Shown here piece after piece: positions 1-64,000 of a stretch of 64,000 nt of DNA. Positions within the stretch are counted from its first letter, which is position 1. Each line of letters opens with the position of its first letter. The DNA lies in contig NZ_OPYL01000003.1 in assembly GCF_900343125.1 (NCBI RefSeq), positions 1 through 64,000 on the forward strand, read 5' to 3'. The position numbers and the translations under genes are program-made. This DNA comes from Dysgonomonas sp. Marseille-P4361. Its GTDB lineage: Bacteria; Bacteroidota; Bacteroidia; Bacteroidales; Dysgonomonadaceae. The notes below the pieces were generated by a model. The model saw only the letters and a program-made list of their open reading frames with translations. It was not told the origin of the DNA and searched no databases.

Positions 1-484
1 TATAACAAGACCCATAACGATGCGTTATCTACATAAAAAATCAATACAAAAATACACTACTTCAGAAATGAACGACAAGGGGTCAATTTGAATAGGAACT
101 AGGGGACTAGTTTGATGGGAATTTGCAATCAATACGTATATTGTCGTAAATCTTTCGTGTTAGCGATTTCTCAACTTTGGCCTTTCAGCGTTTTTCGTCA
201 AAATTCATACTAATATTTTGTTTAAATTCTATTCGGTCAATAATGAGACTTGCTACATATCTCTAACGATAATACCATCCTTAAAAACTTCGTAGCCCAA
301 TATCCAATCTTTTTCAAAAATGGCACATCTACATCCTAATGGGCACCATTTTTTTAACGACAGTAGCATAAGGCTACATTTTAAGATATTCAACTAAATA
401 CTTTGCTTGTGGACAGTTCTCTTCAATAATAATTGTTATCATAAACCTGAAGAAAAAGAAGAGGTAGAATCTGAGGAAGAGACT
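1..484. other. Upstream region without a recognisable gene
   Basis: No convincing coding region is visible. At 78-100 and 101-123 there are two adjacent imperfect repeats of about 23 bp (both start AGGGG and share a (C/G)TTTGA(A)T(A)GG(G)AA core). Such reiterated sites resemble the multiple transposase-binding repeats at the ends of IS21-family elements in Bacteroidetes. No istA or istB gene is present here, so this would at most be the tip of such an element. The rest is AT-rich sequence without a clear signal. Confidence 0.3.
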
Positions 485-1422
485 ATGGCTATTGAATTAC
501 CTAATATTAAAGGTTTAAAGGTTTGTTTAGGTTATTCTTCTAAAGAATTTGCATTTTTAACAGAAGCAAGAGAAAGAGGTTCTAGAGGATTTAGGAGTAT
601 AAAAAAAATAACTCTTAAAATTCAAGATTTAAAAACAAACACTCATGATACGAGTAACGATTTACTCGAGAAAATATCTAATTCTCTTTTTTTAATATTG
701 ATTTAGCTTTTGAGGTGCCAATTAAACTTCAAAATCAATATAAAAGTTTTACAGAAAGAAGAAAGAAACAACAAAGGAAACGAATGTTTGTAGACAAGTC
801 TGCAACTATAACTGAACCACAATATGAATACGCCTCTGCCCCTATATCATTATATTGGTATGCAAAAGAATCCATTAATATGCCTATTTTTCAATATCTA
901 GCATTTTATCAAACATTAGAATTTTATTTTCCTATATACTCTAGCTATGAGGCAAAACAAAAGATTCAGAATATAATAAAAGATCCTAGATTCAACCCTA
1001 ATAATGATGTAGATATTTCAAAAATTATTTCGACAATTAAAAATACGTCAGTTGGAAAATCGTTCGGTAGTGAACGTGATCAGATCAAAGCTACAATAAA
1101 AGTATGCATTGATAATTTAGAATTAATGTCTTTCTTTAGAGCAGAAGAAAACCGTTTCAATTTCTTCGCTGAAAATAAAGGAAAAAGCATTGCGAACCAG
1201 AAGATATCAGTAAAAAACACTTCTTCAGATCTCATATCAGAAGTAGCAGAACGTATATATGAGATTAGGTGTAGAATTGTACATTCAAAATCAAATGATG
1301 ATAACTTTGAAGTTTTACTACCTTATTCAACCGAAGTACAAAAATTAAATTATGCCCTAAAGTTAATTGAATATATTTCGCGTAAAGTATTAATAACAAG
1401 TAGTCGCCCTTTAAATATATAG
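485..1422 (+). pseudogene. HEPN-like domain protein, frameshifted at a T7 tract
   Basis: Two reading frames (485-706 and about 688-1422) join if one base is added in the run of seven T at 687-693. The upstream frame then continues into the longer one without a gap. The ATG at 485 is chosen because the in-frame codon at 407 is TTG. The C-terminal 235 residues are mostly helical and end with an R-C-R-I-V-H-S segment (about 1267-1290), which matches the RX4-6H signature of HEPN RNases. This places it loosely with HEPN and ApeA-like proteins of defence or toxin systems. A GTG at 715 could in principle start the second frame alone, but no ribosome binding site supports this. The frameshift could be a real inactivation, phase variation or a sequencing error. 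The exact family is uncertain. Confidence 0.5.
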
Positions 1423-1444
1423 ACTCTAAGTGTATATATACAAT

Positions 1445-1484
1445 AAAAGGGGTGTAGAGATATCGTCTCTACACCCCTTTATGT
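1445..1484 (+). terminator. Intrinsic terminator after the HEPN-like gene
   Basis: A strong inverted repeat (AAAGGGGTGTAGAGA paired with TCTCTACACCCCTTT, 4-nt loop) lies about 25 bp after the stop codon at 1422. It has A-rich and T-rich flanks and could act in both directions. Confidence 0.75.
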
Positions 1485-1597
1485 AAATCTTATAACTACA
1501 TGATTATCAACAACACCTTCATAGCAAAACAAAGCAAATATGATTGTTTTGTTCCAATTTAGTTCCGTTTGATTTTTCTCTATGGCATAAAAAAAGA

Positions 1598-1626
1598 AAT
1601 AAGTCACTAATTATTAGTGACTTATT
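1598..1626 (-). terminator. Terminator on the minus strand beside the tRNA-like fragment
   Basis: A perfect 14-bp inverted repeat (AATAAGTCACTAAT / ATTAGTGACTTATT) has a 1-nt loop. Read on the minus strand it is followed by TCTTTTTTT (1597 downward), a classic intrinsic terminator. It lies 20 bp downstream of the tRNA-Ser-3'-end-like fragment at 1646-1668 in that fragment's orientation. This is what one expects of the original terminator of a tRNA gene displaced by an insertion. Confidence 0.7.
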
Positions 1627-1645
1627 AACTCATTCTTAATTCTTG

Positions 1646-1668
1646 GCGGAGAGAGAGGTCGATGAACC
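1646..1668 (-). repeat. Putative distal attachment site: copy of the tRNA-Ser 3' end
   Basis: GCGGAGAGAGAGG (1646-1658) is identical to the 3' end of the tRNA-Ser gene at 56311-56323 and in the same orientation. After five differing bases, GAACC (1664-1668) also matches at the same spacing (56329-56333). The rest of the tRNA is absent, so this is not a functional tRNA. The 13-bp core resembles, from memory, the tRNA-Leu 3'-end core used by the NBU1 integrase. Confidence 0.5.
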
Positions 1669-1720
1669 AACACCTCCACCCTATTGTAGTTCAATATTTT
1701 ATTTCTATTTTAAGGTCTAT

Positions 1721-1734
1721 GGGGTACGATTAGG
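1721..1734 (+). repeat. GGGGTACGATTAGG, candidate recombinase arm site (left)
   Basis: This 14-bp sequence lies about 62 bp inside the left attachment-like repeat. It matches the core of the inverted repeat upstream of the integrase gene (56164-56177, GGGGTACGATTTAGG with one extra T). Recombinases of this group use arm sites flanking the core. The assignment is inference. Confidence 0.4.
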
Positions 1735-1857
1735 AGCGCTCAAAAAAGTGTTGCTCCTGACTTCTCTTAGTCTGCTGTTGTCGCCATAAAACTCAGGTTC
1801 AAATTTACAATATATTTTTCAATATGCAACTATACTGGAATACAATCTTTTAATGTT

Positions 1858-1905
1858 AGTGCAAGGTGCAAGATTATCTATATATAGAAACTTGCACCTT
1901 GCACT
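1858..1905 (-). terminator. Large hairpin downstream of hipA
   Basis: A perfect 15-bp inverted repeat (AGTGCAAGGTGCAAG / CTTGCACCTTGCACT) with an 18-nt loop lies 14 bp past the hipA stop codon. It lacks a clean T run, so termination efficiency is uncertain, but its position fits transcript end or 3' protection. Confidence 0.55.
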
Positions 1906-1918
1906 AAACCTAACAATA

Positions 1919-3172
1919 TTACACCTTTATAAAATCAGCCTTGATGCTGTCAATCAGTTTTTCATCAAGATCCAGTTCCTTCGCATAAACCTCGAAATGA
2001 GTAACTGCATTAGCGACCTTGTTAATAAGTGTTTTATAATCCTGTATATCATTCTTTAATCCGATTGTTTCTAAATCTTCACGAGTAATATCCTCATCCT
2101 TGCCATTTACTGTTAATGAGTGCCTGTTGGAATATACCGGGGCAGTTAAGTCAACACTATACGTTAAATCATAGGCCGGTGACAGTCGCCAAGCCCCATC
2201 CCGATTCATGCAAAAGGAGAAATTCTTGGAATGGTCATCTACATTACGGGCTATTACATTAAATGCCATTCGCAGATATTGTTGCCTGCTATCTTCATAG
2301 GGAAGGTTAAGCCGTCGGATTACGGCGAAGATCTCTTCATAACTATTACTCAGCGGCGACATGGCAGCCAATGTTTGCGTATGGATCTTATCGTTTCCGT
2401 TGCGATCAAAACGCTGTGTAAGAAAATGCGTTACGCCTCCGTATGTTTTTAGTTTAGATGGCATCATTCTGATTCCGGCATCTAACGCCATTTGATAATA
2501 GACATATTCCAGTTTGGCAAAAGGATAAGCTGAATGATCATCATACTTGAGAATATAATATTGAAATCCTTCGGGTATTATTCCTTGCCCTGAAATAACA
2601 TCTCCTGTAATTTCATTCAAGGCAACAATTGCTTTCGGGCGTTTTCCACCCGGCGATGAGCTTATCTTTACCAGATCCTGCCATAGAATAGAGTTTTCTT
2701 GATTTAGCACAGTGGCTTCTCGCTCATTCAATACCTGTTTAGCAAAATCATATAATCTTTGCACATCGACAGAAAAAGCAGAATGGCCACCCAGTTTTTG
2801 TGCCGGCTCATACTCCAATGCACCCATTGCCCGACTACCGATAAATGAGAGATGATCAACAGGTGTTGCTTTCTTTGTAGAAATATGATTATCCCGCAAC
2901 CAAGCCTTAAAAAGAGAATTACCCCATTTGTCAGGTAAAGAATCAGCAATCATAGGCGGTAGCCCCTGATAGAGTTTATCTGTATCCCCCGTCCAAGGTA
3001 TTTGTTTTCGGCTGCGTGGAGAATGTATGGACATAGTTAAGGGTGCGATATCCAATCCCTGCTCAAGAAATAAAGGCTCGTATTCAAAAACAGCTAATCG
3101 TGCCGCACTATCCCAAGAAAGATAACCCACATCCATTCCCCATAGTTTTACTTTTACCACATTGGTTTCCAT
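1919..3172 (-). CDS. hipA: HipA-family serine/threonine kinase toxin
   Basis: This 417-residue protein has the HipA layout. An N-terminal couple_hipA-like domain of about 100 residues is followed by the kinase-like HipA_C domain. The catalytic region around residues 306-317 contains N-V-D-D-H-S-K-N-F, the usual N..DDHxKN motif, followed by L-S-P-A-Y-D-L-T. Family members phosphorylate glutamyl-tRNA synthetase or other translation targets and cause growth arrest unless bound by HipB. The gene starts 3 bp after the stop of the HipB-like gene on the same strand, so the two form one operon. No truncation is seen, and the length agrees with intact HipA proteins. The actual substrate is unknown. 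It may stabilise the accessory region in which it sits. Confidence 0.9.
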   Translation of the reverse strand: METNVVKVKLWGMDVGYLSWDSAARLAVFEYEPLFLEQGLDIAPLTMSIHSPRSRKQIPWTGDTDKLYQGLPPMIADSLPDKWGNSLFKAWLRDNHISTKKATPVDHLSFIGSRAMGALEYEPAQKLGGHSAFSVDVQRLYDFAKQVLNEREATVLNQENSILWQDLVKISSSPGGKRPKAIVALNEITGDVISGQGIIPEGFQYYILKYDDHSAYPFAKLEYVYYQMALDAGIRMMPSKLKTYGGVTHFLTQRFDRNGNDKIHTQTLAAMSPLSNSYEEIFAVIRRLNLPYEDSRQQYLRMAFNVIARNVDDHSKNFSFCMNRDGAWRLSPAYDLTYSVDLTAPVYSNRHSLTVNGKDEDITREDLETIGLKNDIQDYKTLINKVANAVTHFEVYAKELDLDEKLIDSIKADFIKV

Positions 3173-3175
3173 AGG

Positions 3176-3466
3176 CTATTTTTTACTTCGTTTCTTAAAT
3201 AATGCTCGTGGGCTTACGGGTAACTCAGGTAATAATTTTTCTATTTCATCCAAACTATCAATGGCCCGAAGTAATTTGATCAATGAAGCTAACGTTATTC
3301 CAGTAGAAGCTCCATTTTCAAAGGAACTAATCGTAAATATACTTAAACCGGATTTTTCGGCCACTTCTTTTTGAGTATATCCCATTCGCTTTCGGTAGTC
3401 ACTATACCGTTTTCCTAACTCTCGGATGATTTCACTTCCGGGTTTCTCATATAGCTCACTATACAT
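3176..3466 (-). CDS. hipB: HipB-like XRE-family antitoxin
   Basis: This small 96-residue DNA-binding protein has a helix-turn-helix of the XRE/Cro type in residues 28-80, including Y-T-Q-K-E-V-A-E-K-S-G-L-S and I-S-S-F-E-N-G. It is followed by a basic tail (K-K-R-S-K-K). It lies directly upstream of hipA with a 3-bp gap and is therefore the likely antitoxin and autorepressor. A perfect inverted repeat just upstream (3496-3544) is a plausible operator. Confidence 0.88.
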   Translation of the reverse strand: MYSELYEKPGSEIIRELGKRYSDYRKRMGYTQKEVAEKSGLSIFTISSFENGASTGITLASLIKLLRAIDSLDEIEKLLPELPVSPRALFKKRSKK

Positions 3467-3495
3467 AACATCAATCTATTAAATACACAAATATA

Positions 3496-3544
3496 GATAT
3501 AACTATAATAATATGCAATTAAAATAATAAATTATAGTTATATC
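3496..3544. promoter_or_regulatory. Inverted-repeat operator upstream of hipBA
   Basis: GATATAACTATAAT (3496-3509) and its exact complement ATTATAGTTATATC (3531-3544) are separated by 21 bp and end 30 bp upstream of the hipB start. The spacing places the two half-sites on the same face of the helix roughly three turns apart, typical for cooperative binding of a HipB dimer. Assignment to HipB is inferred from position. Confidence 0.6.
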
Positions 3545-4318
3545 AATATTATATTATACTGAATAAGCATTTTTAATTTGCAGTACAAATGCTGCCTTAT
3601 AAAAACAAGTAGGTCTGGTAATCGGACGATCATCAGACCTTATTTTGTTGTGTGTTAAAAGTTTGCATATTATCTCTAGATGATAAATAAGGACGAACAG
3701 TTGAGCAAGCAATTGAAAAGGATTGGTGGTGATACGTGCAGCAAATAGGATATTATGTATCGGAATCTTTGTATATCAATAGTATTTGAATTATTTTTAA
3801 ATTCCATTCTATCTCTATAGTTGAAAAATATTCGCATTCAATGTTTTTCTCAAACAAAATCGCTATTTTTATTGATTAAACATCATTTCTTGACAATTCC
3901 ATCAAGTATAACCGATAAAAGGAAATAAATCGAATCAAAGCTGTTTTTAGCGGAACAAGACAAAACAAATAGCAGGCTAGCAGAACAACTGAAAAAGAAT
4001 GAAACAATTGTTTCAAGATGATGATTCAATAAGTCGTAGCTACGACATACTTCGGAAGAGTGTTATCGTATCCTCGAACGGAGCCGTTTTCGAGCATTAA
4101 TGGTTTCTTATTCTTTTGATTTTAAGCTGATATTTATCCATAGTGAGCAAGAGAGCTGTGCTAAGAAACACTTCGCCGCCATTTAAACTGGTATAAAATT
4201 AGAATTAGCAGATACATTTGATACATTGCAGGGGAAAATCACCTCTTAACTGAGGTTTATATACAGACATAAGAAAGACTTTGTATGTCTATTACATAAC
4301 GTCTAACATTAAATAATT
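3545..4318. other. Gene-poor stretch with hairpin, palindrome and a decayed gene
   Basis: No intact gene is visible in about 770 bp. The stretch holds a hairpin (AGGTCTG paired with CAGACCT, 3612-3640), a decayed XRE regulator at 3928-4021 (listed separately), and a perfect 14-bp palindrome GTCGTAGCTACGAC at 4033-4046. It looks like eroded accessory DNA. Confidence 0.5.
3928..4021 (+). pseudogene. Remnant of a short XRE-type HTH regulator
   Basis: Reading 3928-3945 and then shifting by one base in the run of five T (3944-3948) gives N-R-I-K-A-V followed by L-A-E-Q-D-K-T-N-S-R-L-A-E-Q-L and K-K-N-E-T-I-V-S-R. This closely follows the N-terminus of small Bacteroidetes HTH regulators, which normally continue with Trp. 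Here the next codon is TGA, consistent with a TGG-to-TGA nonsense change. At least one frameshift and one stop codon inactivate it. No start codon is obvious. Confidence 0.45.
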
Positions 4319-4961
4319 ATGTCTATGAAAGATTTAAAAAACAAGAAGTTTTTCAGACTATTGTCTGAACCTTCGCAAGTGTCTATGCAAGAGCTTCAAG
4401 CTGCTTATGAAGCTTTTGTTGAACAAATTACAGAAATAAGCAGTATTGACTCAGATTACTCGAAAGTGTTTCGGCTATTGAATCACTCTCGCACAGAGAT
4501 TAACTCAATTGCTGTATCCCCACTTTTCGAGTTGGGGGGGGGATATAGTTAAGACATTCTACATGCAGAAAGCTGTAGAATTCTTAAAATTTGAATTAGA
4601 ATTGTTAAATCTAAAAATACAATTCCCCAATTCATTCTCAGTAACAGACAACATACCTTTTAAGCCAGAACTTTATATAACTCCCAAGTCAAAAGGATTG
4701 GGAGTTATTGGCATAGCCGAAATAATTATCAGCATTTTCCTGTCCAAAGAAATAAAAGACAGGAATGGAAAACCTGCTTCGCTCATACAACTAGCAAAGG
4801 CTTTTGAATATGTTTTCAATTTCAACTTTGGAAGTATATATGACAAACAGGCAGAAATATATAATCGTAAAGCCTGCAATCTAACAAAGGCTTTAGATTT
4901 TCTTAGGAACACACTTGAGCAAATCCGAAAAAGTGCCCTTCAAGATAAAAATAGAAAATAA
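4319..4961 (+). pseudogene. RteC-like gene split at a G9 tract (possibly phase-variable)
   Basis: The frame starting at the ATG at 4319 stops at 4552, but a second frame entering through the same run of nine G (4534-4542) continues to 4961. Removing one G joins them into one protein of about 213 residues. The C-terminal part (R-N-G-K-P-A-S-L-I-Q-L-A, then a Y-x-x-x-A-E-I-Y-N-R-K segment and a basic tail) resembles the C-terminal domain of RteC-type regulators of Bacteroides conjugative transposons, which control excision genes. The excisionase-type HTH gene and primase follow directly, as in such elements. Family assignment rests on pattern memory and is moderate. A G9 run in AT-rich DNA is unusual and may switch the gene on and off. 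Confidence 0.5.
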
Positions 4962-5007
4962 TGCTTTTTCAATCATCTGTTTACTAGCAATATACAATTG
5001 AATCATC

Positions 5008-5029
5008 AGGGAGTAGTTAACTACTCCCT
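5008..5029 (+). terminator. Terminator after the RteC-like gene
   Basis: A perfect 11-bp stem without spare loop (AGGGAGTAGTT / AACTACTCCCT) is followed by CTGTTTTT, 47 bp after the stop at 4961. Confidence 0.8.
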
Positions 5030-5084
5030 CTGTTTTTGCAAGCTCTTTTCATAGACCTTTGTAGCGTATCAATAAGTTACAAAT

Positions 5085-5444
5085 ATGGAAGTCATAACAA
5101 TCGACAGTCAAGCATATAAAGAATTGGTTACAAAAATCAATGCGATAGCCAAGTTCGTTATAGACCATCTGAATGATGACACTTCCAAGCTTGACGACAT
5201 GTGGGTGGATAGTTACGAAGTATGCACCTTTCTCAAAATCAGTGAACGTACTCTTCAACGCTTACGCAGCAAACGGTTGATTTCCTACTCAATTATTTCC
5301 GGAAAATCCTATTATACCATTGCAGAAATTAAAAGGATGCTCACAGAGAAGAAAATTCGCAGTAGCGATGAATGTATGAATGACCTTATTAAAAACCATC
5401 AACTCCATGCTCAACAAAGACGAACTATTAAAACGAACAAATAG
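5085..5444 (+). CDS. HTH_17 excisionase-type DNA-binding protein
   Basis: This 119-residue protein has a MerR/excisionase-like helix-turn-helix at residues 44-95. The motif reads W-V-D-S-Y-E-V-C-T-F-L-K-I-S-E-R-T-L-Q-R-L-R, then I-S-Y-S-I-I-S-G-K-S-Y-Y-T-I-A-E-I. Proteins of this kind sit beside integrase, primase and mobilization genes in Bacteroidetes integrative elements, where they act as recombination directionality factors or regulators. Its 3' end overlaps the start of the primase/helicase gene (ATG at 5407) by 38 bp, so they are co-transcribed. It is a paralogue of the protein at 7463-7774. Confidence 0.8.
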   Translation: MEVITIDSQAYKELVTKINAIAKFVIDHLNDDTSKLDDMWVDSYEVCTFLKISERTLQRLRSKRLISYSIISGKSYYTIAEIKRMLTEKKIRSSDECMNDLIKNHQLHAQQRRTIKTNK

Positions 5445-7449
5445 TGGTCTGGGTGTATTTAAACACTACATACCAGTACAATGGAAAATCGGGCGTAATT
5501 TTCTGAATCCATTGTATGAAGACCGTAAGGCTTCGTGTAATGTGTATTTTGACCGTCGTAACAATATCTATCGCATAAAAGATTTCGGCAATGATAATTA
5601 CAGCGGAGATTGCTTCTTTTTCGTTGGGCAGTTGAAAGGTTTGGATTGCAACAATGGTGCTGACTTCGTTGAAATACTGAAAACCATAAACAGGGATATG
5701 TCTTTAGGATTGGATAGTTCGGACTATGCAACTCATATTCCGCAGTCAGTTCCACAAAAGAATAATTCGACGATCCCGGAACTACCCAAAATCAAACCCT
5801 ATAATATCACACAACAGAAGTTTACTCAAAAGGAACTAGATTTTTGGTTAAGGTCAGGTATCACTCCCGAAATACTGAAACTATACAGAGCCGTATCCCT
5901 AAAAGAGTTTAGAAGCGAAAATAAGGACGGAAAATCGTTCTCTTACACTTCATCGGAGAATGAGCCGCTATTTGGGTACATAGGTAAACGACATATAAAA
6001 ATCTACCGACCATTTTCGGAAGTACGTTTCTTGTATGGCGGGAATATCGGAGATAGTTATTGTTTCGGACTGGAACAGTTACCTGCCAAAGGAGATACGT
6101 TGTTCATTACAGGCGGAGAAAAAGATGTGATGACACTTGCTACACATGGATTTCATGCTATATGTTTCAATAGCGAAACATCTACCATTCCGACAGGAAT
6201 AATCTATAAACTTACTTTCCGATTTAAGCATATCGTGTTGTTGTACGACGCAGATAAAACAGGAATAGATGCAGCAATAAAGCATGAAAAAGCATTGGTG
6301 GAGTATGGAGTCAAACGACTTGTATTGCCACTTTCTGGACATAAAAAAGACAAAGATATAACCGACTATTTCAGCAAAGGAAATAGCCGTAAAGATTTCC
6401 GGCAACTATTTCTCGACTTTCTTGATAACCTATATAATGAAACAATGACCATGCTTAAATCCTGTGAAATTGATTTCAACAATCCTCCGGCAAAAGCTGA
6501 AGAAGTTATATCTGCCGGCGAAGTACCTCTGGGAACACAGGGAAACATCCTTTGCATTACGGGCGGGGAAGGTACGGGGAAAAGCAACTATGTTGCCGCC
6601 CTGATTGCAGGTTCAATCATAAAAGATAACCGCACTATTGATACGTTAGGTGTAAATGTCCGTGATAATTCAGATAATAAAGCGGTTTTGCTTTACGATA
6701 CCGAACAATCCGAAGTACAGCTTTTCAAAAACGTTTCCAACCTTTTGAAACGAGCCAAACTGAACGAAAAACCGGAAGAACTGCGGGCTTTCTCCCTTAC
6801 GGGAATGTCCCGAAAAGAACGATTGCAAGCCATAGTTCAGAGTATGGATAAATATCATTACGAATACGAAGGCATCCGCTTGGTTGTTATTGACGGCATT
6901 GCCGATTTAGTATCATCGGCCAATGATGAAGTAGAAAGCATCCGCATTATGGACGAACTATACCGTTTGGCGGGAATATACCGCACTTGTATTGTTTGTG
7001 TGCTTCATTATGTACCGAATGGATTGAAATTAAGAGGGCATCTCGGTTCGGAATTACAGCGTAAAGCGGCTGCTATACTAAGTATAGAACTTGATACAGA
7101 GCCGTCCATATCTGTTGTTAAGGCTCTCAAAGTAAGGGACGGAAGCCCTCTCGATGTTCCCTTAATGCAGTTCTCATGGGACAAGGAATTAGGAATGCAC
7201 ATTTACATAGGGGAAAAGACCAGGGAGGAAAAAGAAAAACGTAAAGAAAAGGAACTGGCGAATGTTGCCCGTGAGATTTTCAACATTCAAAAGCACCTGA
7301 CCTATATCGACTTGTGCGACAGGATTCAGCAAATAATGGACGTAAAGGAACGTACAGCCAAAAGCTATATCAAGTATATGCGGGAAAAAGAAATAATCAT
7401 AAAAGATCCGTCCAATCAGAATTACTTTATGATAGGGCATATCATCTAA
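5407..7449 (+). CDS. Toprim primase / RecA-like helicase of a mobile element
   Basis: This protein of about 680 residues has an N-terminal primase-like zinc-finger-region fold without obvious cysteine ligands (Y-R-I-K-D-F-G near residue 55). A Toprim domain follows: G-G-E-K-D at about 231 and Y-D-A-D-K-T-G at about 280. Next is a RecA/DnaB-like ATPase with Walker A G-G-E-G-T-G-K-S-N at about 384 and Walker B L-V-V-I-D-G near 495, and then a C-terminal winged-helix-like tail. Such proteins prime and unwind the DNA of integrative mobilizable elements during transfer or replication. The ATG at 5407 is preferred over 5380, which lies deep in the previous gene. Flanking HTH_17 genes on both sides support one replication and excision module. 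Base composition is visibly richer in G and C than the neighbouring hipBA region. Confidence 0.85.
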   Translation: MLNKDELLKRTNSGLGVFKHYIPVQWKIGRNFLNPLYEDRKASCNVYFDRRNNIYRIKDFGNDNYSGDCFFFVGQLKGLDCNNGADFVEILKTINRDMSLGLDSSDYATHIPQSVPQKNNSTIPELPKIKPYNITQQKFTQKELDFWLRSGITPEILKLYRAVSLKEFRSENKDGKSFSYTSSENEPLFGYIGKRHIKIYRPFSEVRFLYGGNIGDSYCFGLEQLPAKGDTLFITGGEKDVMTLATHGFHAICFNSETSTIPTGIIYKLTFRFKHIVLLYDADKTGIDAAIKHEKALVEYGVKRLVLPLSGHKKDKDITDYFSKGNSRKDFRQLFLDFLDNLYNETMTMLKSCEIDFNNPPAKAEEVISAGEVPLGTQGNILCITGGEGTGKSNYVAALIAGSIIKDNRTIDTLGVNVRDNSDNKAVLLYDTEQSEVQLFKNVSNLLKRAKLNEKPEELRAFSLTGMSRKERLQAIVQSMDKYHYEYEGIRLVVIDGIADLVSSANDEVESIRIMDELYRLAGIYRTCIVCVLHYVPNGLKLRGHLGSELQRKAAAILSIELDTEPSISVVKALKVRDGSPLDVPLMQFSWDKELGMHIYIGEKTREEKEKRKEKELANVAREIFNIQKHLTYIDLCDRIQQIMDVKERTAKSYIKYMREKEIIIKDPSNQNYFMIGHII

Positions 7450-7462
7450 AAACAGAATAGCC

Positions 7463-7774
7463 ATGTATATAGATAAAGAAAACTTTGAAGCGTGGATGGA
7501 ACGAATCATGGATCGCTTCGACAAACAGGATAAAACCCTAAATAAAATGAGTAAACACAGGAATATGTTAGATGGAGAGCTGTTGCTCGACAATCAGGAT
7601 TTATGTATGCTGCTGAATGTCAGCAAACGGACTTTGCAACGCTACCGCAGTTCAGGCGAGTTACCATTTCAGACGCTTTATCAAAAGACTTTCTATAAAG
7701 AAAGCGATGTGCATAAGTTTATTAGAGAGAATTTCAATAAGAAAGAAAATGACGATAATCAGGAAAACCCGTGA
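7463..7774 (+). CDS. Second HTH_17 excisionase-type protein
   Basis: This 103-residue protein has an HTH_17 domain at about 48-95 (L-L-D-N-Q-D-L-C-M-L-L-N-V-S-K-R-T-L-Q-R-Y-R). It starts 14 bp after the primase stop and so belongs to the same transcript. Sequence similarity to the protein at 5085-5444 indicates duplication within the module. It is likely an excision or copy-control regulator, but the DNA target is unknown. Confidence 0.8.
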   Translation: MYIDKENFEAWMERIMDRFDKQDKTLNKMSKHRNMLDGELLLDNQDLCMLLNVSKRTLQRYRSSGELPFQTLYQKTFYKESDVHKFIRENFNKKENDDNQENP

Positions 7775-7830
7775 GGGCTATTTTTAATTTGATATTTTTC
7801 ATTATTATTATTTTTATGTTTGAACAAAGA

Positions 7831-7866
7831 AGCCCGTACCGTCGTGATGACAGGCACGGGTTTTGT
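7831..7866 (+). terminator. Terminator after the primase module
   Basis: CCCGT and ACGGG arms form the outer stem around a short internal stem-loop (about 7832-7860). They are followed by TTTTG TTT, 57 bp past the HTH gene stop. Confidence 0.7.
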
Positions 7867-7871
7867 TTCTC

Positions 7872-7910
7872 AAATTATCGACACTATTTTTGCGTTAGTG
7901 TCGATAATTT
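7872..7910. promoter_or_regulatory. Perfect 15-bp inverted repeat over the promoter of the AbiEi-like gene
   Basis: AAATTATCGACACTA (7872-7886) and TAGTGTCGATAATTT (7896-7910) are exact complements with a 9-bp spacer. The spacer contains the TTTG -33 element (7889-7892), and the right arm ends 3 bp before the -7 box. A repressor bound here would block the promoter, as AbiEi antitoxins do at their own promoters. Confidence 0.65.
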
Positions 7911-7921
7911 GATTATATTTG
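7889..7921 (+). promoter_or_regulatory. Bacteroidetes-type promoter of the AbiEi-like gene
   Basis: A -33 TTTG (7889-7892) and a -7 TATATTTG (7914-7921, matching TAnnTTTG) are separated by 21 bp. The start codon follows at 7942. Confidence 0.65.
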
Positions 7922-7941
7922 TGATATGAAAATTTAGAAAG

Positions 7942-8658
7942 ATGCGTATAATAAACGATATAAATTCAATTAAGGAGCATTTTGCTGATCATGAAACGTT
8001 TAGCACGAATGATATTTTCCAATTTTACAAAATCAAAGAACCACAAATTCCACGAGCTACTGTAAATTGGAGAATTTATAATCTTGTTCACAGCGGTCAA
8101 CTACAACGTGTTGGTCGGGGCATATATAAAATTGGCAAATCGACTACATTTAAGCCGATGTTATCTAATAAGACGAAGAAGGTTGCAAACCAAGTAAAGA
8201 AGAATTTTCCGTATATCAACTTCTGTGTATGGGAACTTTCCGTAGTAAATCAGTTTAGCCAACATCTCATAAACTATAACGTGCATTTTGTAGATGTGGA
8301 ACGAGATGTAGTTGATTCAGTATATTATAATTTAAGAGAAACCAATTCAAAGGTAATGCACATTAAAAACCTCTATGACGGCTTGTCTGACTGGTCTGAT
8401 TATATTATTGTCCGCTCTTTGGTTTCCCATGCTCCTTTACAGGAAATGCACAAAATACCGGTTGCCACTTTGGAGAAAATTCTTGTCGATTTATTTTCTG
8501 ACAAAGAGTTTATATCATTTCAAGGCAGCGAAATATATACAATCTTTGAAAATGCCCTTGACGCATATACCGTTAATGAAAGCGCAATGCTTCGCTATGC
8601 GGACAGGAAGAAAAAGAAAGAGAAAATACAAAGTTTATTAAAAACTATAAATGCATAA
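7942..8658 (+). CDS. Orphan AbiEi-like regulator (DUF6577-type)
   Basis: This 238-residue protein has an N-terminal winged-helix region (residues 15-70: F-S-T-N-D-I-F, then R-A-T-V-N-W-R-I-Y and V-G-R-G-I-Y-K-I-G). A longer alpha/beta domain follows, like AbiEi antitoxins and transcriptional regulators of type IV toxin-antitoxin systems. No AbiEii nucleotidyltransferase toxin follows; the next 450 bp are empty. The gene therefore stands alone, either because the toxin was lost or because this family works alone as a regulator. A perfect inverted repeat over its promoter suggests autoregulation. Family assignment is from pattern memory; the HTH part is the safest. Confidence 0.6.
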   Translation: MRIINDINSIKEHFADHETFSTNDIFQFYKIKEPQIPRATVNWRIYNLVHSGQLQRVGRGIYKIGKSTTFKPMLSNKTKKVANQVKKNFPYINFCVWELSVVNQFSQHLINYNVHFVDVERDVVDSVYYNLRETNSKVMHIKNLYDGLSDWSDYIIVRSLVSHAPLQEMHKIPVATLEKILVDLFSDKEFISFQGSEIYTIFENALDAYTVNESAMLRYADRKKKKEKIQSLLKTINA

Positions 8659-9111
8659 CCTTAGCATATCAAGAGAAGTAATATTGTTGATATATATATA
8701 TATATACTTTTTATCCGACAAACATTCCTCTCATAGAAAGGGCTAATAAGTCAACACTTTTGAGGAGAATATAACCCAAAGCGTATAGAGGTGTGGAGGT
8801 TGGCAGTTTTATATAAAATCTATTTTAGAATAAGACATAGATTTATCTTCCTCTCATCATCTCCTTAAAAAAAAATCGTGATAAGAATTACCAATCACAA
8901 TCTTATATTTCTTTAATAAACAAATCATTATTACCAAAAGAGTAAATCTGATGCTTATTTATAATGTAAGAGTAATTTACACGCAGGAACGTTTTTAAGG
9001 GAGTAGCTAAATAATTTTTCATATCCAAGTTTGCAATAACCTCTGCTGATGAACTCTCTTCTGCCTTGATTATTTTCTACAGTTTCATCATGACTCACTA
9101 ATATATTAATT
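8659..9111. other. Intergenic region with a TA repeat
   Basis: No gene is supported here. A (TA)n run occupies about 8691-8706. The one minus-strand frame entering at 9182 has no recognisable features and overlaps the adenosyltransferase gene out of frame. The region separates the accessory module from the 3' end of the cobalamin genes. Confidence 0.5.
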
Positions 9112-9681
9112 TCATTCACCTCTTCTTTTATATAGAAAGTGTTTCCACGTCTCTTCTTTATCTCCTGAGTCAAATAGATCATATCTGGCCATCGTGAACA
9201 ACAAATCAGACAAACGATTGATAAACTTTAAAATAATCTCAGGGAGCGGATCTGATTTGTGTAAAGTCCATAGTCGGCGTTCACTTCGTCGTGCTATTGT
9301 CCGTACCAAATGTAGATGTGCTGAAATAACACTACCTCCAGGCAAAATAAAATATTCACTTTTCCCCATTTGCGCGGTCAATCGATCTATCCATCCTTCA
9401 CAGAACTGGATAATATTATCGTCTACTTTATTGGGATTATCTTCTCTGATTGCATTGGGTGTGGCAACTTGCGACATGATCATCATCATTTGATATTGTA
9501 TGTGATACAGTGGCTCATGCCAATCATGATTTGTAGGTAAAAAAGAACGAACTACACCTATCCCGCTATTCAGTTCGTCTAAACATCCATTTGCTTCGAT
9601 ACGAATATCGTCCTTATCGACCCGTTGCCCACCACGAATACCTGTTTTCCCTTTATCTCCGCCCTTTGTATATATTTTCAT
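9112..9681 (-). CDS. cobO/pduO: PduO-type ATP:cob(I)alamin adenosyltransferase
   Basis: This 189-residue protein belongs to the PduO family. The N-terminal M-K-I-Y-T-K-G-G-D-K-G-K-T is the ATP-binding loop, followed by R-I-E-A-N-G-C-L-D-E-L-N-S and, at the C-terminal half, R-T-I-A-R-R-S-E-R-R. It transfers the adenosyl group from ATP to cob(I)alamin or cob(I)yrinate diamide, giving the active coenzyme, in the cytoplasm. It follows the cbiA gene by 6 bp on the same strand, so both form a two-gene operon. One small oddity is G-G-D rather than the more common T-G-D in the loop, which is not expected to abolish activity. Confidence 0.93.
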   Translation of the reverse strand: MKIYTKGGDKGKTGIRGGQRVDKDDIRIEANGCLDELNSGIGVVRSFLPTNHDWHEPLYHIQYQMMMIMSQVATPNAIREDNPNKVDDNIIQFCEGWIDRLTAQMGKSEYFILPGGSVISAHLHLVRTIARRSERRLWTLHKSDPLPEIILKFINRLSDLLFTMARYDLFDSGDKEETWKHFLYKRRGE

Positions 9682-9687
9682 AGCTCC

Positions 9688-10989
9688 TTATTTGAATAAA
9701 TCCAGTATGTTTTTATTTTCAGCCCAGTAAATGTGTGTATAGCCTGCAATAACATTCTTGTATCTCAGTAGTTTAGTATTAACTTCTGCATTTTTAGCAT
9801 TCATCATTGACACTATACTCTTAGCTTCGCTTCTTATATCAGAATAATGAAATTCGTGTCCTTTGAATTTTATACCATTATAGCAAAATTGTCTATAGCC
9901 AAGTTTCAGCTTCATTTGTTCCATCGAAGCTATTTGCTTAAGAACGTTTACCATAGGATATTCAGTTCCGTCATCACTGATAATAGAAGATGATAAATAC
10001 ATCATTCCACCACATTCGGCAAGAATCTTACCTCCCGATTCAGCATATTGCTTTAGGCTGTTTATCATTCCTGTATTTTCACTAAGTTGTTTTACGTATA
10101 ATTCAGGATATCCTCCAGGTAGGTAAATAAAGTCTGCATCAGGCGATTTATTGTCTCGTAACGGACTAAAGAAAGACACTAAGCCTAATTCTTTCAGACT
10201 CTCAATATTCTCGTGATAGACAAAATTAAAGGCTTCGTCTTTTGCTACTGCTATTTTTAGTAAATTGTCAGATATTATTTTGGTTGTTGTATACTGAGGG
10301 AGTGAAGCTTCAGTTTTTGTTATTTCCAGTAATCTGTCGATGTCGATATGTTGCTCTATAGTCGTAGCAACTTTGTTGGCAAAATCGTCAAAGTCATATT
10401 TTCCATCCAATGTTAATCCAAGATGACGTGAAGGAATTTCTATATCCGATTTTTTCGGTAAATACCCCAAAGGTTCAACATCAATATCTTCGCAAGCTTC
10501 TTTCAAAAAATTATAATGACTCTCCGAGCTGACAAAATTGAAAATGACTCCTACTAAATTGATGTTTTTACAATAGTTTTTGAATCCATAAATCAAAGGT
10601 GCAACAGAATATGCTACTGATTTAGCATTGACAACTAATACTACCGGAATTTTTAACATTTCCGCTATTTCAGCACTGCTACCCTTCATTTTATCATAGC
10701 CATCGAATAGACCCATTACTCCTTCTATGATGCCAACATCGGACTTCTGAATATATTTGTTATACAAACTTTCAACGTGTTGCTTCGATGATAAAAAAAG
10801 ATCTAAATTTATTGAATTATTCCCTGATGCCATCGTATGAAACTTTGTATCAATATAATCCGGCCCACATTTAAACGGCTGTACATTCATTCCTCTGTTT
10901 TTCAAAGCCCTTAGTAAGCCTAAAGTTAGAGTCGTTTTCCCTGTACCTGATGATGGAGCTGCTATTATAAAATTGGAAATCGTTGGCAT
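9688..10989 (-). CDS. cbiA: Cobyrinate a,c-diamide synthase
   Basis: This 433-residue protein matches the CbiA/CobB family. The N-terminal dethiobiotin-synthetase-like domain has the P-loop S-S-G-T-G-K-T-T near residue 14, followed by K-C-G-P-D-Y-I-D. The C-terminal class I-type glutamine amidotransferase domain has its nucleophile in A-E-C-G-G-M-M-Y at about 325 and a late histidine in G-Y-T-H-I-Y-W near 419. It amidates the a and c side chains of (hydrogeno)cobyrinate using glutamine and ATP. It is transcribed away from the riboswitch-controlled operon. A TATATTTG -7 box lies only 20 bp before the start and no B12 riboswitch is visible, so this pair may escape B12 repression. Confidence 0.93.
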   Translation of the reverse strand: MPTISNFIIAAPSSGTGKTTLTLGLLRALKNRGMNVQPFKCGPDYIDTKFHTMASGNNSINLDLFLSSKQHVESLYNKYIQKSDVGIIEGVMGLFDGYDKMKGSSAEIAEMLKIPVVLVVNAKSVAYSVAPLIYGFKNYCKNINLVGVIFNFVSSESHYNFLKEACEDIDVEPLGYLPKKSDIEIPSRHLGLTLDGKYDFDDFANKVATTIEQHIDIDRLLEITKTEASLPQYTTTKIISDNLLKIAVAKDEAFNFVYHENIESLKELGLVSFFSPLRDNKSPDADFIYLPGGYPELYVKQLSENTGMINSLKQYAESGGKILAECGGMMYLSSSIISDDGTEYPMVNVLKQIASMEQMKLKLGYRQFCYNGIKFKGHEFHYSDIRSEAKSIVSMMNAKNAEVNTKLLRYKNVIAGYTHIYWAENKNILDLFK

Positions 10990-11008
10990 AGTATATATAT
11001 TTTGAGAA

Positions 11009-11016
11009 CAAATATA
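11009..11016 (-). promoter_or_regulatory. -7 box of the cbiA-cobO operon
   Basis: On the minus strand the sequence reads TATATTTG, matching TAnnTTTG, with the cbiA ATG at 10989. No clear -33 element is seen at normal spacing. The leader would be too short to hold a riboswitch. Confidence 0.45.
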
Positions 11017-11079
11017 TGAAAGATATTTAGTAGTGAATCTTTAAATGAAATTTTCGTACTTCAAATAATCTTATTAATT

Positions 11080-11113
11080 TTTGAGCTAATATTATTAATT
11101 AGTATTAACTTTG
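11080..11113 (+). promoter_or_regulatory. Promoter of the rightward cobalamin operon
   Basis: TTTG at 11080-11083 and TAACTTTG at 11106-11113 (TAnnTTTG) are separated by 22 bp. The aptamer of the B12 riboswitch starts a few bases downstream, so transcription begins immediately before it. Confidence 0.7.
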
Positions 11114-11118
11114 CGCCG

Positions 11119-11321
11119 CTTAGGTGATGTATATCAACATTCGTTGGATACATAAAAGGGAATTCGGTTAAAATCCGAGACAGTGCCCGCTACTGTAAGC
11201 TCAATAGATATCTGAAAACTACTATCGCCACTGTTCAATGAAGAATGGGAAGGCATTTCAGATAGAGCAAGTCAGGAAACCTGCCTAGTAATAATTAATA
11301 CACTCCCGGGGTCAGGAAGTG
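11119..11321 (+). ncRNA. Cobalamin riboswitch 1 with P13 hairpin
   Basis: The aptamer shows the conserved blocks in order: GGGAA followed by a short stem, CAGTGCCCGCTACTGTAAG (stem P5 with loop GCCCGCT), the CACTG...GGGAAGG block, and the closing B12 box GTCAGGAAACCTGCC ending near 11286. About 16 nt later a hairpin (CACTCC / GGAAGTG, 11301-11321) has the loop CGGGGTCA. Its CGGG can pair with CCCG of loop 5, the loop-loop contact known from cobalamin riboswitches. It lies 28 nt before the ATG of the small ORF at 11350, so control of translation start is plausible. Confidence 0.93.
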
Positions 11322-11349
11322 ATTTATTAACTTTTGTCTTTTTCATCTA

Positions 11350-11469
11350 ATGAAATTTTATTTTAGGACATCGCTGCCTTGTGTAGCAGTCAGATTAACT
11401 GATGTATGCTTTATTGATTGTTGTTTAGAAACACCTTGTGAAGAACCACTCAATACTTTAAAGCTATGA
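11350..11469 (+). CDS. Cysteine-containing small ORF, translationally coupled to the PepSY gene
   Basis: This 39-codon frame begins at an ATG 28 nt after the riboswitch hairpin, nearly the same distance (26 nt) as in the btuB-like gene behind riboswitch 3. It ends in a TGA that overlaps the start codon of the PepSY gene (ATGA at 11466-11469). The peptide has four cysteines (P-C-V-A-V, F-I-D-C-C and T-P-C-E-E-P) and no hydrophobic signal. It was not recognised as a known family. The spacing and the ATGA overlap suggest the riboswitch acts on this start and that the PepSY gene is translated by coupling. It could also be a non-functional leader. Confidence 0.45.
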   Translation: MKFYFRTSLPCVAVRLTDVCFIDCCLETPCEEPLNTLKL

Positions 11470-12965
11470 TAAGACGTTTATTTTATTCGCTCCATCGTTT
11501 TTTCGGATTTATTATTTGCTTGCTGTTATCTATGTGGTTTATTACAGGACTAGTGATTATTTATCATCCTTTTCCAAACGTAATTAATGAGCAAAAGTAT
11601 GCAAATCTAGAAACTATTCATCTAAAAGATCAGTCGGTTAATATTATTGATAGTATATCAATAATTACTGCAAACGAGAAGATTAAAAAAATAACATTAG
11701 AGCAATTCCAAGGTCAAGCTAGATACAATATAAAAACAGATAAAAAACTATATCAGCTATCGCCTGATGTAACTAGCTCAAATGAGTGTGTTGATATACA
11801 GAGTATTCAAAATATAGCTAGCAAATGGAGTCAAGGCTCGATATCTAAAATAGACACTTTAATTGAAAGAGATATCTGGATTATGTATAACAGATATATG
11901 AAAGAGTTGCCTATCTATAAGGTACATTTTGATGATGATGAAAAACACCAACTCTATATATCATCTAGAACTGGAGAAGTACAGCAATTCACTTCTTTTT
12001 CTCAAAGGGCATGGGCTTATATGGGAGCTATACCTCATAAATTTTATATTCCAGCTCTTAGAAAAAACACTCGTGTATGGGCTGATACTGTAACTGTTCT
12101 ATCTCTAATAAGCTTATTTGTGGGGCTAACCGGACTTTTTGTCGGAATAGATGCGTATGTACGGAGATATAGGAATAATAAAAGAATTCAATCTCCGTAT
12201 AAAAGAAAAGCATATCGATGGCATCATGTACTAGGAATCATCTTTAGCTTTTTTATCATAACATGGTCAATAAGTGGTGCACTATCTTTAAGGAAAGTAC
12301 CACAATGGATGGCAAAAACACATAACCCTATCCCTATGGGTATAAAAGGCAAAGCAATAAGTTTTGACAGATATATACTTGATCACAAGGATATACTAAA
12401 ACAATATGATGAAGTAAAACAAATTGAATGGTCTTATTTCCAAGGCAGGCCTGTTTATAATGTTGTCATAGGGAATCAACAGATGTCATTTGATGCTTCA
12501 ACCTCTGTAGTACAAGAATTAAATCTGACAGAAGCTGATATTAAAAAAGTCATTTATAACAATCATGGAGAAGTTGACTTCGTTATAGAGACCATTTCGG
12601 ATTACGAAAATTATTATATGCCATGGACAAGAAGTTTAGCTCTGCCAGTCTATAAAGTGACCGTTGCAGATCCTGATAATAGTATTTATTACATCAATCC
12701 AAAGAATGGCGATTATAAATATATAAATGATAATCGTAAAGTGAGAAAATGGCTATTCTATGGCCTTCATTATTTCCATATCAAATGGTTAATTGATCGA
12801 CCTGTACTTTGGACAATTGTAGTATGGACACTGGCTTTAGGATGTACATGTGTGTCATTGACCGGAGTTTGGCTTGGAATTCGATATTATAAGCGAAAAC
12901 TTAGAAAAATAAAAAGATTAATTTGTTCTTCAAATAAAAACAGAAAATGTCAAAAGGTAAAATAA
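11466..12965 (+). CDS. PepSY-domain inner-membrane protein (XusC-like)
   Basis: This 499-residue protein has four membrane segments (about 10-33, 203-227, 249-275, 446-475). Two periplasmic PepSY-type domains lie between segments 1-2 and 3-4. Histidines near the membrane (L-H-R-F-F-G, R-W-H-H-V-L-G, L-H-Y-F-H) suggest heme or metal contacts, as in PepSY transmembrane proteins thought to reduce siderophore-bound or chelated metals. It is the first large gene after a B12 riboswitch and overlaps the start of cobJ-cbiC. In Bacteroides thetaiotaomicron a PepSY protein (XusC) works with a TonB receptor and a DUF4374 lipoprotein. Both partners occur here at 30012-33680 under another B12 riboswitch. 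Its substrate here is unknown. Confidence 0.75.
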   Translation: MIRRLFYSLHRFFGFIICLLLSMWFITGLVIIYHPFPNVINEQKYANLETIHLKDQSVNIIDSISIITANEKIKKITLEQFQGQARYNIKTDKKLYQLSPDVTSSNECVDIQSIQNIASKWSQGSISKIDTLIERDIWIMYNRYMKELPIYKVHFDDDEKHQLYISSRTGEVQQFTSFSQRAWAYMGAIPHKFYIPALRKNTRVWADTVTVLSLISLFVGLTGLFVGIDAYVRRYRNNKRIQSPYKRKAYRWHHVLGIIFSFFIITWSISGALSLRKVPQWMAKTHNPIPMGIKGKAISFDRYILDHKDILKQYDEVKQIEWSYFQGRPVYNVVIGNQQMSFDASTSVVQELNLTEADIKKVIYNNHGEVDFVIETISDYENYYMPWTRSLALPVYKVTVADPDNSIYYINPKNGDYKYINDNRKVRKWLFYGLHYFHIKWLIDRPVLWTIVVWTLALGCTCVSLTGVWLGIRYYKRKLRKIKRLICSSNKNRKCQKVK

Positions 12966-14356
12966 TAGTAGCGGGCATAGGCCCTGGATCGGGTGATGAT
13001 ATAACCCCTGCTGTACTTAATGCAATAAAAATTGCTGATGTAATAGTTGGATATAAATATTATTTCCAATTTATAGAATCGGAAGTAAGGTCAGATGCTC
13101 AATGTGTTGATACTGGAATGAAAAAAGAGCGGGAACGAGCAGAGGAAGCTTTCAATTTTGCAGAAAAAGAGAAGACAGTTTGCGTTATCAGTTCGGGCGA
13201 CTCGGGCATTTATGGTATGGCTCCTTTGATCTACGAAATGAAAAAAGAAAGGGGCAGTGATATTGAAGTTGAGGTGCTTCCGGGTATCAGTGCTTTCCAG
13301 AAAGCAGCCGCATTGTTGGGAGCTCCTATCGGACACGATTTTTGTATTATTTCTCTTTCCGATTTAATGACTCCTTGGGATAAAATTGAGAAGCGAATTA
13401 TTGCTGCGGCATCCGCCGATTTCGTGACAGCTATTTATAATCCCAAAAGCAACGGACGCTATTGGCAATTATATCGTTTGATTGAATTGTTTTTAGAAGA
13501 ACGTTCTCCAGATACTCCCGTGGGTTATATTCGTCAGGCAGGGCGTGAGGAGCAAAAAATAAAAGTGACCACATTGGCCGAATTCAATCCCGAAGAAATA
13601 GATATGTTTACTATTGTTCTGATTGGTAACTCTCAATCTTATATCTACGATGATATGCACATTGTAACTCCTCGCGGATATTATCGTGAAATACGGGATG
13701 AGGAGATCAAGATCGGTCAGGATATAATGATCCGAAGTTTCAGAACAATAGAAAATGAATTGAAAAACAAATATATTCCTCTCGATAAAAAATGGGCGTT
13801 GTTGCATGCCATACATACAACAGCCGATTTTGATATGGAAGATATTCTATATACGGATGATAAGGCTGTTGAAAATATTTATAAAGAGTTTACTAAAGGG
13901 AGAGTAAGAACAATAATTACGGATGTAACAATGGCTGCTTCTGGTATTCGTAAAGGAGCATTAGAGCGCTTGGGTATTGAGGTTAAGTGTTATTTACACG
14001 ACGAACGTGTTACTGACTTGGCAAAGACTAAAGACATCACTCGTACTCAGGCAGGAATTCGCCTTGCTGTAGAAGAATCCCCCAATGCTTTATACGTTTT
14101 CGGCAATGCACCAACGGCATTGATCGAATTATGTGGATTGATCCGCAAAGGAAAAGCACAACCAATAGGTATTGTTGCAGCACCTGTCGGATTTGTCAAT
14201 GTAAGAGAATCAAAACATATGACCAAGCCATTCAAAAGTATTCCGAAATTAATAGTAGAGGGAAGAAAAGGAGGAAGTAATCTGGCTGCAACGTTGGTAA
14301 ATTCTATTCTGACATATGATGATGCTATGCAATTAAAACCAGGTAGAGATCTTTAA
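12947..14356 (+). CDS. cobJ-cbiC: Fused precorrin-3B C17-methyltransferase and precorrin-8X methylmutase
   Basis: This 469-residue protein is a fusion. Residues 1 to about 245 are a CobJ/CbiH SAM-dependent methyltransferase (G-I-G-P-G-S-G near the N-terminus, S-S-G-D-S-G-I-Y-G, L-P-G-I-S-A-F). Residues from about 255 to the end are a CbiC/CobH methylmutase (H-T-T-A-D-F-D, then D-V-T-M-A-A-S-G-I, F-G-N-A-P-T-A-L, and V-G-F-V-N-V-R-E-S-K). The two steps are ring contraction with C17 methylation and later migration of the C11 methyl group to C12, giving (hydrogeno)cobyrinate. The start overlaps the end of the PepSY gene by 19 bp, and cbiP follows after 1 bp. Fusion in this order is known in Bacteroidetes. 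Confidence 0.93.
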   Translation: MSKGKIIVAGIGPGSGDDITPAVLNAIKIADVIVGYKYYFQFIESEVRSDAQCVDTGMKKERERAEEAFNFAEKEKTVCVISSGDSGIYGMAPLIYEMKKERGSDIEVEVLPGISAFQKAAALLGAPIGHDFCIISLSDLMTPWDKIEKRIIAAASADFVTAIYNPKSNGRYWQLYRLIELFLEERSPDTPVGYIRQAGREEQKIKVTTLAEFNPEEIDMFTIVLIGNSQSYIYDDMHIVTPRGYYREIRDEEIKIGQDIMIRSFRTIENELKNKYIPLDKKWALLHAIHTTADFDMEDILYTDDKAVENIYKEFTKGRVRTIITDVTMAASGIRKGALERLGIEVKCYLHDERVTDLAKTKDITRTQAGIRLAVEESPNALYVFGNAPTALIELCGLIRKGKAQPIGIVAAPVGFVNVRESKHMTKPFKSIPKLIVEGRKGGSNLAATLVNSILTYDDAMQLKPGRDL

Positions 14357-14357
14357 A

Positions 14358-15848
14358 ATGACAAAAAGGAAATTAAAACCTATTATGTTTGCCGGTACGG
14401 GAAGCGATGTCGGAAAAAGTGTCATTGCTGCTGCATTTTGTCGCATATTCTTACAAGATGGCTATACTCCAGCACCTTTCAAAGCACAAAATATGTCGCT
14501 CAACTCCTATGCTACTCCCGAAGGTTTTGAAATAGGGAGGGCGCAAGCCGTTCAAGCGGAAGCTGCAGGAATTGCATGTCATACCGATATGAACCCTTTG
14601 TTATTAAAACCATCGGGCGAAAAGATTTGTCAGGTAGTGCTGAATGGGAAGCCGTCAGGAAATCAGAGTGCTTATGAGTATTTTCGTAAAGAAGGTAGAG
14701 ATGAACTACGAAAAGCTGTGAATGATGCTTTCGACAGATTAGATAAACAATATAACCCCATTATTTTAGAAGGAGCTGGCAGTATCTCAGAAATTAATTT
14801 ACGGGATGTTGACTTAGTTAATATTCCGATGGCTATACATGCGAATGCCAATGTGATTCTTGTGGCTGATATAGATCGTGGAGGTGTCTTTGCATCTGTC
14901 TATGGTTCAATAATGCTTCTTCCTCCCGAAGAAAGGAAATACATAAAAGGCATTTTAATTAACAAATTCAGAGGTGATATACGATTATTCGAATCGGGTA
15001 TAAAAATATTAGAAGACCTATGCCATATCCCGGTGATTGGCGTTGTTCCATACTATAAGGACATTCATATCGAAGAAGAAGATTCGGTTGCTCTGCAATC
15101 TAAAAACATACAAGCCTCTCAAGGCAAAGTAAATATTGCAGTTGTATTACTTCGACATATGTCCAATTTTACGGACTTCAATATTCTCGAACGTGATCCT
15201 CGAGTTCATCTTTATTATACGAACAATATAGAAGAAATTGAGCGAGCTGATATTGTACTTATACCGGGAAGTAAAAGTACGATCTCTGATTTATATGAAT
15301 TACGACGCAATGGAGTAGCGCAGAGCATTATCAAGGCTCACAAAGAAGGAGCTACCGTAGTTGGTATATGTGGTGGTTATCAGATAATGGGAGAAGAAGT
15401 TTGCGACCCGATGCAGATTGAAGGGGATATTGAACGACTGCCAGGCTTAGGTTTATTGCCAACAACAACCAACATCGAGGGAGAAAAAAGAACCTGCCAA
15501 GTACAATTTTCATTTCTCAAATCAGATATTGTATGTACAGGATATGAAATTCATATGGGAGTGACTGTACCCGTAAAAGGAGCAAAAGATTCTCCAGTTA
15601 ATCTTCTGGAAGATGGCAGGCTAGATGGATACTTTGCAAACAATAAATGTTTTGGGACATACATTCATGGGGTATTGGATAATCAAACTGTGATAGATTA
15701 TTTGTTGGCTCCTTATTCGGATAAACTTCAGAATAAATCATTTGATTATAAAGCTTTCAAAGAAGAACAGTATGATACGCTTGCTGATCATGTTAGAAAG
15801 CATGTAGATATGGATTTGATATACAAGATAATGAGCAGCAATGATTAA
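14358..15848 (+). CDS. cbiP/cobQ: Cobyric acid synthase
   Basis: This 496-residue protein has the CobQ layout. The N-terminal P-loop G-T-G-S-D-V-G-K-S is near residue 12, K-A-Q-N-M-S-L-N-S follows, and the C-terminal glutamine amidotransferase domain has the catalytic cysteine in G-I-C-G-G-Y-Q near 337 and a histidine in Y-I-H-G-V-L-D near 435. It adds four amides (b, d, e, g) to adenosylcobyrinate a,c-diamide. It is part of the tightly packed rightward operon. Its stop overlaps the next start by 8 bp. Confidence 0.95.
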   Translation: MTKRKLKPIMFAGTGSDVGKSVIAAAFCRIFLQDGYTPAPFKAQNMSLNSYATPEGFEIGRAQAVQAEAAGIACHTDMNPLLLKPSGEKICQVVLNGKPSGNQSAYEYFRKEGRDELRKAVNDAFDRLDKQYNPIILEGAGSISEINLRDVDLVNIPMAIHANANVILVADIDRGGVFASVYGSIMLLPPEERKYIKGILINKFRGDIRLFESGIKILEDLCHIPVIGVVPYYKDIHIEEEDSVALQSKNIQASQGKVNIAVVLLRHMSNFTDFNILERDPRVHLYYTNNIEEIERADIVLIPGSKSTISDLYELRRNGVAQSIIKAHKEGATVVGICGGYQIMGEEVCDPMQIEGDIERLPGLGLLPTTTNIEGEKRTCQVQFSFLKSDIVCTGYEIHMGVTVPVKGAKDSPVNLLEDGRLDGYFANNKCFGTYIHGVLDNQTVIDYLLAPYSDKLQNKSFDYKAFKEEQYDTLADHVRKHVDMDLIYKIMSSND

Positions 15849-16845
15849 CGGACACGGAGACGATATTTATAAATATAAGGATCAGATTGCGATCAATTTC
15901 AGTTCGAATATCTATGCAAAACAGGATATGTTAGCCCTGCATACTTTTCTGTGTTTACAACTCCGCAAAGTACACTCTTATCCCGAGCCAGACGCATCTT
16001 CTCTGAATGCTTTACTTGCAGAGAAACATCAGATAAAAGTTGAAAATATTCAGGTTACGAACGGTGCGACCGAAGCAATCTATTTATTGGCTCAAACTTA
16101 TCAAAATAGCCGTTCCGCTATTATCATTCCGACATTTAGCGAATACGAAGATGCTTGCAGAATCAATAGACATCAGCTAAGATATTACAAAGACCTGAAT
16201 CAAATTGAAGATAATATAGACATCGTTTGGCTTTGCAATCCCAATAATCCAGATGGTAGAATCTATGATGTCGATTATTTGATACAAGTGATCGAAGACC
16301 ATCCTAATATTTTATTTGTGATTGACCAATCCTATGCTTCTTTTTCGAATTTGCCAGTATTAAGTGTTCAAAAAACAATCGCTTATAAAAATGTAATTCT
16401 ACTACACTCAATGACAAAGCAGTATGCAATTCCAGGCTTGCGTTTGGGATACATTACGGCTCATAGTTCAGTTATTGAAAAAGTAAACATATACCGTATG
16501 CCTTGGTCGGTAAACACTTTGGCCATCGAGGGCGGAAAATATCTGATTGATAATGATTCGGAACAGATCAATATTGAAGAATATTTATCTGAATCGAAAA
16601 GATTGCAGTGTAAGTTAGCGAATATCCAAGGTTTAGAAGTAGTGCCTAGTCCGACACACTATTTCTTATGCAGACTTAAAGACAAAAAGGCTTCTGATTT
16701 GAAGCAATGGTTGATTGAAAAATACGGTATATTAATTCGTGATGCTTCTAATTTCAGAGGACTCAATGAGCATTATTTCCGTATTGCTACACAATCGCCA
16801 GACGAGAATGAACAACTAATTAAAGCCCTCAAAGGATGGATATAA
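15841..16845 (+). CDS. cobD (PLP enzyme): Threonine-phosphate decarboxylase
   Basis: This 334-residue aminotransferase-fold PLP enzyme contains Q-V-T-N-G-A-T-E-A-I, C-N-P-N-N-P-D-G and the Schiff-base lysine in H-S-M-T-K-Q-Y near residue 192, followed by G-L-R-L-G-Y. It is named CobC in some schemes. It makes (R)-1-amino-2-propanol phosphate, the linker of the nucleotide loop. The identity follows from family features and from its place between cbiP and cbiB, whose product uses this compound. The start overlaps cbiP and the end overlaps cbiB, indicating coupled translation. Confidence 0.9.
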   Translation: MINGHGDDIYKYKDQIAINFSSNIYAKQDMLALHTFLCLQLRKVHSYPEPDASSLNALLAEKHQIKVENIQVTNGATEAIYLLAQTYQNSRSAIIIPTFSEYEDACRINRHQLRYYKDLNQIEDNIDIVWLCNPNNPDGRIYDVDYLIQVIEDHPNILFVIDQSYASFSNLPVLSVQKTIAYKNVILLHSMTKQYAIPGLRLGYITAHSSVIEKVNIYRMPWSVNTLAIEGGKYLIDNDSEQINIEEYLSESKRLQCKLANIQGLEVVPSPTHYFLCRLKDKKASDLKQWLIEKYGILIRDASNFRGLNEHYFRIATQSPDENEQLIKALKGWI

Positions 16846-17786
16846 CTGTATTATACGTACTTGTTCCATTGATTTTGGGCTGGGTTGCCGATCTGATTTT
16901 GGGTGATCCGGCATCTTTACCTCATCCGATCGTTGGTTTTGGAAAAATAATATCATGGGGTGAAAAGATATTAAACAAAGGTAAATATAGGTTACTGAAA
17001 GGAGCATTGTTTGCTGTAATACTCATTATTTGCAGCTTTTCAATTATCTATTTTCTATTACAATGGACATCCTGGATTCATCCTTACATAACGATTGTCT
17101 TATCTGCAATTATTGTATTCTATTGTTTAGCCGGCAAAACTTTAATAAACGAGGTGCGACAGGTTTTTGTAGCTTTAGATTCTTCGGTAGAGGAAGGAAG
17201 AGAACAGGTTGGGCGTATAGTTGGGCGTAATACAACTGAATTATCTCCACAACAGATTCGTACAGCCGCACTCGAAACTCTTTCAGAGAATTTGAGCGAT
17301 GGAGTCATTGCTCCATTGTTTTGGTTTATGATATTGGGCGCTCCTGGAATGTTTGCCTATAAAATGATTAATACACTTGATTCGATGATCGGCTACAGGA
17401 GCGAACGATACAAATATTTTGGTTGTTGGGCTGCTCGGATTGATGATGTGGCAAATTATATTCCGGCGCGATTAACGGCCTTTTTAATGATCTTAGTCAG
17501 TGGTCAGATCCATCTTTTAACCTTTGTGAAAAAATATGCGACTCAACATTTAAGCCCCAATTCGGGCTATCCCGAAGCAGCATTAGCCGGAATACTGAAT
17601 TGTCGATTTGGCGGTACTCATACTTATTTGGATAAAATCGTAGTGAAGCCATATATTGGAGAGCAAGACAAGATACTTGACTCAAGCGATATGGAAACTG
17701 CTATTATGATAAATAAAAGAACCGAATTACTTATGTTTTTGGTTGTGGTATGTTATTGTTTAACCTTAAATATAATTATCAAATGA
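16836..17786 (+). CDS. cbiB: Adenosylcobinamide-phosphate synthase
   Basis: This 316-residue polytopic membrane protein opens with a hydrophobic segment followed by D-L-I-L-G-D-P and H-P-I-V-G-F-G, the family signature. It has further membrane helices near residues 47-70 and at the C-terminus, and the central N-L-S-D-G-V-I-A-P-L-F and D-S-M-I-G-Y-R motifs. It joins aminopropanol phosphate to adenosylcobyric acid at the membrane. It overlaps the previous gene by 10 bp. Its stop shares an ATGA with the next start. Confidence 0.94.
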   Translation: MDITVLYVLVPLILGWVADLILGDPASLPHPIVGFGKIISWGEKILNKGKYRLLKGALFAVILIICSFSIIYFLLQWTSWIHPYITIVLSAIIVFYCLAGKTLINEVRQVFVALDSSVEEGREQVGRIVGRNTTELSPQQIRTAALETLSENLSDGVIAPLFWFMILGAPGMFAYKMINTLDSMIGYRSERYKYFGCWAARIDDVANYIPARLTAFLMILVSGQIHLLTFVKKYATQHLSPNSGYPEAALAGILNCRFGGTHTYLDKIVVKPYIGEQDKILDSSDMETAIMINKRTELLMFLVVVCYCLTLNIIIK

Positions 17787-18967
17787 AGTTTTATGTAATA
17801 GGGATAGATGATAATAAGGAACAATATTTTACAGAAAAGATTAATGAAGTTATATCGACACATCATATTTTTTCGGGAGGGGCACGCCATCATGAAATTG
17901 TAAAAGATCTGCTTCCTGAAGATTATAGATGGATTGAAATAAAAGTACCGCTTGATGAGGTTTTCGTATTATACAAAGAGTATGATGAGGTAGTTGTATT
18001 TGCATCGGGCGATCCTTTATTTTTTGGATTTGCAAATACTATACAACGCAAAATGCCGAAAGCTGAATTAATAGTTTATCCGTATTTCAATTCCCTGCAA
18101 CTACTTGCTCATCGTTTAGTATTACCCTATCAGGACATGCACATCGTATCGCTTACGGGACGTCCTTGGCATAAATTCGACGAAGCTCTTATTCTAGGTT
18201 ATAACATGATTGGTGTATTGACTGACAATAAACTACATATACCATCTTTGATAGCACAACGCATGCTCGATTATGGTTATGATAATTATACGATGTCGGT
18301 AGGAGAACTGCTGGGGAATAATGAAGAGGAAAAGGTGTCAACCTTAAAGCTTGCTGATGTTGTAAATCGAGAGTTTGCTTTCCCTAATAATATTATTCTA
18401 TGTAAGACTTACAGTCGAAAACGTCCTTTTGGCATTCCGGAATCTGAGTTCAATTTACTGAATGGCAGAGCAAAGATGATCACCAAGATGCCCATAAGAT
18501 TGCTATCATTGAGCATGCTCGATCTTAGAGAGAAGCATACACTGTGGGATATTGGATTTTGCACCGGCTCGGTATCAATCGAAGCGAAATTACAATTTCC
18601 GCATCTCAATATTATTGCTTTCGAGATAAGGGAAGAAGGTAAAGAGCTGATAGAAATAAATTCTCGAAAAATCGGAACACCAGGAATAGATTTTCATATA
18701 GGAGACTTCACTACTGCAGATATTTCATCTTATCCTCAACCAGATGCCATTTTTATTGGCGGTCATGGAGGAAAGATGAAAGAGATAATAAAGAAAGTTG
18801 AGGATATTTTGTTACCCAATGGAATAATTGTTTTCAATTCCGTCTCGGATGAAAGTTTTGAGCTTTTCCATTCATCTATTGAGAAAAGCTGTATGACTTT
18901 GAATGAAATAACATCTATTAAAATAAATGATCACAATACAATTAAGATAATGAAAGCCATAAAATAG
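17783..18967 (+). CDS. cbiET/cobL: Precorrin-6Y C5,15-methyltransferase and decarboxylase (CbiE-CbiT)
   Basis: The start is placed at the ATG at 17783, which overlaps the cbiB stop (ATGA), rather than at the in-frame start at 17750 inside cbiB. The protein is about 394 residues. The N-terminal half is a CbiE tetrapyrrole methyltransferase (F-S-G-G-A-R-H, then A-S-G-D-P-L-F-F-G). The C-terminal half is CbiT with the SAM-binding motif D-I-G-F-C-T-G-S-V near residue 256 and F-I-G-G-H-G-G. It methylates C5 and C15 and decarboxylates the ring C acetate. The CbiE-CbiT fusion (CobL) is common. It is followed after 2 bp by cbiG-cobM. Confidence 0.94.
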   Translation: MKFYVIGIDDNKEQYFTEKINEVISTHHIFSGGARHHEIVKDLLPEDYRWIEIKVPLDEVFVLYKEYDEVVVFASGDPLFFGFANTIQRKMPKAELIVYPYFNSLQLLAHRLVLPYQDMHIVSLTGRPWHKFDEALILGYNMIGVLTDNKLHIPSLIAQRMLDYGYDNYTMSVGELLGNNEEEKVSTLKLADVVNREFAFPNNIILCKTYSRKRPFGIPESEFNLLNGRAKMITKMPIRLLSLSMLDLREKHTLWDIGFCTGSVSIEAKLQFPHLNIIAFEIREEGKELIEINSRKIGTPGIDFHIGDFTTADISSYPQPDAIFIGGHGGKMKEIIKKVEDILLPNGIIVFNSVSDESFELFHSSIEKSCMTLNEITSIKINDHNTIKIMKAIK

Positions 18968-18969
18968 AT

Positions 18970-20790
18970 ATGAAAGAAATAGCAATAATATTAACATCGG
19001 AGTTAGGTATTAACATAGCCAGTATTATTAAACGCGAGTTTGTTGGAACTGACATTTATTCCCGAATTGACAGTCCCGAGGTTATACGTATAACATCAAT
19101 TAGAGAGTGCGTGAAGGATATTTTCAGTCAGTATCAATCCATTGTGTTTATTGGTGCTATGGGTATTTGTGTCCGTTCGATAGCATCCCTTATCAAAGAT
19201 AAATATACTGATCCAGCTGTAATAAATATTGATACGACGGGGCAATATGTTATTTCGGTACTATCAGGGCATGTTGGTGGAGCAAATGAATTGACTGAAA
19301 AAATTGCACGTACAATTGGTGCAGAAGCTGTTATTACTACTCAGAGCGACAATACAAATTTGTGGGCATTGGATACATTAGGTCAAAAGTTTAATTGGCA
19401 TACGGAGACAAATGCCGAGCTCTTTAATAAACCGCTCATTGCTTTCGTTAATTGTGTGCCAACGGCATTACTTTTAGATATAAAAGATCAAGGAACAGCT
19501 TATTTAGAAAGAACTAAGCCTGAACATGTGGATGTATTTTACAAATTCAAAGATATAGATCAGAGTAAATATGAATTACTGATTGCTGTAACACCTAATA
19601 TCTATATTGAAAACAAGTTAGAAGCTATTTACTATCGTCCCAAAGTTTTACATTTAGGAATCGGATGCCGGAAAGACTGTAATCCGTCAGATATCAGCGA
19701 TTATATAAAAACAGAGTTGAAAAAGAATAATATTGATTGGCATTCAATCAAGGATGTATCAACCATTGATCTCAAGAAAGATGAAGATTTGTTGATTGAT
19801 ATTCAGGCGAGTTTTGGAGATATTCCAGCCAATATCTATATAGCAGATGATCTGAAAAATATCGAGATACCTAACCCTTCTGAGAAAGTAGAATCAGTAA
19901 CATCTGTCGGAGGTATTTCTGAGTCCTCGGCAATAAGAAGTGCAAATTATGGGAGTCTAATTATCGAAAAGCAAAAAGGCAAACTGAGTGAAGGTAATGA
20001 TTTCACTTTTGCTGTAGCTATCAATCGAGATTATATCAGACAAGGGCATATCGAAATTGTTGGAGCCGGACCCGGCGATCCGGATCTTGTCTCAGTCAGA
20101 GGACGAAATTTCCTTGAAGCTGCCGATTTGATCTTATATGCAGGAAGTTTAGTGCCAATAGAGCTGACTTATTGCGCTAAACAAGGAGCTGTTGTGCGCA
20201 GTTCAGCCTCTATGAATTTGGAAGAGCAGTTCGAAATAATGAAAGAGTTCTATGATCAAGGCAAGTTAGTTGTACGTCTTCACACAGGCGATCCTTGTAT
20301 CTATGGTGCTATACAAGAACAAATGTCCTTTTTCGATCAATACAATATGTCATATCATATAACTCCCGGTATCTCATCGTTTCAAGCAGCAGCAGCAGCA
20401 TTACGCTCTCAATTTACGATACCCGAAAAAGTACAGACGATAATTCTTACACGGGGTGAAGGACGTACAGCAATGCCCGAAAAAGAAAAGTTACATCTTT
20501 TAGCTAGATCACAGAGTACGATGTGTATTTTTCTGAGTGCATCAATAGTTGATGATGTACAAAGGGATCTGTTGGAGCATTATCCTCCCGAAACACCTGT
20601 AGCTGCATGCTATAAGTTGACTTGGAAAGACGAGCGAATTTTTCGTGGAGAATTGAAAGATTTAGCCAAGATAGTTAAAGAGAATAAGCTAACTTTGACA
20701 ACCATGATAGTGGTAGGAGATGCTATTGACAATCGTCACGGCTTATCGCGATTATATGCACATGAATTTAAACATCTGTTTCGTAAATGA
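18970..20790 (+). CDS. cbiG-cobM: Fused cobalt-precorrin-5A hydrolase and precorrin-4 C11-methyltransferase
   Basis: This 606-residue fusion carries CbiG at residues 1 to about 345 (I-G-A-M-G-I-C-V-R-S near 60, L-S-G-H-V-G-G-A-N-E-L-T near 100, and G-I-G-C-R-K-D-C in the C-terminal CbiG domain). From about 361 a CobM/CbiF methyltransferase follows (I-V-G-A-G-P-G-D-P-D-L, Y-A-G-S-L-V-P, H-T-G-D-P-C-I-Y-G-A). CbiG opens the delta-lactone and releases acetaldehyde in the anaerobic pathway, so its presence marks the oxygen-independent route. CobM methylates C11. The stop overlaps the cobU start by 4 bp. Confidence 0.93.
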   Translation: MKEIAIILTSELGINIASIIKREFVGTDIYSRIDSPEVIRITSIRECVKDIFSQYQSIVFIGAMGICVRSIASLIKDKYTDPAVINIDTTGQYVISVLSGHVGGANELTEKIARTIGAEAVITTQSDNTNLWALDTLGQKFNWHTETNAELFNKPLIAFVNCVPTALLLDIKDQGTAYLERTKPEHVDVFYKFKDIDQSKYELLIAVTPNIYIENKLEAIYYRPKVLHLGIGCRKDCNPSDISDYIKTELKKNNIDWHSIKDVSTIDLKKDEDLLIDIQASFGDIPANIYIADDLKNIEIPNPSEKVESVTSVGGISESSAIRSANYGSLIIEKQKGKLSEGNDFTFAVAINRDYIRQGHIEIVGAGPGDPDLVSVRGRNFLEAADLILYAGSLVPIELTYCAKQGAVVRSSASMNLEEQFEIMKEFYDQGKLVVRLHTGDPCIYGAIQEQMSFFDQYNMSYHITPGISSFQAAAAALRSQFTIPEKVQTIILTRGEGRTAMPEKEKLHLLARSQSTMCIFLSASIVDDVQRDLLEHYPPETPVAACYKLTWKDERIFRGELKDLAKIVKENKLTLTTMIVVGDAIDNRHGLSRLYAHEFKHLFRK

Positions 20791-21296
20791 ATAAAATTAT
20801 ATTAATCACAGGAGGCCAACGTTCTGGGAAAAGCCGATTTGCCGAACAAATGGCTTTGTCATTGGATTCCAATCCTGTTTATTTGGCTACTTCCCGAGTA
20901 TGGGATGAGGAACATCGGAAACGTATTGAGAAACATAAAGTCAACAGAGGATCAGAATGGATAAATATTGAAGAAGATAAACATATTAGCAAGTATAATC
21001 TTGAAGAGAAAATAATTCTTATTGATTGTATAACCCTTTGGGCTACGAATTTCTTTTTCGACCTTAATTCTAATGTCGAGGAAGCTCTATCTGAGTTAAA
21101 AAAGGAGTTTGACGCATTCACATCACAGAATTCACATTTCATTTTTGTCACGAATGAGATTGGTATGGGAGAAATGTCTCAGAACGAACTTCAACGTAAA
21201 TTTGCCGATTTGCAAGGATGGTTTAACCAATACGTGGCATCTCGTGCCGATGAAGTATATCTGATGGTTTCGGGAATCGCAATGAAAATAAAATAA
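20787..21296 (+). CDS. cobU: Adenosylcobinamide kinase / guanylyltransferase
   Basis: This 169-residue protein has the P-loop G-G-Q-R-S-G-K-S-R near residues 8-16, then Y-L-A-T-S-R-V-W-D and H-K-V-N-R-G-S-E-W, with V-T-N-E-I-G-M-G in the middle, as in CobU/CobP. It phosphorylates adenosylcobinamide and transfers GMP to it. It shares the operon with cobT, cobS and cobC, which complete nucleotide-loop assembly and also allow salvage of imported cobinamide. Confidence 0.94.
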   Translation: MNKIILITGGQRSGKSRFAEQMALSLDSNPVYLATSRVWDEEHRKRIEKHKVNRGSEWINIEEDKHISKYNLEEKIILIDCITLWATNFFFDLNSNVEEALSELKKEFDAFTSQNSHFIFVTNEIGMGEMSQNELQRKFADLQGWFNQYVASRADEVYLMVSGIAMKIK

Positions 21297-21302
21297 CAAA
21301 TA

Positions 21303-22340
21303 ATGATACACTTTAATATAGAAAGACCTAACGACGAAATACGTCAGTACTTACAAGAAAAAATAGATAATCTTACTAAACCTAAAGGCTCACTGGGAAT
21401 GTTAGAAGATTTAGCCTTACAAATTGGCTGGATACAACAAACACTAAGCCCCCAATTGACTAATCCTTGCCATATTGTATTTGCAGGAGATCATGGCATT
21501 GCAGCCGAAGGAGTAAGTCCATCTCCACAAGAAGTTACATATCAAATGATTGCTAATTTTTGGAATGGTGGAGCAGGCATCAATTTTTTAGCTCGTCAAC
21601 ATAAATTTGACCTTAAAATTGTAGATTCGGGGGTAAATTTTGATTTCAAGCCTGAAGATCCTATTATCCACATGAAGATAAACAAAAGCACACGTAACTA
21701 TCTGTATGAAGCCGCTATGACAGAAGAAGAAATGAATCTTGCCATAGAGCGTGGAGCAGAATGTGTACAACGTTGTTTTGACGAAGGCTGCAATGTTATT
21801 GGTTTCGGAGAGATGGGTATTACTAATACATCTTCGTCTTCTCTATGGATGACTTATTTAACAGATATTCTTTTAGATAAGTGTATAGGTGCTGGGTGTG
21901 ACCATACAGGAAGTATTATCAACCATAAATATAATGTTTTGAAAGCTTGTATAGAAAACTATAAAGGAGATTCATCTGTTGTTGATATAATGCGTTATTT
22001 TGGTGGTTATGAAATGGTAATGGCTGTCGGCGGAATGTTGAAGGCTGCTGAATTGAAGATGATTATTCTGGTAGATGGATTTATTATGACAAACTGCATG
22101 TTAGTTGCATCGAGATTGAATAAGGCAGTGTTAAATTACGCTATCTTTGGACATCAAGGTGATGAAGCAGGACACAAATTATTACTCGATTATCTGAATG
22201 CTAAACCAATTTTAAATCTAGGGTTGAGATTAGGTGAGGGAACAGGTGCATTGTGTGCTTATCCAATAATTAAGTCTGCTATTCACATGATCAATGAAAT
22301 GAATACATTCAAAGAAATAGAGGTTACAAAATATTTCTAG
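21303..22340 (+). CDS. cobT: Nicotinate-nucleotide:dimethylbenzimidazole phosphoribosyltransferase
   Basis: This 345-residue protein shows the CobT motifs: K-P-x-G-S-L-G near the N-terminus, [11 protein letters not shown] around residue 60, and the catalytic glutamate in L-R-L-G-E-G-T-G-A near 310. It activates the lower-ligand base by transferring phosphoribose from nicotinate mononucleotide. No BluB or Bza genes for dimethylbenzimidazole are in the window, so the base must come from elsewhere or be imported. The start is 6 bp after cobU. Confidence 0.95.
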
Positions 22341-22343
22341 TCG

Positions 22344-23105
22344 ATGAAGAATATTGCAGCAGCTTTGGTATTTTTCACCCGTTTACCCTTTTGGCGACTA
22401 AAAGCTTTTCAAGTAGCTCCCGAATATTTTAGTCAAGTGATTAATTATTGGGCAGTAGTAGGATGGCTGACAGGGGGAGTGATGGCAACAAGTTTATGGC
22501 TAGCTTCTCAGGTTTTCCCTTATTTTGTCGCTATAATTATTGCTTTGTTGAGTAGATTACTAATTACAGGGGCACTCCATGAAGATGGCTTAGCTGATTT
22601 TTTCGATGGCTTTGGCGGTGGAAATACAAAAGAACGAATATTGGCTATCATGAAAGACTCGCATATTGGCACATATGGAGTTATCAGCCTTATTTTTTAT
22701 TTTCTTTTGTTTTATTCATTATTGCTACAACTTCCTTTGCATTGGGCTTGTTTATCAATACTAATAGCAGACCCATTTTGTAAATATATAAGTTCGCAGA
22801 TGACGCGTTTTCTCTCTTATGCACGTACTGCTGAAACAAGTAAGTCGAAAACGGTATATCAGAAAATGTCTTTAAAGGCATTATTTGTGTCTTCGATCTT
22901 TGGTCTTGTACCTTTATTCCTTGTACCGGATATGAAGTGGATGTTGGCAATCATATTTCCGATTCTTACATTCATTGGATTAATCATACTAATGAAAAAG
23001 AAAATACAAGGATATACGGGTGATTGTTGCGGAGCTATGTTTTTATTATGTGAGCTGTCGTTATATCTTGGAATTGTTATCGTTTATCAAAATCTAGTTA
23101 TATGA
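22344..23105 (+). CDS. cobS: Adenosylcobinamide-GDP ribazoletransferase (cobalamin synthase)
   Basis: This 253-residue membrane protein has about six hydrophobic helices and the acidic metal-binding motif H-E-D-G-L-A-D-F-F-D-G-F-G near residues 77-90. It also has K-D-S-H-I-G-T-Y-G a little later, both hallmarks of CobS. It joins adenosylcobinamide-GDP with alpha-ribazole (phosphate) at the membrane, the last assembly step. The start follows cobT by 3 bp and the end overlaps cobC. Confidence 0.94.
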   Translation: MKNIAAALVFFTRLPFWRLKAFQVAPEYFSQVINYWAVVGWLTGGVMATSLWLASQVFPYFVAIIIALLSRLLITGALHEDGLADFFDGFGGGNTKERILAIMKDSHIGTYGVISLIFYFLLFYSLLLQLPLHWACLSILIADPFCKYISSQMTRFLSYARTAETSKSKTVYQKMSLKALFVSSIFGLVPLFLVPDMKWMLAIIFPILTFIGLIILMKKKIQGYTGDCCGAMFLLCELSLYLGIVIVYQNLVI

Positions 23106-23620
23106 AAATATATTTAGTTCGCCATACCGCTGTCGATGTGCCTCAAGGTATGTGTTATGGACAGACAGATGTTCCTTTAAAAGCCAACTTCGAAGATGAA
23201 GCAAGGATTGTGAAAGCAAATATAGGAAGCATAGAAACAGATGTTTCATTTAGCAGTCCTCTTTCTCGTTGTCGAGAATTAGCTCATTTTTGTAATTTTA
23301 AAGATGCCGTATTGGATGACAGGTTGAAAGAACTGCATTTCGGTGATTGGGAAACCCGAATGTGGGATCATATAGATATGTCTATCTGGGACGAAGATTG
23401 GATAAATCCGCCTGCACCAAACGGAGAGTCGTTTATGCAGATGTATAATCGGGTATCTAAGTTTTTTGATGAGTTAAAATCAAAGCAATATAAGTCGGTC
23501 TTAGTTTTTACGCACGGAGGTGTTATCAGTTGTGCCCGTGTATATTTCAATCAGGCTGATATAAAAAAGACTTTTGATCTGATGCCTCGTTATGGCGAAA
23601 TGGTTCAGTTTGAATTTTAA
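23102..23620 (+). CDS. cobC (phosphatase): Alpha-ribazole phosphatase
   Basis: This 172-residue histidine phosphatase has V-R-H-T-A-V-D at residues 5-11 with the phosphorylated histidine, R-L-K-E-L-H-F-G-D-W-E near 75, and F-T-H-G-G-V-I near 140. The presence of T after R-H, instead of G, is frequent in CobC phosphatases of Bacteroidetes. It dephosphorylates alpha-ribazole phosphate or adenosylcobalamin phosphate. It overlaps the cobS stop by 4 bp. Confidence 0.9.
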   Translation: MKIYLVRHTAVDVPQGMCYGQTDVPLKANFEDEARIVKANIGSIETDVSFSSPLSRCRELAHFCNFKDAVLDDRLKELHFGDWETRMWDHIDMSIWDEDWINPPAPNGESFMQMYNRVSKFFDELKSKQYKSVLVFTHGGVISCARVYFNQADIKKTFDLMPRYGEMVQFEF

Positions 23621-23634
23621 ATAGTTGTTCTAAA

Positions 23635-24249
23635 TTGGTGAAAATAGTTGAAACTGCGGCTGATAAAATATTTTTTACTTCTGATATCCACTTCGGTCAT
23701 AAATGGCTTCTTGATTTCAATAAGCGTCCATTCAATAGTGTTGAAGAGATGGATAATATTATAATCAAAAATTGGAATGATACTGTTCCAATAGATGCAT
23801 TAATATTTGTATTAGGAGATATTGGAGAAACTGATGACAAACGTATTCTTAAAATATTTAGCCAGCTAAATGGAACAAAAATTTTGATAAGAGGTAATCA
23901 TGATACGATTTTTAAGCACGGAACTTTACAAGATATATTTACGGAAATACATGATCTGCTTGAAATAGAAATTTTTGATGCAATAGAATACCAATATCAA
24001 AAGATTGTTTTGTGTCATTACCCCATGTTTGACTGGAATAATTTCCACGAAGGATCCTGGCAATTATTTGGACATATCCACACCCGGGAACTTCCAGAAT
24101 TTAAAACTTTGAATACAAAATTATTTGCACAGCAGTATGATGTAGGCGTTGATGGTAATAACTTCCGTCCAATATCTTATTATGAAGTAAAAAACATCAT
24201 CAATAAGCAGATGCAGCAAAATTGTTTCAAACAGACTAACTATTATTGA
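23635..24249 (+). CDS. Calcineurin-like metallophosphoesterase
   Basis: This protein of about 204 residues has the full metallophosphoesterase motif set: S-D-I-H-F-G-H, L-G-D-I-G-E, R-G-N-H-D, C-H-Y-P-M and F-G-H-I-H-T-R. The start is either TTG at 23635 or GTG at 23638; no in-frame ATG is nearby. It is the last gene of the rightward cobalamin operon, 14 bp after cobC, and its 3' end overlaps the convergent cobK-cbiD gene by 7 bp. A role in cobalamin metabolism (for example phosphate removal) is possible but not shown by sequence. It may simply be a passenger phosphodiesterase. Confidence 0.8.
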   Translation: MVKIVETAADKIFFTSDIHFGHKWLLDFNKRPFNSVEEMDNIIIKNWNDTVPIDALIFVLGDIGETDDKRILKIFSQLNGTKILIRGNHDTIFKHGTLQDIFTEIHDLLEIEIFDAIEYQYQKIVLCHYPMFDWNNFHEGSWQLFGHIHTRELPEFKTLNTKLFAQQYDVGVDGNNFRPISYYEVKNIINKQMQQNCFKQTNYY

Positions 24250-26063
24250 ATAATATTCCCTTTTTCATCAATCAATAATATTTCCAATTCTCCTTTTGTA
24301 AATAGAGGAGAACAAACTGCATGACACTTTTTCAAAATTAAAGAGAAATATCGGCGTTCTCTTTGAGGGATAATATCCCAAAGTTGACGTGCCATGGTAA
24401 TACCGTCAATAGCATTGATTGTTGAGGCATTGCAATTTGCTTCTTGAGCTATAGTTTTTAAGAAATCTTTATTCATTACGACTTTCTTACTATGAGTATC
24501 CAGTGATCCTTCCGCCAATTTTACTGCTTTGCCAAGCATAATACCCATCGTAAGCTTTTTTATACCCAATTCGGATGCTATTTTGATCGTCTCGCCGATA
24601 AAATTACCATAATGAATAAAAGCCTGAGTTGATAGATTGGGGTATAGTTGTTTAACAAAGCGTTCACTTTTAGCACCCGAATTGATAACTATATGTTCAC
24701 AGTGTAAAGCTTTAGCTACCTGCATTTCCCTTCGGATTGATGCAATGAAAGCATCCGACGAGAAAGGCTTGACAATTCCCGAAGTTCCTATAATAGATAT
24801 TCCGTCAACAATACCAAGCTTTGGATTAAAGGTTTTAAGAGCGAGTTTATTGCCATCAGGGACAGATATTGTCACATCAATTCCCGTCTTAAAGCCCAAA
24901 GGTAGTTTGTTCTGATAGTGACGCATCACTTTGTATAGTTCACGCTTCATCATCATTCTGGGGGTTCTATTGATTGCTGGATCTCCTATGGGAAGCCCTA
25001 ATCCGGGTAAGGTTACTTTGCCAACTCCTTCGCCTTGTAAAAAACGTATTCCTTTATGATCAAGATTTAATGTTACGGTAGATACTATTTCATGTCCGTT
25101 CGTTATATCAGGGTCGTCTCCCGATACTTTTATAACCGAGCATGTTACCCTTTCATTCTCTTTAGTAGTTTTATGAATTGGTAACTTTACCATTTCACCG
25201 TTTGGTAAAGTAATGTTTATGTAAGATTGTACTTCACCTGTTAATAAAGTTGTAAAAGCAGCCTTTGTTGCAGAAGTAGCACATGTTCCTGTTGTATATC
25301 CCGTTTTTAGATCAAAGAAATCAGGTACTAAATTTTCGATAGATTTTCGAAGTCCATTTTCGCCATAAACAGAAATAAATTGAGAAGATAAAATCGGTCG
25401 TTTAACTACTAGAACCGGAATATTCAATTGCTGAGCCGCTTTGACTTTAGCATCGAATCCTCCGGATTCTCCACTTTCTTTTGTAATTATAGCTTGTGGA
25501 TTTAAGCATTCGAACAAAGCCTTTTCGTTTTCTTCGTCCTTATAGAATAATAACTTCTTATAGGGAAAACCTTCCTGCTTAGCTATAGCTCTTGATTCCT
25601 CTCTATCTAAGATTCGAAACCAGCAATTGTGCTCTTTCCAATAAGGCCTCAGTTTAGCTATCGTATTTACTCCGGTGAGTGCCAGCAGGTTATTTATCTT
25701 TTGATCTACTAAATAATCAATAGCTTCCTGATAAGTGTCGAACCAAAGTGATTTTTTGTCATGAACAGGATAGTTACGTTCTAATCGGACAACAGGAATA
25801 TTTAATACTTCAGAGGCAAAAGCAATATTATGATGAAGATTTTCAGCAAAAGGATGAGCTGCATCTATAATTAGGCGGATATTTTTTTCCTCACAGAAAG
25901 ATGTTATTTTATCCTGATCCATCGCTCCTGTTATGCGTATACCATGAGCTGTTTCAACCATCTGTAAATAGCCTTTAGTTGAATAGTAAAATGGTTTTGC
26001 TGCTTCTTCGCACACAGCCAAAGCTCTTTTCCCTTCGGTTGTTCCTCCAAATATTAGTATCAT
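24243..26063 (-). CDS. cobK-cbiD: Fused precorrin-6A reductase and cobalt-precorrin-5B C1-methyltransferase
   Basis: This 606-residue fusion has CobK/CbiJ in residues 1 to about 240 (I-F-G-G-T-T-E-G, then D-A-A-H-P-F-A and I-T-K-E-S-G near 195). From about 251 it has CbiD with T-G-Y-T-T-G-T-C-A-T-S-A-T-K-A-A and V-T-L-P-G-L-G-L-P-I-G, I-G-T-S-G-I-V-K-P-F-S later. CbiD methylates C1 and is specific to the anaerobic route; CobK reduces precorrin-6A. It is the last gene of the leftward riboswitch-controlled operon, overlapping btuD by 4 bp. The 3' ends of the two convergent operons overlap by 7 bp. Confidence 0.93.
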   Translation of the reverse strand: MILIFGGTTEGKRALAVCEEAAKPFYYSTKGYLQMVETAHGIRITGAMDQDKITSFCEEKNIRLIIDAAHPFAENLHHNIAFASEVLNIPVVRLERNYPVHDKKSLWFDTYQEAIDYLVDQKINNLLALTGVNTIAKLRPYWKEHNCWFRILDREESRAIAKQEGFPYKKLLFYKDEENEKALFECLNPQAIITKESGESGGFDAKVKAAQQLNIPVLVVKRPILSSQFISVYGENGLRKSIENLVPDFFDLKTGYTTGTCATSATKAAFTTLLTGEVQSYINITLPNGEMVKLPIHKTTKENERVTCSVIKVSGDDPDITNGHEIVSTVTLNLDHKGIRFLQGEGVGKVTLPGLGLPIGDPAINRTPRMMMKRELYKVMRHYQNKLPLGFKTGIDVTISVPDGNKLALKTFNPKLGIVDGISIIGTSGIVKPFSSDAFIASIRREMQVAKALHCEHIVINSGAKSERFVKQLYPNLSTQAFIHYGNFIGETIKIASELGIKKLTMGIMLGKAVKLAEGSLDTHSKKVVMNKDFLKTIAQEANCNASTINAIDGITMARQLWDIIPQRERRYFSLILKKCHAVCSPLFTKGELEILLIDEKGNIIQ

Positions 26064-27061
26064 AGTTCAATTTGCCTTAATAACTCTTCAATGGTATCTA
26101 ATACCTTAACCTGCCCATTAGAATAATGAAGGTTGATTCGCTGCTCTTTTATCTCAATGTACGGATCTGATTCAACTTCGCGTGAAACCATTATCCCTTC
26201 TCTCAGCAGAGCCTTTCTTACCATTGCATATATTTGCCCGTGCCCCTTCATTCGAATTGTTTTTTCACATTCGTTCGAGACACGGAATAATCCGGTATCA
26301 GTGTCGAAAATAATCCCTTTCCTTGCGAAAAAATGACTTAGACTACCATCTATAGATAAATCTTCGGGAGTGCCAATTTTTATTCCGTTATCTTTATCCA
26401 TCAACCATATTCTATCTGCTATTTGTAATGCCAATTCCAGGTCATGAGTTGAAAGAAAAATTGTTTTGTTTGTTGTTCGCGATAATTGATGGAGCAATTG
26501 CATCATCTCAACTTTACTCGGAAAATCAAGAAACGCCGTAGGTTCATCTAATAAAATAATTGGAGTCTCTTGTGCTAAGGCTTTTGCAATCATCACTTTT
26601 TGACGTTCACCATCGCTCAGAGTATGAATCATTCGTGAAGCTAGATTGTCAATCTTGACTAAGGAAATAGCTTTATCGACAATTTTATGATCATTATCCG
26701 AAAGTTTTCCCCAGAACCCGGTATATGGACTACGCCCTAAGCCAATCAATTCCCGAGCTGTCATATTTTTTATATCGAATTTTTCAGTCAAAACGACACT
26801 TACCAAAGTTGCAAGTTCCTTTTCAGCATAATCTTCTATCTCTTTTCCCAAGATATAGATTTTACCTCCTAGTTTTGGCTGAAATGCTGTTATAGTTCTC
26901 ATCAGTGTAGACTTTCCGATACCATTAGCTCCAAGTAGACAAGTCAGTTCACCACTATATATTGTCGAACTGATTTTTTCTGCAACAGTTTTTTTGTTCT
27001 TCTTATCTATATAGCCTATTGAAAGGTCTTTAATTTCTATCGTTTTTTGCCTTTCAATCAT
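26060..27061 (-). CDS. btuD: Cobalamin/iron-type ABC transporter ATPase
   Basis: This 333-residue ATPase has Walker A G-A-N-G-I-G-K-S-T near 44-52, the signature L-S-D-G-E-R-Q-K near 148, Walker B I-I-L-L-D-E-P-T near 170, and the switch histidine in S-T-H-D. The last 80 residues are an extra C-terminal domain seen in some FecE/BtuD-like ATPases. Its neighbours are a permease and a binding lipoprotein in one operon with cobalamin genes behind a B12 riboswitch, so corrinoid import is likely, although siderophore importers share this family. It overlaps the permease stop by 1 bp. Confidence 0.88.
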   Translation of the reverse strand: MIERQKTIEIKDLSIGYIDKKNKKTVAEKISSTIYSGELTCLLGANGIGKSTLMRTITAFQPKLGGKIYILGKEIEDYAEKELATLVSVVLTEKFDIKNMTARELIGLGRSPYTGFWGKLSDNDHKIVDKAISLVKIDNLASRMIHTLSDGERQKVMIAKALAQETPIILLDEPTAFLDFPSKVEMMQLLHQLSRTTNKTIFLSTHDLELALQIADRIWLMDKDNGIKIGTPEDLSIDGSLSHFFARKGIIFDTDTGLFRVSNECEKTIRMKGHGQIYAMVRKALLREGIMVSREVESDPYIEIKEQRINLHYSNGQVKVLDTIEELLRQIEL

Positions 27062-28092
27062 TACATCAACTCATTTTTGCGTTTACCAAACAATACTGAA
27101 ATTACAATTGGTGCACCAATCAATGCTGTCACAGAATTTATTGGTAGAGCTCCTTCGAAACCAGGCATACGCGCTATAAGGTTACAGAATAAAGCCAACG
27201 ATGCACCCGTAAGTGTTACTGCCGGCATAAGTATTCGATGATCAGAAGTTACGAATACCATTCGACATAGATGGGGAACTGCCAAACCGAGAAAGACTAT
27301 TGGTCCACAATAAGCTGTAATTATAGCAGTTATAACACAAGAACTAGCTATAACAGCTAAACGTGATCGTCTAATATTCAAGCCTAAATTACGAGCATAT
27401 CTTTCGCCCAGAAGCATTAAGTTCAGAGTCTTTATCAATAGAAAAGATAGAGGAATCAGTACCGCCATTATACAAGCAAATGTATAAACCTGATTGCCGG
27501 ACACTTTGGCAAAGCTCCCTAATCCCCAAATGACATAAGCACGGACATCTTCGTCATTGCTAAAAAACTTCAGAACACCTATTATTGCTGTAGCAATATA
27601 CCCGATCATTACACCCATAATTAGTAGTATGACGTTTCCTTGTATTCGTTGCGAAATAGCCATAATAATTGTCATAACAAACATTGCTCCAACAATTGCA
27701 GCAACAGATACAGCAATTTCCCCGAAAAAGCCAAGACTACTCAGTGCCGTACCTCCAAAACTACCTGATAGTAAAATGACCAATGCTACGCCTAGACTAG
27801 CTCCTGAACTAATTCCCAGTTCGGATGGCCCTGCCAAAGGATTTCTAAAAACAGTCTGCATCTGCAATCCGCTGATTGCTAAGCCAGATCCGGCTACTAA
27901 TGCTGTCAGTGTTTGAGGAAATCTGGATTTCCAGATTATATTTTCCCAAATAACAGGTTCATTCCCTATGCCGAATAATATATTCCAGGTTGAAATAAAT
28001 GGTACAGCTACTGTTCCTAAAACCAAGTTCAGAATGAAGAGACAGAATATAGATCCGAGTATGATCAAAAATGCAATATCGTGACGTTTCAT
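27061..28092 (-). CDS. btuC: FecCD/BtuC-type ABC permease
   Basis: This 343-residue polytopic membrane protein has about ten helices. The family segments are G-L-Q-M-Q-T-V-F-R-N-P-L-A-x-P near 80, G-I-S-S-G-A-S-L-G near 98, and the coupling-helix region G-L-A-V-P-H-L-C-R near 280. With btuD and btuF it forms the inner-membrane importer for corrinoids taken in by the TonB receptors of the window. Genes are packed without gaps. Confidence 0.9.
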   Translation of the reverse strand: MKRHDIAFLIILGSIFCLFILNLVLGTVAVPFISTWNILFGIGNEPVIWENIIWKSRFPQTLTALVAGSGLAISGLQMQTVFRNPLAGPSELGISSGASLGVALVILLSGSFGGTALSSLGFFGEIAVSVAAIVGAMFVMTIIMAISQRIQGNVILLIMGVMIGYIATAIIGVLKFFSNDEDVRAYVIWGLGSFAKVSGNQVYTFACIMAVLIPLSFLLIKTLNLMLLGERYARNLGLNIRRSRLAVIASSCVITAIITAYCGPIVFLGLAVPHLCRMVFVTSDHRILMPAVTLTGASLALFCNLIARMPGFEGALPINSVTALIGAPIVISVLFGKRKNELM

Positions 28093-29220
28093 TTATTTCA
28101 ATAATTCATAGTAAACTGAGGTGTGATCCGATAATAAGTTGGGATGGAAAATCTTTATAAGATCGGCCAAGACTACTTCTGGTTCTACGGGAGTATTTTC
28201 ATAAAAGGGTTTTTCACGTAGATTACAGTAGATTACTTTCTTTTCTTTGTAAGCTTTGAAATCTGTATAGCGAGCATCAGTCTGTTTAAGTACATCATAG
28301 TTATATTCACCATTATAGCTATTTACAATTCGCCAATAATTGGCGTCGGCTCCTTGTGAGTAAACAGTTTCGTAGTCTACATAAAATCCGCCTGACTCAT
28401 TATCATTCTGCATAAAATAGTTAGCTCCTGCATCTTTAAAAAGCTGGGCTAAATAGCTTTTTCCTCCTACTACATACCAATTCCCCGAATGTAATTCGCC
28501 ACTCAGTACAGTAGGCTTGTTTGCTATATCTTTTGTTAATGCTTGTAATTCAATGTATCTTTTTTCTATTTCTTCGAATTGTTTTTCAGCTTGCTTTTCC
28601 ATTCCAAGGAGCATTGCTGTAAACTTTATCCATTCGGCTTGCCCTAATGGCGTCGTTTCTTTGTAACCAAGAAAGCTAACTAGAGGAATATCCAAGTTCC
28701 GAATAGCATCATATCCTCCTTTTTTGAAAGGCGAAACAAGAATCAGATCAGGATTAAGAGCCATGACTATTTCGCTATCAAACTCACCCTCGATACCAAT
28801 CTTTCGAGTCTTGCCATCTTTGATCTGTTGATTGATTTGTTTGTTCGACAGAAAACGTGTACTTGTTATACCAACAACTTTATCCAATGCATTTAATTTA
28901 ATAAAATTAGATAATTGTAGGTTTGTCATACAGATAACACTTTTTACAGGAGCTTCTATGATTGTATAATCCGACGGTATACCTTCTTTCGAACTACCTC
29001 TTTTTAATAAGGCGTATTTGTACGTAATATCACTTTCTTTGCTCGGATCGGTTATGTCGATCAATCTAAAATTACCGTGATCGGATACTTGAAATCCTTT
29101 GGCATATTTAACTTCAAACAGATTTCCATTATTTTCTATTTTTTCTCCAGTTCCTTTTTTGTTTGGATTACATGAAATTAATAGAGTAATACCTAAGAAT
29201 AGAATAATATAGTATTTCAT
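28093..29220 (-). CDS. btuF: BtuF-like substrate-binding lipoprotein
   Basis: This 375-residue protein has a lipoprotein signal ending at C17 (L-L-I-S-C). The periplasmic-binding fold of the helical-backbone type follows: D-K-V-V-G-I-T-S, then N-P-D-L-I-L-V-S-P-F and V-L-S-G-E-L-H-S-G-N-W. Such proteins hand corrinoids or ferric siderophores to BtuCD-type importers. Position immediately before btuC in a B12-riboswitch operon supports corrinoids. Its start overlaps the cbiL stop (ATGA type). Confidence 0.85.
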   Translation of the reverse strand: MKYYIILFLGITLLISCNPNKKGTGEKIENNGNLFEVKYAKGFQVSDHGNFRLIDITDPSKESDITYKYALLKRGSSKEGIPSDYTIIEAPVKSVICMTNLQLSNFIKLNALDKVVGITSTRFLSNKQINQQIKDGKTRKIGIEGEFDSEIVMALNPDLILVSPFKKGGYDAIRNLDIPLVSFLGYKETTPLGQAEWIKFTAMLLGMEKQAEKQFEEIEKRYIELQALTKDIANKPTVLSGELHSGNWYVVGGKSYLAQLFKDAGANYFMQNDNESGGFYVDYETVYSQGADANYWRIVNSYNGEYNYDVLKQTDARYTDFKAYKEKKVIYCNLREKPFYENTPVEPEVVLADLIKIFHPNLLSDHTSVYYELLK

Positions 29221-29936
29221 ATAGAAAATTTATTTTGAATGATTAGTAACGAGAAATAAGGAAACTTCTTACTTATAATTGTTTTTTTATCAGTTGTGTA
29301 GTACTCTTTTCCTATAATACCAACATTCTCAAAATAGTGATGGTCAATATTGTTTTTCGAATAGATGAGCTCTTTAATTACACTTTCGCTTAATGAAGGT
29401 TTCATTATAATAATGGATTTACCGGAATTCAAATAGGAGATTAATTCATTTGAATCTGTTTTTCCTGGAATAACAACCAGTTGTTCTTCTTGTTTTGCTA
29501 TATGGATATTTGCAAGAGCAGCACAAGATATAAACGCAGGAATACCTCCAATCCGTTGTGTAGGAATACCAATTTTCATCAATTCCTCATTGATATACTG
29601 ACTTGATGAATAGAATCCAGAATCGCCTTCAGCTACAATAGCGACTTTTAAACCTTCTGAATAATATTTTGCAGCTAGTATAGCTACTGCTTCATAGTAT
29701 CTTAATGCATTTGTTCGATCTTTACTCATCGGAACATGAAAAAGCTCTATTTTATTTTCATCAATATGTAATTCAGTTAAAATACTCTTCGAGCGAGATA
29801 CTACTTCATTTCCAATTCTATTCGTAGAAGGAGTTAAGATTACATCTGCATCTTGCAATTTTTTTAGTCCTTTTAAAGTTATTAATTCAGGATCTCCAGA
29901 TCCCAAGGACACGAACGATATTCTGTTTATATTCAT
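29217..29936 (-). CDS. cbiL/cobI: Precorrin-2 C20-methyltransferase
   Basis: This 239-residue tetrapyrrole methyltransferase has V-S-L-G-S-G-D-P-E-L-I-T-L-K at the N-terminus, V-A-E-G-D-S-G-F-Y-S-S in the middle and G-G-I-P-A-F-I-S-C-A-A. It methylates C20 of (cobalt-)precorrin-2, the first committed corrin step. It sits inside the transport operon between the DUF4374 lipoprotein and btuF, so biosynthesis and uptake are co-regulated. It completes the methylation set with cobJ, cobM, cbiET and cbiD. Confidence 0.9.
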   Translation of the reverse strand: MNINRISFVSLGSGDPELITLKGLKKLQDADVILTPSTNRIGNEVVSRSKSILTELHIDENKIELFHVPMSKDRTNALRYYEAVAILAAKYYSEGLKVAIVAEGDSGFYSSSQYINEELMKIGIPTQRIGGIPAFISCAALANIHIAKQEEQLVVIPGKTDSNELISYLNSGKSIIIMKPSLSESVIKELIYSKNNIDHHYFENVGIIGKEYYTTDKKTIISKKFPYFSLLIIQNKFSI

Positions 29937-30011
29937 CTTATAATCAATCGCAGAACATCATATTTAAGCTAAACAATATGGTGTCCTGCGATTCTGTTAT
30001 TTGGGTATTAT

Positions 30012-31271
30012 TTAGTTTTCTATCATAACCAATCGTTGGAAATAGAATCCATCTTGGATTGTTAGACCTTTTTTCAGATTCCCTGTTTTTATGTCATATA
30101 TATATATAGCTTGCTTCTCTTTTTCAGGATTAACTCCAATATATACTTTATCCTTGAGTACGATTGTCCGCTGAGAAATTGTTCCTTCACTGTAAGGTAA
30201 ATCTAGCTCAGTCAGATTATCAGTTTTCAAATCTAGCACAGCATAGTAACAATTATAATTCGCTCCCCATCCAGGTGCACCTGTGTGTGTTGGGTCTTGA
30301 ATATAGAGGAGAACTTTGTCAGAAGAAAGGTTGTCAATCGTAATTATTTTTCCACGAGAATAATCCTTCCCTTGAAACCCTAAATACGATTTGTCAAAAT
30401 CTTTACTGCCTCGGTTAATACGAAGAATAGAGCCATACTGTTGAGTGCTATATTCATTATCACTACCCTTTAATCTGCTTGCACATACCAAATAATAGTT
30501 GCCATTAGAATCGAAAAAAGATTTTGACATAGCCATTTCTCCATATGCAGTAGCCCCCATTTGTTCGGCACGATCCTCTGTTATCACTGTTTCTACTGAC
30601 ATATCATCAGCGTTAACAAATGCTGCATAAAAATGAGTTTTATCGTTGTTATTACAGTAAGTATAAATGATCTTATTATCTTCTTTACGATAAGCAGCGA
30701 TTCCAGATGTACTAAATTTTCCACCTTCAGCTAAAGCCGGCAAATTAAGTTCACCTTCACTTAGAATGACCATCCTTTCAGTATCTACTTTAATCCAAAT
30801 AACTTTACTAGCATCCCCGTTAGCTGCCATTAGAGCCAATACTTTATCATTTATCCATGCATGGGCAAACCTTCTGTCCTTTAAAGTGTTTTTTTCAAAA
30901 GGAATTTCGGCTATCACTTCTATTCCCTTAGCTGTGATTTTATATTTACCAAAACGATCTTTTTCTTGTGGAACTTGATAATAATATTGTCCCTTAATAA
31001 TATTTTCCATAAATAGTTTAGCCGTAACATCAACGCCTTCTCCTTTAAAAGATATTTCGTCTTCGTTCTCTATAGATTCTACACTTTGTACAACTCGAGC
31101 TACATGACCTCCTCCTCCATATGAGTCGGTTGTCATCCAAATATCGAAATGAGTTGTTGCTACAGGGGTTATTGGATCAATAGGATCAGTATCATCATCA
31201 GAACATGATATAAAAAAAGAACTGATGAATAGTAACACTAGAAAAGGAAAATAGAATTTCATTGTTTTCAT
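30012..31271 (-). CDS. DUF4374-type surface lipoprotein (XusB-like)
   Basis: This 419-residue protein has a lipoprotein signal ending at C23 (F-F-I-S-C-S) followed by an acidic D-D-D-T-D-P stretch. Acidic residues just after the lipidated cysteine are a known surface-export signal in Bacteroidetes. The body has repeating beta-strand segments consistent with a beta-propeller. The overall pattern, including W-M-T-T-D-S-Y-G near the N-terminus, fits DUF4374. The best-studied member is XusB of Bacteroides thetaiotaomicron, which binds ferric enterobactin with the receptor XusA. Here it follows its TonB receptor by 15 bp in a B12-riboswitch operon, so the ligand may be a corrinoid, cobalt chelate or other tetrapyrrole. 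Ligand unknown. Confidence 0.75.
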   Translation of the reverse strand: MKTMKFYFPFLVLLFISSFFISCSDDDTDPIDPITPVATTHFDIWMTTDSYGGGGHVARVVQSVESIENEDEISFKGEGVDVTAKLFMENIIKGQYYYQVPQEKDRFGKYKITAKGIEVIAEIPFEKNTLKDRRFAHAWINDKVLALMAANGDASKVIWIKVDTERMVILSEGELNLPALAEGGKFSTSGIAAYRKEDNKIIYTYCNNNDKTHFYAAFVNADDMSVETVITEDRAEQMGATAYGEMAMSKSFFDSNGNYYLVCASRLKGSDNEYSTQQYGSILRINRGSKDFDKSYLGFQGKDYSRGKIITIDNLSSDKVLLYIQDPTHTGAPGWGANYNCYYAVLDLKTDNLTELDLPYSEGTISQRTIVLKDKVYIGVNPEKEKQAIYIYDIKTGNLKKGLTIQDGFYFQRLVMIEN

Positions 31272-31286
31272 TGATTATTTGTATAT

Positions 31287-33680
31287 TTAATTAAAAAAGA
31301 ATCTCATTTTACAAAAGAATGCTCTTCCAGGCTTTTGGAGTTTCAGATTATCATAGGTCAGCCGATCGAAAATATTAGTACATTCTAGAGATATATTATA
31401 TTTTTCATTTTTTAATGAATATGTTAATGATAAATCACTTATGTTTTGTGTCGGTATTCTTGATTTAGCATCTCCTCCTCCAGCACTTTTCCAAGTATAA
31501 TAATACCAATGAACGTATTGGAAATAGTAGGCTAACTTGATCTGGTTATCTTTTGCCCCAAATAAGTTTTGTTTTTTCACATTTAACTCTACATTGCTAT
31601 ACAACCAAGGAGTATTAGGAATCTGATCGTTATAAGTAGCTGAAGGTTTACCATTTTCTAAGTACTTATTCTTATTTTTCTCCTCCAAGTATGTACAATT
31701 TACTATTGCTTGAAATAAACTGCTATAACTGTATCTTAGTTCTCCTTCTATTCCTTTAACTGTAGCATTATTTAGATTTTCATACTGTCCAAGCCTGTCT
31801 TCTACTGGGCTAGGTTTGTAGCGTATGTAATCCTTAACTGTTCGCATAAAACTTCCTACTTCATAATATAAATGATGTTTATTATTACAGTCAATTTCGC
31901 CAAACATGCCTATATTTACATTATTACTACTTTCAGGTTTCAATGTAAGGTTAGGGTATACTGTTGTTCCATTTCCAAGAAGTTCTCTTGCTATTGGTAA
32001 ACGAATCGCATGTTCATAAGATGCTTTTATGGCAAAATTGCTATTGAAACGATATCGTGATGCTATTCCATAACCAATGTTGTAATTAGTTGATGAGTTA
32101 GGTATATCTTTCGATCCTGTTATATGAGATAAATCTTGTTGTCCTATTCTCAAATTATTAATATAATCTTTTAAGAATAAAATATTTGTTAGCTTGTTGT
32201 CAAATAGATTAAGAGAGTATGATAAACCAAAAACATGCTTTGTTACAACATCATTAGATGGTTTAAAATCCATATCTATTTCATCATAACGTTTATTCCC
32301 TGTACGATCTAATGTGTAATTCAGATTAAAAGATTGATTGTTAGATAGTCTGTAGTTTATGCTTGCACGTCCAATTGTTGTAGGGCGTTTATAATGCTTT
32401 TTAGATTTTCCGCTCCTCATTATTTCATTCATCTTAGAATCTATTCTATTATCAAAGGAACCATCCCACCAATATTTCTGATATGCAGTATCAATAACAA
32501 TAGAGTGATCCCAAGTGTGAGAAACAAAAATATTAGTTGATAAATTCTTGATGAGTAAATCATTTTTTATGTAGTTCGCAGAAATACCAAACGATCTATT
32601 TTCTTTTTCAGCTTTACCATATACAATGTTTTGAATTGCTCCTGTTTGCAATTCCTTGTTTATAGCAGAATATGAAGTCGAAAAGAAAAATGAATCTGCC
32701 CACTTCTTATTTATAACACCTACTTCTAAATGTCCAATTAAAGAAAGGTAATCATCGTGAAAGCGTTTAGCGTCTGTTGTTTTAAATCTACTTCGCTCAA
32801 TTCCATCCTCATCAATAAATTTTTCTTTCACTTGTATATCCTTCATTTTATAATTATTCTTTGAATAATTGATCCCAAAAGAAGGACGTATTACTATTCC
32901 AGTTTTTCTTTCAGTATATTGAGCTCTAAAATCAGCTTTATGAGTGCTAAATGAACCAATGCCATAAGAAGTGTCTATGTAGTCTTTTATATTTATATTT
33001 GTTATTATATTTATAGCACCTCCTAATGCATCGGCTCCTAATTCAGATGGAACAAATCCCTTATATATTTCGATCCGATCAACAAGATTAATAGGCAGGT
33101 TGGATAAATTAACCTCAGAGCCCAAATATGCTAATGGAATTCCATTAACAAAGTACCTAATGGCATTTCCAGATAATCCATTGATAGATAGTTCAAAATC
33201 TGAACCAACTCCTCCTTTTTCTCTAACTCTTATACCTGAACTTCTTCCTACCATCGTATTCAAGTTATTAAGGTCATTAGTTCTCGACTTCACGGACAAG
33301 GCGTTGACCGAATAAGCACTTTCACGGAGTTGTTGATGTTTAGATTTACCCTTGACCTCTACGGTTGATAACTCATGTGTCTTTGGAGTTAATTCGAAGT
33401 TGCATTCCTTGTTGTTACTTATCTCAATATCAACTACTTTTGTTTCATAACCAAAACAAACAATTGTGACTGTATAAGATCCAGAGGCAATCTTACCATT
33501 AAAAGAGCCTTTATCATCAGTAACAGATAGTAAGTATTCGTCAACTATTATACTCGCCCCTGAAATAGGTTTGTTATTGATGTCAGAAACTTTGCCATGC
33601 AATACAATATTCCTATTCTGGGCATAGAATGATACATTTACTAATAAGTAAAATAAAATAATAAAGATTTTTTTCACCAT
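31287..33680 (-). CDS. TonB-dependent outer-membrane receptor with CarboxypepD_reg domain (XusA-like)
   Basis: This 797-residue protein has a signal peptide at residues 1-20. A carboxypeptidase-regulatory-like beta domain follows at about 25-105 (I-V-L-H-G-K-V-S-D, then V-T-I-V-C-F-G-Y-E). The plug begins near 115 and a 22-strand barrel ends in an aromatic residue pattern F-C-K-M-R-F-F-F-N. It is first in an operon with a DUF4374 lipoprotein, cbiL and btuFCD, and has a B12 riboswitch 175 nt upstream of the start. The combination receptor plus DUF4374 matches XusAB. Import of a corrinoid, a cobalt complex or a siderophore-like metallophore are all possible. Regulation favours cobalamin-related cargo. 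Confidence 0.85.
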   Translation of the reverse strand: MVKKIFIILFYLLVNVSFYAQNRNIVLHGKVSDINNKPISGASIIVDEYLLSVTDDKGSFNGKIASGSYTVTIVCFGYETKVVDIEISNNKECNFELTPKTHELSTVEVKGKSKHQQLRESAYSVNALSVKSRTNDLNNLNTMVGRSSGIRVREKGGVGSDFELSINGLSGNAIRYFVNGIPLAYLGSEVNLSNLPINLVDRIEIYKGFVPSELGADALGGAINIITNINIKDYIDTSYGIGSFSTHKADFRAQYTERKTGIVIRPSFGINYSKNNYKMKDIQVKEKFIDEDGIERSRFKTTDAKRFHDDYLSLIGHLEVGVINKKWADSFFFSTSYSAINKELQTGAIQNIVYGKAEKENRSFGISANYIKNDLLIKNLSTNIFVSHTWDHSIVIDTAYQKYWWDGSFDNRIDSKMNEIMRSGKSKKHYKRPTTIGRASINYRLSNNQSFNLNYTLDRTGNKRYDEIDMDFKPSNDVVTKHVFGLSYSLNLFDNKLTNILFLKDYINNLRIGQQDLSHITGSKDIPNSSTNYNIGYGIASRYRFNSNFAIKASYEHAIRLPIARELLGNGTTVYPNLTLKPESSNNVNIGMFGEIDCNNKHHLYYEVGSFMRTVKDYIRYKPSPVEDRLGQYENLNNATVKGIEGELRYSYSSLFQAIVNCTYLEEKNKNKYLENGKPSATYNDQIPNTPWLYSNVELNVKKQNLFGAKDNQIKLAYYFQYVHWYYYTWKSAGGGDAKSRIPTQNISDLSLTYSLKNEKYNISLECTNIFDRLTYDNLKLQKPGRAFFCKMRFFFN

Positions 33681-33854
33681 TGTTTTATTTAAAATACGAC
33701 TTGAAATCTTTTAAATAAAACTAACGTGTATTCGAAATAACCTTGGTTAAATACTTAGTGGCTGAATTGCATCAATAATATTGATTTCGCAAGAAATGGA
33801 TTGAATCCTAAAGTCTTGTTGTCAGCTCTATTCCACGAAAGCTTTATAACTAAT

Positions 33855-34028
33855 ATTCTGGCAGGTCTTCTGACTTACTCTATCTTTGAACGCCCTTCCC
33901 ATTCACAAGTGAACAGTGGTTTTGAGTATTGTTCAAAGACTTTGGCGGAGCTTACAGCAGCGGGTCTGTTCAGGACTTTCACCTGATTCCCTTTTCATCA
34001 CAATCTGTGAATACAGAATGTGACACCA
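33855..34028 (-). ncRNA. Cobalamin riboswitch 2
   Basis: On the minus strand the conserved blocks are present: GGGAATC, CAGACCCGCTGCTGTAAG (P5 with CCCGC in the loop), CACTGTTCAC...GGGAAGGGC, and the closing box AAGTCAGAAGACCTGCC near 33857. A hairpin (AGCT arms) follows after about 16 nt, but unlike riboswitches 1, 3 and 4 its loop has no CGGG-type complement to loop 5. It controls the operon from the TonB receptor to cobK-cbiD. Confidence 0.93.
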
Positions 34029-34038
34029 AAATCATATG

Positions 34039-34046
34039 CAAAGATA
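34039..34046 (-). promoter_or_regulatory. -7 box before riboswitch 2
   Basis: On the minus strand the sequence reads TATCTTTG (TAnnTTTG), 10 bp upstream of the aptamer. No convincing -33 TTTG at normal spacing is seen. The same TATCTTTG occurs before riboswitch 4. Confidence 0.55.
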
Positions 34047-34109
34047 ATCGTTTAGTCGATATAAACTAAAAATTGATCAAAAGTAATTGATATAATATTG
34101 AGTTTATTT

Positions 34110-34454
34110 TTACTCTGGCACATAAATAATTTCACCATTTTCCAGTTCATAAGCGATACCTACCTTGCGACCCTTTTGTTGAGATTTAGACTGATCCTGA
34201 GATGGGGTATATTTATTGATTTGTTTCCCTTCTTTTTGTATAATCTCCATATTATCTTTACCTGGATTTTTGACAATCGTAAAATCTTCTTCAGTGAATA
34301 CCTCAGCCATATTCATGTGCATAACCATAGATACCATTAGTGCTACAGCAAATACCATTGCAACATCAAACAAGTTAACAACAACCGATAAGGGGTCGTG
34401 ATCTTCTTCTTTTGCAAACTTGTTAACTCTTTTAGTTTTTTTTCTGAGTGGCAT
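34110..34454 (-). CDS. DUF2149 membrane protein (HmuV-like)
   Basis: The ATG at 34454 is chosen over an in-frame TTG at 34460. The protein of about 114 residues has one membrane helix near 27-47 after an acidic D-P-L-S-V-V-V-N-L-F-D motif, and a periplasmic tail ending V-G-I-A-Y-E-L-E-N-G-E-I-I-Y. The N-terminal D...NLFDVA segment resembles ExbD/TolR proteins, so it may be the second subunit of the proton channel encoded just upstream. It is the last gene of the six-gene operon. In the recalled hmu heme operon the gene in this place is hmuV. Confidence 0.75.
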   Translation of the reverse strand: MPLRKKTKRVNKFAKEEDHDPLSVVVNLFDVAMVFAVALMVSMVMHMNMAEVFTEEDFTIVKNPGKDNMEIIQKEGKQINKYTPSQDQSKSQQKGRKVGIAYELENGEIIYVPE

Positions 34455-34456
34455 AA

Positions 34457-35053
34457 TCAATTTTGCTTTTCGGTTAAGAGATTAGCCACAAAGTCTAGAT
34501 TATTCACATCTCTGGCATACCACCTTTGCTTGAATTGCTGTGTCAACAAACCAACAGCACTCACCACAAGACCGATAACCGTAGCTGCAAATACAACTTG
34601 CATATTATGAGCCATTCCGGCAATATCACCCGTAGACAGACCTACAAGCGCAGGACTCATGGCTATCAATGTCCCAATCAAACCAAGTACAGGTCCCATC
34701 TTAGCTAATATTTTAGACAAGGATAGGTCTTTATCAGCTTCGTTCTCGAAGTTGGAAATCAGGAAATCGGCATAAGCCTCACTGGGTTTGGTATTGAGTA
34801 ATTCTCGCAAGTATTTTATATATAAAGAGTTATCTTTTTCGGGTAATAGCTGATTGAGTTCACTTACTGATGTTGCAGTTGATTCTTTAATCTTATTATT
34901 CAGTATCTTGTCATTTTTTCGCTTTGTCATAAACTGATTATAGAAGCTACCCAATAGGATTAATGATCTGAAAAACAAACACAATAAAATAATGACATCG
35001 GGTATCAAGAGACTATTTGCAACCCAGAATAATGCTTTAAAAATTAATTCCAT
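34457..35053 (-). CDS. MotA/TolQ/ExbB-type proton channel (HmuU-like)
   Basis: This 198-residue membrane protein has an N-terminal helix near 12-38, and a conserved C-terminal pair of helices with L-A-K-M-G-P-V-L-G-L-I-G-T-L-I-A-M-S-P-A-L near 115-137 and V-V-F-A-A-T-V-I-G-L-V-V-S near 153. This is the ExbB/TolQ core. It should use the proton gradient to drive a periplasmic partner, here probably the membrane-anchored CobN-like protein rather than a generic TonB. It precedes the DUF2149 gene by 2 bp. Confidence 0.85.
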   Translation of the reverse strand: MELIFKALFWVANSLLIPDVIILLCLFFRSLILLGSFYNQFMTKRKNDKILNNKIKESTATSVSELNQLLPEKDNSLYIKYLRELLNTKPSEAYADFLISNFENEADKDLSLSKILAKMGPVLGLIGTLIAMSPALVGLSTGDIAGMAHNMQVVFAATVIGLVVSAVGLLTQQFKQRWYARDVNNLDFVANLLTEKQN

Positions 35054-35098
35054 TTTATACGTTTAATTATTTATTTGAATATTTTATCTCTAAATAGA

Positions 35099-35785
35099 TT
35101 ATTTATTTCTTTTTCTAAAAGTCCACTTCAGCTTATACCAGACATAGCCTATCAAAAATAGACCGATAAACAGACCTGAAGCAAAAGCAAAAGCTTTCCA
35201 GTTCATAGGTTCATCAGTTGCTGCATAAGTTACTTTGCCATCGGCCGTACATATCAGACCAATTACACAGATAAAGAGTGATACTAAAAAGTGGACTTCA
35301 AGTCTAAAATCTTTTTTCGGAAATAAATACTTTATTCCATACGACAACAGAGGTAATGACACAAGAATACCTACCGCCATTACATAGGAAATCAGATTAA
35401 AATCCATTCCGGGCGATGAGAATACAACCTGTGTTTGTAGGTAAAATAGTGCCGGAAAAACAAGAAGTCCAGGATAGTAAAAGAAAAAGACTCCCCAGGA
35501 TTTTACCTTCTTACCGAAAATCACTTTCAGAGCTATGAAACAATATCCTATACAGAGAGCTGACTCTAAAGTAACCAATACAGCAAGGTCTTGCATTACC
35601 TGATTGCTGCCCATCAATTCTACTAATTGAGTTTTAGACTGACTAGCCGTATATGGGCATATCCAAACTGTAAAAGCAGCACAGATGGCGGCAAATATAA
35701 TAGTTTGCCACCAGCGCCAAAAGCTCAATTTTAGGAGTGTATTTATAAAGATGAAAAGGAGTAGAACCTGAATTATAAGTATCAT
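35099..35785 (-). CDS. Polytopic membrane protein of the chelatase operon (HmuT-like)
   Basis: This 228-residue protein has about seven hydrophobic segments (for example 2-17, 25-42, 68-90, 98-118, 132-153, 167-185, 199-218) and a basic C-terminus. No catalytic motif is recognised. It lies between the CobN-like and ExbB-like genes, 6 bp from the former. In the recalled hmuRSTUV order the membrane protein HmuT occupies this position. Likely a structural part of the same membrane complex; the function is unknown. Confidence 0.65.
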   Translation of the reverse strand: MILIIQVLLLFIFINTLLKLSFWRWWQTIIFAAICAAFTVWICPYTASQSKTQLVELMGSNQVMQDLAVLVTLESALCIGYCFIALKVIFGKKVKSWGVFFFYYPGLLVFPALFYLQTQVVFSSPGMDFNLISYVMAVGILVSLPLLSYGIKYLFPKKDFRLEVHFLVSLFICVIGLICTADGKVTYAATDEPMNWKAFAFASGLFIGLFLIGYVWYKLKWTFRKRNK

Positions 35786-35791
35786 AACTAA

Positions 35792-38700
35792 CTATTTATC
35801 GCCTTTCCATTTTTTCTTCAAAACAATTATTAGAACTACAAATACAAGTAAGATTGCTCCAACTACAAACAGTCCATTCAAACCGTTGGATTCACTCACT
35901 TCCTTATCTACAGATGTAGTCTTTTTCAAAACCATACCATTGGCTTCTGATTTTGATGCCTCTAAAGCAGCACTCATACCTTTCATATACTCTACAGCTT
36001 GTTCTGAGGACAATTGATTCGTTACAAAACTCTGCAACTTAGGGTTATCACAAATAACCTCCGTACAGCCTGCACCATTCTTCTCTATACTTTCCACGTG
36101 GATAGATACAACCCTTTGCAATTGTTCTTTGGTTGGCTGCCAATAACCCTTACGGGCACTTTCGAGCATAACTGAAGTCATCGTTTGAAAAGCAGCTGAA
36201 TTTACATTATCAAAATAATCATGTATCCCCAACTGATGTTCATCTTGTATATACATCTTGTATAAGTCATTATAGAGTTCTTTATCCATAGATGAAGGCC
36301 GCATTACCTGCCAACCATAAATATTCCGGAATATTTTACCAAACATCTCTGCTGTAGTAGCATCGCCTTTCATTCGTTCTTCAACGAAGGTCGGATTTAG
36401 AATCGTTGCCCGAGTTTCTACTGCTATAGCTTCCTTTAGATTCTGTATTCGTTTATTATTCCTGTTTCGATAATCAGCCATCAAGGCATCAGGTTCTTTC
36501 CCTGTAATGTTTTTTACAGCCATGGACATGGCTCCTGTAAATTCGAATACATGGTCTAAAGATATTGGCCCCCACGTATTACTCTGTCGTGGTTGTATAA
36601 TAATATCCGTTTCGGTTAAAGCTGAGGCAAATAAATCTTTATGAAATGTGCCCCAATTATCATCATCACCGTAAATTGCTCCCATATTGTTCAAATAGCC
36701 ATTTACCAGCTCATTCTGATCATCCCAACTTCCGCTATTGTCAGTATATGCTATCATACCTGTGCTATAACCGCTATTAAGTGGTCCAAATACTCGCATT
36801 GTGGACATCTCGCGTGCCCTAACGGGAGGCATTCCTTTGTCGATCATTATTTTCTCCTGAAGAATGGTTCCCGATGATACGTAATTGGGATATTGTTCTT
36901 TGGTAGCTGCAGAGGCCAGTCGTACTGCATTTGTAATAAGTTTCAGTCTGGAACCCGCAATGTCACGTAATTGGCCTGAAACTTGGATGAGTACATTGAT
37001 TCTTGGACGTCCCAATTCTTGGGAAGGTATTAGCTTCAAGTCTACGATTCGTCCTTGATTGTCACGAACAGGCTCAACTCCAAGCATCCAAAGAGCTTGG
37101 GCTACGGTTGCCCCTTCTGAATTGATAAACTCACCGGCCCAAAATGTATAACTGACTTTACGAGGATATTCACCATGTTTTTCTTTGTACGTATCTAACG
37201 TAATTTCAGCCAAGCGTTTGCCTTCTTCCCATGATTTTTTTGTAGGAGTGGTTTCTACATTTATACTATACATATTACGTCCTGTAGGGAGTACATTCGG
37301 ATTTAGGATAGGGTCTCCTCCCGGTGCCGGGAATATACTCCCTCCGTTTAGACCTCGTGTCATTGACCTGAATTCATTTTCAGTCGATTGGGCCAATAAT
37401 TCTCGATATCTAATCGCATCCTTTAAATCTGGAGATATGGAATTTGTATCATTCGGAGTATTTCGTAATATATTCGTTATTTGTTTTTTTGCGGTAGATA
37501 GATAGCGATGATTTACAAATCCTAAATTCTGGAGTTGCTCAGTCGTTATTTTACCGGCATCTCTATCCCGCTTTGCCAGTTCATATGCAAGAGGGTCTGC
37601 ACTCACGGCAAGAGTTGTAGTCAACAAATCTCTCGGAGAATAAGGTTCTCCCATAGTATAGAATGCTCCTAGTGTCTTTTCATTTGCAATTTCTTCTATG
37701 AACATGTCCAACTTTTCGAGTTCTTGCTCAGTAAACGGTTCGTTGGATAATGAGTCTAATTCTAAATCACGATGTAATCCTAATTTTATTATTTCTTGTT
37801 TTGTTTGCAATGCCAAATGTTTATTCTTTTCGTTTCCTTCATGCAGTAGATGGTGAATATTATCCAAAATAGTACTATATCGTTGACGCATACCACTTTC
37901 TACATATGGAGGCGTAAGATGGGTTACAAGTACGGCATGAGTACGTCTCTTTGCAATAATTCCTTCACCGACATTACCTGTAGTATAAAAATAAAAATGA
38001 GGTAAATCTCCGACAAGGACATCCGCCCAATCATTTTTGGAAAGGGCTATATTTTTCCCGGGAGTAAATTCCAGACTACCATGTGTTCCGAAGTGGATTA
38101 ATGCATCTGCTTCAAAACCTTTCTGCATATAAAGGTAAGGAGCTAGATAACTATGAGGAGGAGCTACGGGCATTCCATGTACCAATTTAAAATCATCTTC
38201 TCCAAGAGCTGGACGAGGTTGAGGAAAAAGAATAACATTCCCGAATTGTAAACAAGCTATGGCTATTTCTTTATTGCCATTATCGTCATCTTTAACTAAC
38301 AATTCCCCTGGAGCTTCTCCGTATCGGGCTACCACTTCTCTATATTTTTCAGGGTTCAATACTTCCTGTACCCATTTCTCATATTCATTTTTAGTAAGCC
38401 AGACAGGTTTTGCATTCTTCAAGAAATTATCCTGGGCTCCTTTAGCATACGAGCCAAGAACCAAGCCATCAGTATTGATCCGCCTTTTAAACTCATCTAA
38501 AGATGTAGGCAATCCTTTTAAATCATAGCCTTCGGAACGAAGATGCTTCAAAAAATTATACAGAGATGGTATTACTTCCATTCCGCTGGCCAGCAAAGCA
38601 TCCTTCCCATGTGAACGAAAATAACATATCGCTACTTTTTTATCTTTGTTTGGCAGGTTGGCTAGTCCTAAATATTTTTTCAGATGTTGAATAAAATTAT

Positions 38701-39727
38701 TCATCCGCTCTTCTTCCACTGTATAGAAGTAATAACCATTCTCATGAGTATTCTGAGTAGCTATAGCTAAGGGCATCATTGCCCCATCTATCTCGGGAAT
38801 TAGTACACGTCCATTCAATACACCTCCACTAACAGGAATCATAGGATTGAGCCATTCTTCTGTAGATTGGATTAATGGATAAGGACAGAAAAGAGGAATA
38901 TTCTCAGTATTCAACCAATCAATAAAATCATCATCGCCAAGACGCCCCATAGGGTAATAGATGACGGCATCCGGATGTAGATCTTTTATCATTTCAGATC
39001 TATGTTGAGGACTTGCAATCGGGAATACATTAAAACCCTCACGAGTCAGGCGTAATATTAGTGTATCGACATGTGCTCGATTGCCTTCCATTGGGAATCT
39101 GGCACCTGCAATAAAAGCTATATTTTTACCTTTATCATTATATATTCCTTTATGCTTCAGATAGTCTATTAAACCTTCCTTAGTATTGAAGTATTCTCCA
39201 TATTCTCGATGATAAAAATGATTGTCGGGCAATATTATAGGCTCATCATAGCTTTCTTGAAAAAAACGCTTCGGATTTGCAACCTGACGTATATAACATA
39301 ATCCGTTCCGATAATTCTTCAGATTAGGATTATTGAAATAGCTTAATAGTCTACTTTGTTGTTTTCTTGTAAGGTTATAATTTAATCCAGAGAAAGCTGC
39401 ATTCGAAGATATTGTTAGTATTGGAATTCCATCCTCTGCTACCTTTTCCAGTGCGGCAATATGTTCTTCAGACAAATGTAAGCCTCTTCCAAACAGAATA
39501 ACTGCATCATATCCTTCAAAACGAGCAACTTCTTCCGTTGACATACATGTAATCTTTATATAACGACTATCGTTATTGAGGGTAATATCAGCCGCCTGAG
39601 CTTCAGGAATGTTTACAAAAAGAATTTGGGTCGGAGCAAACCAGTATTTATAACTAAAGAAAAAAATTGTTAGGAGGATAATTCCTCCTAACAAAGATTT
39701 AATAAAAATGAATCGTTTCATTATCAA
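35792..39727 (-). CDS. Membrane-anchored CobN/ChlH-like chelatase (HmuS-like)
   Basis: This 1311-residue protein has the CobN/magnesium-chelatase subunit H family body: A-L-I-H-F-G-T-H-G-S-L-E-F near 543, and the tract from N-G-G-S-I-F-P-A-P-G-G near 787 onward. It carries an N-terminal membrane helix at about 10-30 and a C-terminal helix at about 1280-1302 followed by K-K-K-W-K. Both anchors imply that the catalytic body is outside the cytoplasm. Aerobic CobN works with cytoplasmic CobS and CobT AAA proteins, which are absent here. The ExbB-like neighbour suggests a proton-driven alternative. HmuS of Bacteroidetes, a close architectural match, has been described as removing iron from heme anaerobically. 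Here B12 riboswitches and a CbiK neighbour point to cobalt insertion or removal. Direction of the reaction is not known. Confidence 0.85.
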   Translation of the reverse strand: MIMKRFIFIKSLLGGIILLTIFFFSYKYWFAPTQILFVNIPEAQAADITLNNDSRYIKITCMSTEEVARFEGYDAVILFGRGLHLSEEHIAALEKVAEDGIPILTISSNAAFSGLNYNLTRKQQSRLLSYFNNPNLKNYRNGLCYIRQVANPKRFFQESYDEPIILPDNHFYHREYGEYFNTKEGLIDYLKHKGIYNDKGKNIAFIAGARFPMEGNRAHVDTLILRLTREGFNVFPIASPQHRSEMIKDLHPDAVIYYPMGRLGDDDFIDWLNTENIPLFCPYPLIQSTEEWLNPMIPVSGGVLNGRVLIPEIDGAMMPLAIATQNTHENGYYFYTVEEERMNNFIQHLKKYLGLANLPNKDKKVAICYFRSHGKDALLASGMEVIPSLYNFLKHLRSEGYDLKGLPTSLDEFKRRINTDGLVLGSYAKGAQDNFLKNAKPVWLTKNEYEKWVQEVLNPEKYREVVARYGEAPGELLVKDDDNGNKEIAIACLQFGNVILFPQPRPALGEDDFKLVHGMPVAPPHSYLAPYLYMQKGFEADALIHFGTHGSLEFTPGKNIALSKNDWADVLVGDLPHFYFYTTGNVGEGIIAKRRTHAVLVTHLTPPYVESGMRQRYSTILDNIHHLLHEGNEKNKHLALQTKQEIIKLGLHRDLELDSLSNEPFTEQELEKLDMFIEEIANEKTLGAFYTMGEPYSPRDLLTTTLAVSADPLAYELAKRDRDAGKITTEQLQNLGFVNHRYLSTAKKQITNILRNTPNDTNSISPDLKDAIRYRELLAQSTENEFRSMTRGLNGGSIFPAPGGDPILNPNVLPTGRNMYSINVETTPTKKSWEEGKRLAEITLDTYKEKHGEYPRKVSYTFWAGEFINSEGATVAQALWMLGVEPVRDNQGRIVDLKLIPSQELGRPRINVLIQVSGQLRDIAGSRLKLITNAVRLASAATKEQYPNYVSSGTILQEKIMIDKGMPPVRAREMSTMRVFGPLNSGYSTGMIAYTDNSGSWDDQNELVNGYLNNMGAIYGDDDNWGTFHKDLFASALTETDIIIQPRQSNTWGPISLDHVFEFTGAMSMAVKNITGKEPDALMADYRNRNNKRIQNLKEAIAVETRATILNPTFVEERMKGDATTAEMFGKIFRNIYGWQVMRPSSMDKELYNDLYKMYIQDEHQLGIHDYFDNVNSAAFQTMTSVMLESARKGYWQPTKEQLQRVVSIHVESIEKNGAGCTEVICDNPKLQSFVTNQLSSEQAVEYMKGMSAALEASKSEANGMVLKKTTSVDKEVSESNGLNGLFVVGAILLVFVVLIIVLKKKWKGDK

Positions 39728-39733
39728 TAAGTC

Positions 39734-40654
39734 TTAATGAGCAGCAGCACCTGCTGCATAATTTTTCTTTTTGTCAACTATATCTATCATCTTATGATGT
39801 ATAAGGAAGCGAATTTTATCAACAAACATATCTTGGATATTTGTATTTTCACCCAAGCCTTTCATATCTACATCGGTTTTGAAGTCTTCTATCTCCAATG
39901 AGTCTTTCCATTCGCCTGCAATATCGTTATTGGCATGATCTCCAGCTACAAACATAAAAGGAACAAGAGTTACTTGTTTTGCTTTATTGACTTTCAATTG
40001 TTTTACGACCTCACAAAACGAAGGGTATCCCTCTACTGTGCCTACATGAAAATTATTAGCTCCTTTATCTTTAAACATATAATCAAGCATAGCATAACTA
40101 GCTGTACTTGGAGTATATGTGCCATGACCAACCAATACTATCTCTCCTTTAGATGGACATTCTTTTTTCAGTATATCCACAACCTTTTCAAAATCTGAAA
40201 CATGATATAGTAATGGTGTACCGATTCGGACTTCTTTGAAAAACGGTTCGACTGAAGCTACATCTTTACGTAGTGCTTCCATCTCCACACCATCAATAAT
40301 ATTCGAACTTTGAATCAGGATATGAGTATAACCTTCTGCTTTTAGTTTTAAAAGTGCATCTATGGGATTGTGTTTTTCAATACCACGTTCTTTAAGTCTA
40401 CGAATAACGATTCTTGCAGTGTACGCCTCTCTTACCTCTAATTCAGTAAATGTTTTTTTTACTTTATCATTAATTACATCAATTGTTAGAGCACGAGTGT
40501 CATCATAAGTCGTCCCAAAATGGACCATTAGTATAGCTGCTTTATCGCCATCTTTCATATTTTCCAGTATGTTGGAGGCTATAAAGTTTCCACCTTCGTG
40601 TGCTTGACATGTAATGGACATGATAGTCATAATTATAAATAATAACTTTTTCAT
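39734..40654 (-). CDS. cbiK: Exported CbiK-type sirohydrochlorin cobaltochelatase
   Basis: This 306-residue protein has a signal peptide in residues 1-18 (cleavage near C-Q-A-H). The CbiK domains follow: L-M-V-H-F-G-T-T-Y-D-D near 46, L-V-G-H-G-T-Y-T-P near 178 and F-H-V-G-T-V-E-G-Y-P-S near 200, containing the two metal-binding histidines. CbiK inserts cobalt into sirohydrochlorin. An exported version is known from Desulfovibrio vulgaris (CbiK-P), which can also carry heme and act on iron. The C-terminal tail is basic and Ala/His-rich. It lies 6 bp upstream of the CobN-like gene, so two chelatase-type proteins are made together outside the cytoplasm. Confidence 0.88.
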   Translation of the reverse strand: MKKLLFIIMTIMSITCQAHEGGNFIASNILENMKDGDKAAILMVHFGTTYDDTRALTIDVINDKVKKTFTELEVREAYTARIVIRRLKERGIEKHNPIDALLKLKAEGYTHILIQSSNIIDGVEMEALRKDVASVEPFFKEVRIGTPLLYHVSDFEKVVDILKKECPSKGEIVLVGHGTYTPSTASYAMLDYMFKDKGANNFHVGTVEGYPSFCEVVKQLKVNKAKQVTLVPFMFVAGDHANNDIAGEWKDSLEIEDFKTDVDMKGLGENTNIQDMFVDKIRFLIHHKMIDIVDKKKNYAAGAAAH

Positions 40655-40662
40655 ACAACTAT

Positions 40663-42741
40663 TTATTTGAATTGAAGATTTAAACTAACAAAGACTGTCC
40701 TACCAGGCGATAATAATCCATAATTTACTCCGTAAGGGCGAGAGTCTACTTTATCAAGAATATTATTAATACCAATGCCAGGCTCTAGTATAAAATGTTT
40801 AAAATGAGAGAAAGTATGCTTACTATATATATTCCATACTCCGTATCCGGGAGCATCTCCATAAGTGTCATTCGGATGAAGTCTCTTGCTTTGTAATCTT
40901 GTGTTCAAATTCACATTTAAACGATATTTTCCCCACTCATTGAGATAATTTGTAGCTATAGTTGCTGTATGTCTGACAGATCTTTCAATAGCACCCCATT
41001 CTCCATCTTTATCTTTACCTTGGGCTGAAGCATATGCATAATTTGCATCAATCCTGAAACCATATCCTAAATATGCGGAAGATCTTATATTAAATCCTTT
41101 AACTTGTCCTTTCTGAAGGTTCTGATATTCTTTGTAATTAGCCAATTTACTTACCTGCTGAGGTGTCATATTAAAATCTTTTTGAACCTTATCTTTTATT
41201 GCCTGTGCTTGATCTACTGGCATATCCGAAAATTTGGTTGTTTTGGATGAAATCATATCATCTACATAGTTTAGATATCCTGTTATAGAAAATGAAAATC
41301 TACTTGTGCTATATTCTGCATTTAAAGAATAGTAATTACTTTTTTCCGGTTTTAGATTTTCATCTCCAATAGTAATCGTTGATCCCATAGAACTTCTCCA
41401 TAAATAATAGTACAATTCGTCTAATCCAGGTGCTCTATAACCTGCCGAATAAGTTCCTCTGAAATTGAAATTATTGACAGAGTACATCAGAGCTATTTTT
41501 GGAGTTATTCGCCCCTTTGCCGTTTCATGATAATCGTAGCGCAAGCCTGCAATACCCGTGAAATGATTCCACAATTTTATTTCATGCTGTCCATATATTG
41601 ATGTCGTATATACAGATTTGTCAACATTTGCACTTGGGCGATCTAGACTTTCAGATCGATAATCTACACCAAATACAGAGGTACTGTTTTCTGTAAACTT
41701 GAATATACTTTTCAGTTCTGCATTATAGAACTTTTGTTTTTTAGTCTTATCGTAATCTCCGACCTTGAAATCTTTATCATCCCTGATATATTTATAATTC
41801 TGATTGTAATTATCATTAATCAAGTCTAATGTAATTGTAGCTTTTTTATTAGGCTTAAACCGTCCACCTAATCCGTATTTGAAAGATTCATAATGAATAT
41901 CGTAGGTAAATCCACCATCAATATCATCTTGTACACCTGGACGATCTGTCAGCTTCCAATAATACCCGCCATCAGCATAAAAAGATAACTTATCTGACGG
42001 GGTATATGTGAATCTTTGATTAATTATATTGGAATGAAATCCGTTTGAAGATTGACTAAGAGTTGGTATTGTAGTCAATGTACCATCTTTTGCCTTTTTA
42101 TAACTATCTTTACTTTGTTGCCAACCACTTGACTGGTCGTGCTTAAATGAAGTGTAAGATCCAATTTTACTGTTCGATAAGTCAAGGTTCACTGATTGTG
42201 TGAACATTCCGTATTCTTCATACTTAGTATTGCTTGATGCTTGTATTATATTTTTAGGCTCATCTGTAATAATATTAATGACTCCCGCAATAGCATCAGA
42301 ACCATATAAGGAAGAAGCTGCACCATCAAGTATCTCAATTCGTTTTACACGATTTAAATCGATTCTGGATAAATCAATATTATTGGTTATATCTCCCGTA
42401 AGTTTTCTCCCATTAATCAAGATAAGTACATATTTATTTGATAAACCATTCATCATCAAATATGTTCCCATTGCACCTCCTCCTGAGAAGGACAGTGATG
42501 GAACTAGTACAGTCATAGCTTGTTGAAAATCTGTTATGCCAGTTTTTTTAATGTCAAATCCAGTGATAACTTCTACGGGTGCAGGAGTATTTTTTAGTCT
42601 CTGGTGAGTACCCGTACCCGTTACAACAACTTGATCTAAATTTACCGATTTTTCATTTTCAGAATTATTTGCATGTTGAGCAAAAGAATTAAGGGTCATA
42701 CAACTACCCAATAGAAAAGCGAAAACAAATTTCTTTTTCAT
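40663..42741 (-). CDS. btuB: BtuB/HmuR-like TonB-dependent receptor
   Basis: This 692-residue outer-membrane receptor has a signal peptide (residues 1-21, ending S-F-A-Q), a TonB-box region near 34-41 (D-Q-V-V-V-T-G-T), a plug (residues about 48-160, with N-G-R-K-L and D-A-I-A-G-V-I-N-I) and a barrel ending L-N-L-Q-F-K. It is first in an operon under two tandem B12 riboswitches with chelatase genes. BtuB is the natural reading, but HmuR-type heme receptors are close relatives and the operon order matches hmuRSTUV. Substrate may be a corrinoid or a metalloporphyrin. The start lies 26 nt after the riboswitch hairpin. Confidence 0.85.
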   Translation of the reverse strand: MKKKFVFAFLLGSCMTLNSFAQHANNSENEKSVNLDQVVVTGTGTHQRLKNTPAPVEVITGFDIKKTGITDFQQAMTVLVPSLSFSGGGAMGTYLMMNGLSNKYVLILINGRKLTGDITNNIDLSRIDLNRVKRIEILDGAASSLYGSDAIAGVINIITDEPKNIIQASSNTKYEEYGMFTQSVNLDLSNSKIGSYTSFKHDQSSGWQQSKDSYKKAKDGTLTTIPTLSQSSNGFHSNIINQRFTYTPSDKLSFYADGGYYWKLTDRPGVQDDIDGGFTYDIHYESFKYGLGGRFKPNKKATITLDLINDNYNQNYKYIRDDKDFKVGDYDKTKKQKFYNAELKSIFKFTENSTSVFGVDYRSESLDRPSANVDKSVYTTSIYGQHEIKLWNHFTGIAGLRYDYHETAKGRITPKIALMYSVNNFNFRGTYSAGYRAPGLDELYYYLWRSSMGSTITIGDENLKPEKSNYYSLNAEYSTSRFSFSITGYLNYVDDMISSKTTKFSDMPVDQAQAIKDKVQKDFNMTPQQVSKLANYKEYQNLQKGQVKGFNIRSSAYLGYGFRIDANYAYASAQGKDKDGEWGAIERSVRHTATIATNYLNEWGKYRLNVNLNTRLQSKRLHPNDTYGDAPGYGVWNIYSKHTFSHFKHFILEPGIGINNILDKVDSRPYGVNYGLLSPGRTVFVSLNLQFK

Positions 42742-42767
42742 TTTAATTTGTTAGAATTTAATAAATT

Positions 42768-42967
42768 ACACTCTGTCCCCGGAGTGTTTCGATTTATTTT
42801 AATATGGCAGGTTTCCTGGCTTACTCTATTCTAGAATACCTTCCCATTCCCAAAAGAACAGTGGTGATTATTATCTAGAACTTTTTAGAGTCTACAGTAG
42901 CGGGCACTGCTTCGGACTTAGACCGAATTCCCTTTTATGGAATTAAGCGAAGGCTTATCCATCACCA
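42768..42967 (-). ncRNA. Cobalamin riboswitch 3 with P13 hairpin
   Basis: On the minus strand the blocks are GGGAATTC, GCAGTGCCCGCTACTGTAG (P5, loop GCCCGCT), CACTGTTCTT...GGGAAGG, and the closing GCCAGGAAACCTGCC near 42806. After about 18 nt a perfect 6-bp hairpin (ACACTC / GAGTGT, 42768-42787) shows the loop CGGGGACA, complementary (CGGG) to loop 5 (CCCG). The btuB-like ATG is 26 nt further on. It lies about 180 bp downstream of riboswitch 4 on the same transcript. Confidence 0.93.
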
Positions 42968-43115
42968 ATATTTTATTTTACTAACATATTTCCCCTCGAT
43001 AAAATACGATCAAGGAGTAGCAAAGCTCTTAATGAACTTCGTAACTAAAGATTAAATATGAAACAGATAATTTGATTCCTGAAACAGGAAATGAATGATT
43101 TGTTTTGACATATCA

Positions 43116-43312
43116 ACTTTTACGCGAAGTATTGTCATCCATATACAGGCAGGTTTCCTGGCTTACACCATTTTCTATTTCCCTTCCCATTCTTTCGAGT
43201 TAGAACAGTGGTAATAAATAGAAAACTTCGCGGTGATTACAGTTGCGCGACAGCTCACGATTTAGACGTGATTCCCTATTATCTCTTAATTAGAGCACCT
43301 TAACGGCTTGAA
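43116..43312 (-). ncRNA. Cobalamin riboswitch 4 (upstream member of a tandem)
   Basis: On the minus strand GGGAATCACG, GAGCTGTCGCGCAACTGTAATC (P5, loop with CGCGC instead of CCCGC), CACTGTTCTA...GGGAAGGG and GCCAGGAAACCTGCC (near 43149) are all present. About 17 nt later the hairpin ACTT / AAGT (43116-43130) has the loop CGCGTAA, whose CGCG matches the altered loop 5. Compared with riboswitches 1 and 3 both partners changed in a compensating way. No long ORF lies between this and riboswitch 3; only short frames of 19-28 codons occur. Confidence 0.92.
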
Positions 43313-43337
43313 AAAATATAAAGAACTTTTACAGGCA

Positions 43338-43345
43338 CAAAGATA
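43338..43345 (-). promoter_or_regulatory. -7 box before the tandem riboswitches
   Basis: TATCTTTG on the minus strand, 26 bp before the first aptamer. No further TAnnTTTG was found between the two aptamers, so both are probably on one transcript. Confidence 0.55.
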
Positions 43346-43900
43346 TCTAAAAAATTAATATAACATAGAATATATTTATTTGGGTTTAGTTTTTTTTGTG
43401 AATGATACCAAATTAGAAATTGCTAAAAAGAGATAAAATTTCTTTTGAGGATCTTCTTTTTTTAGTAACCAGAAGGGTATATTTGCCGAAATATTTCGAC
43501 CTCTTTCATCCAGCAATGTTGAACACTTTTCGACATCGAGCAATAAAGCTACAGCCCACAAAATTTCTTTACTTTGTGTCCGTTAAGACTCTTAAAAGCA
43601 GAAAGTTTAAACAATTCTTCGATAATTATCTGAGTCTGTATAGCAATATTTTAAGATACCTAAAAGATGTAAGTTTCATAGAATTGCGAACCTTCTTTTA
43701 CGTTATTCTATCAAGCTAATTGACTAAGATGATGACTAGATATTCTTAATCAATAGGACTTAAATGGTCTTAATAGGACTTAAGCGGACGGCTTATAAAA
43801 AAATGGTTGTTTTTTAATTTTTTTGTAAATCTTCAGCATAAAGTTTACCGATTGCTAGTTTAATTGCTTAAGTGTTTTGATAGGAAAAAAGATTATATTT

Positions 43901-44875
43901 ACCCGTAGTGCATTTGAATAATAAGAAAATAAGTTACTCAATATCAAATAAATGACTATATTTAATTGTATCTCACGCAATTAAATAATATGAGCAACTT
44001 CCTTCGAAATTACAGAAAAATATTGGAAACATTACAACTGGTAGAGTCTAAAATGAACTTTTTGAATCAAATACGTAAACCTAAACTTTCAGATATTGAG
44101 TTGATTGCTATTGATTTAACTTCAGAATACATGAGTATTGATTCAAAGTATCAATTGTTTAGAACTTTACCTTTAGATTTGTCCGCCAAAATAGAACGCA
44201 GTGTTTATAATCGTAGAAAAAGAAAGTTATTTTTCTATCGAGATTCATTACGTAAGAAATTAGCAAATCAAATAGCAACACAGGACTATTTTATTGTAGA
44301 CAGTATGCCTTTAGAAGTATGTAAGCTAAGTAGAAGTTCTCGCTCCTGTGTTTGCAAGGAAGATTACCAAACTTCTCCAGATAAAGGCTATTGCGCCTCG
44401 CAAGATAATAACTATTATGGTTACAAACTACATGCAGTTTGTACTGTGGATGGAGTTTTCACTGATTTTGATTTGACTCAGGCTTCGATACATGACATTC
44501 ATTATCTCAAAAATATAAAACAACTGTATCAAAACTGTACTATACTAGGAGATAAAGGATACCTAAGTGTTGATTATCAGAGGGATTTATTCTCTTCAAA
44601 TCAAATTAGACTTGAAGTTCCCATGCGTAGAAATCAGCATGGATATAAACCTCAAGCCTATATCTTTCGAAAAGCAAGAAAACGCATCGAAACCCTGTTC
44701 TCTCAACTGTGTGACCAATTTATGATTCGTAGAAACTATGCCAAATCTTTTGATGGATTCAAGAATAGAATATTATCCAAAATAATGGCTCTAACAGTTA
44801 TACAACTCATTAACAAGTTAAACAACCGAAATATTAACAACTTAAAAATACGCATTGCCTAAATGCACTACGGGT
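43901..44875 (+). mobile_element. Complete IS982-family insertion sequence
   Basis: A 975-bp element is bounded by perfect 15-bp terminal inverted repeats ACCCGTAGTGCATTT (43901-43915) and AAATGCACTACGGGT (44861-44875), with a 7-bp target duplication. It carries one intact transposase gene. It inserted just upstream of the IS3-type orfA, because removing it joins the flanks with one copy of TATATTT. Confidence 0.95.
43990..44862 (+). CDS. IS982-family DDE transposase
   Basis: This protein of about 290 residues starts at the ATG at 43990; the in-frame TTG at 43966 is less likely. Catalytic motifs are I-V-D-S-M-P-L-E (first D), T-I-L-G-D-K-G-Y-L (second D) and A-R-K-R-I-E-T-L-F-S-Q (E), with the Y-Y-G-Y-K-L-H-A segment typical for IS982. 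The frame is intact and ends inside the right inverted repeat, so the element is probably still active. Confidence 0.93.
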   Translation: MSNFLRNYRKILETLQLVESKMNFLNQIRKPKLSDIELIAIDLTSEYMSIDSKYQLFRTLPLDLSAKIERSVYNRRKRKLFFYRDSLRKKLANQIATQDYFIVDSMPLEVCKLSRSSRSCVCKEDYQTSPDKGYCASQDNNYYGYKLHAVCTVDGVFTDFDLTQASIHDIHYLKNIKQLYQNCTILGDKGYLSVDYQRDLFSSNQIRLEVPMRRNQHGYKPQAYIFRKARKRIETLFSQLCDQFMIRRNYAKSFDGFKNRILSKIMALTVIQLINKLNNRNINNLKIRIA

Positions 44876-44905
44876 TATATTTATTCACTTTCAAAACCAA
44901 CGATT

Positions 44906-45283
44906 ATGGCAAAGAAAACAACAAGCAGTGGGGCAACTCAAGCACGTAGTACCACCGGTCAATTCATCAAAGAGATTCGTCGTAACACGTCAAAAGTCTA
45001 TAGCTCTGAGCAAAAGATCCTAATTGTGATGGAAGGTATGCGTGCAGAGCTATCCGTAGCAGAACTGTGTCGTAAGTATGGGATCTCTGCCCCTACTTAT
45101 TATAAATGGAATAAAGAGTTCATAGAAGCCGGTAAGAAGCGCTTATCGGGAGACGAGCTGCGAGAAGCTACCTCTGATGAAGTGAAGGAACTTAGGAAGG
45201 AAAATAGCCTGCTCAAGGAATCTCTGGCTGACTTGGTTATCCGCTACGATATCGTAAAAAAAAGCTTGGATCTGTTGGATTAA
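44906..45283 (+). CDS. IS3-family OrfA transposase subunit (remnant element)
   Basis: The ATG at 44906 gives 125 residues. A basic N-terminus is followed by an HTH (Y-S-S-E-Q-K-I-L-I, then L-C-R-K-Y-G-I-S-A-P-T-Y-Y-K-W) and a C-terminal leucine-zipper-like segment. This is the DNA-binding subunit of IS3-type elements. The partner OrfB begins 20 bp later but is cut off after 41 codons, so the element cannot transpose. Confidence 0.8.
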   Translation: MAKKTTSSGATQARSTTGQFIKEIRRNTSKVYSSEQKILIVMEGMRAELSVAELCRKYGISAPTYYKWNKEFIEAGKKRLSGDELREATSDEVKELRKENSLLKESLADLVIRYDIVKKSLDLLD

Positions 45284-45303
45284 GCACTAAATGGAAGAGA
45301 TAT

Positions 45304-45429
45304 ATGAGACTAACAGCAGAGGAAAAAGAGGAAGTGATCCGTTTAGTAATCAATAGTCCTGAAGGAGTGAATAAGTCTTTACGTTCTATGGGTATCCATA
45401 AGCGCACCTTCTACAAAACAACTTCATAA
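45304..45429 (+). pseudogene. Truncated IS3-family OrfB
   Basis: A 41-codon frame starts M-R-L-T-A-E-E-K-E-E-V-I and runs to K-R-T-F-Y-K-T-T-S before a stop. The beginning is the usual start of IS3-type OrfB, which normally continues after F-Y-K-W for more than 250 residues with the DDE domain. The break is at about 45417, where sequence of the conjugative-element remnant begins. The truncation marks a recombination or deletion junction. Confidence 0.75.
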
Positions 45430-45482
45430 CCGCATTTATAATCAAAAAATGATGTTTTTGAAGTTGCAAAGTAAAATTTCAA

Positions 45483-45514
45483 TTCTCCAATAAGCAGCAG
45501 AATTTCTCCAATAA
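45483..45514. repeat. Direct repeat TTCTCCAATAA, two copies 21 bp apart
   Basis: Copies lie at 45483-45493 and 45504-45514, two helical turns apart; a weaker third copy (ATTCTCCCAA) is near 45568. Role unknown: protein-binding iterons or chance. Confidence 0.35.
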
Positions 45515-45593
45515 TACCAAATCAAATCAGAAAACCAACTAATAATAAAAAAATAACAATCGCCCTAATTCTCCCAAAAAGAAAAGAAAAAAG

Positions 45594-45644
45594 CAATTCA
45601 ATTTTGCCACAAATTTATCACATTATTGTGGCAAAATTGAATTG
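45594..45644 (-). terminator. 19-bp perfect inverted repeat after the methylase/helicase gene
   Basis: CAATTCAATTTTGCCACAA (45594-45612) and its exact complement (45626-45644) have a 13-bp spacer and start 18 bp past the stop at 45662. Position suggests a transcript-end hairpin on the minus strand, though no T run follows. A site for plasmid-like processing cannot be excluded. Confidence 0.45.
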
Positions 45645-45661
45645 AACTATAAAGGAGATTA

Positions 45662-48600
45662 TCAGATCTTAAAGCCTTTTGAGCCCTCTTTCTTCTCCAC
45701 TTTCGGCGGACTACTGCCTACCGATGCAATAACAAGCCTGTCGCCCATAATTTCTTTTACGTCCTTTAGTGTACCCGGTATTTGTGCATTATTATTGCCG
45801 ACCGTTTCTTTTTTTGCAGGAATACCACCTACACCATTATCAAGGGTTGCGTTCTCCTGTCCCTCGCTTTCTTCAATGGGTTTAAGCGAGAGTTGGATTT
45901 CACGATCTAACTTTATCAGGTCGTCTTTTAGGATTTTCAAGTCCGGCTCTTTTCGCCAATTGCTTTCGACTACTTCTTTGAGTACCGGAATATCCTTTTC
46001 CAACTTCTGATTATCGGATTGGTATCTCTCCAATAATTTAGGCATGGTATCGAGCGCATTAAGGAAATTCTGTGCCGCCGTCTTCGGATCGGAAGCCATT
46101 ACCCCGTGATTGTAGTTATACAGAATGTCGCCCTCGCCTTTCACGAAGAAACGGTTTTGAATGACATCGAACCCGTCTTTGTTGGTGGTTTCGGACTTTA
46201 CCATTAAGTCAAAACCATACAGCGAGCCGATTTTCTCGTGCAATCCATAAGTACGGGCTTTCTCCGAAATTTCATTCAGCTTCAGCCCGACTTCTTTTGG
46301 GTTACTGCCCTGCAATCCGTCCAACTGAACTGGATTTAGGCGGGTAACTCCGTCCGGCTGATATTGGACACGGGAATTGAACGCTTCCACATCTTTGGAT
46401 ATACGACTGATAAATCCGTTATTCTTCTCCACGTCCGAGATAATGTTCTCCAATTTATAGCGTGATGAAGATTTGCCACGCATAAACGCCTGTCGTTCCG
46501 ATTCGAGCGAAGCAATCTTCTTTTCCAAACGTGCCTTTTCCAATAATTCGGTATTTCCGGATAGAATGGCCACGTATTCGGAAAAGTTCATACCATTCTT
46601 TTCGTCCATGCTTCCCTCGTCAATGGTGCGGCTACCCAATGAGTTGTTTTTCAGTTGACGAATGAAAAGCTGTTTGTTATGGAGTAACCCGAATTTATAA
46701 GCATCCAATGATTTCTCAACGGCATAGATAATCACATCGACTTTATTATCGGCATATAATTTTGCTACATCATTGCCTTTACGAATCCCTCTTCCGTCCC
46801 GCTGCTCCAAATCCGAAGGTCGCCACGGTGCGTCTAAATGATGAATGGCGACGCACCGTTTTTGAGCGTTTACACCCGTCCCTAACATTTCGGTAGAGCC
46901 AAACAGGACACGGATTTTGCCCTCATTCATATCCTTAATCATCGTTTTACGTGCTTTATCCGTTTTGGCTTCCTGAATAAAACGTATTTCGTGAGCAGGG
47001 ATTCCGTAGTCATCCATCAGTTTACGTTTTATTTCGGAGCAAGGATTCCATTCGCCCGGCTTGTAAGTGCCTAAATCGGAGAAAACAAACTGTGTAGCTT
47101 TATGATTGTCAAACTTCTTGTAATAGTCTGATACCATTTTAGCCACATGGGAAGCCTTGTTATCCACATGGTCGCCGTATTTGACCGGATCAATCAAGCG
47201 CATATCGAGCGACATTTTACGGGCATAGTCGGTAGCAATAAGCATCTTTGCCTTTTCTTCCTTTTCATTTAACGGCGCACGTCCCAATACTTCGCCTTTT
47301 CCTGTTTTGGCAAACTCTACCAGTTTTTTAATAAACTCCTGTTGGTCGGGCGTGGGCGGAATATTGTGCAGGATTTCATTTTTTACAGGTCGGTCGATAC
47401 CAATATCTTCCGCAGAACGATAGTCGGTTATTTCGGCATAAAATGCCGCTAATTCGGGTACTTTGATGAAATACCGGAAGCGTTCTTTTTGTACAATTTC
47501 ATTCGTTACCGAAAATTCATAGTCTATCGACTTTTTGGCGAAAATAGCTGCCCATGCGTCAAAGGTGGTAATACCCTGCCTCTCCAGTTCGTTTGGCCGG
47601 AGATACTTGAATAGCAAGTATAATTCCGTCAAACTGTTGGATATGGTTGTACCCGATAGAAAAGTCGCTCCCAAATCTTTTCCTGTCCTGTCCTGAATAG
47701 TTCGCAGGGCAAAAAGCATATTTAATGCCCGTTGCGAACCTTCGGCGTTACCCAGACCTGCAACACGGTCGTGTCGTGTTGTAAAGGTCAGGTTCTTAAA
47801 TCGGTGCGATTCATCCACATAGATATGGTCGATACCCATTAGTTTGAAATCTACCGTATCATCTTTGCGGTTCTCAATCTGATAGGCAACGTTTTCCAAT
47901 TTGGCTTCCAGATTTTGTTGCCTTTTGACTAAGCCTTTCTCCATTGCACGGGAAATTTCCTTTCCCGATGCTCGCAACACTTCCAAATTTTCTTCAACGC
48001 TATCAAGTTCCGCCTGTAATATCCGCTGCTGTATTTCGGGCGACTGGGGTATCATGCCGAACTGCTCGTGTGTCAGGATAATGGCATCCCAGTTGTTGTT
48101 CTTCATTTCGTTGAAGATCTTCGCCCGTTTTGCAGGGGTAAAATCTTCTTTGCCCGGATACAATACTTTCGCATTGGGGTAAGCCGTGCAGAAAGTTTGT
48201 GCAATTTCGTGTACATTGGCTTTCAGGGCAATGATAAGCGGTTTGTTTACCAGTCCCAATCGTTTTTTTTCATAGGCACTTACGCATATTATCAGCGTTT
48301 TACCGCTACCCACCTCGTGGTCGATTATGCCCCCGCCGTTCAACTTATCAAGCCAAACAGCATCTTTTTGGCTCTTATAAAGGTCAGGAATACCCAACCC
48401 TTTCAAGTCCAGTCCGGGAAACTCTTGGTGGCTTCCGTCATAGTCGGGACGGACGAAACAGTTGAATGTACGGTTGTACTTATTTGCCAATCGGTCTTTG
48501 AACTCCGGCGATTGTTCATTGAGCCATTCAGTAAAGCCGTTGCGTATCTCGTCAATCTTAGAGTTGGCAAGCTGTATGGATTCCGCATCACGTATCTTGA

Positions 48601-50809
48601 CCTCTTTAATTTCTCCGTCAATCAGCTTATTGACCTTCTTGGTAATATCGGGAGAGGTATTATGCAAGGCGTGTTTCATCAGGGCGATACCGTCAAACGT
48701 CCTGCTTTGGGATTTTACGGCATACTGATCCCATATCTTGACATTTTTACTATCGGCTTTGAGGGTATATTCATCACGGCTTTGAGCATAATGTATCGAC
48801 ACATTCGTGTCAAATAAATGGGAAGCATATTTGCTGTACATACCTGATGGAATCCACCGTTCGCCAAAATTGAAATCCAAATCTTCAAAAGGTATCGGAC
48901 GGGGCGTTGCTTCCTGAAGTGCTGTAAGCGATTCCTTTGCCGCTTCGTGATCGGGGTGGTTCTCTAAGTACCGTTCGACGTGTTCCGCTTTGGAGATTAC
49001 ATTGCCGCTTATGAATTTGTCTTTAATCTCATAAGAACCTATCATCGGATTGAAGAATACCTGCCCTTTCAGTTCATCGACAATTTCTTCTGCCGTATTT
49101 CCCGTGAGCTGCTCCATGTAATTGAGGTTTACCTGAGCATATTTATTCAGAGAAGCGACAAGGGCTTCCCGTGCGTTATCGGCATAGGTTATCTCGTTCG
49201 GATTGAAAGCAACCGGTTGTTGGAATATATCTGCTTTGACCGCTTTGCCATTTACATAGCGTTCGAGGGACAGTATTTCAGTTCCTCCGGCATCCATTTT
49301 AATAAGGCTTAGATTTTTTGCATCGTTTATGTTTCCGAAACGACGGGTAAAATCGTCATAGAGCCTGTTAAGCATTTCACGAAGTGCGGGGTTTGCTTCC
49401 AACCTTGTCGCTTCGTTGCTATACAGGTGGTGATAAGTGTCCCGTATCTCAATATAAAGGGATGCTTTCGCCTGCTGTGTTCCTGTGAGCTGAAGCGGAT
49501 GGAACATCGGCTGAAATCCGTCCAAATCACGCAAATATCCGATGCGATTATTTTCGTCCGTAACGAGTGAGCCTTCCCGATAGTGGGAGGGCATATCTTC
49601 CGCTTTATAATAAGGAACAGGTTTCATGCGCTGCTGCTGTTCCCGCTCAGCTTCTTCCCTTAGTCGTTCCAGTTGTTCCTCCCGACGGGCATCGAATACG
49701 GGATAGGCTTCGGTAGTTTCCTGTTGCAGCTTTTCCCGTTCTTGGGCGTTGTTGTGTGCCATTTCTTCCCGCCAGTCCATGAACGGCAACTCTTTGGATT
49801 GTTTAGCCTGTGCAGACTTACGTCCTCGTTTTTTAGGCTTTTTCACTTGGCTACGTTCTTCCTGTGTGAAGCCGAACAAGTCGTAGAGTGTAATTAACGG
49901 CTCCTGCGTTACAGACTGGGGTTTCGCCTCCGTAGTCGGCGTTTTCTTAATGGCAGGATCGTCCATATCGAAAAGAGTACCTCTAAAAGTATTTGGAACA
50001 GCCTGCTGTTGTGGAGTGGATTGTTTTTCTTCTTTTTCATCCTCTTTCCTTTCTGATTGTAAATCGGTAGCAGTTTCTTCCTTATTCTCCCAAAAGTTTT
50101 TATCGTCGGGAAACCAATGTTCTTCGACAGCTTGCCAAAAGGGATTAAGGTCGTCGGGATAGCGGGATTCTTCCTGCTGAATACTTTGTTCGGTATTTAT
50201 GGTTTGAGAGTGTATTTGTTGTGGTGCATTTAACCAATAGTGTTCCAAATCCAAATGTTGGTGAAAATCTTCTTTCAACATTTGCCGCAGGTCTTTGGCA
50301 ATTCCTTCAACTCCGTCTTTATGGGTAAATACAATCGCAGGTTTACCGTAAGGGTCGGTGTCAATCTTTGAACTTGTTTGCACCACTCTCGAAAAATCAC
50401 GAAACAGGTTATTGATAGAAATACCATTCGATAATTTCCTCGACTCGATAAAATCCTGCTGTCGCTGGCTCGGAGCAATATTTTTATTATTCCGTTGCAA
50501 TACGATTAAATCGCTTCCGACTTCCGTTCCCGCATGGTCGGAAAACAGGTTATTGGGCAGGCGGATAGCAGAAACAATATCACAGGTGTTCATCAGGTAT
50601 TCCCGTATCGGCTTGTTCTGTTCCGAGTTGAGAACTCCTTGTGAAGTAATAAAGGCGATTATCCCTCCCTCTCTGGCCGACATAACGCTTTTCACAAAGA
50701 AATAGTTGTGAATAGCTTGTGTAGACTGCTTGACGGCGGGTATTTCGTGATTGGAAAGTAAGGGATCGAACACGGAAACATCGCCAAAAGGGATATTGGA
50801 TGCAATCAC
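45662..50809 (-). CDS. Conjugative-element DNA methylase/SNF2 helicase protein, N-terminally truncated
   Basis: The open frame has 1715 residues from the first ATG. It begins almost exactly at the methylase catalytic motif (A-S-N-I-P-F-G-D, an N-x-P-F form of NPPF), so the upstream SAM-binding part is missing. Downstream are a glutamine-rich linker, an SNF2-type helicase (H-E-V-G-S-G-K-T near 843, V-D-E-S-H-R-F near 1000) and a C-terminal helicase half with L-D-A-P-W-R-P-S-D-L-E-Q-R-D-G-R-G. A coiled-coil tail ends the protein. Such proteins of about 1900-2000 residues are carried by Bacteroides conjugative transposons and phage-like elements, perhaps for protection of incoming DNA. The frame stays open only about 40 bp upstream, with the preceding gene fused into it out of frame, so a deletion removed the N-terminus. 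Confidence 0.8.
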   Translation of the reverse strand: MIASNIPFGDVSVFDPLLSNHEIPAVKQSTQAIHNYFFVKSVMSAREGGIIAFITSQGVLNSEQNKPIREYLMNTCDIVSAIRLPNNLFSDHAGTEVGSDLIVLQRNNKNIAPSQRQQDFIESRKLSNGISINNLFRDFSRVVQTSSKIDTDPYGKPAIVFTHKDGVEGIAKDLRQMLKEDFHQHLDLEHYWLNAPQQIHSQTINTEQSIQQEESRYPDDLNPFWQAVEEHWFPDDKNFWENKEETATDLQSERKEDEKEEKQSTPQQQAVPNTFRGTLFDMDDPAIKKTPTTEAKPQSVTQEPLITLYDLFGFTQEERSQVKKPKKRGRKSAQAKQSKELPFMDWREEMAHNNAQEREKLQQETTEAYPVFDARREEQLERLREEAEREQQQRMKPVPYYKAEDMPSHYREGSLVTDENNRIGYLRDLDGFQPMFHPLQLTGTQQAKASLYIEIRDTYHHLYSNEATRLEANPALREMLNRLYDDFTRRFGNINDAKNLSLIKMDAGGTEILSLERYVNGKAVKADIFQQPVAFNPNEITYADNAREALVASLNKYAQVNLNYMEQLTGNTAEEIVDELKGQVFFNPMIGSYEIKDKFISGNVISKAEHVERYLENHPDHEAAKESLTALQEATPRPIPFEDLDFNFGERWIPSGMYSKYASHLFDTNVSIHYAQSRDEYTLKADSKNVKIWDQYAVKSQSRTFDGIALMKHALHNTSPDITKKVNKLIDGEIKEVKIRDAESIQLANSKIDEIRNGFTEWLNEQSPEFKDRLANKYNRTFNCFVRPDYDGSHQEFPGLDLKGLGIPDLYKSQKDAVWLDKLNGGGIIDHEVGSGKTLIICVSAYEKKRLGLVNKPLIIALKANVHEIAQTFCTAYPNAKVLYPGKEDFTPAKRAKIFNEMKNNNWDAIILTHEQFGMIPQSPEIQQRILQAELDSVEENLEVLRASGKEISRAMEKGLVKRQQNLEAKLENVAYQIENRKDDTVDFKLMGIDHIYVDESHRFKNLTFTTRHDRVAGLGNAEGSQRALNMLFALRTIQDRTGKDLGATFLSGTTISNSLTELYLLFKYLRPNELERQGITTFDAWAAIFAKKSIDYEFSVTNEIVQKERFRYFIKVPELAAFYAEITDYRSAEDIGIDRPVKNEILHNIPPTPDQQEFIKKLVEFAKTGKGEVLGRAPLNEKEEKAKMLIATDYARKMSLDMRLIDPVKYGDHVDNKASHVAKMVSDYYKKFDNHKATQFVFSDLGTYKPGEWNPCSEIKRKLMDDYGIPAHEIRFIQEAKTDKARKTMIKDMNEGKIRVLFGSTEMLGTGVNAQKRCVAIHHLDAPWRPSDLEQRDGRGIRKGNDVAKLYADNKVDVIIYAVEKSLDAYKFGLLHNKQLFIRQLKNNSLGSRTIDEGSMDEKNGMNFSEYVAILSGNTELLEKARLEKKIASLESERQAFMRGKSSSRYKLENIISDVEKNNGFISRISKDVEAFNSRVQYQPDGVTRLNPVQLDGLQGSNPKEVGLKLNEISEKARTYGLHEKIGSLYGFDLMVKSETTNKDGFDVIQNRFFVKGEGDILYNYNHGVMASDPKTAAQNFLNALDTMPKLLERYQSDNQKLEKDIPVLKEVVESNWRKEPDLKILKDDLIKLDREIQLSLKPIEESEGQENATLDNGVGGIPAKKETVGNNNAQIPGTLKDVKEIMGDRLVIASVGSSPPKVEKKEGSKGFKI

Positions 50810-51228
50810 ATCGAAATGCTGTGAGTAGCGTCCAGTTGGGGTGTGAGTGCTATTTTCTTAGTTTTTTTGACTGGCTGTGTCATTTTCCTATATGCTTCGT
50901 CCTGTGCTTTCTGTATGGCATCTTGGCGAGCCTGTTCCTTTTCTTCCTCTGTCAGTTCTACAAAATGGTTTACAACTACATGAGCGTTACTCATTGGCAT
51001 ACCGATTTCGATATTATCTTTATCGTAAAAATGAACCGCCATGTTGTAAATTTCATCATCTGCAAAACCGTTGCAACCGCTTTTCTTTACTTCATTGAAA
51101 ATGTAAGTAATACAATCGTCAATGTTTTTTTCGGGTTTTGAGTATTGGAGTAAAAACAATACATCTGTCTCGGCTCGTTGGTCTAAGTATGCCTTTATCG
51201 TGTTTTTGAAGTGATTTGATGCTTTCAT
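50806..51228 (-). CDS. PcfK-like protein with out-of-frame tail
   Basis: This 140-residue protein has a PcfK-type N-terminal body (K-A-S-N-H-F-K-N-T-I, Y-S-K-P-E-K-N-I-D-D-C-I) and the basic helical stretch K-E-Q-A-R-Q-D-A-I near 110. The last roughly 12 residues look like the methylase sequence read in another frame, because the methylase frame (reading G-R-Y-S-Q-H-F-D-V-I) overlaps them. PcfK proteins belong to conjugation loci. The natural C-terminus was probably lost in the same deletion that truncated the methylase. Confidence 0.7.
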   Translation of the reverse strand: MKASNHFKNTIKAYLDQRAETDVLFLLQYSKPEKNIDDCITYIFNEVKKSGCNGFADDEIYNMAVHFYDKDNIEIGMPMSNAHVVVNHFVELTEEEKEQARQDAIQKAQDEAYRKMTQPVKKTKKIALTPQLDATHSISM

Positions 51229-51239
51229 ATCTGTTGATT

Positions 51240-51575
51240 TTATTTGTCTTCAATAATTTTATCTATTCTGCCGTATATCATGGCTCGTAAGCTTGTACGG
51301 TCTATTGCCTTGTATTCTTGATATTGTCCGTATTGCTTAACCACATACGTTTTTAGTATATCTGAGAAGTCGAAACGATAACCTTGTAATGGAATAGCAC
51401 TTTTGAAATAAGTGTTATGATTTACTTTTTCGGTTATCCAATTCTTTTCTTCTCTGGTCAGTTTCTCTCCTATATTCAATTTTTCACGAAGTAGATATGC
51501 TTTGGAGTTCTTCAACGTGTTTAATTCGGGCACATCCCATTTAACAAATTTGGTTGCTATCGCTGTTGTATTCAT
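51240..51575 (-). CDS. Hypothetical protein of conjugative elements
   Basis: This 111-residue soluble protein has charged segments (W-D-V-P-E-L-N-T-L-K, E-K-L-T-R-E-E-K-N-W-I) and no membrane helix. It was not recognised as a named family. It lies between PcfK-like and the 330-residue gene on the same strand and starts 11 bp before the former, so it belongs to the same operon. Similar small genes accompany PcfK in Bacteroides mobile elements. Confidence 0.55.
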   Translation of the reverse strand: MNTTAIATKFVKWDVPELNTLKNSKAYLLREKLNIGEKLTREEKNWITEKVNHNTYFKSAIPLQGYRFDFSDILKTYVVKQYGQYQEYKAIDRTSLRAMIYGRIDKIIEDK

Positions 51576-51624
51576 TTTCTTGCTGTATTTTTGGGGCAGA
51601 TAGGTTTCTGCCCCTTGTGAAATA

Positions 51625-52617
51625 TTAATCTACCCCGAAATAATACGCTAATCGCTGTTCTTGTGATTTCGGGAATATCCACCCCGCTAATTTCTGTCCG
51701 TTAAAAGTCAGTCGGGCGTTAAATCTTCCACCCATTGCCCGAAGTTCATCTTTGATTGACTTAGTATCTCCAAATACGGCTACTGCTTTGGCTGAGTATT
51801 CAACCATTGTACAAGCATCTTTACCTGATCCTGTCGGGTTGTTTGGTGGAGTTGTATTTGGTCTATTGATGTGTATATTGTCTTCACCCCCTGCGGTGTA
51901 GGAAAATTCTTCTATTGTACTTTCACGCTTATAAACAGGGCATTTTTCAATTATCCAACCGTGATACTTGCTTTCTCCTAAATAATAACCGTCCCCCATA
52001 GAGTATTTTTCTCTATGCTCGTAATCTTCGTTATACTCTTCTAAATAGGCGGTTTCTTCAAAGTTTGAAGCGTGTTTCCGCATTTCGGAAAAGATGTCTC
52101 TTTTGTGTTTGGAAAAGCCTAAAATAACAGTGCGTTGCGTACTGCTTGCGAAGTAATCCGTTTGGCTGTCGCTCTCGTCTTGTTTCAGCCGTGCCACAAT
52201 AACGGCTTGTGCATCATCGGGAAATATCTCGGCAAAACGTTTACGACCTATTGTTTTTACTTCTTCAACTCTTATCTTTTCCTTGTCTGCTTCATCCTGC
52301 TCTGCTTTCTTCTTTTGCTGTGCTTCCTGAAGAAGTATTGCTACCTCAAAAGCATCTATAAACTGAGGATTTTCGCTATCGTAATAGAATCCAATTCCGA
52401 ATTTTTCTTTTAATGGTCTGATAATATCGGCTGTGTGAAAATCTTTTGTGGTAAGGTTTATCAGTTTGTAGGTAATTCCCCACTGATTTTTTGTAATGTC
52501 GTACACTACATATTTATGATAACTGTAACCTTCCATTTGGATAACCTGATTGACTTCTACCACTTGTTTGGCTCTGTCAATTTCCTTATTTGCACCTAAT
52601 AAAAATACTTTGCTCAT
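51625..52617 (-). CDS. Mobile-element protein with C-terminal GGRFN/GWIF module
   Basis: This 330-residue protein was not identified as a named family. An alpha-helical, charged middle part (E-A-Q-Q-K-K-K-A-E-Q-D-E-A) is followed near 280-325 by a compact module A-V-A-V-F-G-D-T-K, R-A-M-G-G-R-F-N and L-A-G-W-I-F-P-K. I recall this module from many mobile-element and large-virus proteins, without a defined role. It is co-directional with the neighbours. Confidence 0.55.
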   Translation of the reverse strand: MSKVFLLGANKEIDRAKQVVEVNQVIQMEGYSYHKYVVYDITKNQWGITYKLINLTTKDFHTADIIRPLKEKFGIGFYYDSENPQFIDAFEVAILLQEAQQKKKAEQDEADKEKIRVEEVKTIGRKRFAEIFPDDAQAVIVARLKQDESDSQTDYFASSTQRTVILGFSKHKRDIFSEMRKHASNFEETAYLEEYNEDYEHREKYSMGDGYYLGESKYHGWIIEKCPVYKRESTIEEFSYTAGGEDNIHINRPNTTPPNNPTGSGKDACTMVEYSAKAVAVFGDTKSIKDELRAMGGRFNARLTFNGQKLAGWIFPKSQEQRLAYYFGVD

Positions 52618-52636
52618 AACTCTAAATTTTAATGGA

Positions 52637-52873
52637 TTACAAAAAGGTCAGAAGAATGAAAAGAAAGAGGATTATAGCACCTAAACCCACTATAACAGAG
52701 AGAATGCCCCGAAGAATGGGAAGAAATAAATACAAGCCAACCAATGCCCCTAAAAAACCAGTTCCCCACGCACAGAAGCCCAAAACCACTAAAGCGATTT
52801 TTACAACCAATTTTATGCTAATTGGAAGGTAGGCTGTCGGTCGTTGTTTCCTATTTTTTTCTATGCTTCTCAT
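52637..52873 (-). CDS. Small two-helix membrane protein
   Basis: This 78-residue protein has a basic N-terminus and two long hydrophobic segments (about 22-50 and 54-77). Family not recognised. It precedes the 330-residue gene by 19 bp on the same strand and so is probably part of the conjugative-element operon. Confidence 0.5.
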   Translation of the reverse strand: MRSIEKNRKQRPTAYLPISIKLVVKIALVVLGFCAWGTGFLGALVGLYLFLPILRGILSVIVGLGAIILFLFILLTFL

Positions 52874-53295
52874 AATTTCTGACTTTTTTTTTATGCCGTA
52901 TCGGAGCCGGTAAGGTGTGATCGAGTTTCAGATGCAAGGAGAAAGTAGTGTTTAGCCGAAGTCAAGTTTTTTGAGAACAAATACGCTCGCCTGAAGAATG
53001 AGGGAAAGAGGAAGATTTTTCACAAAACCGAAGGCTTGAACTTGCAAGCGGCGTTAAGAACACGGAAATACTTTCGCAACTGAACCGATTACTCCTTATC
53101 GCTTTCCGCATCGGTCAGGCGGAATGAGGAAGAAATTATAGTAAGAGAAGTATAGAGAAAAGGATATTTGATTGATATGCTTTGCGTTTATCATCATAAT
53201 ACGCAAGACTTTCCATATGAAAGGGAAAGTGATAAATACAATCAAGCCTGTATCCAATTAAGACACAGGCTTGATTTTGAGTTTGGTATTATTCT
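52874..53295. other. Intergenic region richer in G and C, with a terminator
   Basis: No gene is supported in about 420 bp. The sequence is less AT-rich than its surroundings, as in the conjugative-element genes. A perfect 12-bp hairpin near 53241-53277 is listed separately. Confidence 0.5.
53241..53277 (-). terminator. Hairpin after the lipoprotein gene
   Basis: AATCAAGCCTGT and ACAGGCTTGATT form a perfect 12-bp stem with a 13-nt loop, 18 bp past the stop of the minus-strand lipoprotein gene; GTATTTATC follows on that strand. Confidence 0.7.
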
Positions 53296-53820
53296 TTACT
53301 TTGCTCTTGTTTTGTGGAAGCATTTAGTGCCGTCCGGCGATAAATAGAAGTCAAATATTTCTTCAACCGTTTTTCTTCCAAGTTGAACCGAATATTTACA
53401 TCGTATAATTTTGGCAAGTACATCCTCTGCATTTCTGCTATCATATCCTTGTAAATTATAGGGAGTGAGGTTTTTAAGCGAATCTATTCGATTGTTCATC
53501 AGTTCAATATCATCTAAATATTTATCTAACTCGCTTTTTTTCTTAGTTTTAGCTTTCAGATCTATACTCATTTCTTTTGCAAGTTCAATACGATTGATAA
53601 TAAGCTGCTTGTCCTTTCTAAATTCATCGGTAAGATAGGCAATGCTATCGGCAACCGTTACTTTGCCTTGTTCCGTTAATTCCACGATATTGAAATTAAG
53701 GTCATCGGATTTACCTTTAATTAGATACTCACGAATAGTTTTCTCATAAACACTACTCGTATTTGAGCTTCCACAAGCTACCAAGAAAACCGCAATTAAT
53801 AAATAGGCTACATTTTTCAT
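53296..53820 (-). CDS. Small hypothetical lipoprotein
   Basis: The start is set at the ATG at 53820 because it opens a lipoprotein signal (M-K-N-V-A-Y-L-L-I-A-V-F, lipobox V-A-C-G), giving 174 residues. The rest is charged and helical, with K-A-K-T-K-K-K-S-E-L-D-K in a probable coiled coil. Not assigned to a family. It follows the RhuM-like gene on the same strand near the integrase end of the element. Confidence 0.6.
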   Translation of the reverse strand: MKNVAYLLIAVFLVACGSSNTSSVYEKTIREYLIKGKSDDLNFNIVELTEQGKVTVADSIAYLTDEFRKDKQLIINRIELAKEMSIDLKAKTKKKSELDKYLDDIELMNNRIDSLKNLTPYNLQGYDSRNAEDVLAKIIRCKYSVQLGRKTVEEIFDFYLSPDGTKCFHKTRAK

Positions 53821-53851
53821 AATTGAACTATTTATACTGTTATACGTTGAA

Positions 53852-54271
53852 TTAATTAATTGATATTTCTGGGAGTTTTGACGATAGGTTATACACAATC
53901 AAAACTTCTGTTTCCCTTTTGGGTTTTATTCGGATATATTCGGTTAATGCTCTCATTACCCATTCCCGGAAAGCCTTTGCTTCAAACGATGCCACACGGT
54001 AACTAGCAAAAATCAGTGCTTCCAGATTATATAAACTCATTTCGCACTGGCGACCATTGTTCTCGTATTTGTATATGCGGGTTACGCTTTCTTCTCGCAA
54101 TATCCCTGATTTAAATATGGCTCTAAGATTATTACCGATAGAACTTACAAACACATTAAATAGATCAGCTATTTCATGCTTTGTCATCCACAGTGTGCAA
54201 TTTACGAGTTTAGCTTCAACAATCAGCTGATTCTCAATATTCTTTTCGATTTTGATATATCCTCGTTCCAT
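53852..54271 (-). CDS. RhuM-like DNA-binding protein, short form
   Basis: The start near 54271 (M-E-R-G-Y-I-K) gives about 139 residues; in-frame upstream starts lie within the preceding gene. Residues 25-110 contain L-W-M-T-K-H-E-I-A-D-L-F-N-V and S-L-Y-N-L-E-A-L-I-F-A-S-Y-R-V with F-R-E-W-V-M-R-A-L-T-E-Y, all characteristic for the N-terminal domain of RhuM (virulence-associated) proteins. Full RhuM proteins are about 330 residues, so this is the N-terminal domain alone. Commonly found in mobile elements. Regulatory role not defined. Confidence 0.65.
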   Translation of the reverse strand: MERGYIKIEKNIENQLIVEAKLVNCTLWMTKHEIADLFNVFVSSIGNNLRAIFKSGILREESVTRIYKYENNGRQCEMSLYNLEALIFASYRVASFEAKAFREWVMRALTEYIRIKPKRETEVLIVYNLSSKLPEISIN

Positions 54272-54275
54272 AACT

Positions 54276-54797
54276 TTATTTTTTTTCATCTTGTTGAACA
54301 TTAAACCCGATACGTTTACGAGGTTTGTTTTCTTCTTCTTTTTGGGAAGCAAGTTCTGTAAGGGCTTGATAAATATCGCTGAACTGCATATTTGTTTCTA
54401 TCATAAATTCCTCTAATTTGCGATTTAACTCGGCATAGCCCAGTGCATATTGGCGTAGTGCAACAAATGCTCTCATTATCGATATATTCACTTCAATAGC
54501 TTTCTGACTTCTCAACACAGAAGAAAGCATTGCCACTCCTTGTTCGGTAAAAGCAAAAGGTAGGGCAGGACTAAATTTAACTGTTTGAGGGAGGTTGTCA
54601 CAAATTGTGATAACCTCTTGCCATTCGCTTTTTGTCAGTTCAAACATGAAGTCTTCAGGGAAACGGCTCATATTACGTTTTACAGCCTGTTTCAATGCTC
54701 TGGTTTCGACTTCGTACATTACGGCGAGGTCAAAATCCAATATAACCCGCTGTCCTCTAATGTTGAATATTTTATTTTGAATGATTTGTAGTTGCAT
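54276..54797 (-). CDS. ORF6N-domain protein
   Basis: This 173-residue protein has the phage-type ORF6N DNA-binding domain. Residues 8-90 read I-F-N-I-R-G-Q-R-V-I-L-D-F-D-L-A, Y-E-V-E-T-R-A-L-K-Q-A-V-K-R-N and R-F-P-E-D-F-M-F-E-L-T, then T-E-Q-G-V-A-M-L-S-S-V-L. A charged helical C-terminus follows. It lies 11 bp downstream of the integrase gene in the same direction. ORF6N proteins are frequent beside Bacteroidetes integrases, where they may regulate or be simple cargo. Confidence 0.85.
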   Translation of the reverse strand: MQLQIIQNKIFNIRGQRVILDFDLAVMYEVETRALKQAVKRNMSRFPEDFMFELTKSEWQEVITICDNLPQTVKFSPALPFAFTEQGVAMLSSVLRSQKAIEVNISIMRAFVALRQYALGYAELNRKLEEFMIETNMQFSDIYQALTELASQKEEENKPRKRIGFNVQQDEKK

Positions 54798-54808
54798 AAT
54801 TTTAAGAT

Positions 54809-56038
54809 TTATTGATTAATGGCAAGTTTATCACTCATACTCTTGACTTTCCCTGCAAAAGCATTCATGTCATGACTGATTTTTGAATCAGTTATTCTCG
54901 CATAGATTTGAGTTGTTCTTATATTGGTATGACCTAACATTTTGCTGACACTCTCAATAGATACTCCCTTGCTAAGTGTCAGGGTAGCAAACGTATGGCG
55001 TGCTAAATGGAATGAGATTTCCTTATCAATTCCACATAACGCACCAATCTCCTTGAGGTACGCATTCATCTTTTGGTTACTGGGCACAGGCAGTATTCGA
55101 TTTTCAGGTAAAGTACCTTCGTACTTCTCTAATATCTTTTTAGGTACATCAAGTAACGGAATAGAAAATGACACATCCGTTTTCTCTCGTTTTCCAATAA
55201 TCCATAGGTTACCATCAAAAGAAGTGCGGATATTCTCTTTTCTCAATTTCTTAACATCTATATATGCTAAACCGCTGAAACAAGAAAAAATAAATATATC
55301 GCGTACCTGTTCCAATCTTTTTGTGGAAAATTCTTTCGCCATTATTGCTTCAACCTCTTCTTGCGACAAGTAGCCACGATCTACCTTTTTTATGCGGATT
55401 TTGTAATTAGCAAATGGATCAATTTTTATCCAACCATTATTTTTGGCTATAATAACAATACGTTTGAAAAATTGCATAAATTTCGCTGTAGTATTCGAGT
55501 TGCAGCCACAGCTTGTCAACAGGTAAACCTCAAAATCGGTAAGAAAAAGATGGTTGATTTCCTTAAAAGAAATATCGGTCAGGTTATATTTCTCTTTGAT
55601 AAAATTAGTTAGATGCTTTCGTGTAACCTCATATTTTTGATAGGTCGCTTTTGATTTACTTATACCTATCAATTTCTTAACATCTTCATTATGCCTCACA
55701 AAATGTTCGAGTAGATTGTGTTCTTTTGTAGATATTCCAAGAAAACGATTCTTTACTTTTTCTGCAGTTACGTTTACTTCACTTAAAAGGATGTCATTAT
55801 AGATATTAAATAATGCGGTTTTGGTTTGGTCAATGATGGAGTTTAGTTCGACAACTTCACTAGTCCGACCAATAGCTCGTCCAGCTTTAACACTCCAAGT
55901 AGCAGGATTTACATCGAACTTCATTCCAAACCTCGCCTCTTTCTTATCGATTGTGATTCTACAAAAAAGGGGTACGTTTCCATTGTTTTTTTGCTTGTCT
56001 CTCTTCAGGAAGAAGAGCACTCTAAATGTACTTCTCAT
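54809..56038 (-). CDS. int: Tyrosine recombinase (IntDOT/NBU-like integrase)
   Basis: This 409-residue integrase has an arm-binding N-terminus (F-F-L-K-R-D-K-Q, then R-I-T-I-D-K), a SAM-like core-binding domain near 100-200 and a C-terminal catalytic domain. The box II motif is H-L-A-R-H-T-F-A-T near 346, followed by L-G-H-T-N and the nucleophile Tyr in T-T-Q-I-Y-A-R near 377. The box I position that normally holds arginine reads S-G-L-A-Y-I-D, as in the IntDOT group, which lacks the first arginine. It is encoded just inside the tRNA-Ser gene and reads away from it. The start lies about 100 bp from the inverted GGGGTACGA repeats. It is the probable recombinase for the island. Confidence 0.92.
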   Translation of the reverse strand: MRSTFRVLFFLKRDKQKNNGNVPLFCRITIDKKEARFGMKFDVNPATWSVKAGRAIGRTSEVVELNSIIDQTKTALFNIYNDILLSEVNVTAEKVKNRFLGISTKEHNLLEHFVRHNEDVKKLIGISKSKATYQKYEVTRKHLTNFIKEKYNLTDISFKEINHLFLTDFEVYLLTSCGCNSNTTAKFMQFFKRIVIIAKNNGWIKIDPFANYKIRIKKVDRGYLSQEEVEAIMAKEFSTKRLEQVRDIFIFSCFSGLAYIDVKKLRKENIRTSFDGNLWIIGKREKTDVSFSIPLLDVPKKILEKYEGTLPENRILPVPSNQKMNAYLKEIGALCGIDKEISFHLARHTFATLTLSKGVSIESVSKMLGHTNIRTTQIYARITDSKISHDMNAFAGKVKSMSDKLAINQ

Positions 56039-56134
56039 AACTCAAATTTTTACGTTACAAACTTAGTTTAACTTATTCTATTTGAGTATTATGCAACAAC
56101 GCCAAATCCGGACGTCACACAGCCAATTTCGGAC

Positions 56135-56177
56135 AAATCGTACCCCTTTTTCAGAATTACCCCAAGGGGTACGATTT
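56135..56177. repeat. Perfect 14-bp inverted repeat, candidate recombinase arm sites (right)
   Basis: AAATCGTACCCCTT (56135-56148) and AAGGGGTACGATTT (56164-56177) are exact complements with a 15-bp spacer. A direct copy of the core (GGGGTACGATTAGG) is at 1721, just inside the left repeat. Located between the integrase gene and the tRNA, these fit arm-type binding sites. An operator for int is the alternative. Confidence 0.5.
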
Positions 56178-56243
56178 AGGGTGAAAGATGTGTCTTATTT
56201 TGGCATTTTGATGTCTTTACATCCCAGACAAAATAGAAACAAA

Positions 56244-56275
56244 AAACCCTACAAGTTATTGAACTTGTAGGGTTT
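56244..56275 (-). terminator. Terminator downstream of tRNA-Ser
   Basis: AAACCCTACAAGTT and AACTTGTAGGGTTT form a perfect 14-bp stem with a 4-nt loop. On the minus strand the hairpin is followed by TTTTTTG (or the six-T run below 56244). It lies about 36 bp past the tRNA 3' end and on the island side, so the island would supply a replacement terminator. Confidence 0.75.
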
Positions 56276-56310
56276 GTCTTGTTTTTGGCTTCTTTTGTCT
56301 TAGCCTTTCC

Positions 56311-56396
<86 letters not shown>

Positions 56397-56536
56397 AGTG
56401 TTTTTAAACACTGCGCTTTTCCTTAAAAGCGTTGCAAATGTAGACGTTTTTTTTGTATTCACAAACAATTTCAAAGAAAATATTTGCACTTTTTCATAAA
56501 CGACTATTAATCAACATCTATTTATTTCAAAAAGAA

Positions 56537-57799
56537 TCAAACAATATATCTTCCTAAATCACTATCTGGATCCAAAACAGTAAAATCAAGACCATATTCA
56601 ATCATGCGACCCAATAATTTATTGTAATCTTCTACTGTTTCTAATTCTATACCAACAAGCGCCGGTCCACTTTCCTTTTGATTCTTTTTCATATATTCGA
56701 ATCTAACAATATCATCTCTCTCTCCCAGCACAATATTAACAAAATCTTTCAAAGCATTTGCTCTCTGAGGAAAACGAATTATGAAATAGTGCTTAAGTCT
56801 CTCGAAAATTAAAGAACGCTCCTTAATTTCTTGCATTCGATCAATATCATTATTACTCCCACTAAGAATACATACAACATTTTTACCTCTAATTTCATTT
56901 GCAAAATGATTTAGTGCAGCAATACTCAATACACCTGCAGGTTCGGCAACTATTGCATTTTCGTTGTACAACTTCAATATTGAACTACAAGCTTCTCCCT
57001 CAGGAACAAGACAAATATCATCAACAACATCCCTACATATAGGATATGTCATATCTCCTACCCTTTTTACTGCAGCACCATCTATAAATTTCTCAATTTG
57101 AGGTAATGTTACAGGATGCCCTCCTCTAAAAGCAGACTTTAAACTTGCAGCTCCTTCTGGCTCCACTGCAATAATCTTCGTCTTAGGAGAAAAGTCTTTT
57201 ATATAAGCTCCTACACCTGAACATAAACCTCCTCCACCGACAGGAATAAAGATATAATCAAGTGGTACACATCCAAGTTGTTCTAGTATTTCTATACCGA
57301 TAGTACCTTGTCCTTCGATAATACGAGTATCATCGAAAGGAGGAATAAAAGTCATATTATTCTTCGTTGTATATTCTTTTGCTGCTTGTGCACAATCGTC
57401 GAATGTATCACCTTCCAATATTATTTCAATATAGCCATTCCCAAACATTTTAGTTTGCTTAATTTTTTGTTTGGGGGTTATTTTAGGCATAAAAACAACT
57501 CCTTTAATTTGGAGTTTATTACAACTATGAGCTACCCCTTGAGCATGATTACCTGCACTTGCACATACAACCCCATTATCCAGGACTGCCTGCTCAAGCT
57601 GACTAATCATATTATAAGCTCCTCTTAATTTATAAGAACGGACTATCTGTAAATCCTCTCTCTTTATATAAATATTTGCTTCAAACAGCTGAGACAGTGA
57701 ATGAATATAATCTAAAGGCGTATATCTAACTATTCCCTCTAGCCTCTTTTGAGCTTCACCTATATGTAGATTGTACTTGGCTATTATATTTTCTGACAT
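56537..57799 (-). CDS. ilvA: Threonine ammonia-lyase (threonine deaminase)
   Basis: This 420-residue PLP enzyme has the lysine in S-Y-K-L-R-G-A-Y near 56, S-A-G-N-H-A-Q-G near 81, and the phosphate-binding P-V-G-G-G-G-L-C-S-G near 190. A C-terminal ACT-type regulatory tail is present (R-F-P-Q-R-A-N-A-L-K near 340). It converts threonine to 2-oxobutanoate for isoleucine synthesis and is inhibited by isoleucine in family members with an ACT domain. It lies outside the proposed island. Core gene. Confidence 0.93.
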   Translation of the reverse strand: MSENIIAKYNLHIGEAQKRLEGIVRYTPLDYIHSLSQLFEANIYIKREDLQIVRSYKLRGAYNMISQLEQAVLDNGVVCASAGNHAQGVAHSCNKLQIKGVVFMPKITPKQKIKQTKMFGNGYIEIILEGDTFDDCAQAAKEYTTKNNMTFIPPFDDTRIIEGQGTIGIEILEQLGCVPLDYIFIPVGGGGLCSGVGAYIKDFSPKTKIIAVEPEGAASLKSAFRGGHPVTLPQIEKFIDGAAVKRVGDMTYPICRDVVDDICLVPEGEACSSILKLYNENAIVAEPAGVLSIAALNHFANEIRGKNVVCILSGSNNDIDRMQEIKERSLIFERLKHYFIIRFPQRANALKDFVNIVLGERDDIVRFEYMKKNQKESGPALVGIELETVEDYNKLLGRMIEYGLDFTVLDPDSDLGRYIV

Positions 57800-58066
57800 C
57801 TTTTTTCTTATTTATATAGTTTTAACAAAAGTAAAAAATAAACCATCAAAAGTCCTTTTTATTTAGATTAAATAACAGAGAGTTTTAGTGTTTGTTATCG
57901 AATCTCTTAAAATCTCAAGATCTTGTACTGCTCAATATTTAGAGATATTTTTTATTGTAATATTTCAAATAAAAATCTTTGATATCTTTTTCGTATATTT
58001 GCACTTTAATTTGGAGTGGTGTGTCTACTCCTTTTTAAATCATAACAATAGAACTTAGATTAAAGA

Positions 58067-59854
58067 ATGAATAAAATACGAAATTTCTGCATTATAGCAC
58101 ATATTGACCATGGTAAAAGTACCCTTGCCGACAGGTTGTTAGAATATACCAATACTGTTGCAGGTAAAGATCTGCAAGCTCAAGTTTTGGATAATATGGA
58201 TCTGGAACGCGAACGTGGTATTACAATAAAAAGCCATGCCATACAGATGGAATATGTCTATAAGAATGAAAAATATATTTTAAATCTTATTGACACTCCC
58301 GGACACGTCGATTTTTCTTACGAAGTATCTCGCTCCATCGCAGCATGTGAGGGTGCTTTGCTTATTGTAGATGCGGCACAAGGCATACAAGCTCAGACTA
58401 TTTCGAATCTATATATGGCAATAGAGAATGATTTGGAAATCATCCCTATCCTTAATAAAATAGACCTCCCTAACGCAATGCCTGATGAAGTAGAGGATCA
58501 AATTATCGAATTATTAGGCGTTGACAGAAGCGAAATAATCAGAGCTAGTGGAAAAACAGGAGATGGAGTTTACGATATTCTTGATGCAATTATAGAGCGT
58601 ATTCCTGCGCCTAAGGGTGATCCGGAAGCACCGCTTCAAGCCTTGATCTTCGATTCTGTATTCAACTCATTCAGAGGAATTATAGCCTACTTCAAGGTTG
58701 TCAATGGTTCAATTAAGAAAGGCGATTTAGTAAAATTCTTCAATACTGGTAAAGAATATGATGCTGATGAAATTGGAGTATTAAAATTAACAATGTCTCC
58801 TCGCGATGAAGTCACATGTGGAGATGTTGGATATATTATCTCAGGAATTAAAACTTCGAAAGAAGTAAAAGTAGGAGATACTATTACGCATGTTAAAAGA
58901 CCTTGCGACAAAGCTATTGATGGATTTGAAGAAGTTAAGCCAATGGTTTTTGCCGGCGTATATCCTATCGAGAGTGAGGATTTTGAAGACTTGCGTGCAT
59001 CTCTAGAAAAGCTACAGCTTAATGATGCTTCTTTGACATTCCAACCTGAATCGTCGGTTGCCCTAGGATTTGGTTTCCGTTGTGGATTCTTGGGATTATT
59101 ACACATGGAAATTATCCAAGAAAGATTGGATAGAGAGTTCAATATGGATGTAATAACAACTGTCCCCAATGTATCTTATATTGTTCACGACAAGAAAGGA
59201 AACGTTAAAGAGGTGCATAATCCGGCAGGACTCCCCGACCCTACTCTGATTGATTATATTGAAGAGCCATTTATCCGCTCTTCTATTATAACCAGCACAA
59301 CATATATTGGTCCTATCATGACACTTTGTTTAGGAAAAAGAGGTGTTCTTATCAAACAGGATTATATTTCGGGTGACCGCGTAGAAATCATATTCGATAT
59401 ACCTTTAGGCGAAATTGTAATTGACTTTTACGATAAACTGAAAAGTATCTCTAAAGGATATGCTTCGTTTGATTATCATATGCATGACTATAGAGAGTCC
59501 CGATTGGTGAAATTAGATATACTATTGAATGGAGAACCTGTAGATGCTCTATCTACTCTTACTCATATGGACAATGCCGTTAACTTTGGTCGTCGCATGT
59601 GTGAAAAGCTAAAGGAGCTAATTCCTCGACAACAATTTGACATTGCTATACAAGCCGCTATTGGAGCAAAGATTATTGCCCGTGAAACAATTAAAGCTGT
59701 ACGTAAGGATGTAACTGCAAAATGTTATGGTGGTGATATTTCCAGAAAGCGTAAGCTGTTAGAAAAACAAAAAGAAGGTAAGAAGCGAATGAAACAAGTG
59801 GGTAATGTAGAAGTTCCTCAAAAAGCATTCTTAGCTGTATTGAAGCTAGATTAA
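58067..59854 (+). CDS. lepA: Elongation factor 4
   Basis: This 595-residue translational GTPase has A-H-I-D-H-G-K-S-T at residues 10-18 (G1), D-T-P-G-H-V-D near 74 (G3), N-K-I-D near 128 (G4) and the LepA C-terminal domain ([16 protein letters not shown]). It back-translocates ribosomes under stress. A TATATTTG -7 element lies at 57995-58002. Core gene with full length. Confidence 0.97.
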
Positions 59855-59979
59855 GCGTTTCGGCAAAAGTTTATCTATATTCTCTAATGAATAGGTTTAA
59901 TGAAACCTATTGCTATAAATGAAAGATCTGTTACTTTTGTCACCTTTTAGTTAAAATAATCTTTAAAAGCATAGATAAA

Positions 59980-60483
59980 ATGAGCTTTAAAGAAGTCGAC
60001 ATAAAAAACTTTACTCCAGACTCTTTTGGTCTAAAGAATAAGTGGATGCTTATTACAGCAGCCAAACCTGATGGAACAGTTAATACAATGACTGCTTCGT
60101 GGGGAGGATTTGGCGTGATGTGGAACAAAGAGGTTGCCTTTGTTGTTATTCGTCCACAGCGATATACAAAAGAATTTGTGGATAGTTCAGGCTCTCTCTC
60201 GCTAACTTTTTTTGACGCTTCACACAAAAAGGCTTTATCCTATTTAGGCGCTACTTCGGGAAGAGATGAAGATAAAGTGAAAATATCCGGATTGACTGTC
60301 GAATTTGACAATGCAATACCTTATTTCAAAGAAGCCGAAGAAGCTATCTTTGCTAAAAAACTATTCGTACAGAAAATAACGGAAGACTCTTTCCTCGACA
60401 AGTCCATAATAGATAGATGGTATCCTGAGAAAGATTTTCACTACCTTTATATTGTAGAGATTACTAAGATATTAAAGAAATAG
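59980..60483 (+). CDS. Flavin reductase-like protein
   Basis: This 167-residue protein has the flavin-reductase fold signature M-T-A-S-W-G-G-F-G near 44, V-I-R-P-Q-R-Y-T-K near 63, and L-S-L-T-F-F. It probably binds FMN. Physiological electron partner unknown. It lies 125 bp downstream of lepA in the same direction and 46 bp before speA. Confidence 0.88.
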   Translation: MSFKEVDIKNFTPDSFGLKNKWMLITAAKPDGTVNTMTASWGGFGVMWNKEVAFVVIRPQRYTKEFVDSSGSLSLTFFDASHKKALSYLGATSGRDEDKVKISGLTVEFDNAIPYFKEAEEAIFAKKLFVQKITEDSFLDKSIIDRWYPEKDFHYLYIVEITKILKK

Positions 60484-60529
60484 ATTAGAACATTTTTATC
60501 CATTAAATAAATACACTTACAAAGAAAGA

Positions 60530-62422
60530 ATGAGAAAATGGCGCATCGAAGACTCGTCCGAGTTATATAATATTCCAGGATGGGGAATTAATTACTTTTC
60601 CGTTAACGAGAAAGGTAACGTTGTTGTAACTCCTCGTAAAGATGGAGTGGCTGTTGATTTAAAAGAGTTGATTGACGAATTACAGCTTCGTGATGTATCA
60701 GCTCCGGTTCTTATTCGTTTTCCAGATATTTTGGACAATCGAATTGAAAAGATTTCGACTTGTTTCAAACAAGCCGCAGAAGAGTATGAATACAAAGCTC
60801 AGAATCATATAATTTACCCTATCAAGGTAAATCAGATGCGTCCGGTCGTAGAAGAATTGGTTAGTCATGGTAAAAAATTCAATATCGGACTTGAGGCTGG
60901 CTCTAAACCGGAACTACATGCAGTTCTTGCCATCAATACAGACTCTGATTCTTTGATTATTTGTAACGGATACAAAGATGAAAGCTATATAGAACTTGCC
61001 CTATTGGCTCAGAAGATGGGTAAGCATATCTTTATCGTAGTAGAGAAATTAAATGAAATTCCTCTTATTGCCAAAATAGCAAAAAGACTGAAGATTACTC
61101 CCAACATCGGAATTCGTATTAAACTAGCTAGTTCAGGTAGTGGTAAATGGGAAGAATCTGGTGGCGATGGCAGTAAATTCGGACTAAACTCAAGTGAGTT
61201 ACTTGAAGCATTAGCCTATCTTGATAAATGCAATATGAGAGATTCGCTTCGCTTGATTCACTTCCATATAGGTAGTCAAATTACAAAAATTCGTCGTATA
61301 AAAACAGCTTTACGCGAAGCAGCACAATTCTACGTACAATTACATGCAATGGGCTACAAAGTTGAGTTTGTTGATATTGGCGGAGGATTAGGTGTAGATT
61401 ATGACGGTACCCGCTCATCATATAACGAAAGTAGCGTTAACTATTCTATACAAGAATATGTAAATGACTCTATTGCGACTATGGTAGATGCTGCCGACAA
61501 GAATAACATCCCCCACCCTAATATTATAACAGAGTCGGGGCGTTCGTTAACTGCTCATCACTCTATATTGGTTTTTGAAGTATTAGAAACCGCTACTCTT
61601 CCAGAGTGGGATGAAGATGCAGAAATATCAGAAGATGACCATGAATTAGTTCGTGAATTATATGATATTTGGGATAATCTTAGTCAAAGTCGTATGCTAG
61701 AGGCGTGGCACGATGCTCAGCAGATTAGAGAAGAATCATTAGATTTGTTTAGTCTAGGGATGTTAACCCTTAAAAGTAGAGCTCAAGTAGAGCGACTTTA
61801 TTTTTCTATTGCGAGAGAAATATATCAGATGGCAGGACGTGCGAAACATTCTCCTGAGGAATTGAAACAATTGTCGAAGCTTTTACCGGATAAATACTTC
61901 TGTAATTTCTCATTATTTCAATCATTACCAGACTCTTGGGCTATAGACCAAGTATTTCCTATTATTCCTATTCACAGACTGGATGAACAACCTAATAAAA
62001 CAGCAACCTTACAAGATGTGACCTGTGATTCGGATGGAAAGATTGACAACTTCATTGCAAATGGAATACAATCGGCTTATCTACCAGTTCATACCAAGAA
62101 GAAGAATGAGCCTTATTATCTTGGGGTATTCCTTGTTGGTGCCTATCAAGAAATTTTGGGAGACCTTCACAATCTTTTTGGAGACACCAATGCTGTACAC
62201 ATTGCTGTAGATAAGGATGGTTACAAGATTGAGCAAATGATCGATGGAGAAACAGTGGCTGAGGTACTTGACTATGCACAATATAATGCTAAAAAGCTAG
62301 TGCGTACTGTTGAAACTTGGGTAACAAGCTCTGTTAAGAAAGGTTCGATAACCGTTGAGGAGGGTAAAGAATTCCTTTCTAATTATCGATCAGGACTATA
62401 CGGATATACATATTTGGAATAA
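60530..62422 (+). CDS. speA: Biosynthetic arginine decarboxylase
   Basis: This 630-residue PLP-dependent enzyme carries Y-P-I-K-V-N-Q near 96-102 with the Schiff-base lysine, H-F-H-I-G-S-Q near 244, D-I-G-G-G-L-G-V-D-Y near 283, and E-S-G-R-S-L-T-A-H-H near 336. It makes agmatine from arginine for polyamine synthesis. Length agrees with SpeA proteins. Core gene followed by a clear terminator. Confidence 0.96.
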   Translation: MRKWRIEDSSELYNIPGWGINYFSVNEKGNVVVTPRKDGVAVDLKELIDELQLRDVSAPVLIRFPDILDNRIEKISTCFKQAAEEYEYKAQNHIIYPIKVNQMRPVVEELVSHGKKFNIGLEAGSKPELHAVLAINTDSDSLIICNGYKDESYIELALLAQKMGKHIFIVVEKLNEIPLIAKIAKRLKITPNIGIRIKLASSGSGKWEESGGDGSKFGLNSSELLEALAYLDKCNMRDSLRLIHFHIGSQITKIRRIKTALREAAQFYVQLHAMGYKVEFVDIGGGLGVDYDGTRSSYNESSVNYSIQEYVNDSIATMVDAADKNNIPHPNIITESGRSLTAHHSILVFEVLETATLPEWDEDAEISEDDHELVRELYDIWDNLSQSRMLEAWHDAQQIREESLDLFSLGMLTLKSRAQVERLYFSIAREIYQMAGRAKHSPEELKQLSKLLPDKYFCNFSLFQSLPDSWAIDQVFPIIPIHRLDEQPNKTATLQDVTCDSDGKIDNFIANGIQSAYLPVHTKKKNEPYYLGVFLVGAYQEILGDLHNLFGDTNAVHIAVDKDGYKIEQMIDGETVAEVLDYAQYNAKKLVRTVETWVTSSVKKGSITVEEGKEFLSNYRSGLYGYTYLE

Positions 62423-62438
62423 TAATTCATACATAAAT

Positions 62439-62470
62439 AAAGCCTCCTGTCTGCAAAAGATGGAGGCTTT
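62439..62470 (+). terminator. Terminator after speA
   Basis: AAAGCCTCC and GGAGGCTTT form a perfect stem with a 14-nt loop and are followed by ATTTATTT, 16 bp past the stop codon. Confidence 0.85.
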
Positions 62471-62538
62471 ATTTATTTCTGCAAACTTTATCTATTTAAA
62501 TAATTCGATTAACTTAGGTTTTTATTAAATCTGTAAAT

Positions 62539-63354
62539 ATGAAACAAACTATTTTTATAACTACACTTTGCACATTATTTTCACTCCTTTTCAATAGTTG
62601 TGCTGTAACTGAAGATATTACTTTCAAGAAGAACAAAGAGGTGGAATACAATATGACTATTGACCTTTCTCAACTGATGGCTTTGGCTGGTTCTGGGGCT
62701 CCTAATAGTCCTGCCTTTGGAGCAAGTTTTGCTAAATTCGAAGGAGACAGTACAAGAAGTTTTATTGAAATATTAGGAGATGAGATAGATATAACCAATC
62801 CCGAGATAATGGAGGATATAAATAATATCAAACCTCTATATATGAAGTTTGAAAATGATACTGAAAACGAAAAATTTGCACTTAGCATATTTGGCAAATT
62901 CAAGAATGCAGAAGCTTTTAATAAAGCATTTGTTTCTTTTGTCCGTATAGACCAATATCAGAAAGCACTAAAAAATGCAGATGCCGAAATGGGAGATTCT
63001 CCTGTAGGTGATTTTTCGCCAAACGACTTATTTAAAAACAATTCTATTTCCTGGGATGGAAAAGTAATGAAACGCTTGACAAACCAAACATCCGACATAA
63101 AAGCACCTGAAAGCTCAAATAATAATGAAGAGGAATCTGTTGATCAATTAATGGATAAGATGACAAACTCTTTAGCCCCTATCCTTAATAAGACAAAAAT
63201 TACAACTAATTATCACTTCGAAAAGAAAGTAAAAGATGTAAACAGGACAGATGCTACTTATTCAAAAGATGGCAAAACTGTTATTATTAGTTACACTGGA
63301 GAAGAATCTTTAGATCCTGAAAAGAATACACCTATTGAAATCAAAGTAAAATAA
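62539..63354 (+). CDS. Hypothetical lipoprotein
   Basis: This 271-residue protein has a lipoprotein signal (lipobox F-N-S-C at about 18-21). The body is mostly charged with a run of N-N-N-E-E-E-S near 195, and a C-terminal beta-rich stretch (T-Y-S-K-D-G-K-T-V-I-I-S-Y). No family was recognised. Probably a periplasm-facing or surface protein of unknown function. Confidence 0.6.
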   Translation: MKQTIFITTLCTLFSLLFNSCAVTEDITFKKNKEVEYNMTIDLSQLMALAGSGAPNSPAFGASFAKFEGDSTRSFIEILGDEIDITNPEIMEDINNIKPLYMKFENDTENEKFALSIFGKFKNAEAFNKAFVSFVRIDQYQKALKNADAEMGDSPVGDFSPNDLFKNNSISWDGKVMKRLTNQTSDIKAPESSNNNEEESVDQLMDKMTNSLAPILNKTKITTNYHFEKKVKDVNRTDATYSKDGKTVIISYTGEESLDPEKNTPIEIKVK

Positions 63355-63355
63355 T

Positions 63356-64000
63356 TTATTGCCCCAGCTTAAAATATTCTAAAGCATCGGCAATAACAAA
63401 ATTACTGCCTCCGATAAATATAAAATCATTTGGTCTAGCCCAATCTTTAGCAGCTCGTATAGCTTCTTTTACAGTTGCATAAGAATAGCCGGTTAGACCA
63501 TATTTTTGCCCCATTTGTTGAAGTTGTCGCTCATTCATTGCACGTGGTATATTCGCACGTGTAAAGTAGAACACTGCTTTGCGTGGTAACAAAGAGAGAA
63601 CTGTTGAAATATCTTTATCATCGACCATACCTAAAACGATATGCAAAGTCTTATAACGCTCATTTTCGAGTTGTTCAACAATGTATTTAATACCTGCAAC
63701 ATTATGTCCTGTATCGCAAACTATTTTGGGGTTTAATTCTTGAATAACTTGCCAACGCCCCATCAAGCCTGTCAGTTCGCTAACATATGCAAACCCACTA
63801 TAAACAGCCTTGGATGGAATAGTATAACCAATCTTCATTAATTCGCGAATAGAAGCGACAACTGTTACAGCATTTTTGATCTGAGCATAACCTGATAGTT
63901 CACCTCTTAGATGCATGTAGTATTTCATATCGAACAACCAACCGCTAGCTGTCTTAAGGTGAGAGATCATTAAACTCTCATCTTCAGCAAAAATAATTGG
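63356..64000 (-). CDS. folC: Folylpolyglutamate/dihydrofolate synthase, C-terminal part (runs off the window)
   Basis: The frame continues to the window edge (the reading ...F-A-E-D-E-S-L-M-I-S-H). About 215 residues are visible. The Mur-ligase-type C-terminal domain is recognised by L-M-G-R-W-Q-V near 65 of the visible part, C-D-T-G-H-N-V-A-G and H-I-V-L-G-M-V-D-D-K-D. It adds glutamate to folates. The N-terminal ATP-binding domain lies beyond 64000. Confidence 0.9.
   Translation of the reverse strand, partial: PIIFAEDESLMISHLKTASGWLFDMKYYMHLRGELSGYAQIKNAVTVVASIRELMKIGYTIPSKAVYSGFAYVSELTGLMGRWQVIQELNPKIVCDTGHNVAGIKYIVEQLENERYKTLHIVLGMVDDKDISTVLSLLPRKAVFYFTRANIPRAMNERQLQQMGQKYGLTGYSYATVKEAIRAAKDWARPNDFIFIGGSNFVIADALEYFKLGQ

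Follow-up and report, generated by a model that had tools for sequence, protein, structure and literature searches.

How does a bacterium that keeps the later steps of anaerobic corrin synthesis, and lacks the genes that build the ring, obtain its substrate, and what would an hmu-like membrane chelatase operon under B12 control contribute? In the window, by which we mean the whole analyzed stretch of 64,000 nucleotides from Dysgonomonas sp. Marseille-P4361, six genes on the minus strand exactly fill positions 34110–42741. With gaps of 8, 6, 6, 45, and −4 bases on one strand, these genes very probably form a single transcript. Pfam and RF00174 matches confirmed the six-gene operon and the two upstream B12 riboswitches described in an earlier note on this DNA. 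Four RF00174 riboswitches were found: the tandem pair leads the six-gene operon, and the two others lead nearby corrin operons. The features are as follows, with the genes in operon order:

43130..43317, minus strand: cobalamin riboswitch, distal member of the tandem pair upstream of the operon (RF00174, 89.7 bits, E 7.5e-21)
42789..42984, minus strand: cobalamin riboswitch, proximal member of the pair, immediately ahead of the receptor gene (RF00174, 92.6 bits, E 1.1e-21)
40663..42741, minus strand: TonB-dependent receptor TBDR1, candidate tetrapyrrole receptor (PF00593, PF07715)
39734..40654, minus strand: CbiK-family cobaltochelatase with an export leader (PF06180, 259 bits, cut-off 26.2)
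35792..39727, minus strand: membrane-anchored, BtuS-type CobN-like protein, candidate metallo-tetrapyrrole de-chelatase (PF02514, 911 bits)
35099..35785, minus strand: polytopic membrane protein in the HmuT position, 228 aa, about seven hydrophobic segments
34457..35053, minus strand: ExbB/TolQ/MotA-type proton-channel subunit (PF01618, 42.3 bits)
34110..34460, minus strand: DUF2149 protein with a single membrane helix that carries an Asp close to its start (PF09919, 117.9 bits)
33843..34045, minus strand: third cobalamin riboswitch, just past the operon's end and ahead of the next operon (RF00174, 106.7 bits, E 1e-25)
11105..11302, plus strand: fourth cobalamin riboswitch, of the PepSY/cbi operon (RF00174, 91.7 bits, E 1.9e-21)

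TBDR1 reached no NCBIfam cut-off, with its best scores from the TonB-hemin and TonB-B12 models, and is 65% identical to the receptor of another locus (L037). The polytopic protein has no Pfam match, and its AlphaFold2 model (pLDDT 85.9) gave no PDB fold match at E ≤ 0.001. The DUF2149 protein, which we take to resemble ExbD/TolR, is possibly an ExbD-like subunit; its Asp32 is kept in all 67 aligned rows. Comparison with the hmu operon of Bacteroidota (PMC12583661) revealed a shared superfamily, hydrophobic protein ends, and a downstream polytopic/ExbB/DUF2149 trio. The order at HmuS loci (receptor, HmuS, polytopic protein, ExbB, DUF2149) is recovered in the window, but cbiK is inserted, hmuY is absent, and a B12 riboswitch is present, so the earlier note's statement that the order equals that of hmu is slightly too strong. 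The window operon is a mosaic in which a receptor-CbiK-BtuS module is joined to a Dysgonomonas hmu-type motor, which partly accounts for the hmu-like order.

The gene for the CobN-like protein likelier starts at an ATG two codons past the listed TTG. The protein is the only CobN-like match in the genome and has a hydrophobic segment at each end (residues 6–24 and 1285–1303), with HmuS (9d26, 1207 bits) as its closest PDB entry. In a tree of 81 rows built by a quick method, 9d26 (B. theta HmuS) lies in a 29-row HmuS clade, while the window protein lies in a separate 43-row clade B, with a support of 100 for each. The HmuS heme ligand Met79 is replaced by Arg in 43 of 43 clade-B rows (Arg81 in the window protein) and the heme ligand His254 by Met in 42 of 43 (Met260), while both ligands are kept in 30 of 30 HmuS rows; two of the four outgroup rows also carry Met at position 79. 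Ser1014 is changed to Ala throughout clade B (43/43), and the methionine-rich insert spans 0–19 residues in the 43 clade-B rows, in contrast to 68–159 in the 29 HmuS rows. The HmuS motif LSLDHxxEFMGG is not matched by the window protein, which reads ISLDHVFEFTGA; in clade B, Thr replaces the Met in 42 of 43 rows, with the catalytic His and Glu retained. The separate clade, the replacement of both heme ligands, and the lack of the methionine-rich insert rule out that the window protein is HmuS. The phylogeny proposed in the earlier note places it outside the HmuS clade, with different diagnostic residues, and the refuting outcome named there thus did not occur. The NCBIfam cut-offs for the aerobic cobaltochelatase CobN were likewise missed: TIGR02257 scored 425 of the required 822, and the PRK05989 and PRK12321 models also stayed below cut-off.

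The HmuS active-site residues His538, His1209, and Glu1212 are kept in all 43 clade-B rows, while the four outgroup rows have Asp at 1209 and Gln or Asp at 1212. Since this HmuS-type de-chelatase site is kept, metal removal fits the CobN-like protein better than cobalt insertion. The earlier note had allowed it either to insert or to remove cobalt; for insertion, the exported CbiK is the likelier enzyme. New arginines at HmuS positions 79, 300, and 494 would be a good match for a ring that bears eight carboxylates.

The operon CbiK, the sole PF06180 match found in the window genome, begins with an export-type leader predicted from the sequence, which bears out the secreted CbiK of the earlier note; its score is below the NCBIfam equivalog cut-off (NF047852, 204.6 against 400 bits). 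All 46 relatives compared (40 close, 6 divergent) retain His177 and His240, presumably the catalytic pair of CbiK, as do the family members CbiK/CbiKP (1qgo, 2xvx) and FetB (9b86). CbiKP and FetB/IhtB are also extracytoplasmic. Unlike CbiKP and FetB, the window CbiK is the sole PF06180 member of its genome, is associated with BtuS and with the loss of early pathway steps, and carries the clade-specific residues His45 and Lys94 (40 of 40 close relatives). IhtB is called an outer membrane protein in PMC6460266. Among 45 CbiK-type genes beside clade-B genes, 44 have an export leader, and the remaining one is masked.

The compartment of CbiK was compared with HemB in an independent sample of 295 genomes, with CbiX recognized only through cross-hits of the CbiK model and a 103-aa CbiK-type fragment in G386 left out of the typing. 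Thirteen genomes had CbiD without HemB; 12 of them carry CbiK, and every one of the 18 full-length copies has a leader. Eleven had both CbiD and HemB, of which eight clearly carry a cytoplasmic CbiX/CbiK type, and G339 would be the ninth if its start is the inner ATG. The association between leader and HemB has a Fisher p of 4.2e-5 counting nine and about 2e-4 (by hand) counting eight, uncorrected for kinship. As exceptions, G172 and G432 have HemB, yet only leader-bearing CbiK copies were found in them; G222, G310, and G382 have the leader type alongside a cytoplasmic CbiX type, and G242 has corrin genes but matches neither HemB nor CbiK.

The window genome (99.76% complete) gave no match for HemB, HemC, SUMT, or precorrin-2 dehydrogenase, yet keeps CbiD, a CbiL, and later corrin steps; the entry point expected for an imported ring is therefore downstream of SUMT and at CbiL at the latest. 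This set of missing genes is the strongest fact in the case and was beyond what the earlier note could see. Corrin genes without HemB were found in 33 of the 37 clade genomes searched, including this one. HemB, HemC, and SUMT exceeded their cut-offs only in G094, G107, and G127 among 68 genomes, and precorrin-2 dehydrogenase only in the same three among the 48 genomes searched. The named control Bacteroides ihuae matched CbiD and CbiK and is absent from the HemB, HemC, and dehydrogenase hit lists. With corrin genes present and HemB, HemC, and SUMT absent, the window genome has the pattern of the tetrapyrrole precursor salvagers (Shelton 2018, PMC6461909), which are mostly Firmicutes and for which the available text of that paper proposes no uptake or metal-handling machinery; a precorrin-2 salvager class (0.6%) was predicted, as cited in PMC8123684. 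The genes around the operon are as follows:

31287..33680, minus strand: XusA-like TonB-dependent receptor TBDR2 (9gbc_A, 390.6 bits over 1–796)
30012..31271, minus strand: XusB-like lipoprotein, beta-propeller model (AlphaFold2 pLDDT 84.5)
29217..29936, minus strand: CbiL, C20-methyltransferase (TIGR01467 as best family, narrowly missed at 152.0 of 163.25 bits)
28093..29220, 27061..28092, and 26060..27061, minus strand: BtuF-, BtuC-, and BtuD-like ABC importer, candidate importer of the cobalt-loaded ring (PF01497, PF01032; BtuD by eye)
24243..26063, minus strand: CbiJ-CbiD fusion (PF02571, PF01888; TIGR00312 over cut-off)
12947..20790, plus strand: corrin pathway CbiH-CbiC, CbiP, CobD, CbiB, CbiE-CbiT, CbiG-CbiF (CbiH-C, CbiE-T, and CbiG-F by Pfam and NCBIfam, CbiP by NCBIfam, CobD and CbiB by eye)
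11466..12965, plus strand: XusC-like (by family) PepSY membrane protein, a candidate reductase of metal in the periplasm (PF03929, 50 bits)
9688..10989, minus strand: CbiA (NF002204 over cut-off)
9112..9681, minus strand: PduO-type adenosyltransferase (PF01923, 183 bits)

The anaerobic pathway reported earlier is thus confirmed for CbiD, CbiG, CbiJ, CbiH-C, and CbiE-T, with CbiL just short of its cut-off.

Comparison across loci extended the link to B12. In the 7 kb upstream, same-strand cobalamin riboswitches occur at 33 of the 42 clade-B loci and at all four clade-A loci, versus 0 of 28 HmuS loci. cbiK is nearby at 37 of 42 clade-B loci and CbiH-C at 17 of 42, versus 0 of 28 HmuS loci for each, and the motor genes are present at 32–33 of the 42. 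Four clade-B loci with more than 9 kb of upstream sequence (L044, L047, L065, and L071) gave no riboswitch, the last three also by Rfam.

These results suggest that a gut-type bacterium builds B12 from a scavenged ring, with the metal exchanged outside the cytoplasm. We propose, with a probability of about 0.5, that the operon forms a supply line, located outside the cytoplasm, that feeds B12 synthesis in a ring-deficient bacterium. At low B12 the riboswitches would open, and the TonB receptor would take up a sirohydrochlorin-level tetrapyrrole, most likely the iron form (siroheme). The membrane-anchored BtuS-type protein would strip the metal in the periplasm, possibly powered by the ExbB/DUF2149 proton motor, where CobN and ChlH need an AAA+ ATPase. 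The exported CbiK would put cobalt into the ring, the BtuFCD-like importer, in the same riboswitch-led group as cbiL, would bring in cobalt-sirohydrochlorin for CbiL, and the molecule would be finished by the anaerobic corrin pathway. More tentatively, part of B12 synthesis may run outside the cytoplasm: a proton-driven, membrane-anchored class I de-chelatase may demetallate scavenged siroheme before the exported CbiK adds cobalt, and many Bacteroidales with corrin genes may scavenge the ring and exchange its metal in the periplasm. The core idea of the earlier note, an hmu-like extracytoplasmic chelatase under B12 control that perhaps prepares corrin precursors from scavenged tetrapyrroles, gains support at the sequence level; the complex may be proton-driven. 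Against the proposed supply line, G107 (L044) carries BtuS with HemB, HemC, and SUMT and neither CbiK nor CbiD, and G110 and G126 carry BtuS with no CbiD match.

Ten of the 68 genomes have CbiD without HemB and lack a clade-A/B protein (eight are HmuS-only and two are without any CobN-like protein), so BtuS is not needed for the route; nine of the ten have CbiK, which is therefore its more constant part. This favors a scheme in which the scavenged ring is apo-sirohydrochlorin (or precorrin-2) and all the chemistry falls to CbiK, with BtuS as an accessory, proof-reading de-chelatase that removes wrong metals (Fe, Zn, or Ni), as do riboswitch-led TBDR-CbiK or CbiK clusters without BtuS (L148–L151). 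We consider it unlikely, since it leaves unexplained the BtuS unit's own receptor, its motor genes, and the frequent nearby cbiK. It appears quite unlikely that BtuS is an HmuS-like heme de-chelatase merely regulated by B12 and supplying iron or protoporphyrin: the closeness to HmuS in the PDB and the retained His/His/Glu site agree with this, but both heme ligands and Ser1014 are replaced across the clade and no HmuS locus has the riboswitch and cbiK link. In B. fragilis (PMC6460266), a btuS1 btuS2 double mutant is impaired on heme iron, and heme may thus be a substrate of a BtuS1-type protein; the btuS1 single mutant is unimpaired, and a cbiK disruption left heme-iron use unaffected (the latter as unpublished data cited in the same paper).

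We rate as very unlikely that BtuS is a periplasmic cobaltochelatase with the ExbB/DUF2149 motor replacing CobST and with CbiK as a ring- or metal-binding chaperone. Membership in the CobN superfamily, B12 regulation, and the description of the CbiK-type FetB as heme-binding in PDB 9b86 point this way, but the 1209/1212 residues are of the HmuS type rather than those of the outgroup, the CobN cut-offs are not reached, and both conserved His of CbiK are invariant. The least probable scheme is cobalt scavenging, with the operon taking the metal out of imported corrinoids or cobalt porphyrins and handing it to CbiK. Uptake of metal chelates would be conceivable for the Xus-like receptor and lipoprotein and the PepSY protein, all behind cobalamin riboswitches; however, cobalt alone is no help to a genome without HemB, HemC, and SUMT, intact corrinoids could be used as they are, and removal of cobalt from a corrin is chemically very hard.

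The earlier note called the system undescribed, which goes too far. PMC6460266 credits the name of the BtuS family to Rodionov 2003, and in the same paper BtuS1 of B. fragilis, a CobN-like protein near cbiK in a second, non-hmu operon, was mutated and studied for heme iron only. By description, the window protein shares the BtuS traits (CobN-like, near cbiK, behind a cobalamin riboswitch, and distinct from HmuS), and BtuS1, whose sequence lies outside our tree, probably belongs to the same clade. hmu-like operons with a cobalamin riboswitch were already noted in PMC10100974; the role proposed here was not found in the literature.

If the proposed supply line is correct, it would offer a gene-by-gene answer, with a compartment prediction, for corrin pathways without precorrin-2 synthesis, such as that of Porphyromonas gingivalis. 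That pathway was reportedly presented as an "enigma" in a paper of 2000 and has been a puzzle for about 25 years. PMC6461909 states that P. gingivalis is without the steps to make precorrin-2. Another chemistry would join the HmuS/CobN/ChlH superfamily, a proton motor instead of an ATPase motor would be suggested, and gut Bacteroidales counted as B12 producers on the basis of corrin genes alone would rely on neighbors for the ring; B. cellulosilyticus appears in a table of B12 pathway variants scored from CbiK/CbiX onward (PMC8123684).

The neighboring genes also resemble the XusABC xenosiderophore system (PMC13142918). TBDR2 is XusA-like, with its match in the XusAB complex (9GBC), and the lipoprotein, which matched neither Pfam nor, by sequence, the PDB, has a model whose PDB fold ranks 1–7 are all XusB (best E 9.2e-17). 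The PepSY protein is of the kind of XusC, a PepSY inner-membrane reductase (PMC13142918). Unlike XusABC, the window set follows cobalamin riboswitches and has cbi genes interspersed, and it may import cobalt chelates or reduce metal. The set of receptor, propeller lipoprotein, and PepSY protein is complete in the window, with the PepSY gene 17 kb away.

The genome that holds the window spans 3.30 Mb at 99.76% completeness, and the window corresponds to positions 1–64000 of its contig C6. The six genes that the earlier note had read as one membrane chelatase operon were recovered where it had placed them, minus strand throughout and nearly touching, with products in the Pfam families TonB receptor, CbiK, CobN, ExbB, and DUF2149; the polytopic protein matched no Pfam family. 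The features of the window referred to here are as follows.

34110–42741, minus strand: six-gene operon (TonB receptor TBDR1, CbiK, CobN-like protein, polytopic protein, ExbB-like protein, DUF2149 protein)
35099–35785, minus strand: polytopic protein of the operon
39734–40654, minus strand: CbiK of the operon
43966–50809: two transposase-type genes and a gene for a 1715-aa methylase/helicase protein, adjoining the riboswitch end of the operon
1919–3172: HipA-type protein
7942–8658: DUF6577 protein with an AbiEi-like domain

Four cobalamin riboswitches above the Rfam gathering score were found in the window: two ahead of the six-gene operon, one ahead of a second gene group (receptor, lipoprotein, CbiL, BtuFCD-like importer, and CbiJ-CbiD), and one ahead of a third (PepSY protein, CbiH-CbiC, CbiP, CobD, CbiB, CbiE-CbiT, CbiG-CbiF, and nucleotide-loop genes). 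CobD, CbiB, BtuD, and the nucleotide-loop genes were recognised by eye, and the other corrin genes by family models. Sequence comparison linked the second receptor to XusA in the XusAB complex 9GBC (390.6 bits), and the modelled lipoprotein matched XusB structures at ranks 1–7 of a PDB fold search, with no match when its sequence was searched against the PDB. The PepSY protein belongs to the XusC kind, for which excerpts of PMC13142918 give a reductase function. The confident model of the polytopic protein (pLDDT 85.9) matched no PDB fold at E ≤ 0.001; proteins of this type are common to hmu and BtuS operons. The methylase/helicase protein and the transposase-type genes are of a kind found in mobile elements, and their position beside the operon is in keeping with a transferred module.

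By sequence, the CobN-like protein, which has no second CobN-like match in its genome, is nearest among solved structures to HmuS of B. theta, the heme de-chelatase (1207 bits, with ChlH at 360 and CobN at 293). In a tree of 81 rows, built by a quick method with outgroups on long branches, B. theta HmuS belonged to a clade of 29 rows and the window protein to one of 43, both with support of 100, the branch to the latter measuring 0.66. We call this clade BtuS-B, from the BtuS name used in PMC6460266. Four Dysgonomonadaceae proteins (group A) joined it at support of only 83, and one HmuS-type row (L036) was placed at an unresolved fork. Left out of the tree were L031–L034, which take the same places as L078, L079, L070, and L081, and the fragments or split genes of L035, L095, L104, and L115. 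The window protein is most closely related to a pair of Mediterranea MAG proteins, with which it shares about 70%. BtuS-B also occurs in the commensal isolate Bacteroides cellulosilyticus DSM 14838, and group A in Proteiniphilum acetatigenes DSM 18083.

Comparison of residues, with HmuS numbering and roles after excerpts of PMC12583661, revealed that Met79 (30/30 HmuS rows, and also 2 of the 4 outgroup rows) is Arg in 43/43 BtuS-B rows and Pro in 4/4 A rows, that His254 (30/30 HmuS) is Met in 42/43 and 4/4, and that Ser1014 (29/29 HmuS), the predicted propionate holder according to the same excerpts, is Ala in 43/43 and 4/4. The methionine-rich insert spans 0–19 residues in BtuS-B, 58–129 in A, and 68–159 in HmuS. 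His538, His1209, and Glu1212 are the same in all three groups; in the four outgroup rows, position 1209 is Asp and position 1212 either Gln or Asp. At a 93% threshold within each group, BtuS-B and HmuS differ in 41 columns, which include new Arg residues of BtuS-B at HmuS positions 79, 300, and 494. By this comparison, the BtuS-type protein lacks the published HmuS-defining features and retains the HmuS chemistry site. Membership of HmuS, which the earlier note, if joined by strict heme activity and B12-independent expression, held would count against its reading, was rejected, the protein standing in a separate clade with the diagnostic HmuS residues replaced; identity as a true CobN was rejected by the family models.

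The operon is a mosaic. The nearest counterparts of its receptor, CbiK, and BtuS are in the Mediterranea modules L037 and L038 (65, 62, and 70% in L037), where no motor genes could be discerned after BtuS. In a tree of the concatenated polytopic, ExbB, and DUF2149 proteins, the window trio formed a group (support 95/86) with one A-type trio and two hmu-type trios of Dysgonomonas, separate from those of its nearest BtuS relatives, so heme and B12 versions seem able to exchange the motor. The hmu-like gene order pointed out in the earlier note has, in part, a literal cause, in that a Dysgonomonas hmu-type motor adjoins a receptor–CbiK–BtuS module.

To place the system in its pathway, we searched 68 genomes, of which 37 carry BtuS-B (counting G146, whose clade was set by identity outside the tree), 4 carry A, 21 carry HmuS only, and 6 have no CobN-like protein; the genome of L040 was left out of the genome searches. 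These presence tables draw partly on MAGs of unknown completeness, and related genomes in them are not independent. HemB, HemC, and SUMT exceeded their cut-offs in 3/68 genomes, the same three each time (G094, G107, and G127), and precorrin-2 dehydrogenase in these only among the 48 genomes searched for it. CbiD was present in 34/37 BtuS-B, 4/4 A, 9/21 HmuS-only, and 2/6 other genomes, and occurred without HemB in 33, 4, 8, and 2, respectively. For the named control Bacteroides ihuae, CbiD and CbiK were matched, and HemB, HemC, and the dehydrogenase were not. Excerpts of PMC6461909 define such tetrapyrrole precursor salvagers and describe P. gingivalis as being without the steps to precorrin-2.

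None of HemB, HemC, SUMT, and precorrin-2 dehydrogenase found a match in the window genome, and because all four early functions are absent, the expected entry point of an imported ring lies between SUMT and CbiL, which allows precorrin-2, sirohydrochlorin, or one of its metal forms. The additional absence of the dehydrogenase shifts the odds from precorrin-2 towards sirohydrochlorin, free or metallated; siroheme is the likeliest metal form and a candidate substrate. CbiL of the window scored 152.0 bits, just under the cut-off of 163.25, so the CbiL end of the bracket depends on its best hit and on context. Uroporphyrinogen III was rejected as the imported precursor because SUMT is also missing.

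The single CbiK of the window genome carries an export leader. Hydrophobic leaders, judged by hydrophobicity (11-residue mean, mostly at least 2.0) rather than by a dedicated predictor, were present on 44/45 CbiK-type genes beside BtuS-B genes, the remaining one being a masked copy at L043. In a separate sample away from BtuS (295 genomes of the order), CbiD exceeded its cut-off in 24 genomes and HemB in 53. Among the 13 genomes with CbiD and without HemB, 12 had CbiK; all 18 full-length copies bore a leader of soluble or lipoprotein type, and no cytoplasmic type was seen in these genomes. A 103-aa CbiK-type fragment in G386 was kept out of the leader classes. The genome without a CbiK match, G242, holds corrin and BtuFCD-like genes (L193) and no HemB, reflecting either an assembly gap or another way of getting cobalt into the ring. 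Of the 11 genomes with both CbiD and HemB, a leaderless type was clear in 8 (CbiX-like in G160, G204, G222, G266, G310, and G382; CbiK in G226 and G274), or in 9 if the G339 protein starts at an inner ATG; G172 and G432 had leader-bearing copies only. CbiX was detected only through cross-hits of the CbiK model. Fisher's test of HemB against CbiK location gave p = 4.2e-5 with nine and about 2e-4 with eight (by hand), uncorrected for kinship. The tendency is that ring-making genomes mostly load cobalt inside, and that genomes unable to make the ring have the enzyme outside. His45 and Lys94 of the window CbiK occur in 40/40 close relatives and are lacking at those positions in 1qgo, 2xvx, and 9b86, suggesting a possible cobalt or ring contact; the masked L043 copy was left out of this alignment, and six divergent CbiK-like rows, including that of L047, were kept apart.

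A covariance model built from nine riboswitches was run on 81 loci, and the locus counts leave out the window itself and L036. A riboswitch lay within 7 kb upstream on the same strand at 33/42 BtuS-B, 4/4 A, and 0/28 HmuS loci, or at 31/37, 4/4, and 0/23 of those with at least 6 kb upstream. Among the nine BtuS-B loci without a counted riboswitch, L045, L046, and L059 have little upstream sequence, L049 has one 7.7 kb away, beyond the limit, and L064 has a truncated hit where its available sequence begins; none was found at L044, L047, L065, and L071 despite more than 9 kb upstream. CbiK was present at 37/42 BtuS-B loci versus 0/28 HmuS loci. BtuS-B loci also held an XusA-like receptor with lipoprotein (32/42), ExbB (33/42), DUF2149 (32/42), and CbiH-C (17/42). 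One HmuS-type locus has a cobalamin riboswitch on the opposite strand (L099:2249-2457), about 7.5 kb from the chelatase gene.

We propose that TBDR1 would bring the ring in, BtuS would take its metal off, CbiK would put cobalt in, and the BtuFCD-like importer would hand the product to CbiL. Because there is no ATP outside, the ExbB-like protein and DUF2149 may form a proton-type motor that stands in for the ATPases driving CobN and ChlH. An Asp near the start of the DUF2149 membrane helix was found in 67/67 rows, including Planctomycetota and Pseudomonadota, a feature in which DUF2149 presumably resembles ExbD/TolR. The XusA-like receptor, XusB-like lipoprotein, and PepSY protein may serve to take up cobalt chelates or to reduce the metal ahead of its removal.

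Several observations weigh against this scheme. Ten genomes of the 68-genome sample have CbiD without HemB and no BtuS, and the Dysgonomonadaceae clusters L148–L151 combine CbiK and a riboswitch with no adjacent BtuS; BtuS is therefore dispensable for the route. G107 (L044) has a BtuS-type protein with HemB, HemC, and SUMT, and no CbiK or CbiD match. According to excerpts of PMC6460266, loss of both btuS1 and btuS2 impairs B. fragilis on heme iron, and loss of btuS1 alone does not. The same excerpts place BtuS1 near cbiK, from which we infer that it belongs to BtuS-B, and cite Rodionov 2003, where BtuS forms a third type of CobN relative with a predicted function in metalloporphyrin salvage. 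Excerpts of PMC10100974 describe hmu-like operons that have a cobalamin riboswitch ahead of them and suggest a cobalamin role. In the open-access literature we found no proposal of a periplasmic metal swap for B12, and subscription papers lay mostly outside the search, so novelty is unproven; the open-access texts and excerpts searched likewise held no description of a sirohydrochlorin uptake system or of siroheme salvage.

Outside Bacteroidota, L105, L114, and L116 (Planctomycetota, Rhodoferax, and Propionivibrio) hold a TonB receptor, ExbB, DUF2149, and a CobN-like protein together, with two upstream cobalamin riboswitches each at L105 and L116, though not at L114. Control by B12 may be ancestral and the use of heme derived. 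A second, divergent CbiK-like family (26–30% identical; L043, L046, L048, L049, L064, and L149:4201-5283) has lipoprotein-type leaders, lies near a TonB receptor, and is perhaps FetB/IhtB-like; at L048 and L149 a cobalamin riboswitch is located just upstream of that receptor.
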